A stretch of DNA of 34,879 bases, taken from assembly GCF_020740835.1 (NCBI RefSeq), contig NZ_JAINFC010000014.1, forward strand, positions 1-34,879, in the 5' to 3' direction. Below are positions 1 to 34,879 of the stretch, piece by piece; within the stretch, counting starts at the first letter, position 1, and each line of letters opens with the position of its first letter. The translations under genes were made by a program, and so were the position numbers. Origin of the DNA: Streptomyces sp. UNOC14_S4 (lineage in GTDB: Bacteria > Actinomycetota > Actinomycetes > Streptomycetales > Streptomycetaceae). A model generated the notes under the pieces. The model did no database searches, had not been told where the DNA came from, and saw only the letters and a program-made list of their open reading frames with translations.

Positions 1-197
1 CTCCCGCCTCCGCGCTGAGCGGCGCGACGGGCCTCGGCCCGGCTGCCGTACTGGGACGCGCCACCGCCACCGGGATCCTGCGCGGCGGAACGGCTTGCTG
101 GTGCGGCACGGCGGCCGGACGACGGCTGGGCCGCGCGCCTGGCCGCGGCTCGTCCGCCGCCCTGGGGCTGCGGCGGCTTGCGGCGGTGCTCGCTCAT
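1..197 (-). CDS. Penicillin-binding protein-like gene, N-terminal part only (cut by window edge)
   Basis: A leftward reading frame starts with ATG at 197 and stays open to the window edge, giving 65 residues that begin MSEHRRKPPQPQGGG. What is visible is only a basic, Arg/Ala/Gln/Pro-rich cytoplasmic tail of low complexity; no transglycosylase or transpeptidase motif is in range. A ribosome site AGGAG lies about 10 bases upstream. The identification rests on two things: such tails are typical of Streptomyces class A penicillin-binding proteins, and in Streptomyces a transglycosylase/transpeptidase gene is divergent from the PadR gene next to ino1. The function is therefore inferred from context, while the frame and start are well supported. 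A candidate ECF sigma promoter lies upstream at 317-342. Confidence 0.6.
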   Translation of the reverse strand, partial: MSEHRRKPPQPQGGGRAAARRAAQPSSGRRAAPASRSAAQDPGGGGASQYGSRAEARRAAQRGGG

Positions 198-316
198 CGA
201 ACGACTACTCCTAGGGCAGGCGCGCTAACGCCTGGAAGCGGCAGGTGGCTTGCGGTCCCCCCGATGCGCGGTACGGCCGCCCCCTGAGCGACCGGGCGCA
301 CTGCATCCAGGACGAG

Positions 317-342
317 GACGCCTGGTGGTGTCACTCGGTTCC
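317..342 (-). promoter_or_regulatory. Candidate ECF-sigma promoter for the penicillin-binding-protein-like gene
   Basis: Read leftward, the sequence contains GGAAC (342-338), a 17-base spacer and CGTC (320-317). This matches the general actinobacterial ECF pattern GGAAC-N16/17-CGTC used by envelope-stress sigma factors such as SigE and SigM. Transcription would start near 310 and leave a leader of about 113 bases before the ATG at 197. It is a motif match only. Confidence 0.4.
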
Positions 343-465
343 CGCTGGTCTGCATGGCGCACAGACTACGCACGGCCAAATCGCTCCCACTGCGGATGTT
401 CACTCCAAATCAGGCAGGTTGTGTCCCACGAATCGGTGATGTGACCTCGTTCACCGTGCCCCCTC

Positions 466-494
466 TTGTCGCATCTACACGCGCGTTCTATCGT
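466..494 (+). promoter_or_regulatory. Putative housekeeping-sigma promoter of the PadR gene
   Basis: A -35 element TTGTCG (466-471) and a -10 element TATCGT (489-494) are separated by 17 bases, which fits the HrdB-type consensus. The predicted start near 501 falls inside the palindrome at 498-518, so binding there would block initiation. About 70 bases of leader precede the ATG at 570. Confidence 0.45.
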
Positions 495-497
495 CTG

Positions 498-518
498 GAT
501 GTATCGAGTCGATACATC
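498..518. promoter_or_regulatory. Palindromic operator, probably bound by the PadR protein
   Basis: A perfect inverted repeat has 9-base arms GATGTATCG and CGATACATC around a 3-base centre AGT. It is AT-rich compared with its surroundings and contains the ATGT...ACAT ends typical of PadR-family operators. Its position over the predicted transcription start of the padR gene suggests autorepression. The protein that binds it is inferred. Confidence 0.55.
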
Positions 519-569
519 AGCTCGGCATAGTGCGGCATAGGGGACACTGGGGACGAAGGAGGGCGACAT

Positions 570-1238
570 ATGAGCAGACGCTCCGGCATCCTCGAGTTCG
601 CCGTTCTCGGGCTGCTCCGTGAGTCCCCGATGCACGGCTATGAGCTGCGGAAACGTCTCAATACCTCGCTCGGAGTGTTCCGAGCGTTCAGCTACGGCAG
701 TCTCTACCCCTGCCTGAAAACCCTTGTGGCCAACGGATGGTTGATCGAGGAACCGGGCAGCGCTCCGGAGGACGCCCGTGCGGCGACCCTCGCGGGGCGG
801 CGGGCGAAAATCGTCTACCGCTTGACGGCGGACGGCAAGGACCACTTCGAGGAGCTGCTCGCCCATACCGGCCCTGACGCGTGGGAGGACGAGCACTTCG
901 CCGCCCGCTTCGCGTTCTTCGGGCAGACGTCGCGGGACGTACGGATGCGGGTGCTGGAAGGCCGCCGCAGCCGGCTGGAGGAGCGCTTGGAGAAGATGCG
1001 CGCCTCCCTCGCCCGTACCCGTGACCGGTTGGACGACTACACCCTCGAGCTGCAGCGACACAGCATGGAGTCGGTGGAGCGCGAGGTCCGCTGGCTGAAC
1101 GGGCTGATCGAGAGCGAGCGGACCGGGCGCGACATGCGCAAGTCCGCGGCACCGCAGGACACATCAGGAGAAACAGGCGGTACGCCCAGGGGCCGGGGAC
1201 GTTCCCGGACGGACCGGTCCGGCGACACCGCCAAGTGA
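570..1238 (+). CDS. PadR family transcriptional regulator
   Basis: The 222-residue protein opens with a winged-helix domain: residues 5-70 include [24 protein letters not shown] and a segment ending [13 protein letters not shown], the hallmark PadR sequence in which the GSLYP region lies at the recognition wing. The C-terminal half (about 110-190) is helical and rich in Arg, Glu and Leu, fitting the dimerisation domain. A strong ribosome site (GAAGGAGGG) stands just before the ATG. The last 30 residues are a disordered Gly/Arg/Thr tail. The gene precedes ino1 by only 49 bases in the same direction, so it may regulate ino1 as well as itself. Effector and targets are unknown. Confidence 0.9.
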
Positions 1239-1287
1239 GCTCTGCACTCCGCAGGGCTTCGTCGAGTCAACACAGGGAGCAACCGGA

Positions 1288-2370
1288 ATGGGTTCGGTTC
1301 GCGTAGCCATCGTCGGCGTGGGCAACTGCGCCGCCTCGCTGGTGCAGGGCGTCGAGTACTACAAGGACGCCGACCCGAACGGCCGCGTGCCGGGTCTGAT
1401 GCACGTGCAGTTCGGCGACTACCACGTGCGCGACGTGGAGTTCGTGGCCGCGTTCGACGTCGACGCGAAGAAGGTCGGCCTGGACCTCGCGGACGCCATC
1501 GGCGCCAGCGAGAACAACACGATCAAGATCTGCGACGTGCCGGCCACCGGCATCACCGTCCAGCGCGGCCACACCCTCGACGGCCTGGGCAAGTACTACC
1601 GCCAGACCATCGAGGAGTCCCCCGAGGCTCCGGCCGACATCGTGCAGACCCTCAAGGACAAGCAGGTCGACGTCCTCGTCTGCTACCTCCCGGTGGGTTC
1701 CGAGGAGGCCGCGAAGTACTACGCGCAGTGCGCCATCGACGCCAAGGTCGCGTTCGTCAACGCCCTGCCGGTCTTCATCGCGGGCACCAAGGAGTGGGCG
1801 GACAAGTTCACCGAGGCGGGCGTCCCGATCGTCGGTGACGACATCAAGTCCCAGGTCGGCGCCACCATCACGCACCGCGTCATGGCGAAGCTGTTCGAGG
1901 ACCGGGGCGTCATCCTGGACCGCACGATGCAGCTGAACGTCGGCGGCAACATGGACTTCAAGAACATGCTCGAGCGCGAGCGCCTGGAGTCCAAGAAGAT
2001 CTCCAAGACCCAGGCCGTCACCTCCCAGATCCCCGACCGCGAGCTGGGCGAGAAGAACGTCCACATCGGCCCGTCCGACTACGTCGCCTGGCTGGACGAC
2101 CGCAAGTGGGCCTACGTGCGCCTCGAGGGCCGCGCGTTCGGTGACGTCCCGCTGAACCTGGAGTACAAGCTCGAGGTCTGGGACTCCCCGAACTCCGCCG
2201 GTGTCATCATCGACGCCGTACGTGCCGCGAAGATCGCCAAGGACCGTGGCATCGGTGGCCCGATCCTCTCCGCCTCCTCGTACTTCATGAAGTCGCCGCC
2301 GGTGCAGTACTTCGACGACGAGGCCCGTGAGAACGTCGAGAAGTTCATCAAGGGCGAGGTCGAGCGCTAG
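1288..2370 (+). CDS. ino1: Inositol-3-phosphate synthase (myo-inositol-1-phosphate synthase)
   Basis: The 360-residue enzyme converts D-glucose 6-phosphate to 1D-myo-inositol 3-phosphate with NAD as recycled cofactor. In actinobacteria this feeds phosphatidylinositol and mycothiol synthesis. The N-terminal Rossmann motif (residues 6-21, [16 protein letters not shown]) binds NAD. The central segments [17 protein letters not shown] and LNVGGNMDF, followed by conserved lysines in [13 protein letters not shown], are characteristic of the short prokaryotic form. Length is normal for the actinobacterial family. A purine-rich ribosome site (CAGGGAGCAACCGGA) precedes the ATG. It lies directly downstream of the PadR gene and may be cotranscribed with it. 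Confidence 0.96.
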
Positions 2371-2384
2371 GACCGCTCGGCACT

Positions 2385-2418
2385 GCGGAGCACGCCGGGA
2401 TTCCGTACGGCGCTCCGC
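2385..2418 (+). terminator. Possible terminator hairpin after ino1
   Basis: The arms GCGGAG and CTCCGC, extended inward by CGCCG/CGGCG with a two-base bulge, form a GC-rich hairpin starting 14 bases after the ino1 stop. There is no T-run, which is common for Streptomyces terminators. The call is tentative. Confidence 0.3.
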
Positions 2419-2490
2419 TACCGCCTCGTGCGGTGTGGGCCCCCGGGTTTGTGCGCCCGGAGGCCCATAGCGTGTGTGAGGCTGGGCGGC

Positions 2491-3783
2491 ATGCCTGTTG
2501 TGCGCGATCTGCGCGTCCTGCTCCAACTGCGCGACTTCCGACGTCTGCTGACCGTCCGGCTGCTGTCGCAAGGGGCGGACGGCGTCTACCAGGTGGCGCT
2601 CGCCGCGTACGTCGTGTTCTCCCCCGAGAAACAGGCCTCCCCCACGGCCATCGCCTCCGCCATGGCCGTCCTGCTGCTGCCCTACTCCCTCCTGGGGCCG
2701 TTCGCCGGTGTGCTGCTGGACCGCTGGCGCCGTCGACAGGTCCTGTTGCACGGCAACCTGCTGCGCGCGGCGCTGGCCACCGCCACCGCCGTCCTCGTCG
2801 TCGCACGCGTCCCCGACTGGCTCTTCTACGCCTCCGCCCTGTCGGTGACCGCCGTCAATCGCTTCGTCCTCGCCGGGCTCTCCGCGGCCCTGCCCCGCGT
2901 CGTCGACTCCTCCGACCGCCTGGTGATGGCCAACTCCCTCTCACCGACCGCGGGAACACTCGCGGCGACCGCGGGAGGCGGTCTCGCCTTCGCCGTCCGC
3001 CTGGTGGCACCCGAGGGCACGAGCTCCGACGCCGTGGTCGTCCTCTCCGGAGCTGTCCTCTATCTGTGTGCGGCCCTCTGTTCCCTGCGCATGCCCGTCG
3101 GCCTCCTGGGACCCGAGCTCTCCGCGCCACCGGCCACCCTGCGCACGGCGCTGCTGGACACCGCGCGCGGCCTGCTCGCCGGGGTACGTCATCTCGCGGA
3201 GCGCCGGACCGCCGCCCGCGCCCTGGCGGCGATGACCCTGATGCGCTTCTGCTACGGCGCGCTGACGATCACCGTGCTGATGCTCTGCCGTCACGCGTGG
3301 ACCACGACCGAGTCCGACGGGCTGGCGCTGCTCGGTCTCGCCGTGGGCGTCTCGGGGGCGGGCTTCTTCGCGGCGGCCGTCGTCACGCCCTGGGCCGTGG
3401 GCCGGCTGGGGCGGCTCGGCTGGATCACCACGTGTGCCGCCGCGGCGGCGGTCCTGGAGCCCGCTCTCGGCCTGCCCTTCGCACGCGGCCCCATGCTGGT
3501 CGCGGCCTTCGTGCTGGGCCTCACCACCCAGGGCGCGAAGATCGCCACCGACACGGTGGTCCAGTCCTCGGTCGACGACGCCTTCCGCGGGCGGGTCTTC
3601 TCCCTCTACGACGTCCTCTTCAATGTCGCGTTCGTGGGCGCGGCGGGCGTGGCGGCCGCGATGCTCCCGCACGACGGGCGCTCGTCCGTCCTGGTGGTGA
3701 TCGTCGCCCTGATCTACGCGACGGTCGCCGCGCTCATGGCGACGGGCACGAAGGGGCGAGCGAAAGGGCGATGTTTCACGTGA
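2491..3783 (+). CDS. Major facilitator superfamily transporter
   Basis: From the ATG at 2491 the protein has 430 residues and roughly ten to twelve hydrophobic segments. An MFS loop signature, GVLLDRWRRRQVL, lies between the second and third segments. The conserved FRGRVFSLYDVLFNVAF stretch near the C-terminus resembles the MFS_3/enterobactin-exporter-like group, so export of a small molecule is likely but the substrate cannot be told. An upstream in-frame start at 2428 would add 21 residues with no hydrophobic or conserved character, so I prefer 2491. The ribosome site is weak. The stop codon TGA (3781-3783) lies inside a parS palindrome, and the gene converges on pcnA. Confidence 0.85.
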   Translation: MPVVRDLRVLLQLRDFRRLLTVRLLSQGADGVYQVALAAYVVFSPEKQASPTAIASAMAVLLLPYSLLGPFAGVLLDRWRRRQVLLHGNLLRAALATATAVLVVARVPDWLFYASALSVTAVNRFVLAGLSAALPRVVDSSDRLVMANSLSPTAGTLAATAGGGLAFAVRLVAPEGTSSDAVVVLSGAVLYLCAALCSLRMPVGLLGPELSAPPATLRTALLDTARGLLAGVRHLAERRTAARALAAMTLMRFCYGALTITVLMLCRHAWTTTESDGLALLGLAVGVSGAGFFAAAVVTPWAVGRLGRLGWITTCAAAAAVLEPALGLPFARGPMLVAAFVLGLTTQGAKIATDTVVQSSVDDAFRGRVFSLYDVLFNVAFVGAAGVAAAMLPHDGRSSVLVVIVALIYATVAALMATGTKGRAKGRCFT

Positions 3784-3793
3784 AACATCGCCC
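3766..3793. terminator. 28-base perfect palindrome with embedded parS: terminator of the MFS gene
   Basis: A perfect palindrome with 14-base arms is centred between 3779 and 3780. Its inner 14 bases are a perfect parS, and its outer GGGCGA/TCGCCC turns the site into a strong stem. It overlaps the last codons and stop of the MFS gene, between that gene and the convergent pcnA, so it may serve both as terminator and as ParB site. Confidence 0.55.
3773..3786. promoter_or_regulatory. parS site (perfect) overlapping the MFS gene stop
   Basis: GTTTCACGTGAAAC, the actinobacterial ParB-binding palindrome, extended to 16 bases by flanking T and A. The reading frame used by the MFS gene meets the TGA inside the site. 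Confidence 0.93.
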
Positions 3794-3814
3794 CTCGACA
3801 GCTCACCCACCGGT

Positions 3815-3828
3815 GTTTCACGTGCGAC
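3815..3828. promoter_or_regulatory. Degenerate parS site
   Basis: GTTTCACGTGCGAC differs from the consensus at two positions in the right arm. It sits between two perfect sites (29 and 21 bases away). Weak binding, or decay from a former site, is possible. Confidence 0.5.
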
Positions 3829-3848
3829 GCCGTTTCGTGCACGCCGCC

Positions 3849-3862
3849 GTTTCACGTGAAAC
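3849..3862. promoter_or_regulatory. parS site (perfect), MFS–pcnA intergenic
   Basis: A perfect GTTTCACGTGAAAC lies 15 bases beyond the pcnA stop. With 3773-3786 and 3815-3828 it makes a three-site cluster in the 93-base gap between convergent genes. Confidence 0.93.
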
Positions 3863-3876
3863 ACCGCACCGGCACA

Positions 3877-5352
3877 TCAGTCCTGTGCCGCCCACCACTC
3901 CTTGAGGGCGGCGACGGCGGCGTCGCGCTCCATCGGACCGTTCTCCAGACGCAGCTCCAGCAGGTGCTTGTAGGCCCTGCCGATCACCGGCCCCGGTCCC
4001 ACCGCGAGGATCTCCATGATCTCGTTGCCGTCCAGGTCGGGCCGGATCGAGTCCAGCTCCTCCTGCTCCTGGAGCAGGGCGATGCGCTCCTCCAGGCCGT
4101 CGTACGCGCGGGACAGCGCGTTCGCCTTGCGCTTGTTGCGCGTCGTGCAGTCGGAGCGGGTCAGCTTGTGGAGGCGCTCCAGCAGCGGGCCGGCGTCCCG
4201 TACGTAGCGGCGCACGGCGGAGTCGGTCCACTCACCCGTGCCGTAGCCGTGGAAGCGCAGGTGGAGCTCGACAAGCTTGGAGACGTCCTTGACCAGGTCA
4301 TTGGAGTACTTGAGCTTGGTCATCCGCACCTTGGTCATCTTGGCGCCCACCACCTCGTGGTGGTGGAAGGAGACCCGGCCGTCCTTCTCGAAGCGGCGGG
4401 TGCGCGGCTTGCCGATGTCGTGCAGCAGCGCGGCCAGGCGCAGGACCAGGTCCGGGCCGCCTCCCGGCTGATCACGAGGGGCCTCCAGGTCGATGGCCTG
4501 CTCCAGGACGGTGAGCGTGTGCTCGTACACGTCCTTGTGACGGTGGTGCTCGTCCCGCTCCAGACGAAGGGAGGGGAGCTCGGGCAGGACGAAGGCGGCG
4601 AGGCCCGTGTCGACGAGGAGCCTCAGGCCCTTGCGGGGGTGGTCGGAGAGGATCAGCTTGTTGAACTCGTCCCGGATCCGCTCGGCGGAGACGATCTCCA
4701 GCCGGTCCGCCATCTCCGTCATGGCGGTGACGACCTCGGGCGCGACCTCGAAGTCCAGCTGGGCGGCGAAGCGGGCGGCCCGCATCATGCGCAGCGGGTC
4801 GTCGGAGAAGGACTCCTCCGGGGTGCCGGGGGTGCGCAGGACCCGGGCGGCCAAGTCCTCCAGGCCGTTGTGCGGGTCGATGAACTCCTTCTGCGGGAGG
4901 GCGACGGCCATCGCGTTGACCGTGAAGTCCCGACGGACGAGATCCTCCTCGATGGAGTCGCCGTAGGAAACCTCCGGCTTCCGGGAGGTCCGGTCGTATG
5001 CCTCCGACCGGTATGTCGTGATCTCAATGTCGAAGTCGGACTTGCGGCATCCCACGGTCCCGAAGGCGATGCCGACCTCCCAGACCGCGTCGGCCCACGG
5101 GCGGACGATCTTCAGTACGGCGTCCGGGCGGGCGTCGGTGGTGAAGTCGAGATCGTTGCCGAGCCGGCCGAGCAGCGCGTCCCGCACCGACCCGCCGACC
5201 AGGGCAAGCGTGAACCCGGCCTCCTGGAAGCGGCGGGCGAGATCGTCGGCCACGGGGGAGACCCGCAGGAGCTCGCTCACAGCGCGCCGCTGCACGGCGC
5301 TGAGCTCGTTGGTCGACGACTGGAGGTGGCTGTCATTGTTGGCGTTCGGCAC
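3877..5352 (-). CDS. pcnA: CCA tRNA nucleotidyltransferase / poly(A) polymerase family protein
   Basis: From the GTG at 5352 the protein has 491 residues. It belongs to the class II nucleotidyltransferase superfamily, which adds CCA or A tails to RNA 3' ends. The N-terminal catalytic part shows LVGGSVRDALLGR followed by NDLDFTTDARP with the metal-binding Asp pair, and further on RRDFTVNAMA and DPLRMMRAARFAAQLDF. An HD domain follows (RLAALLHDIGKPRTRRF, then FHHHEVVG). The actinobacterial members combine these parts in this order. Whether the product is a CCA-adding enzyme or a poly(A) polymerase cannot be decided from sequence alone; CCA addition is more likely if no other such gene exists. 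The open frame continues far upstream to 6021, but that part overlaps the divergent DUF6049 gene and looks like shadow sequence. No strong ribosome site is seen. Confidence 0.9.
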   Translation of the reverse strand: MPNANNDSHLQSSTNELSAVQRRAVSELLRVSPVADDLARRFQEAGFTLALVGGSVRDALLGRLGNDLDFTTDARPDAVLKIVRPWADAVWEVGIAFGTVGCRKSDFDIEITTYRSEAYDRTSRKPEVSYGDSIEEDLVRRDFTVNAMAVALPQKEFIDPHNGLEDLAARVLRTPGTPEESFSDDPLRMMRAARFAAQLDFEVAPEVVTAMTEMADRLEIVSAERIRDEFNKLILSDHPRKGLRLLVDTGLAAFVLPELPSLRLERDEHHRHKDVYEHTLTVLEQAIDLEAPRDQPGGGPDLVLRLAALLHDIGKPRTRRFEKDGRVSFHHHEVVGAKMTKVRMTKLKYSNDLVKDVSKLVELHLRFHGYGTGEWTDSAVRRYVRDAGPLLERLHKLTRSDCTTRNKRKANALSRAYDGLEERIALLQEQEELDSIRPDLDGNEIMEILAVGPGPVIGRAYKHLLELRLENGPMERDAAVAALKEWWAAQD

Positions 5353-5560
5353 AACAGAAGAGGGTACGTGGCCGCACGCCCGGGAGCCTCTCGGTAAACG
5401 GAGGAGAGCGCCGTACCGCACAAAGCAGGCGCAGCCGGGACATCGGGCCACGGCGACGATCTTGCGGAGCGGTCCGCGGCACTTCGTCACAGCGGGCCTC
5501 GTTACCATTCGTGGACGCATAACCGACGACCACTGACGACGACGAGGGACGGACGAGCGC

Positions 5561-7852
5561 GTGGCCGAGGCGGCAGAGTTCCAGGGGACGGTCTCCGCTG
5601 CTGCCTGCCGGTGGTTCCGCCACACCGCGCTGGTACTGACCGGTCTGCTGCTGGTCATGGGCCTGGTGCAGCTGCCGGCGGCCCCCGCCGCCCACGCCGA
5701 GTCGGCGGGCTCCCGCACGGTCGGGGTCTCCGTCGACTCCGTGACGCCCGTCGCGCCGACGCAGAACGACACGATCACCGTCTCGGGCACCGTCACCAAC
5801 AACGGCGGCTCGACGGTCACCGACGCGCACGTGGGCCTGCGCGTGGGCCCACAGCTCACCAGCCGCAGTGACATCGACGACCTGGCCGTGCGCTCGGCCT
5901 TCTCGCCGGGCACCGACGGCTCCGAGGTCGGCGGCCACACCCAGAAGATCGACAAACTGCCTCCGGGCGTCAGCCGCGACTTCAGCATCTCCCTGCCCGC
6001 GAAGGACCTGGATCTCGGCAAGGACGGGGTCTACCAGCTGGGCGTCTCCCTCTCCGGGCAGTCCTCCGAGCAGTCGTACGAGCGGGTGATGGGCATCCAG
6101 CGGACGCTGCTGCCGTGGCAGCCGTCCGCCGTCGAGGGCAAGAAGACCCAGCTCACCGTCCTGTGGCCGCTCATGTCCACGACCCGGCTGACCGCCCGCA
6201 CGGAGTCCGACCAGCAACAGACGCCGATCTTCCCCCATGACGACCTGGCCGCGGAGCTCGCGCCGGGCGGCAGGCTCCAGCAGCTGGTGGCGCTGGGCAA
6301 GAACCTGCCGATCACCTGGGTGATCGACCCCGATCTGCTCGCCACGGTCGAGGCCATGACGAAGAGCTACCGGATCGACGGGCCGGACGGGAAGACCGTC
6401 CCCGGCAAGGGCCAGGCGGTCGCCAAGCAGTGGCTCAGCCAGCTCCAGACCGCCATCGCGGGCGACCAGGTGGTGGCACTGCCCTTCGGCGACCCGGACC
6501 TCGCCTCACTCGCGCACCACGGCAAGGACGTCTCCGGCACCCTGAGCCACCTCCAGTCCGCCACGGAGCTCGCCGCGACCACCGTGGACACCATCCTCGG
6601 GGTGAAGCCGCGCACGGACTTCACCTGGCCCTACGAGGGCGCGGTCGACTCTTCGATCATCGACGTGGCCACCTCGGCGGGCGCGCACAACGTGATCGCC
6701 CGCAGTGACAGCTTCCGCGAGTCCCGCGGCTCGTACACCCCGACCGCCGCGCGGCAGATCGGCGGTGGCAACACGGCCATCGTCGCGGACGACCGGCTGT
6801 CCACCGCCTTCCAGGGCGACATGGTCCGGGCCGACGACTCCTCGCTCGCCGTGCAGCGCTTCCTCGCCCAGAGCCTCCTGGTGAACAAGCAGGCCCCCGA
6901 CGACGAGCGCAGCATCGTGGTCGCGCCCCAGCGCATGCCCACGGCCAGCCAGGCACAGGCCATGGCGGCGGCCCTCGGCGGGCTGACGGACGGCCGCTGG
7001 ACGCAGCCCGTCGACCTGGGCGACGCCGCCAAGGCCAAGCCCGACCCGGCGGCCAATCAGCAGGTGCCCGGCACCGGCGCCTACCCCGAGTCGCTGCGCA
7101 AGCAGGAGCTGGGCACCGAGGCGTTCGAGGAGATCCAGAAGACCCAGGAGACCCTGGATGCCTTCAAGGTGATCCTCACCTCGCAGGACCGCGTGGTCAC
7201 CCCCTTCGGCAGCGCGATCATGCGGGAGATGTCCAATTCCTGGCGCGGTGACGCGCGGGGTGCCGCGGAGTTCCGCACCGCCGTGCGGTCGTATCTGGAC
7301 CAGCTCAAGGGCCAGGTGCAGCTGATCCCGAAGTCCGACGCCACCCTGTCCGGCCGCAGCGCGACCATCCCCGTGACGGTCCGGAACGGCCTCCTGCAGC
7401 CCATCTCCGGGCTGCGGCTGGTGCTGGAGTCCAGCAGGCCGAACCGCCTCAAGGTGGGCGAGGCCCAGCAGGTGCGGATCGACGGCGGGCACAACCAGTC
7501 GGTGAAGTTTGAGACCACGGCCAACGCCAACGGTCCGGTCCAGGTGACGGCCCGGCTGTACACGGACGACGGCCAGCCCTACGGCGACCCGATGACCTTC
7601 ACTGTGCATGTCACGTCCATCACCCCTATGGTGCTGATCGTCATCGTCGGCGGCGTGCTGCTCCTGATCCTCGCGGGCCTTCGCATCTACATCCAGCGCA
7701 AGCGCTCCGCCGCTGGTGGGACGGACACCGGAGGAGCTCCCGCGGGCACCGGGCCGGACGACGACAACCCTGGAGGATCGGATTCCCCGGCTCCGGACAC
7801 CGGATCGGAAAGCACCGACCCATCCGGCTCAGGTGAGAAAGTGGACCGTTGA
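5561..7852 (+). CDS. DUF6049 family secreted/membrane-anchored protein
   Basis: The 763-residue protein starts with GTG after a GAGGGA ribosome site. Residues 20-47 form a signal peptide (hydrophobic VLTGLLLVMGLVQLP, then AHA before the likely cut). An Ig-like beta domain follows (about 50-180, including TVSGTVTNNGGSTVTDAHVGLRVG). The large middle region includes TWVIDPDLL and WPYEGAVD motifs suggestive of a polysaccharide-deacetylase-like fold. A second beta domain lies near 600-680. A single membrane helix (about 687-708, MVLIVIVGGVLLLILAGL) is followed by a basic stop-transfer and an acidic cytoplasmic tail. It is the counterpart of mycobacterial Rv3909, always next to murJ/mviN, so a role in the cell envelope is inferred. 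The biochemical activity is unknown. Confidence 0.85.
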   Translation: MAEAAEFQGTVSAAACRWFRHTALVLTGLLLVMGLVQLPAAPAAHAESAGSRTVGVSVDSVTPVAPTQNDTITVSGTVTNNGGSTVTDAHVGLRVGPQLTSRSDIDDLAVRSAFSPGTDGSEVGGHTQKIDKLPPGVSRDFSISLPAKDLDLGKDGVYQLGVSLSGQSSEQSYERVMGIQRTLLPWQPSAVEGKKTQLTVLWPLMSTTRLTARTESDQQQTPIFPHDDLAAELAPGGRLQQLVALGKNLPITWVIDPDLLATVEAMTKSYRIDGPDGKTVPGKGQAVAKQWLSQLQTAIAGDQVVALPFGDPDLASLAHHGKDVSGTLSHLQSATELAATTVDTILGVKPRTDFTWPYEGAVDSSIIDVATSAGAHNVIARSDSFRESRGSYTPTAARQIGGGNTAIVADDRLSTAFQGDMVRADDSSLAVQRFLAQSLLVNKQAPDDERSIVVAPQRMPTASQAQAMAAALGGLTDGRWTQPVDLGDAAKAKPDPAANQQVPGTGAYPESLRKQELGTEAFEEIQKTQETLDAFKVILTSQDRVVTPFGSAIMREMSNSWRGDARGAAEFRTAVRSYLDQLKGQVQLIPKSDATLSGRSATIPVTVRNGLLQPISGLRLVLESSRPNRLKVGEAQQVRIDGGHNQSVKFETTANANGPVQVTARLYTDDGQPYGDPMTFTVHVTSITPMVLIVIVGGVLLLILAGLRIYIQRKRSAAGGTDTGGAPAGTGPDDDNPGGSDSPAPDTGSESTDPSGSGEKVDR

Positions 7853-7897
7853 CGTGTAATGGGGCCGGCCGGCCGCGGACGATGAGGTGGGGTAGCG

Positions 7898-10144
7898 ATG
7901 AACGCGCCGTACGACGGTGACCGCGGGCAGGGCGCCGGTGGTGAACAGCGGGGCGCCTACCCGCCGCCCCCGCCTGCCCCGGGCCCGTCCCGCCAGGGCC
8001 CGTACGCCCGCGATCCCTACCTCCGGGACGCGTACGCCGCCGACCCGTACCCCGAGCACGACCCGGCGGCCCAGGACCCGGTGAACGGCGCGCTGCACGA
8101 CCGTGCCGTGCCGCCCCCGCCCGGCACCTACCAGAACACCTTCCCGCTCCACCAGCCTCAGCCGGGCCCGCAGCAGGGCCCGGACCCGCGGCAGTGGGGA
8201 GCGGCGCCGCAGCAGTACCCCGAGGCTCCCGCGCGCCCGTACGGTGACGAACCCACGACGCAGTTCGCCGGCGTCGGCGGCCTCGCGGGCCAGACCGCGC
8301 CGGGGGAGCGGCCGGAGCGCGACGCCTTCGCGCACCTGTACCGGGACCAGCAGCAGCCCTACGAGCCGCAGCGCCCGGACGGCCAGCCGATCCCGGCACC
8401 CGGCCAGTACGCCAACCAGTCGCCCCAGGTCCCGCCGCTTCCGCAGCCGCCCACGCCCGAGCCCGAGGCCGAGCTGGAGGCACCCGCGGCCCCGGCGGCG
8501 AAGGGCGGCAAGGCGGCGAGCGTGCTGAAGTCGAGCGCGCTGATGGCGGCGGGCAGCCTCGTCTCCCGCATCCTGGGCTTCGGCCGCAACCTGGTGATGG
8601 CGGCGGCGATCGGCGTCGGCACCCTCAACGACAGCTACCAGGTCGCCAACACCCTGCCGACGATGATCTACATCCTCGTCGGCGGCGGTGCGCTGAACGC
8701 CGTGTTCATCCCGCAGCTGGTGCGGTCGATGAAGAACGACGAGGACGGCGGCGAGGCGTACGCCAACCGGCTCTTCACCCTCGTCGTGGTCCTCATGGGC
8801 GCCATCACCACCGTGTGTGTGCTGGCGGCGCCGGTGGTGGTCCGGGCGATGATGCCCGACAACGCCTCCAGCCCCGGTCAGCTGGACGTCGCGGTGGCGT
8901 TCGCCCGCTACTGTCTGCCCACCATGTTCTTCATGGGCATCCACGTCGTCGTCGGGCAGATCCTCAACGCCCGCGGCAAGTTCGGCGCGATGATGTGGAC
9001 CCCGGTCCTCAACAACATCGTCGTCATCGCCACCTTCAGTGCCTTCATCTGGGTCTACGGCGACTCCGTCACGAGCGGTGTCAGCGCCGCCAACATCTCG
9101 CCCGAGGGCGTACGGCTGCTCGGCATCGGCACCCTGCTCGGTCTCACGGTGCAGGCGCTGGCGATGCTCCCGTACCTGCGCGAGACCGGCTTCAAGCTCC
9201 GGCTGCGGTTCGACTGGCGCGGCCAGGGCCTCGGCAAGTCCCTGGGCCTCGCCAAGTGGACGTTCCTGTTCGTCCTCGCCAACCAGCTCGGCATGGTCCT
9301 CATCACCCAGCTCGGCACCCGGGCGGGCGCCCTCGCCGAGAAGGCGCACCACACGGGCACCGGCATCACGGCCTTCAACTTCGCGCTGCAGCTCTGGCAG
9401 ATGCCGCAGGCCATCATCACCGTCTCCGTGATGACCGCGGTACTCCCCCGGATCTCCCGTGCCGCCCACGACGGCGACGCGGCCGCCGTGCGCGACGACC
9501 TCTCGCACGGTCTGCGGACCTCGGCCGTCGCGATCGTTCCCTGTGCCTTCGCGTTCCTGGCGCTCGGCGTGCCCATGGCCACGCTGATGTTCTCCAGCTC
9601 GGGGACCGGCGGCGCCACGAACATCGGTTTCATCCTGATGGCCTTCGGCATCGGGCTCGTCCCGTACTCCGCGCAGTACGTCATCCTGCGCGGTTTCTAC
9701 GCCTACGAGGACACCCGGACCCCCTTCTACAACACCCTGATCGTCGCGGGCGCCAACTCCGTGGGCGCCGTCATCAGCTACCTCGTCCTGCCCTCGCGAT
9801 GGGCCGTGGCGGGCATGGCCTTCTCGTACGGCGCCGCCTACGCCGTCGGTGTCGTCGTCGCCTGGCGTCGGCTGCGTACCCGGCTCGGCGGGGATCTGGA
9901 CGGCGCCCGGGTCGTCCGGACGTACGCCCGCCTGGCCGGCGCGTGCGTCCCCGCCGCCCTCATCGGCGGTGCCGTCGCTTACGGGATCAGCCAGGTTCTC
10001 GGCCGTGGATTTACGGGTTCGCTCGCCGCTCTGATCGGTGGTGGTCTCCTCCTGATCGGCGTCTTCTATATCGCCGCGAAGCGGATGCGCGTCGAGGAGC
10101 TGACCGCCATGGTCGGTATGGTCCGCGGACGCATCGGACGCTGA
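7898..10144 (+). CDS. murJ: Lipid II flippase MurJ (MviN) with long Pro-rich N-terminal extension
   Basis: The 748-residue integral membrane protein is a member of the MOP-exporter fold that flips lipid II across the membrane for peptidoglycan synthesis. About 200 N-terminal residues are disordered and Pro/Gln/Tyr-rich (repeated YP, GPQQGP), probably cytoplasmic. The MurJ core begins with SSALMAAGSLVSRILGFGRNLVMAAAIG, includes LPTMIYILVGGGALNAVFIPQL, and runs through some 14 hydrophobic segments to about residue 730. The ATG follows GAGGTGGGG. It lies 45 bases after the DUF6049 gene and is followed by a separate pseudokinase gene; in mycobacteria that pseudokinase is the C-terminal part of the same polypeptide. 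Confidence 0.95.
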   Translation: MNAPYDGDRGQGAGGEQRGAYPPPPPAPGPSRQGPYARDPYLRDAYAADPYPEHDPAAQDPVNGALHDRAVPPPPGTYQNTFPLHQPQPGPQQGPDPRQWGAAPQQYPEAPARPYGDEPTTQFAGVGGLAGQTAPGERPERDAFAHLYRDQQQPYEPQRPDGQPIPAPGQYANQSPQVPPLPQPPTPEPEAELEAPAAPAAKGGKAASVLKSSALMAAGSLVSRILGFGRNLVMAAAIGVGTLNDSYQVANTLPTMIYILVGGGALNAVFIPQLVRSMKNDEDGGEAYANRLFTLVVVLMGAITTVCVLAAPVVVRAMMPDNASSPGQLDVAVAFARYCLPTMFFMGIHVVVGQILNARGKFGAMMWTPVLNNIVVIATFSAFIWVYGDSVTSGVSAANISPEGVRLLGIGTLLGLTVQALAMLPYLRETGFKLRLRFDWRGQGLGKSLGLAKWTFLFVLANQLGMVLITQLGTRAGALAEKAHHTGTGITAFNFALQLWQMPQAIITVSVMTAVLPRISRAAHDGDAAAVRDDLSHGLRTSAVAIVPCAFAFLALGVPMATLMFSSSGTGGATNIGFILMAFGIGLVPYSAQYVILRGFYAYEDTRTPFYNTLIVAGANSVGAVISYLVLPSRWAVAGMAFSYGAAYAVGVVVAWRRLRTRLGGDLDGARVVRTYARLAGACVPAALIGGAVAYGISQVLGRGFTGSLAALIGGGLLLIGVFYIAAKRMRVEELTAMVGMVRGRIGR

Positions 10145-10253
10145 CCGGAGCACAACCATCGCCCGCCGCCGCGTGTCGTGCATAGCGCCGGACTGTGGGC
10201 ACAATTGTCTTGGCTGTGGACAGGGTGCAACGGATGGGGAGGCGGGAACGACG

Positions 10254-11957
10254 GTGGCGGAACGGAGCACAGCTGCCGTCGACGTGGCGGCCGCCGGCGG
10301 CAGCAAGCCGCTGACCACCGGGACGGCCAAGGCCACGACCGACGGGACACGGGACGCGGGCGGCACGGACGCGCACAAGGACGCCTCCCGCACGGAGGCG
10401 CGGAGCACCACCCGCGATCCGAAGGCCCCCGAGCTCCACAGCGGCCACAAGCTCGCCAAGCGGTACCGCTTGGAGGAGTGCGTCACCCGTCTGGAGGGAT
10501 TCAGCAGCTGGCGCGCGGTCGACGAGAAGCTCCGCCGCGCGGTCGGCGTGCACATCCTGCCCGCCGAGCACCCGCGGTCCCGTCCGGTGCTCGCCGCGGC
10601 CCGCTCCGCCGCCTTGCTCGGCGACCCCCGCTTCGTCCAGGTCCTCGACGCCGTCGAGGAGAACGAGCTCGTCTACGTGGTCCACGAGTGGCTGCCCGAC
10701 GCCACCGAGCTCAGCACCGTGCTCGCCGCCGGGCCGATGGAGCCGTACGACGCCTTCCAGCTCGTCAGCCAGGTCTCGCAGGCCATGGCCACCGCCCACC
10801 GCGAGGGCCTCGCGCACCTCCGCCTCAACCCCGGCTCCGTGCTGCGCACCTCGACCGGCCAGTACCGCATCCGCGGGCTCGCGGTCATGGCCGCCCTCCG
10901 GGGCATCAGCCCCGAGCACCCCCAGCGCACCGACACCGAGGCCATCGGCGCCCTGCTGTACGCCGCGCTGACCCAGCGCTGGCCCTACGAGAGCAACGCG
11001 CACGGCCTGCCCGGCCTGCCCAAGGGCACCGGCCTCATCGCCCCCGACCAGGTGCGGGCGGGAGTCCACCGCGGCCTCTCGGAACTCGCGATGCGCGCAC
11101 TCGTCAACAACGGGGCCACCGCGTCACGGCAGGAAAAGCCGTGCGCCACTCCGGAGGAGCTCGCCAAGGCGGTCGCGGCCATGCCGCGCATCCGTCCACC
11201 GGAGCCATCCTTCGCCACTCCACCCGGCGGCTACCAGCGCACCACGTATCAGCCGGGTGCGTATGGTCAGCCGCCGTCGCGCAACGGCCATCCACAGCCC
11301 GCGCCGGTGCCCCCACCGCCTCCGCTCCAGAGCCGCACGGGGCGAGCCCTGAAGTGGTGCGTCTCCGCCCTGCTCATCGCCGCGCTGGGGCTGGGCAGCT
11401 GGCAGCTGGCGGATGCGCTGCTGAGGGAGGGGGACCCCAGCAGTCACTCCCAGTCGGACAACGGTGAGGGCGAGAAGAAGCCCGCCATAGCGCCACTGCC
11501 CATCAAAGAGGCCACGGAGTTCTCGCCCAAGGACAGCCCCATGGCGGAGAACAAAGCCTCTTTGACCGTGGACAACGACCAGAGCACCGGTTGGTATACC
11601 GGGGCTTTCTACAACCACTCCAACTTCGGAAACTTGCCCAATCGCAAGCAGGGCAGCGGCATCATCGTCGACCTTGGCAGTATCAAGAACGTCACTGGTG
11701 TCGACGTGACCATGTACTCCGGACAGACCATAGAGGTACTGGGCGCCGATTCCCCCGACTCGCGGCCCACCGATCTCAGCGGCTTCAAGAAGAAGATCAT
11801 CGACAGTAGGACGGCAGGCGCCGAACTGAAGGCCAACGCCGCAAAACCTGTGAAGACCCGCTATGTGCTGATCCACATCACCGATCTGCCTCCCGACCCC
11901 AAGGGGGGCAACGGGTACCGCGGCGGCATCAACGAGATCAAGGTCCTCGGCTACTAG
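10254..11957 (+). CDS. Membrane pseudokinase with extracellular beta-sandwich domain (MviN C-terminal counterpart)
   Basis: From the GTG at 10254 (GGGGAGG 11 bases upstream) the protein has 567 residues. Residues about 70-290 resemble a Ser/Thr kinase (RYRLEECVTRLEGFSSWRAVDEKL...), but the key catalytic residues are gone: the ATP-anchoring Lys region reads VGVHIL (about 97-102), the HRD loop reads HLRLNP (about 188-193) and the DFG region reads IRGLAV (about 206-211). A Pro-rich linker, one membrane helix (about 366-385, WCVSALLIAALGLGSW) and an extracellular discoidin/carbohydrate-binding-like domain (about 413-567) follow. This is the architecture of the C-terminal part of mycobacterial MviN, whose phosphorylated pseudokinase recruits the FHA protein FhaA to restrain MurJ. 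The same regulatory role is inferred here. An earlier in-frame GTG at 10173 would add 27 residues with four Cys but has no ribosome site. Confidence 0.85.
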   Translation: MAERSTAAVDVAAAGGSKPLTTGTAKATTDGTRDAGGTDAHKDASRTEARSTTRDPKAPELHSGHKLAKRYRLEECVTRLEGFSSWRAVDEKLRRAVGVHILPAEHPRSRPVLAAARSAALLGDPRFVQVLDAVEENELVYVVHEWLPDATELSTVLAAGPMEPYDAFQLVSQVSQAMATAHREGLAHLRLNPGSVLRTSTGQYRIRGLAVMAALRGISPEHPQRTDTEAIGALLYAALTQRWPYESNAHGLPGLPKGTGLIAPDQVRAGVHRGLSELAMRALVNNGATASRQEKPCATPEELAKAVAAMPRIRPPEPSFATPPGGYQRTTYQPGAYGQPPSRNGHPQPAPVPPPPPLQSRTGRALKWCVSALLIAALGLGSWQLADALLREGDPSSHSQSDNGEGEKKPAIAPLPIKEATEFSPKDSPMAENKASLTVDNDQSTGWYTGAFYNHSNFGNLPNRKQGSGIIVDLGSIKNVTGVDVTMYSGQTIEVLGADSPDSRPTDLSGFKKKIIDSRTAGAELKANAAKPVKTRYVLIHITDLPPDPKGGNGYRGGINEIKVLGY

Positions 11958-11990
11958 CAGCACTCCGAGTCCAAGGGGAGGGGTCCGGGG

Positions 11991-12680
11991 TTGGACGACG
12001 TCATCTACGACAGCGCGAGCGACGCCGACCTTCTCGCCCTGCATGTGGACGGTGACCCCCACGCCTTCGGCGAGCTGGTGCGCCGCCACCGCGACCGCCT
12101 CTGGGCCGTCGCGCTCCGGACGCTCGGTGACCGCGAGGAGGCCGCGGACGCCGTACAGGATGCCCTGGTCTCCGCCTATCGCTCCGCGCACACCTTCCGT
12201 GGCCAGTCCGCCGTCACCACCTGGCTGCACCGCATCACCGTCAACGCCTGTCTGGACCGGGCCCGCAAGGCGGCCTCACGACGCACCGCTCCCCTCGCCG
12301 AGACGGAGCGGCTGGAGCAGCTCCTCGAACCTCACGAATCCGCCGCCGCGCCCGCGGAGCGCGGAGACCTGCACCGTGAACTGCTCCAGGCACTCGCCAC
12401 GCTCCCGCCCGACCAACGCGCGGCCCTTGTGCTCGTGGATATGCAGGGCTATCCGGTCGCCGAAGCAGCCAAGGTTCTGGACGTCCCTGTCGGCACTGTG
12501 AAGAGCAGATGTGCCCGGGGCCGGGCGCGCCTGCTGCCCATGCTCACCCATCTGCGTCCGGATGGCATGGGTAACCCGCCCCGCAGCGGGGGAAGGAACC
12601 GGTCGCAAGGGGCGTCCGTCCCACCACCAGCAGGACAGAGTGACGCAGATCCAGTGAAGGGCGGAGGTGGGCGAGCGTGA
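11991..12680 (+). CDS. sigM: ECF RNA polymerase sigma factor SigM
   Basis: The 229-residue protein has region 2 at about residues 20-90 (HAFGELVRRHRDRLWAVALRTLGDREEAADAVQDALVSAYRSAHTFRGQSAVTTWLHRITVNACLD) and region 4 at about 125-185 (ALATLPPDQRAALVLVDMQGYPVAEAAKVLDVPVGTVKSRCARGRARL). No region 1.1 or 3 is present, as in group 4 sigma factors. The start is a rare TTG, chosen because AGGGGAGG lies before it and no ATG/GTG is better placed. A Gly/Pro-rich tail follows region 4. It overlaps the anti-sigma gene by four bases (GTGA), which indicates translational coupling. The order murJ–sigM–anti-sigma–trxB matches mycobacterial sigM, supporting the name. It probably responds to envelope or redox stress. 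Confidence 0.92.
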   Translation: MDDVIYDSASDADLLALHVDGDPHAFGELVRRHRDRLWAVALRTLGDREEAADAVQDALVSAYRSAHTFRGQSAVTTWLHRITVNACLDRARKAASRRTAPLAETERLEQLLEPHESAAAPAERGDLHRELLQALATLPPDQRAALVLVDMQGYPVAEAAKVLDVPVGTVKSRCARGRARLLPMLTHLRPDGMGNPPRSGGRNRSQGASVPPPAGQSDADPVKGGGGRA

Positions 12681-13741
12681 CTTCGACGACCGGCACGGAT
12701 GAGCACCCGGAGGTCGCGGAGATCTCCGCGCTCGCCGAGGGAGTGCTCCCCCCGTCACGCTCGGCGGACCTTCGGGAGCACCTGGCGGACTGCGAGCTGT
12801 GCGAAGAGGTCAGGACGTCCCTCGACGAGATCCGGACGTTGCTGGGCACACTCCCCGGCCCGGCCCGGATGCCCGAGGACGTCGCAGGCCGTATCGACGC
12901 GGCGCTCGCCGCGGAAGCGCTCCTCGATGCGACCGCTGCCCGTTCCCTGGACGCTCCCGACAGCGAGGGCTCGCTGGTTTCACGTGAAACCGCAGCGCCC
13001 CGCTCGGAGAGCGTTTCACGTGAAACCACGGCACGACCTTCCGAAAGCGTTTCACGTGAAACCGCGACGCCTCCCTCGGAGGCCTCCGAGGCCTCCGAGG
13101 ATGTTTCACGTGAAACCTCGAAGGTCTCCGCTGACCGCGCCACGACATCCACCCGTGTTTCACGTGAAACCAGCGTTCGCCGCCCCTCTTCCCGCCCCGG
13201 CGCGGCGACCGGTCCCGGCCGCCGGCGGCCTTCACCCGGGAAGACCCGGCCGCGGCCCTCCCGACTCTGGCCCAAGGCCCTTCTCGGAGCCGCGTGTGCC
13301 GCTGCCGCGCTCGGAGTGGGAGTCGCGCTCCTCCTCCCCGGGGACAGCGGGAAGCAGGACCGCCCGCAGGCGGTCCACGAGAGTCAATCTCCGGATGTCC
13401 TCGCCTCGGGTGATCTCAGGACCCGTGTCCATGAGCTGCTGGCGACGTCCTCCAGGACCACCCCGTTCCAGGGCAAGCACTCCGAGCACTCCTCCGATGC
13501 GCCGATGCGCGACTTCGGGGCCACGGCCCCGTCCTGTGTCCAGCAGGGGATCGGCCGCTCGGACCAGATCCTGGCCTCGCAGCAGGACGGCTACAAGGGT
13601 GTCCCTTCCTATCTCGTCGTGCTGCCCCATCCCGCCGACACCAAGCTCGTCGACGCCTATGTCGTCTCCTCGGCATGCGTCGAGGCCACTCCGCCCGTCC
13701 CCGGAGAGGTCCTGCTCCAGCGGACACTGCCGCGTACCTGA
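12677..13741 (+). CDS. Anti-sigma factor of SigM, zinc-finger type, with five parS sites in its linker
   Basis: The 354-residue membrane protein begins with an anti-sigma domain carrying H35-x3-C39-x2-C42, the zinc-binding ZAS motif (LREHLADCELCEEV). A long low-complexity linker (about 90-198) contains five VSRET peptides at residues 101, 113, 125, 143 and 161, each encoded by a perfect parS palindrome. One membrane helix (about 200-221, ALLGAACAAAALGVGVALLLPG) is followed by an extracytoplasmic domain of about 130 residues with two Cys. The GTG start overlaps the sigM stop. By position it is the cognate SigM inhibitor, holding the sigma factor at the membrane. The linker appears shaped by its DNA-level role in ParB binding. 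The VSRET repeats have no known protein function. Confidence 0.88.
   Translation: MTSTTGTDEHPEVAEISALAEGVLPPSRSADLREHLADCELCEEVRTSLDEIRTLLGTLPGPARMPEDVAGRIDAALAAEALLDATAARSLDAPDSEGSLVSRETAAPRSESVSRETTARPSESVSRETATPPSEASEASEDVSRETSKVSADRATTSTRVSRETSVRRPSSRPGAATGPGRRRPSPGKTRPRPSRLWPKALLGAACAAAALGVGVALLLPGDSGKQDRPQAVHESQSPDVLASGDLRTRVHELLATSSRTTPFQGKHSEHSSDAPMRDFGATAPSCVQQGIGRSDQILASQQDGYKGVPSYLVVLPHPADTKLVDAYVVSSACVEATPPVPGEVLLQRTLPRT
12977..12990. promoter_or_regulatory. parS site 1 in anti-sigma gene (perfect)
   Basis: GTTTCACGTGAAAC in frame as VSRET, codons 101-105. It is the first of five sites within 194 bases. Confidence 0.95.
13013..13026. promoter_or_regulatory. parS site 2 in anti-sigma gene (perfect)
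   Basis: GTTTCACGTGAAAC, exactly 36 bases after site 1 and in the same reading frame (VSRET, codons 113-117). Confidence 0.95.
13049..13062. promoter_or_regulatory. parS site 3 in anti-sigma gene (perfect)
   Basis: GTTTCACGTGAAAC, exactly 36 bases after site 2, codons 125-129. Confidence 0.95.
13103..13116. promoter_or_regulatory. parS site 4 in anti-sigma gene (perfect)
   Basis: GTTTCACGTGAAAC, 54 bases after site 3. The extra 18 bases relative to the 36-base spacing match a tandem 9-base repeat (GCCTCCGAG) encoding EASEAS immediately before it. Confidence 0.95.
13157..13170. promoter_or_regulatory. parS site 5 in anti-sigma gene (perfect)
   Basis: GTTTCACGTGAAAC, 54 bases after site 4, codons 161-165. 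Confidence 0.95.
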
Positions 13742-13771
13742 GTCACCGCGGACCGAGCGCTGTCGTCCTTC

Positions 13772-13798
13772 GGGAATGCTCGCCCCGTAGGATCCGTT
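13772..13798 (+). promoter_or_regulatory. SigR-type promoter of trxBA
   Basis: GGGAAT (13772-13777) and GTT (13796-13798) are separated by 18 bases, an exact match to the SigR consensus GGAAT-N18-GTT. The trxBA operon is an established SigR target in Streptomyces coelicolor. The predicted start near 13804 leaves about 55 bases of leader. Disulphide stress would induce it through SigR/RsrA. Confidence 0.85.
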
Positions 13799-13858
13799 GG
13801 GTGGGGTGAAAACCCCGCAAGAACCCGAGACAGCCGTCGGCAGACAAGGAAGACTCCC

Positions 13859-14827
13859 GTGAGCGACGTCCGCAACGTGATCATCATCGGTTCCGGGCCC
13901 GCGGGCTACACCGCCGCGCTCTACACCGCCCGCGCCTCGCTGAAGCCGTTGGTCTTCGAGGGCGCCGTGACCGCGGGTGGTGCGCTGATGAACACCACCG
14001 AGGTGGAGAACTTCCCCGGCTTCCGCGACGGGATCATGGGCCCCGACCTGATGGACAACATGCGGGCCCAGGCCGAGCGCTTCGGCGCCGAGCTGATTCC
14101 GGACGACGTCATCGCCGTCGACCTGAGCGAAGAGATCAAGACGGTCACCGACTCCGCGGGCACCGTCCACCGCGCCAAGGCCGTCATCGTCACCACCGGC
14201 TCCCAGCACCGCAAGCTCGGCCTGCCGCGTGAGGACGAGCTGTCCGGCCGCGGTGTCTCCTGGTGTGCCACCTGCGACGGGTTCTTCTTCAAGGACCAGG
14301 ACATCGCCGTGATCGGCGGTGGCGACACCGCGATGGAGGAGGCCACCTTCCTCTCGCGGTTCGCGAAGTCCGTCACCGTCGTCCACCGCCGTGACACCCT
14401 GCGCGCCAGCAAGGCCATGCAGGAGCGTGCCTTCGCCGACCCGAAGATCTCCTTCGTGTGGGACAGCGAGGTCGCCGAGATCCACGGTGACAACAAGCTC
14501 TCCGGCCTGACCCTGCGCAACGTCAAGACCGGCGAGACCTCGGAGCTCCCGGTGACCGGTCTCTTCATCGCGATCGGCCACGACCCCCGCACCGAGCTGT
14601 TCAAGGGCCAGCTGGACCTGGACGACGAGGGCTACCTCAAGGTCGACGCCCCCTCCACGCGCACCAACCTGGCCGGTGTCTTCGCCGCCGGTGATGTCGT
14701 GGACCACACCTACCGCCAGGCGATCACCGCTGCCGGTACCGGCTGCTCGTCCGCCCTCGACGCCGAGCGCTACCTCGCGCACCTCTCGGACGCCGAGAGC
14801 GTCCGGGAGCCCGAGAAGACCGCCTGA
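13859..14827 (+). CDS. trxB: Thioredoxin-disulfide reductase
   Basis: The 322-residue flavoprotein transfers electrons from NADPH through FAD and a redox-active disulfide to thioredoxin. The FAD-binding motif is at residues 11-16 (GSGPAG). The active-site pair is C136-A-T-C139 in SWCATCDG. The NADPH-binding motif is [13 protein letters not shown] second FAD-contact motif near the C-terminus reads [23 protein letters not shown]. Length is typical for low-molecular-weight reductases. The start is GTG with an AGGAAG ribosome site about 10 bases upstream. trxA follows after 47 bases, and the pair is under the SigR promoter. Confidence 0.98.
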
Positions 14828-14874
14828 CCTCCTCTCTCCCCCCGCCCCACGCAAGAAGATCTAAGGAGACCTCC

Positions 14875-15195
14875 GTGGCTCTCAAGGCCGTAACCGACAA
14901 GACCTTCGCCGAGGACGTTCTCAAGAGCGACAAGCCCGTCCTGGTGGACTTCTGGGCCGACTGGTGCGGCCCGTGCCGTCAGATCGCCCCCTCCCTGGAG
15001 GCCATCGCCGCCGAGCACGGCGACAAGATCGAGATCGTCAAGCTGAACATCGACCAGAACCCGGACACGGCCGCCAAGTACGGCGTCATGTCGATCCCGA
15101 CCCTGAACGTCTACCAGGGTGGCGAGGTCGTCAAGACCATCGTCGGCGCCAAGCCGAAGGCCGCTATCGAGCGCGACCTGGCCGACTTCATCTAA
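14875..15195 (+). CDS. trxA: Thioredoxin
   Basis: This 106-residue cytoplasmic disulfide reductase carries the canonical active site W-C31-G-P-C34 in FWADWCGPCRQIAPS, the cis-proline loop SIPTLNVY and the C-terminal GAKPKAAIERDLADFI helix. A strong ribosome site (AAGGAGACC) lies before the GTG start. It is cotranscribed with trxB and reduces protein disulfides with electrons from it. A strong hairpin follows at 15220-15253. Confidence 0.98.
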   Translation: MALKAVTDKTFAEDVLKSDKPVLVDFWADWCGPCRQIAPSLEAIAAEHGDKIEIVKLNIDQNPDTAAKYGVMSIPTLNVYQGGEVVKTIVGAKPKAAIERDLADFI

Positions 15196-15208
15196 GTCGC
15201 TCATCCTT

Positions 15209-15222
15209 GTTTCACGTGAAAC
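15209..15222. promoter_or_regulatory. parS site (perfect) downstream of trxA
   Basis: GTTTCACGTGAAAC lies 13 bases after the trxA stop, between convergent genes. Its last three bases are also the first bases of the terminator stem at 15220-15253. Confidence 0.94.
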
Positions 15223-15253
15223 GGGCCCGCCCTCGGCTGAGGGCGGGCCCGTT
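15220..15253. terminator. Bidirectional terminator between trxA and the GNAT gene
   Basis: A perfect 15-base GC-rich stem with a four-base loop GGCT lies between the convergent trxA and GNAT genes. It is one of the strongest hairpins in the window and overlaps the end of a parS site. Confidence 0.75.
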
Positions 15254-15275
15254 CGCGTATCCGGCTCGGCAGCGG

Positions 15276-15893
15276 CTACAGGGGCCGCAAGGCCGGTTCC
15301 TTCTGTACGGCACCGAGCAGCCGGTCCAGCGCCAGCTCGACGTCCTCTTTCCAGGAGAGCGCCGTACGGAGCTCCAGCCGCAGCCGTGGATAGCGGGGGT
15401 GCGGCCGCACCGTCTTGAAGCCCACTGCCAGCAGATGGTCGGCGGGCAGCACGCACGCCGGTTCTTTCCAGTGAGCGTCCCCGAACGCCTCGATGGCCTT
15501 GAAGCCACGGCGGAGGACATCCTTGGCGACGGTCTGCACCATCGTCCGCCCCAGCCCCTGCCCCTGGTAGGCCGGCAGCAGCCACCCCGTCATCAGTTGC
15601 ACGGCATCGGCCGCGACGGGGCTGGTGGAGAAAGCCCCGGAGCGGGGGACATAGGCAGGCGGCGCGTAGAGCACAAAGCCCACCGGGGCCTCGTCGACAT
15701 AGACGACGCGTCCACAGGACCCCCACTCCAGGAGAACGGCGGAGATCCAGGCTTCCTTCTCCAGCTCGGGACGGCCCGCCTTCAGCGCGGCTTCACCACT
15801 GACGGGGTCCAACTCCCAGAAGACGCAGGAACGACAGCGCGCGGGAAGATCCGGGAGGTTGTCCAGCGTGAGCGGTACGAGCCGACGCCCCAT
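15276..15893 (-). CDS. GNAT family N-acetyltransferase
   Basis: The 205-residue protein has the acetyl-CoA binding motif in LLPAYQGQGLGRTMVQTV (Q/R-x-x-G-x-G/A type, about residues 107-124), preceded by beta strands VVYVDEAPVGFVLY and followed by AKDVLRRGFKAIEAFGDAHW. Its N-terminal part (LPDLPARCRSCVFWELD) has a CxxC pair. The acceptor substrate is unknown. The ATG at 15893 is the first possible start, because an in-frame stop lies a few codons upstream, and GAGGA precedes it. It sits between trxA and parB, where mycobacteria carry cwlM and a homologous acetyltransferase-like gene. A small overlapping frame (15782-16039) may precede it. Confidence 0.8.
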   Translation of the reverse strand: MGRRLVPLTLDNLPDLPARCRSCVFWELDPVSGEAALKAGRPELEKEAWISAVLLEWGSCGRVVYVDEAPVGFVLYAPPAYVPRSGAFSTSPVAADAVQLMTGWLLPAYQGQGLGRTMVQTVAKDVLRRGFKAIEAFGDAHWKEPACVLPADHLLAVGFKTVRPHPRYPRLRLELRTALSWKEDVELALDRLLGAVQKEPALRPL

Positions 15894-16039
15894 CGAGCCA
15901 AATCCTCATTTCCGTCGTGTGCCACACTCCGGGCGGCGCACAGCGCGCTCCGCTCCCTGAGAAGACCGCCGACGAATCCGCCGACTGCCCCCAGGCCAAG
16001 GCCCGCTGCCAACAGTCCGGTCCGGCTCACCGTTCGCAT
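15782..16039 (-). CDS. Possible small membrane protein overlapping the GNAT gene start
   Basis: An 85-residue frame starts with ATG at 16039 after a GGAGGGC ribosome site. Its first 30 residues (MRTVSRTGLLAAGLGLGAVGGFVGGLLRER) look like one Gly-rich membrane helix followed by a charged stop. The last 112 bases overlap the GNAT gene in another frame, and that part has no obvious character. It fills the otherwise empty stretch between the parB end and the GNAT start. It may be a real small gene, possibly translationally coupled to the GNAT gene, or chance; I do not recognise a family. Confidence 0.35.
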   Translation of the reverse strand: MRTVSRTGLLAAGLGLGAVGGFVGGLLRERSALCAARSVAHDGNEDLARWGVGSYRSRWTTSRIFPRAVVPASSGSWTPSVVKPR

Positions 16040-16134
16040 GGACCCGCCCTCCGTGAACCATGTCCAACGTGGATGCGCCATACCCAACGCATCGTATCCG
16101 GGCCCGGTTTGAGCGAACAGCGGAGAAAGGCAAA

Positions 16135-16170
16135 GGGCGGGTTGTGTTCCACGTGAAACACAACCCGCCC
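16135..16170. terminator. 36-base near-perfect palindrome after parB, with embedded parS
   Basis: The arms of 18 bases pair with a single mismatch around a degenerate parS. The outer GGGCGGGTTGT/ACAACCCGCCC provides a strong stem. It lies 17 bases beyond the parB stop and probably terminates the parAB transcript. Confidence 0.6.
16146..16159. promoter_or_regulatory. parS site with one mismatch, downstream of parB
   Basis: GTTCCACGTGAAAC differs from consensus at one position in the left arm, giving the single mismatch of the surrounding palindrome. Confidence 0.75.
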
Positions 16171-16187
16171 CGACACCATCGCGACGC

Positions 16188-17294
16188 CTACTCGGCGTCG
16201 GCCCCGTCCTCAGAAGCGAGCTTCTGCTCCATCACCCGGCCCTCACCGGGGGCGAGCGTGCTCAGAATCCGCTCCAGATCCTCCATCGAGGCGAACTCGA
16301 CGACGATCTTTCCCTTCTTCTGCCCGAGGTCGACCTTCACCCTGGTCTCGAAGCGGTCCGACAGCCGCGAGGCCAGGCCCGAGAGCGCCGGGGAGACCCG
16401 GGCCCCGGCACGCGGCCCCTTGGCCTTCGCGGACTTCCGGGAGCCTGCCCCCATCAGGGTGACAATCTCCTCCACCGAGCGCACCGACAGGCCCTCGGCA
16501 ACAATGCGATGTGCCAGCCTGTCCTGCTCCTCCGCGTCCTCGACGGACAGCAGGGCACGGGCATGGCCGGCGGACAGCACCCCGGCCGCGACCCTCCTCT
16601 GCACGGTGGGCGACAGCTTCAGCAGGCGCAGCGTATTGGAGACCTGCGGCCGCGAGCGCCCGATCCGGTCCGCCAGTTCGTCATGCGTGCACTTGAAGTC
16701 CTTGAGGAGCTGGTCGTATGCCGCGGCCTCCTCAAGAGGGTTCAGCTGGGCACGGTGAAGATTCTCCAGCAGAGCGTCGAGGAGAAGCTTCTCGTCCTCC
16801 GTGGCCCGGACGATGGCCGGGATGCGCTCCAGACCGGCCTCACGGCAGGCCCGCCAGCGACGCTCGCCCATGATGAGCTCGTAGCGCTCCGGGGCGAACT
16901 GCCGAACGACGACGGGCTGCAGCAGCCCGACCTCGCGGATCGAGGTGACCAGCTCCGCCAGGGCGTCCTCGTCGAAGACCTCGCGGGGCTGCCGGGGGTT
17001 GGGCGTGATGGAGTCCAACGGCAGCTCGGCGAAGTGGGCGCCTGCCACGCTCCCCGTATCCGGAGTCTCCTCCACGGCCACCGCGGCATCCGTTTCACGT
17101 GAAACAGCGATGTCCTCGACAGGCAGCGGGGTCACCACCGGCGTCGGCATGACGCGGTCAGCCGTGAGCACCGGGACCGCGGACGGCGAGGTGGCACCGT
17201 GCCCCACCGCCGTGCCCGCGTTCTCCGATGTCTTGGGTGCCGCCGGAATCAGCGCACCGAGCCCACGGCCCAGTCCCCTACGTCGCTCACTCAC
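16188..17294 (-). CDS. parB: Chromosome partitioning protein ParB
   Basis: The 368-residue protein binds parS, spreads along DNA and, in the ParB family, hydrolyses CTP as a sliding clamp. The N-terminal [17 protein letters not shown] is the ParA-interacting, arginine-rich start. The CTP-binding ParB/Srx domain (about 88-175) contains [10 protein letters not shown] and GERRWRA (143-149). The helix-turn-helix is at about 203-222 ([23 protein letters not shown]). A C-terminal dimerisation segment reads [25 protein letters not shown]. The GTG start overlaps the parA stop by four bases. Codons 64-68 (VSRET) are themselves a parS site, so ParB may bind within its own gene. Its role in Streptomyces is organising oriC regions during sporulation. 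Confidence 0.97.
17092..17105. promoter_or_regulatory. parS site inside parB (perfect)
   Basis: GTTTCACGTGAAAC encodes VSRET at ParB residues 64-68, in the variable linker before the ParB/Srx domain. Confidence 0.95.
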
Positions 17295-18340
17295 TGCAGC
17301 CCCTCCGACATGCTGTGCTGGTCCTGCTGTTGCTGATGGCCCACCATATGGGCCCTACTGCCGTCGTAACGCACGCCCACCCCCCGCAGTGCGATCTCCC
17401 GGGCCGCCTCCAGGTAGGACAGCGCCCCACTGGAACCCGGGTCATAGGTAAGAACGGTCTGCCCATAGCTGGGCGCCTCGGAGATACGCACGGACCGGGG
17501 GATGCTGGTACGCAGCACCTCATGGCCGAAGTGGGTACGGACCTCGTCGGCCACCTGGGAGGCCAGCCGGGTCCGGCCGTCGTACATCGTCAGCAGAATG
17601 GTCGACACATGGAGCTTGGGGTTGAGGTGCCCCCGCACCAGCTCGACATTGCGGAGCAGCTGCCCCAGCCCCTCCAGCGCGTAGTACTCGCACTGGATGG
17701 GGATCAGTACCTCGGCACCCGCGACCAGGGCGTTCACGGTCAGCAGGCCGAGCGAGGGCGGGCAGTCGATGAGGATGTAGTCCAGCGGCTGCTCGTAGGC
17801 CTTGATCGCCCGGTCCAGGCGGCTCTCACGGGCCACCAGCGAGACCAGCTCGATCTCGGCGCCCGCCAGGTCGATGGTGGCGGGCGCGCAGAAAAGACCC
17901 TCCACATCGCGCACCGGCTGCACCACGTCGGAGAGCTTCTTGCTGTCGACGAGGACGTCATAGATCGACGGGACCTCGGCGTGGTGATCGATGCCCAGCG
18001 CCGTGGACGCGTTGCCCTGGGGGTCGAGGTCGATGACCAGCACACGGTTTCCGTGCAGCGCCAACGAGGCCGCCAGATTCACGGTGGTGGTGGTCTTGCC
18101 CACGCCACCCTTCTGGTTGGCGACCACCATGACCCGGGTCTGCTCCGGCCGGGGCATCGCGGGCGGCGTTTCACGTGAAACAACCTCCCCCGCGGGCGGA
18201 GGGCCCGGTACAGCACCCGGCTCGGAGTCGGCGGGACGGGGGCCGGGGACCGGATCGGCCATCGGCCCCGCGGTATTGGCGTCGGACCGCAAGGATTCAC
18301 TCTCCTCGACTTCAGGCTCGCAATAGACAGAGCCTGCCAT
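17291..18340 (-). CDS. parA: Chromosome partitioning ATPase ParA
   Basis: From the ATG at 18340 the protein has 349 residues. A 65-residue disordered N-terminus, with VSRET at 54-58 encoded by parS, leads to a Walker-type ATPase. The deviant Walker A motif KGGVGKTT is at 77-84, and [10 protein letters not shown] and [19 protein letters not shown] follow. It is the ParA/Soj family, which positions ParB–DNA complexes. The start is uncertain: the frame is open up to a GTG at 18511 inside a parS site and has another ATG at 18421, but the ribosome signals are poor at all three. I chose 18340 because [20 protein letters not shown] is the start I recall for Streptomyces ParA. It is translationally coupled to parB. 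Confidence 0.93.
18168..18181. promoter_or_regulatory. parS site inside parA (perfect)
   Basis: GTTTCACGTGAAAC encodes VSRET at ParA residues 54-58, in the non-conserved N-terminal tail. Confidence 0.95.
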
Positions 18341-18374
18341 GGTTTCGGGTCCGTGAACCAGCGAGGCCCGTTCT

Positions 18375-18407
18375 CCTGTGGATGAATCCCCCGAGCCTGT
18401 GGATGAA
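18375..18407. repeat. Two 12-base direct repeats resembling DnaA boxes upstream of parA
   Basis: CCTGTGGATGAA occurs at 18375-18386 and again at 18396-18407, exactly 21 bases apart (two helical turns). Read leftward the core is TCATCCACA, one base from the classical DnaA box TTATCCACA. They lie 35-67 bases upstream of the chosen parA start and could link parAB expression to DnaA. This is an inference. Confidence 0.45.
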
Positions 18408-18495
18408 CACGGATCATCCATGGCTGTCGGACGCTCGCGCGGGGCACCTCCCTCCGCGCGAACACGACCGATGATTCCCAGCAGCAAGGAGCGAC

Positions 18496-18509
18496 GTTTC
18501 ACGTGAAAC
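18496..18509. promoter_or_regulatory. parS site (perfect) in the rsmG–parA gap
   Basis: GTTTCACGTGAAAC lies upstream of parA. In the parA frame it would read FHVK after a GTG at 18511, a possible but unlikely alternative start. ParB binding here could also affect parAB transcription. Confidence 0.94.
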
Positions 18510-18627
18510 ACGATGCACCGGACGCTCCGCGGCGATACGGCGACACTCCGTCACGGATCGTCTTGCCAGCTTGTATGGAGCATCGGGCCGCCCACGGACG
18601 GCGGCCCCGCTCCTGCTCCTGTGTGCG

Positions 18628-19347
18628 TCAGCGGCGACGGCGGGTCGGCCGGCCCACCCGGGCCGCCTTCGCCCGCTTCGCAGCGAAGCGCACCCCGCCG
18701 GGGCTCTCCCCGACCTCGACCCGCACGACAGTGGACATCGGGTCCACCACGCCCTCGCCGACCTGGATCACCGAGGTGCGGACGACGCCGAGCTTGCTCA
18801 GGGCGGCACGGGCCGCCTGGAGCTCCTCCTCCGCCGTGTCGCCCTTCAGGGCCAGCATCTCGCCGTACGGGCGGAGCAGCGGAACGCCCCAGCCCGCGAG
18901 GCGGTCCAGCGGCGCCACCGCGCGGGCCGTCACCACATGCACGGGCGGCACCTTGCCGAGCATCTCCTCGGCGCGGCCGCGCACGACCGTGACATGGTCC
19001 AGGCCCAGCAGCTCGACGACCTCCTGGAGGAACGTCGTCCGGCGGAGCAGCGGCTCCAGCAGGGTGATCTGGAGATCCGGCCGCACCAGGGCCAGCGGGA
19101 TGCCGGGCAGCCCGGCGCCCGAGCCCACGTCGCACACCGAGACGCCGTCGGGCACGGCCTCTGCGAGCACCGCGCAGTTCAGCAGGTGGCGCTCCCAAAG
19201 CCGCGGTACCTCACGGGGACCGATCAGACCCCGCCGCACTCCCGCGTCCGCGAGCAGTTCGGCGTACCGGACGGCCTCCGGCAGGTGGTCGCCGAAGACC
19301 TCCCGGGCCTCCGGTGGCGCCGGGGGGAGCTCCGCTGCCTCATCCAC
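18628..19347 (-). CDS. rsmG: 16S rRNA (guanine-N7) methyltransferase RsmG (GidB)
   Basis: The 239-residue enzyme methylates a guanine of the 530 loop of 16S rRNA using S-adenosylmethionine. In Streptomyces and mycobacteria its loss gives low-level streptomycin resistance. The SAM-binding motif is VCDVGSGAGLPGIPLAL (71-87). The substrate-side motifs LLEPLLRRTTFLQEVV and VTARAVAPLDRL follow. The C-terminal 25 residues are very basic (RFAAKRAKAARVGRPTRRRR), an extension usual in actinobacteria. The start is GTG after AAGGA. It lies between jag and parA on the same strand, with a hairpin in front and a 287-base gap behind. Confidence 0.95.
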   Translation of the reverse strand: MDEAAELPPAPPEAREVFGDHLPEAVRYAELLADAGVRRGLIGPREVPRLWERHLLNCAVLAEAVPDGVSVCDVGSGAGLPGIPLALVRPDLQITLLEPLLRRTTFLQEVVELLGLDHVTVVRGRAEEMLGKVPPVHVVTARAVAPLDRLAGWGVPLLRPYGEMLALKGDTAEEELQAARAALSKLGVVRTSVIQVGEGVVDPMSTVVRVEVGESPGGVRFAAKRAKAARVGRPTRRRR

Positions 19348-19414
19348 GGGGGAACCGTCCTTCCGTACGACGTCTCTCTGAGCGTCAGAGTCTGAATATC
19401 AGGCTGACAAGGAT

Positions 19415-19442
19415 CGGCCCCGCCTGCGAGCAGACGGGGCCG
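19415..19442 (-). terminator. Hairpin downstream of jag
   Basis: The 8-base arms CGGCCCCG and CGGGGCCG surround a 12-base loop, 36 bases after the jag stop. It probably ends the rpmH–jag transcript. There is no T-run. Confidence 0.5.
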
Positions 19443-19478
19443 TACCCACCTGGAAGAGTGGGATCAGGAAAGTGGAGC

Positions 19479-20000
19479 TCAGGCCGGGAGGACGACCACT
19501 CGGCGCTGCGGCTCCTCACCCTCGGACTCGCTGCGCAGGCCGGCGGCGGCCACCGCGTCGTGGACGACCTTGCGCTCGAAGGGCGTCATCGGGTCGAGCT
19601 TCACGGCCTTGCCGGTGCTCTTGGCCTCCTCGGCGGCCTTGGCGCCCACCTGGGCCAGCTCCTCGCGCTTACGGGCCCGGAAGCCCGCGATGTCGAGCAT
19701 GAGGCGGCTGCGGTCACCGGTCTCGCGGTTCACGGCCAGTCGGGTGAGCTCCTGGAGCGCCTCCAGCACCTCGCCGTCGCGACCGACGAGCTTCTGCAGG
19801 TCGCGGCTGGTCGAGTCACTGATGATCGACACGGCAGCGCGGTCGGCCTCGACGTCCATGTCGATGTCGCCGTCGAGGTCGGCGATGTCGAGCAGCCCCT
19901 CGAGGTAGTCGGCCGCGATCTCGCCCTCCTGCTCCAGGCGGGACAGGGTGTCGGTGCCCTCGACGGCGGCCTCACTGGTCTGACGCTGCGTGTCCGTCAC
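19479..20000 (-). CDS. jag: Jag/KhpB-type RNA-binding protein (KH and R3H domains)
   Basis: The 173-residue protein has a KH-type domain in the middle (about 55-125; SIISDSTSRDLQKLVGRDGEVLEALQELTRLAVNRETG, with a GRDG loop) and an R3H domain at the end (MTPFERKVVHDAV, with the Arg-x3-His pattern). It is the short actinobacterial form of Jag, an RNA-binding partner encoded beside yidC. I chose the GTG at 20000 because AAGGAG stands exactly six bases before it. The ATG at 20015 overlaps the yidC stop but lacks a good ribosome site, and the AAGGAG lies inside its first codons. An acidic N-terminus (about 20-45) precedes the KH domain. Confidence 0.92.
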   Translation of the reverse strand: MTDTQRQTSEAAVEGTDTLSRLEQEGEIAADYLEGLLDIADLDGDIDMDVEADRAAVSIISDSTSRDLQKLVGRDGEVLEALQELTRLAVNRETGDRSRLMLDIAGFRARKREELAQVGAKAAEEAKSTGKAVKLDPMTPFERKVVHDAVAAAGLRSESEGEEPQRRVVVLPA

Positions 20001-20014
20001 GGTGGACTCCTTCA

Positions 20015-21097
20015 TTACTTCTTGGACGGGTGCTTGGGCCGCTGCTGGCCCTTGCGCTGCCCGGACTTGGCGGTACGGGACGAGCCACCGGCCTGCTTGG
20101 ACTTGGCGTCCCCCGGCTCCTGCTTCTCCAGCGAGGGCGACGTCTTCTCGGTGGCACCGGCCGTCCCCGCGAGCTGGCGCTTGGACTTCGTCTGGCGCTT
20201 GGGCTGCTGCCGGTTGGCACGGGCGACCTCGGCGGCCTCGCGGGCCTCGACCTCCGCCGGGTCCTCCTTGATCTTGCCCTTGGCCCGCAGGCGCTCCTGG
20301 CGCTGCTTGTAGGCGAGGCTGCCCGGGGTCGGGTTGCGGCGGATGACGAACATCTGCTGCCCGAGGGTCCAGACGTTGGTGGTCAGCCAGTAGACGAGGA
20401 CACCGACCGGGAAGTTGATGCCGAACACGGCGAACATGATCGGGAAGACGTACATCAGCATCTTCTGCTGCTGCATGAACGGCGTCTTCACCGTGAGGTC
20501 GACGTTCTTCGTCATCAGCTGGCGCTGCGTGTAGAACTGCGACAGCGACATCAGGACGATCATGATGACCGTGACGACCCGCACGTCGGTCAGCGTCGCG
20601 CCCAGCGCCTCGACCTTGGAGGCGGAGTCCATGAACTTCACGGACAGCGGGGCACCGAAGATGTGCGCGTGGCGCGCGCTGTCCAGCAGCGACTCGTCGA
20701 TGACACCGACCGTCTTGCCCTGCGCGATGTGGTTCAGGACCTGGTACAGCGAGATGAAGAAGGGCGACTGGGCCAGGATCGGGAGACAGCTCGAGAGCGG
20801 GTTGGTGCCCGTCTCCTTGTAGAGCTTCATCATCTCTTCGGACTGGCGCTGCTTGTCGCTCTTGTAGCGCTCCTGGATGGCCTTCATCTTCGGCTGGAGC
20901 GCCTGCATGTTCCGCGTGGCCTTGATCTGCTTCACGAAGAGCGGGATCAGGCAGATGCGGATCAGCACCACCAGCGAGACGATGGACAGACCCCACGCCC
21001 AGCCGCTGTTCTTGTCGAAGACCAGGCTGTACAGGGAGTGGAACTGGACGATGATCCAGGAGACAGCGGTATAGAGGGGACCGAGGATCGTGTCCAC
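20015..21097 (-). CDS. yidC: Membrane protein insertase YidC
   Basis: The 360-residue insertase helps proteins enter the membrane with or without SecYEG. Five hydrophobic segments fit the short Gram-positive-like form. The groove arginine is R47 in [16 protein letters not shown]. The conserved cytoplasmic hairpin follows ([52 protein letters not shown]). The membrane core ends with the [12 protein letters not shown] segment, and about 100 residues of highly basic tail (KRQTKSKRQ..., ending KHPSKK) probably contact ribosomes. The start is GTG, only three bases after yidD, and jag follows after 14 bases, so these are one operon. Confidence 0.96.
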
Positions 21098-21100
21098 GAA

Positions 21101-21418
21101 TCAGGCTCCTTGGGCGTTGGGCTGAGTCTCGGGCTGTGCGGCGGATCCCTCGGCGGGATGCCCGCCCAGTCGGCTCCTCAGCCGCTGGTGCCAGACCGGA
21201 CGCTTCCGGGGAGGGACGTGGTCGACGCCACCGAGCGACCACGGGTTGCAGCGCAGGATGCGCCAAGCCGTCAGCGCCGTTCCTTTGACCGCTCCGTGGC
21301 GATCAATGGCCGTGTAGCCATAGTGCGAGCACGACGGGTAGTACTTGCAGACCGGGCCCAGGAGTGGGCTGACGGTCCACTGGTACAGCTTGATCAACCA
21401 CAGCAGCGGATACTTCAC
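21101..21418 (-). CDS. yidD: Membrane protein insertion efficiency factor YidD
   Basis: The 105-residue protein has the family hallmark [51 protein letters not shown], with three Cys, preceded by an amphipathic N-terminal helix ([15 protein letters not shown]). It assists YidC-dependent insertion. Its ATG overlaps the rnpA stop by four bases and yidC follows three bases after it. The C-terminal 30 residues are variable. Confidence 0.95.
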
Positions 21419-21849
21419 TGTGCGCTCCCTCCCGGGCCTTGGCCGGGGTTCCGGGGGGTCTCCCCCGGGGGACCGGAACAGCGCGGCGCCCCTCCCAGCA
21501 GCCGCTGCAGGGCGGTATCGAGGTCGCGAGCCAGCTGATCGTGGTCCGCCTCGCCCGCGCCGGGCAGGGCCCGTACCACCACAAGGCTACCGGCGGGCAG
21601 GAGATCCAGCCGGTCACGCATGAGGTGGCGCAGTCTTCTCTTCACCCGGTTCCGGACGACGGCGACGCCGACGGCCTTGCTCACGACGAAACCCGCACGC
21701 ACCGGGAGAGCATTCTCCCCAGGTGTGTGCGGGTCCGTGGTACCGGTACGCAGGTGAACGACGAGGAGCGGGCGACCAGCCCGGCGTCCCCGGCGAACCG
21801 CGATCGCAAAGTCCTCGCGCCGCCTCAGCCGAGACTCGGAAGGCAGCAC
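21415..21849 (-). CDS. rnpA: Ribonuclease P protein component
   Basis: The 144-residue basic protein is the subunit of RNase P that helps mature tRNA 5' ends. Conserved features are the start [21 protein letters not shown], the central [27 protein letters not shown] with the RNR signature, and [10 protein letters not shown]. The start is GTG. About 30 residues of Gly/Pro-rich tail extend beyond the usual family end. It lies 24 bases after rpmH in the classic rpmH-rnpA operon. Confidence 0.96.
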
Positions 21850-21873
21850 GTCAAGACCTTGACGTCAGGCCGG

Positions 21874-22011
21874 TCAGGCCGACAGGCGGGCGCGACCCTT
21901 GGTGCGGCGGGACGCGAGAATCGCGCGGCCGGCACGGGTACGCATGCGCAGGCGGAAGCCGTGGGTCTTCGCGCGACGGCGGTTGTTCGGCTGGAAGGTG
22001 CGCTTGCTCAC
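21874..22011 (-). CDS. rpmH: 50S ribosomal protein L34
   Basis: The 45-residue very basic protein [20 protein letters not shown]...RKGRARLSA-type matches L34 along its full length (visible end: [13 protein letters not shown]). The start is GTG at 22011 with GGAG upstream. Its promoter is predicted at 22187-22216, leaving a leader of about 170 bases. It heads the rpmH-rnpA-yidD-yidC-jag operon, divergent from dnaA. Confidence 0.97.
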
Positions 22012-22186
22012 TCGGGGGCTCCAGAAATGAATCGTGTGATGGCGGAACATCGCCTGGCTGTCACCGTGCGCCCACGAGAAGCTCGTAACGCCCGAGTGCA
22101 CCGCTTCATGACCGCGTTTCCCGGGGGAACGCGACCGTTGCCCATCGGAGGCAGGCGGCAGCAGCCATCGACAACTCGACCTGGTC

Positions 22187-22216
22187 ACGGTACGCGCGGC
22201 TACGCCATTCGGTCAA
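22187..22216 (-). promoter_or_regulatory. Predicted rpmH promoter
   Basis: Leftward -35 TTGACC (22216-22211) and -10 TACCGT (22192-22187) are separated by 18 bases, fitting the housekeeping HrdB consensus. The -10 is identical to that of the dnaA promoter. Confidence 0.6.
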
Positions 22217-22289
22217 ACCGGCAGTGCACCAGGGATAACCGTAGCCTCCCTGGGGGCGGGGAGGTGCCACGCCTCGCCTCGTGGCACAT

Positions 22290-22310
22290 TTGTACACACC
22301 CTGTGGACAA
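22290..22310. promoter_or_regulatory. Two DnaA boxes upstream of dnaA
   Basis: TTGTACACA (22290-22298, one mismatch) and TGTGGACAA (22302-22310, perfect Streptomyces consensus in reverse) lie in opposite orientation, three bases apart and directly before the dnaA -35 element. Autoregulation of dnaA by DnaA through such boxes is known in Streptomyces. Confidence 0.8.
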
Positions 22311-22314
22311 CGAC

Positions 22315-22344
22315 TTGAACCGCAGACCGTGGCCTGACTACCGT
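22315..22344 (+). promoter_or_regulatory. Predicted dnaA promoter
   Basis: TTGAAC (22315-22320), an 18-base spacer and TACCGT (22339-22344). The -35 starts five bases after the DnaA box, so bound DnaA would hinder polymerase. The leader is about 85 bases. Confidence 0.6.
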
Positions 22345-22435
22345 GGCTGAACTCTGGAACCTTCCCGCCCGTCCCGAGAACCACACATTCGTGGGACTCA
22401 AGGGCGCCCCCCGCTGACCTGAGAGAGCGTGCCCT

Positions 22436-24331
22436 GTGGCTGACCTGCCCGCCGATCTTGCCGCAGTGTGGCCGCGCGTGCTCGAACAGCTCCTGGGCGA
22501 GGGGCGGGGCGTCGAGGCCAAGGACGAGCACTGGATCAAACGCTGCCAGCCCCTGGCCCTGGTGGCGGACACCGCCCTGCTCGCGGTGCCCAACGAGTTC
22601 GCCAAGGGCGTACTGGAGGGCAGGCTCGCCCCGATCGTCAGCGACACGCTCAGCCGGGAGTGTGGCCGCCCCATCCGGATCGCGATCACCGTGGACGACT
22701 CCGCGGGCGAGCCGCCCCAGGACAGCAGGCAGGCCCCCCAGCCGCAGCGCTACGAGGAGCCCACGGGCCCCCAGCACCCGGCGGGCCGGGACACGTACGA
22801 GGGCCGCGACGCGTACGAGAAGCGTGACGCGCGTGACACGTACGAGGGCTACGACAGCCACGGCGGCTACGACGGCCGCGAGTCCTACGGCCGCCAGCCG
22901 GCCCCCGACGAGCTGCCGTCCGTGCGTCCTGCCTACCCCGACTACCAGCAGCCCCGGCCCGAGCCGGGCGCCTGGCCGCGCCACCAGGGGCCGGCAGCGC
23001 CCGAGCGCGGCGACTACGGCTGGCAGCAGCAGCGCCTCGGCGGCTTCCAGGACGGCGAGCGCGACCCGTACGCGACGCCGCAGCACGGCCAGCAGCACTC
23101 GCCGTACGAACAGCAGCAGGACTACCGCTCCCCGCAGCCCGAGCGCCTTCCGTACGAGCAGGGGCAGCGCCGCGAGCTGCCCGAGAACCACTCCCGGGGC
23201 GGCGGGCAGGGCGGTCCGCCCACGGGCGGCGCCACCGCCGGACCGCTCCCGGGTGCCTCGAAGTCCGGGTCCTCGTCCGGTTCGGGAGCGGCCGAGCCCA
23301 CCGCCCGGCTGAACCCGAAGTACCTCTTCGACACCTTCGTCATCGGCGCGTCCAACCGCTTCGCCCACGCGGCCGCGGTGGCCGTCGCCGAGGCTCCGGC
23401 CAAGGCGTACAACCCGCTCTTCATCTACGGCGAGTCCGGGCTGGGCAAGACCCACCTGCTGCACGCCATCGGCCACTACGCGCGCAGCCTCTACCCGGGC
23501 ACGCGGGTGCGCTACGTGAGCTCCGAGGAGTTCACCAACGAGTTCATCAACTCCATCCGCGACGGCAAGGCGGACGCGTTCCGCAAGCGCTACCGCGACA
23601 TGGACATCCTGCTGGTCGACGACATCCAGTTCCTCGCGAGCAAGGAGTCGACCCAGGAGGAGTTCTTCCACACCTTCAACACGCTCCACAACGCGAACAA
23701 GCAGATCGTGCTGTCCTCGGACCGGCCGCCCAAGCAGCTGGTGACCCTCGAGGACCGGCTGCGCAACCGCTTCGAGTGGGGTCTGATCACGGACGTGCAG
23801 CCGCCGGAGCTGGAGACGCGCATCGCGATCCTCCGGAAGAAGGCGGTCCAGGAGCAGCTGAACGCCCCGCCGGAGGTCCTCGAGTTCATCGCCTCCCGCA
23901 TCTCGCGCAACATCCGCGAGCTGGAGGGCGCGCTGATCCGTGTCACCGCGTTCGCGAGCCTCAACCGGCAGCCCGTCGACCTCGGACTCACCGAGATCGT
24001 CCTCAAGGACCTCATCCCGGGCGGCGAGGACGCCTCACCGGAGATCACCGCGCCCGCCATCATGGCGGCGACCGCGGACTACTTCGGGCACACCGTCGAG
24101 GACCTGTGCGGGGCCTCGCGCAGCCGGGTGCTGGTGACGGCCCGGCAGATCGCCATGTACCTCTGCCGGGAGCTCACGGACCTGTCGCTGCCGAAGATCG
24201 GCGCGCAGTTCGGCGGCCGCGACCACACGACCGTGATGCACGCGGACCGCAAGATCCGGGCGCTGATGGCCGAGCGGCGTTCGATCTACAACCAGGTGAC
24301 GGAGCTGACGAACCGGATCAAGAACGGCTGA
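22436..24331 (+). CDS. dnaA: Chromosomal replication initiator DnaA
   Basis: The 631-residue protein is much longer than E. coli DnaA (467). Domain I (1 to about 85) begins [19 protein letters not shown]. Domain II is a hydrophilic linker of about 200 residues with Tyr/Asp/Gly repeats ([22 protein letters not shown]...), a known Streptomyces trait. Domain III (from about 300) is the AAA+ ATPase, with Walker [12 protein letters not shown] at about 332-342 and Walker [10 protein letters not shown] around 393-401. Domain IV carries the DnaA signature [31 protein letters not shown] near 580-610, which reads the DnaA boxes. The GTG start follows a weak GAGAG ribosome site. It initiates replication at the adjacent oriC. 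Confidence 0.98.
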
Positions 24332-24364
24332 CCACCACGTCCCGGCGGGGCTTGGCGGGGTGCC

Positions 24365-24475
24365 TGATGGGGTGCCTCTTGCGCTTGGTGCGCGGCTGCG
24401 GGTCGCGTCGTGGCTTGTCGCGCCCACGCGGCGGAGCCGCATCATCGATACAGCCCCGCGCCCCTTTCGGGGCGC
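24365..24475 (+). repeat. Copy A of a dispersed non-coding repeat, ending in a hairpin
   Basis: Shared blocks with copy B (26463-26543), in the same order, are TGGGGTGC, CTGCGGGTCG, GTCGCGC, CCCCGCGCCCCT and CGGGGCGC. Copy A has about 30 extra bases containing a small stem (GCGGC-GGA-GCCGC, 24428-24440). It ends in a 7-base stem with a 4-base loop (24458-24475). Similar GC-rich elements are, from memory, common between genes in Streptomyces genomes. Confidence 0.6.
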
Positions 24476-24488
24476 TGCCCACTCGCTC

Positions 24489-24522
24489 AGGCGCCCTGGG
24501 AAGACCTCCCGGGGCGCCTTTT
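24489..24522 (+). terminator. Terminator downstream of dnaA
   Basis: The 12-base arms AGGCGCCCTGGG and CCCGGGGCGCCT pair with one G-U and a 7-base loop, followed by TTTT. This is one of the few intrinsic terminators in the window with a T-run. It separates dnaA transcription from oriC. Confidence 0.65.
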
Positions 24523-24594
24523 CGTGGCCTCTGGACGCCTCGGCGGCGGTGGTCGCAAGGGAGCTCTGTTCGAATACGGAGTCGGCGGCGCCGG

Positions 24595-25157
24595 TTCTCC
24601 ACAGATTTTCGGCCGACCGGCTGTCCACACCCTGGGGACTGTGGGTTTGTCCAGATCCTGTCCACAGGGGACCCTGTTGACAGCTCATCAGGGGAGGTCA
24701 GAGGCATGTGGATTTGTGGCTGACCGGATTCCACAGCCTGTGGACAGACTATTCACCCACAAGGACGCTCCTCGGTTGTCCACCGGCCGCCCACAGGGGA
24801 GTGGATGTTGTACACAGCCTTTCCACACCCTCGTCCACTGTTCGGTAACGCAACACCCTTGATCACCGCCCTGAGTGAAAGGCATCACACGAAGTTGCCC
24901 GGTTGGGCTGTGGGGAACGTGGGTAAACCTGGGGACAGCGCTGGGGAGAAGTGGGTCCCGCCTGTGCACGGGGTGTGCAGAACTTTCCGCGGTCCACAGC
25001 CACCACCGCTTTTCCACCGTGCCCACCCACAGCCCCAGTGGACAAAATTTCCGGGCTGACCTGGGCAAAGACGGTTTTCCACCGTTTCCACAGGCCCTAC
25101 TACTACGACCACAGAGATCAAGCGGGGAACTCGTTTCGAAGTGGGGCCTGTGCACAA
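24595..25157. other. oriC: Chromosomal origin of replication oriC
   Basis: The 974-base dnaA–dnaN gap is non-coding and dense in DnaA-box-like 9-mers (consensus TTGTCCACA). Good matches are at 24595, 24621, 24647, 24658, 24707 (reverse), 24727, 24739 (reverse), 24776, 24808, 24819, 24831, 24909 (reverse), 24990, 25010, 25037 (reverse), 25075, 25084, 25105 and 25149 (reverse); weaker ones lie at 24715, 24787 and 25023. A gap of about 70 bases without boxes (24840-24908) splits them into two groups, as described for Streptomyces origins. No obvious AT-rich unwinding repeat is seen. From 25158 to 25305 lies the dnaN leader, with a -35-like TTGACC at 25194 but no clear -10. Confidence 0.95.
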
Positions 25158-25305
25158 CTCGGCCTCGGGCCGCGCCACGCCGTCCGACCCGACTTGACCC
25201 CGAGGCGCACCGACTGTCAGCGGCGTGCGTCAGACTGGTCTCCGGCAAATCGGCCGACGACAGAAGCCAGCAGGGCAGCCAGCAACAAGCAGGAGGCGGT
25301 TTCCG

Positions 25306-26436
25306 GTGAAGATCCGGGTGGAGCGCGATGTACTCGCGGAGGCAGTGGCCTGGGCGGCCCGCAGCCTCCCGGCCCGTCCGCCGGTGCCCGTCCTCGCGGG
25401 CCTGCTGCTGAAGGCGGAGGACGGCTCGCTGAGCCTCTCCGGCTTCGACTACGAGGTCTCGGCGCGCGTGTCCGTGGACGCGGATGTGGAGGAGGACGGC
25501 ACCGTCCTCGTCTCCGGCCGCCTCCTCGCCGACATCTGCCGCTCGCTTCCCAACAGGCCTGTGGAGATCTCCACCGACGGCGTGCGTGTCACCGTCGTCT
25601 GCGGCTCCTCGCGATTCACACTCCACACCCTGCCTGTGGAGGAATACCCCGCGCTGCCCCAGATGCCGACCGCGACCGGCACGGTCCCCGCCGATGTCTT
25701 CGCCGCCGCCGCGCAGCAGGTCGCCATCGCGGCCGGCCGCGACGACACGCTGCCGGTGCTCACCGGTGTCCGCATCGAGATCGAGGGCGACACCGTCACC
25801 CTGGCCTCCACCGACCGCTACCGCTTCGCGGTCCGCGAGTTCATGTGGAAGCCCGAGACGCCGGACATCTCCGCCGTCGCCCTGGTGCCCGCCAAGACCC
25901 TGCTGGACACCGCCAAGTCGCTCAACAGCGGTGACACCGTCTCCATCGCCCTGGCCGGTTCCGGCGCGGGCGAGGGCCTCATCGGCTTCGAGGGCGCCGG
26001 GCGCCGTACGACCACGCGTCTGCTCGAGGGCGACCTCCCGAAGTACCGCACGCTCTTCCCGACCGAGTTCAACTCCGTCGCCGTGATCGAGACCGCCCCC
26101 TTCGTGGAGGCCGTCAAGCGTGTGGCCCTCGTCGCCGAGCGGAACACCCCGGTCCGGCTGAGCTTCGAGCAGGGCGTGCTGATCCTCGAGGCCGGTTCGA
26201 GCGACGACGCACAGGCTGTGGAACGTGTGGACGCCCAGCTCGACGGCGACGACATCTCGATCGCCTTCAACCCCGGCTTCCTGCTCGAGGGCCTCTCCGC
26301 GATCGACTCCCCGGTCGCCCAGCTGTCCTTCACCACCTCCACCAAGCCCGCGCTGCTGGGCGGCAAGCCCGCGATCGACGCGGAGGCGGACGAGGCGTAC
26401 AAGTACCTGATCATGCCGGTGCGTCTGTCCGGCTGA
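25306..26436 (+). CDS. dnaN: DNA polymerase III beta subunit (sliding clamp)
   Basis: The 376-residue protein forms the ring that tethers polymerase to DNA. Three repeated clamp folds are visible: MKIRVERDVLAEAVAWAARSLPARPPVPVLAGLLLKA at the start, VPADVFAAAAQQVAIAAGRDDTLPVLTGVRIEI in the middle, and FVEAVKRVALVAERNTPVRLSFEQGVLILEAGSSDDAQAVERVDAQLDGDDISIAFNPGFLLEGL at the end. The C-terminal peptide-binding segment reads YKYLIMPVRLSG. The GTG start follows AGGAGG with a 9-base spacer. An earlier in-frame start at 25225 extends into oriC-side sequence and is not supported. Confidence 0.98.
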   Translation: MKIRVERDVLAEAVAWAARSLPARPPVPVLAGLLLKAEDGSLSLSGFDYEVSARVSVDADVEEDGTVLVSGRLLADICRSLPNRPVEISTDGVRVTVVCGSSRFTLHTLPVEEYPALPQMPTATGTVPADVFAAAAQQVAIAAGRDDTLPVLTGVRIEIEGDTVTLASTDRYRFAVREFMWKPETPDISAVALVPAKTLLDTAKSLNSGDTVSIALAGSGAGEGLIGFEGAGRRTTTRLLEGDLPKYRTLFPTEFNSVAVIETAPFVEAVKRVALVAERNTPVRLSFEQGVLILEAGSSDDAQAVERVDAQLDGDDISIAFNPGFLLEGLSAIDSPVAQLSFTTSTKPALLGGKPAIDAEADEAYKYLIMPVRLSG

Positions 26437-26462
26437 GCCGAGGAGTCATGGGGTGCGCCTAC

Positions 26463-26543
26463 TGGGGTGCCCCATGAGCCAGGCTTGCGTCTGCGGGTCG
26501 TCCTGGGCCGGTCGCGCAGTTCCCCGCGCCCCTGACGGGGCGC
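26463..26543 (+). repeat. Copy B of the dispersed non-coding repeat, dnaN–gnd gap
   Basis: It has the same ordered blocks as copy A and ends in a 7-base stem GCGCCCC/GGGGCGC with loop TGAC (26526-26543). It starts 26 bases after the dnaN stop and may act as its terminator. The rest of the gap (26544-26651) contains a -10-like TAGGCT (26603-26608) and a small inverted repeat CGTACC-GCA-GGTACG (26609-26623) before gnd. Confidence 0.6.
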
Positions 26544-26651
26544 CCAGGAGCAGGGTCCTTTTGAGCGCCCTCACCCCACAGGTGTGCGCCGGGGTCCCGG
26601 CGTAGGCTCGTACCGCAGGTACGCATCGCACTCAAGGCAAGAGGATCACCC

Positions 26652-27530
26652 ATGGAGCTCGGTCTCGTCGGTCTCGGAAAGATGGGCGGCAACATGCGCG
26701 AGCGCATTCGCCGCGCAGGCCACACCGTCGTCGGTTACGACCGCAACCCGGACCTCGCGGATGTCCACAGCCTCAAGGAGCTTGTGGATTCCCTGCCGGC
26801 CCCGCGCGTCGTGTGGGTCATGGTCCCGGCCGGTGCCGCGACCCAGTCCACTGTCGACGAGCTGGGCGAGCTGCTCTCCCCCGGCGACATCGTGGTCGAC
26901 GGCGGCAACAGCCGCTGGACGGACGACGAGAAGCACGCCGAGGAGCTCGCGGCCAAGGGCATCGGCTTCGTGGACTGCGGCGTCTCCGGCGGCGTCTGGG
27001 GCCTGGAGAACGGCTACGCCCTGATGTACGGCGGCGACGCCGAGCACGTGGCGAAGGTCCAGCCCATCTTCGACGCGCTCAAGCCCGAGGGCGACTTCGG
27101 CTCCGTCCACGCGGGCAAGGTCGGCGCCGGCCACTTCGCCAAGATGGTCCACAACGGCATCGAGTACGCCATGATGCAGGCCTACGCCGAGGGCTGGGAG
27201 CTGCTGGAGAAGGTCGACTCCGTCACCGACGTGCGCGAGGTCTTCCGCAGCTGGCAGGAGGGCACGGTCATCCGCTCCTGGCTGCTCGACCTGGCCGTCA
27301 ACGCCCTGAACGAGGACGAGCACCTCGACAAGCTGCGCGGCTACGCCGCCGACTCCGGCGAGGGCCGCTGGACCGTCGAGGCCGCGATCGACAACGCGGT
27401 GCCGCTGCCCGCGATCACCGCGTCGCTCTTCGCCCGCTTCGCCTCCCGCCAGGACGACTCCCCGCAGATGAAGATGATCGCCGCGCTGCGCAACCAGTTC
27501 GGCGGCCACGCGGTCGAGTCCAAGAAGTAA
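26652..27530 (+). CDS. gnd: 6-phosphogluconate dehydrogenase, decarboxylating, short form
   Basis: The 292-residue enzyme oxidises 6-phosphogluconate to ribulose 5-phosphate and CO2 in the pentose phosphate pathway. The NAD(P) motif GLVGLGKMGGNM is at 4-15. The substrate-site segments are VVDGGNSRWTDDEKHAEELAAKGIGFVDCGVSGGVWGLENGYALMYGG and the catalytic Lys/Asn region GAGHFAKMVHNGIEYAMMQAYAEG. It is far shorter than the E. coli enzyme (468), matching the GntZ/YqeC-like short class, several of which prefer NAD. AAGAGGA precedes the ATG. Its place between dnaN and recF is a common actinobacterial arrangement. Confidence 0.95.
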   Translation: MELGLVGLGKMGGNMRERIRRAGHTVVGYDRNPDLADVHSLKELVDSLPAPRVVWVMVPAGAATQSTVDELGELLSPGDIVVDGGNSRWTDDEKHAEELAAKGIGFVDCGVSGGVWGLENGYALMYGGDAEHVAKVQPIFDALKPEGDFGSVHAGKVGAGHFAKMVHNGIEYAMMQAYAEGWELLEKVDSVTDVREVFRSWQEGTVIRSWLLDLAVNALNEDEHLDKLRGYAADSGEGRWTVEAAIDNAVPLPAITASLFARFASRQDDSPQMKMIAALRNQFGGHAVESKK

Positions 27531-27560
27531 GAGCAACAGCCGGGAGAGGTCGGCGCCGTC

Positions 27561-28685
27561 ATGCACGTATCGCATCTGTCGCTGGCCGACTTCCGCTCGT
27601 ACGCCCGGGCCGAGGTCGCGCTCGACCCGGGCGTCACGGCCTTCGTGGGGCCCAACGGCCAGGGCAAGACCAACCTCGTCGAGGCGGTCGGCTACCTGGC
27701 CACCCTCGGCAGCCACCGGGTCTCCTCCGACGCGCCCCTGGTACGGATGGGCGCCGACCGCGCGATCGTCCGCGCCGCCGTCGTCCAGGGCGAGCGGCAG
27801 CAGCTCATAGAGCTGGAGCTCAACCCGGGCCGGGCCAACCGCGCCCGGATCAACCGTTCCTCGCAGGTCAGACCCCGCGACGTGCTCGGCATCGTGCGCA
27901 CCGTCCTGTTCGCGCCCGAGGACCTCGCCCTGATCAAGGGCGACCCGGGCGAGCGCCGCCGCTTCCTCGACGAGCTGATCACCGCGCGCTCCCCCCGGAT
28001 GGCGGGCGTCCGCTCCGACTACGACCGGGTCCTCAAGCAGCGCAACACCCTGCTGAAGAGCGCCGCCATGGCCCGCCGCCACGGCGGCCGCGGCCTGGAC
28101 CTGTCCACCCTCGACATCTGGGACCAGCACCTGGCCCGCGCCGGTGCCGAGCTGCTCGCCCAGCGCCTCGACCTGATCTCCACCCTGCGCCCGCTCGCCG
28201 ACAAGGCCTACGAGCAGCTGGCGCCCGGCGGCGGCCCGGTCTCCTTCGAGTACCGCGGTCCCGCGGCCATCGAGGGCGCGCAGACCCGCGAGGAGCTCTG
28301 CGAGGCGCTGCTCGCCGCGCTCGCCGAGGTCCGCAAGCAGGAGATCGAGCGCGGCGTGACCCTGGTCGGCCCGCACCGCGACGAACTTTTGCTCAATCTT
28401 GGCCGGCTGCCCGCCAAGGGCTACGCGAGCCACGGCGAGTCCTGGTCGTACGCGCTGGCGCTGCGCCTGGCCTCGTACGACCTGCTGCGCTCGGAGGGCA
28501 ACGAGCCGGTCCTGGTGCTCGACGACGTCTTCGCCGAGCTGGACGCCCGCCGCCGGGAGCGGCTCGCGGAACTGGTGGCTCCGGGCGAGCAGGTGCTGGT
28601 GACGGCCGCGGTGGACGACGACGTGCCGGACGTGCTGGTAGGGGCGCGGTACGCCGTGTCGGAGGGAACGGTCGAGCGCGTATGA
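27561..28685 (+). CDS. recF: DNA replication and repair protein RecF
   Basis: The 374-residue SMC-like ATPase helps load RecA at gaps in single-stranded DNA. Walker A is [10 protein letters not shown] (30-39). The family segments [29 protein letters not shown] and [41 protein letters not shown] (the ABC signature region) follow, and Walker B is [20 protein letters not shown] near the C-terminus. The ATG follows GGGAGAGG 30 bases after gnd, and the stop overlaps the next gene (ATGA). Confidence 0.97.
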
Positions 28686-29233
28686 CCGGGCGGCCCGCGG
28701 GCGGGGAGCAGCCGGAGCGGCCGAGGACGCCCGAGCCCTCCGGGGTCGACCTGGCCCGCGTGGCGCTGCGCGCCGCGAAGGAGCAGGCGCGGGCGCGGGG
28801 CGCCGCCGCGCAGCAGAAGAAGCAGGCCAAGCGCGGTGGAGGACTGCGCTCCGGCGCGCGGGCGGACGGCCGCGACCCGCTGCCGCTGGGCGCCGCGATC
28901 AACCGGCTGATCACCGAGCGCGGCTGGGAGAAGCCCGCCGCGGTGGGCGGCGTGATGGGGCGCTGGCCGCAGATGGTCGGGCCGGAGGTCGCGCTGCACT
29001 GCGAGCCGCAGAAGTACGACGAGGACGCGCGGGTGCTGACCGTGCAGTGCGACTCGACGGCGTGGGCGACCCAGCTGCGGCTGCTGGCGCCCACCCTGGT
29101 GGCCCGGCTCAACGAGGACCTGGGCCAGGGCACCGTAAAGATGATCAAGGTGCTGGGGCCGGGCGGCCCCGGCCGCCGGTACGGGCCGCTGCGCGCCCCC
29201 GGCAGCAACGGTCCGGGTGACACCTACGGGTGA
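28682..29233 (+). CDS. DUF721 family protein
   Basis: The 183-residue protein has a disordered, Ala/Arg/Gln-rich N-terminal half ([28 protein letters not shown]). The DUF721 (DciA-like) domain follows (about 62-160): [95 protein letters not shown]721 proteins include DciA, the ancestral loader of the replicative helicase, so a role in replication initiation is plausible given the site between recF and gyrB. The ATG overlaps the recF stop by four bases. Confidence 0.92.
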
Positions 29234-31691
<2,458 letters not shown>

Positions 31692-31743
31692 GGCCTGTCG
31701 GCCCACGAGAAACAGCCGCAGCGCGAAAGGACTTTGAACAGCA

Positions 31744-34374
<2,631 letters not shown>

Positions 34375-34377
34375 GTC

Positions 34378-34879
34378 GTGAGTCGAGCCACGGGCGCCGC
34401 GGCAAGCGGTGCGGGTACGAAGCCCAAAACCGCCGCCCCTGCCGCAGACGAGAATGGCGCCCGTGGCTCCGGTACATCCGGCGCCGACTCCAAGGGGGGG
34501 ACTGTGACGGACACCCGCGACCCGAAGCCCTACCACCCGCCGCAGGCGTACACGCCGCCGTCGGAGGGTTCCGCTTCGGACTCCGCTTCTTCGGATTCCG
34601 TCTCTTCGGAGTCCTCGGATTCCGCGGACTCCAACGGTGCCGGGGACGCCAAGGGCGCCAAGGGTGCCAAGGGCTCCGGGAACGCGAAGGCGGAGAAGGT
34701 CGTGAAGGCCGAGAAGGCGGAGAAGTCCGCCGAGCCCGCGGGCGGCAAGGCCTCGGACAGGCTCACCAAGGACAGCGCGGACAAGCTCACCAAGCAGAGC
34801 CGGCAGGGCAAGCAGGAGGCCCCGGCGGCCGCCCCGAAGACCGCGAAGGCCGTCCCGGCCCCCCAGGGCCCCGCCAAGG
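34378..34879 (+). CDS. DUF3566-type membrane protein, N-terminal part only (cut by window edge)
   Basis: A GTG at 34378, three bases after gyrA with GAGGAG in front, opens a frame that runs off the window (167 residues visible). The visible part is a long disordered stretch: Ser/Asp-rich (GSASDSASSDSVSSESSDSADS), then Lys/Ala/Glu-rich (AKGAKGAKGSGNAKAEKVVKAEKAEKSAEPAGGK). A segment TVTDTRDPKPYHPPQAYTPP resembles the start of the Streptomyces protein encoded directly after gyrA, which ends in a DUF3566 domain with two membrane helices (counterpart of mycobacterial Rv0007). That domain lies outside the window, so the family is inferred from position and this segment. Confidence 0.75.
   Translation, partial: MSRATGAAASGAGTKPKTAAPAADENGARGSGTSGADSKGGTVTDTRDPKPYHPPQAYTPPSEGSASDSASSDSVSSESSDSADSNGAGDAKGAKGAKGSGNAKAEKVVKAEKAEKSAEPAGGKASDRLTKDSADKLTKQSRQGKQEAPAAAPKTAKAVPAPQGPAK

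Follow-up and report, generated by a model that had tools for sequence, protein, structure and literature searches.

Five in-frame parS sites in an anti-sigma factor gene

Five exact copies of the 14-mer GTTTCACGTGAAAC were found inside the coding sequence of an anti-SigM-type anti-sigma factor gene of Streptomyces sp. UNOC14_S4, and comparison of related loci makes it likely that these are chromosomal parS sites to which the linker of the anti-sigma factor is host, not purpose. In the window, by which we mean the whole 34,879-nucleotide stretch of contig NZ_JAINFC010000014.1 that was analyzed, the copies lie within 12977–13170, starting at 12977, 13013, 13049, 13103 and 13157 with start-to-start spacings of 36, 36, 54 and 54 bases. 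Each copy reads VSRET in frame 0 of the open reading frame (ORF) 12677–13741. The exact-match search and the frame check thus bear out the initial annotation, which had described five perfect in-frame parS copies encoding VSRET in the anti-SigM gene. The bases flanking the sites are G/C at site 1 (12977–12990), C/C at sites 2 (13013–13026) and 3 (13049–13062) and T/C at sites 4 (13103–13116) and 5 (13157–13170), the last of which falls on a VSRET column that is invariant in a seven-sequence alignment. The full T...A 16-bp palindrome is absent from all five, and each site may be weaker for lack of these flanks.

Such density is not expected by chance. With up to three mismatches allowed, the window contained 13 matches versus 0.57 expected from shuffles, and 13 was reached in none of 100 shuffles; a reversed-pattern control with one mismatch allowed gave no match in the whole assembly. 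Exact parS occurs 13 times genome-wide, with 11 copies in the window (five of them in the anti-sigma gene) and 11 of the 13 on the same contig as parAB.

The host gene (12677–13741, plus strand) encodes 354 amino acids and was assigned from domain, alignment and hydropathy evidence. Its product consists of an HC2 zinc-finger-like N-terminal domain, a low-confidence linker, a hydrophobic segment and a C-terminal domain. H35, C39 and C42 of the N-terminal HxxxCxxC motif are invariant across seven host-protein sequences, PF13490 (zf-HC2) scored 20.3 bits, just under its cut-off of 22.2, and an NCBIfam search of the protein returned no matches. In an AlphaFold model built from only seven aligned sequences, residues 101–240 have a pLDDT of 35–45 per ten-residue block, and this linker is probably disordered. 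The placing of the VSRET sites in a disordered linker, as first proposed, agrees with this low-confidence model of the site-bearing stretch. The hydrophobic segment past the linker was located by hydropathy, the model being of low confidence there as well.

Directly upstream, with a 4-base overlap, lies sigM (11991–12680, plus strand, predicted TTG start), whose product is an ECF sigma factor matching the SigM equivalog NF007225 at 291.7 bits versus a cut-off of 190. Downstream follow two plus-strand ORFs that we take to be trxB, encoding thioredoxin reductase (13859–14827), and trxA, encoding thioredoxin (14875–15195). The genes parB (16188–17294) and parA (17291–18511), both on the minus strand, lie 3–5 kb from the five-site array; ParB has ParB_N, HTH_ParB and ParB_C domains (matches to PF02195, PF17762 and PF23552) and a visible GERR motif.

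The remaining sites of the window occupy varied settings. One parS lies just 3' of trxA, adjoining a strong hairpin (15209–15222), and this slot is filled in 71 of the 78 same-genus loci in which trxA was found. Two others read VSRET in frame in the N-terminal extensions of ParB (17092–17105) and ParA (18168–18181), and another sits at the predicted 5' end of parA (18496–18509) in the other open frame (FHVK). Across 51 same-genus loci, the two parA slots are filled in 50 and 45 and the parB slot in 29. Another ORF takes its TGA stop from a parS (3773–3786) that lies within a strong hairpin at its 3' end, and an intergenic parS (3849–3862) is accompanied by a two-mismatch copy at 3815. A terminator-like hairpin 3' of parB (16134–16171, minus strand) holds a one-mismatch parS (16146–16159) in its stem; it was flagged by a terminator scan that found 4 candidates versus 4.4 in shuffles, and the hairpin at 3773 was not flagged. 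Elsewhere on the chromosome, parS pairs exactly 8 bp apart, the shortest spacer searched, were seen in six of 12 same-genus relatives (G004, G006, G008, G009, G011 and G012).

Conservation of the site within and beyond Streptomyces

The site was followed across 127 Streptomycetaceae loci beyond the window. Of 150 same-genus genomes, the 69 with a match to a trxB-motif pattern entered the comparison by that route, the other 81 did not, and six named Streptomyces loci and eight from the family search were added to the same-genus set; L002–L006 were assigned to it by their Streptomyces names only. One duplicate of the window (L015) was dropped, and second matches in G007, G223 and G229, together with eight same-genus genomes, were left out of the locus set. 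With the window counted, an in-frame site is present in the anti-sigma gene of all 79 same-genus loci, as GTTYCACGTGRAAC in 78 and as GCTTCACGTGAAAC, one change away, in L066. Genes with a single site dominate (65), followed by genes with two (11), five (2) and three (1). Six further same-genus trxB loci (L026, L034, L049, L050, L061 and L086) and thirteen from the family (L091, L094, L097, L101, L103, L109, L116, L119, L133, L136, L138, L147 and L150) had no anti-sigma match; since all 19 also lack sigM, they are other copies of trxB and not lost sites.

The five-site arrangement itself is not conserved. Across the same-genus loci, retention of the number or the phase of sites, which the initial annotation had put forward as a check, is not supported, and the usual number is one. 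Spacings in multiples of 18 hold for the window and fail as a kept phase in relatives: the sister locus L001 has 36, 36, 36 and 54, and only three of 14 spacings from the other same-genus loci are multiples of 18, in a list that takes in degenerate extra copies (L006 and L153) and leaves out three same-genus loci. One of these three, L088, has a spacing of 33. A conserved 18-base phase was ruled out on these grounds. The DNA helix turns about once per 10.5 bp, and a common helical face was likewise rejected, as 36 and 54 bp correspond to about 3.4 and 5.1 turns.

Beyond the genus, 49 loci from 12 other genera of the family were read; twenty short loci were swapped for longer ones from the same genomes, and L105, L108 and L110 stayed short. 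By this comparison, 10 of the 13 sampled Streptomycetaceae genera retain a parS-type site where sigM meets the anti-sigma gene, with one of these two genes as its host. The anti-sigma gene carries it in g11 (8/8 loci), g17 (3/3), g20 (2/2), g16 (1/1) and g14 (1/1), and the C-terminal tail of sigM carries it, in frame, in g18 (10/12), g15 (3/3), g8 (1/1) and g7 (7/13). In the six remaining g7 loci, the same sigM tail holds altered palindromes or hybrids instead. No locus of the family set has a site in both sigM and the anti-sigma gene. The short locus L105, in which sigM was not called, has a site 152 bases upstream, and L108 is a truncated locus. No sites were found in the host genes read from g6 (three loci), g13 (one) and g19 (one, sigM not called); with three of the 12 other genera siteless, the site is not essential in the family. 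At class level, a set of 50 loci included 15 without an anti-sigma match; none of the 35 with the gene has a site in it, and none was found in sigM where that gene was called (30 loci).

What is conserved appears to be the DNA and not the peptide. Under the codon usage of the window, the chance that VSRET is spelled as parS is 1.1e-5, yet the exact 14-mer encodes every VSRET peptide of sigM and the anti-sigma gene (105 + 26 = 131 of 131). The preference extends past the 14-mer: the Thr codon after the site is ACA in 94 of 131 cases versus 7 of 272 in the genes of the window, and a T stands immediately before the site in 101 of 131, compared to 6.6% of codons ending in T. By these counts the outer bases of the palindrome are favored too, and the flanks extend it. 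Where the DNA changes, the peptide follows. The g11 sites are GTTCCACGTGGAAC or its hybrid with a canonical half-site and read VPRGT or VPRET in all eight loci, with two to three sites in each of the eight genes and at least one T...A site per gene; the sigM tails of the six changed g7 loci read VTRVT, VTRET, VTREA and ASRET. With the exception of the degenerate extras in L006 and L153, non-standard copies are still palindromes resembling parS or join two different half-sites as a hybrid, and the protein is often altered by the change. Within both host genes the site is always in one same reading frame, in linker or tail. The 131 exact spellings, together with a peptide that tracks the DNA through VPRGT, VTRVT and ASRET, argue for selection on DNA, which appears to maintain centromere sites of the parS type where the coding sequence is permissive. 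The usual constraint is thereby inverted: amino acids change where a parS-like palindrome allows it, and alternative codons for VSRET are never seen. Conserved linker peptides can be centromeres, which calls for caution in reading them as protein motifs.

The g7 genus offers a possible case of parS turnover (L124, L126 and L128–L131, from genomes G211, G227, G198, G195, G219 and G191). G227 carries GTCACACGTGTGAC four times, all within 8 kb beside parAB, G191 carries GCTTCACGTGAAGC nine times, and the other g7 turnover genomes have hybrids. ParB of these six loci shows L197M, H204Q, A247V and Q257R at otherwise invariant positions of the HTH region and A266P at an almost invariant one (window numbering, 6 versus 88 proteins). 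Compared genome-wide to a reversed control, the degenerate pattern was in excess in G191 (17 to 7) and slightly so in G195 (5 to 3), whereas the remaining four genomes showed no excess; because the excess is clear in G191 only, the case for turnover rests on place and clustering.

Origin of the array

In a quick trxB tree, the window groups with L001 (Streptomyces griseocarneus), L039, L031, L020 and L044 (SH-aLRT 93, below the 95 that earns a star), and the anti-sigma genes of these six loci carry 5, 5, 3, 2, 2 and 2 sites, respectively. The array starts with a 36-bp tandem unit, composed of parS and a 22-nt spacer, in three copies that have diverged (12977–13081, plus strand). In the window, 16 of 22 positions are shared between the spacers that follow sites 1 and 3, and 13 of 22 between those that follow sites 1 and 2; two pairs of L001 spacers also share 16 of 22. 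Random in-frame pieces share 7 of 22 on average (single-pair P about 1e-4, with ten pairs compared). L039 has its own 36-bp duplication of a different unit, in which 17 of 22 positions on the 5' side of its second and third sites match. The 54-bp step from site 3 to site 4 of the window contains a 9-bp micro-repeat region encoding SEASEASE (13074–13100, plus strand), and this CCTCCGAGG-type repeat adds 18 bases (54, compared to 36 in L001). The five-site array is therefore supported, at the level of sequence comparison, as a clade-level expansion with 36-bp tandem duplication; the clade numbers 2, 2, 2, 3, 5 and 5 together with the spacer similarity fit a stepwise process. In the L039 linker RETGTRETGTRETGARETGTRET, RET repeats look like decayed parS half-sites beside intact ones.

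Growth of the linker by repeat duplication, which had been suggested at the outset, is supported by the spacer agreement and by linker lengths of 113 and 119 residues in the five-site genes, compared to a median of 67.5 and a maximum of 93 in single-site genes; this length set leaves out L056, L088, L156, L210, L139, L142, L108 and L228, which the site-presence count includes. That the linker grew generally in order to host a site was rejected, as genera lacking a site in the anti-sigma gene have the same median of 67.5 (32 genes) and only the five-site linkers far exceed the single-site range. Full T...A palindromes are found in 58 of 65 single-site genes versus 3 of 14 multi-site genes (Fisher P = 9e-7). 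Compensation of weaker flanks by site number was considered and set aside: the multi-site state changes only four times on the trxB tree, leaving a pair test powerless, and g11 is a counter-example, being multi-site with T...A kept.

Outside the host gene, exact sites number 8 in the window genome, 9 in that of L039 and 6 in that of L031, with 14 each in two other clade genomes. Twenty chosen single-site genomes have 12–25 exact sites in total and 11–24 elsewhere (Mann–Whitney P = 0.013 for the five clade genomes versus single-site genomes, relatedness ignored). The lower numbers elsewhere in the window genome, L039 and L031 may reflect redistribution, within what is one clade. It is conceivable, though it falls a little short of probable, that Streptomycetaceae have a centromere slot whose position is constrained to the sigM/anti-sigma junction, in which palindrome and host change while the place is kept, with satellite-like duplication and decay in one clade. 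Were this so, part of the sequence of a regulatory protein would be a by-product of centromere evolution.

Function of the array and relation to known systems

In the explanation that we favor, the single site at the sigM/anti-sigma junction multiplied to five copies in the clade of the window through short in-frame tandem duplications. ParB-CTP clamps would load at each VSRET site largely independently and then slide along the DNA of sigM, the anti-sigma gene and trxB, and the array would serve chromosome segregation by raising local loading of ParB (and SMC) near the origin. Disorder of the linker would allow the protein to tolerate the insert, and SigM would be affected incidentally, if at all. 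This mechanism is consistent with what the accessible parts of published work report: ParB ChIP peaks of S. venezuelae mostly coincide with parS (PMC4852455, PMC12511625), its ParB spreads up to 2.5–3 kb (PMC12511625) and independent binding of two parS by S. coelicolor ParB is possible (PMC12207404).

One rival reading holds that one parS is functional and that the extra copies are neutral duplication products awaiting loss. We consider it unlikely, though it deserves weight: five sites are confined to one sister pair of loci, the L039 RET repeats resemble decayed copies and the genome total of exact sites is not raised (13 versus 12–25), but neither the window nor L001 has a mismatch in any of its five sites despite diverged spacers, and the window genome, L039 and L031, unlike the other two clade genomes, have few sites elsewhere (8, 9 and 6 versus 11–24), as if sites had been redistributed. 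An action of the array in mRNA, where folding of mutually inverted repeats would slow the transcription of the anti-sigma gene or its translation, seems highly improbable. The predicted folding is strong (z = −7.5 at 12960–13105 and −6.3 at 13030–13175), yet repeated palindromes give such folding as a by-product, and 65 of the 79 same-genus genes have a single site with no partner to pair with. Scarcely credible is a selected VSRET protein motif, such as a cleavage or binding site, with the palindrome as its consequence; one VSRET was invariant among the first seven proteins, but a parS spelling expected at only 1.1e-5 per VSRET, and peptides that vary to VPRGT, VTRVT and ASRET while parS-like DNA is kept, already contradict it.

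Regulation of the sigM/anti-sigma or trxBA operon by ParB on the array, which would couple segregation to the SigM stress response, is also improbable in our judgment, and the analysis lends no support to this proposal of the initial annotation. It too would predict a site held at the junction in 10 of 13 genera, and ParB of S. venezuelae spreads by as much as 2.5–3 kb (PMC12511625). Precedents exist in the available portion of PMC7022226: P. aeruginosa ParB represses two parS-adjacent promoters, three genes are affected in the ParB-covered region of V. cholerae and a modest effect is seen 5 kb away in S. pneumoniae, whereas B. subtilis genes beside parS are unchanged upon loss of ParB. By analogy with these four bacteria, ParB control of neighboring genes is possible but not the rule, with P. 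aeruginosa as the chief exception. Moreover, the host alternates between sigma and anti-sigma gene, where a roadblock would be expected to shift the balance differently, and other parS slots of the island are fixed as well. A scan for sigma-70-type promoters over 3600–19000 found none versus 0.5 in shuffles and so carries little weight. The family amounts to a natural experiment, with one to five sites, two hosts and changed palindromes, on how many ParB-loading sites are needed by a chromosome and whether their place matters.

The closest known system is the origin-proximal parS cluster of Streptomyces ParABS, which shares the 14-bp palindrome, the many sites and the proximity to parAB. The accessible text of PMC4852455, PMC12511625 and PMC8743542 gives 16–17 parS for S. 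venezuelae, 23 central sites for S. coelicolor and a mean of 22.8 across 20 closed Streptomyces genomes, and origin-island clusters are already known (PMC8743542). These accounts, in their accessible parts, count and map sites and do not describe coding frame, host linker or a switch of host gene; a word search of the available text of PMC5815017 found no wording on the coding or intergenic position of parS. In P. aeruginosa, 9 of 10 parS are most likely inside coding sequences, and parS2/3 TGTTCCACGTGGAACA contains the g11 palindrome, GTTCCACGTGGAAC being its core; there, as far as the accessible text of PMC4368675 goes, the sites are single and scattered, with no in-frame array in one linker described. 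A search of the open literature by title and opening lines of abstracts, with most subscription journals outside its reach, turned up no account of such an array in frame, of a conserved linker hosting it or of a host that alternates between sigM and the anti-sigma gene. Relative to the actinobacterial SigM/anti-SigM pair, the locus shares the SigM equivalog and the overlapping downstream gene with H35, C39 and C42, and differs in the parS carried within the gene in Streptomycetaceae genera, compared to 0 of 35 class-level loci. Thus, parS sites within genes and parS clusters in Streptomyces are known, whereas the in-frame array, its host linker and the host switch are apparently new.
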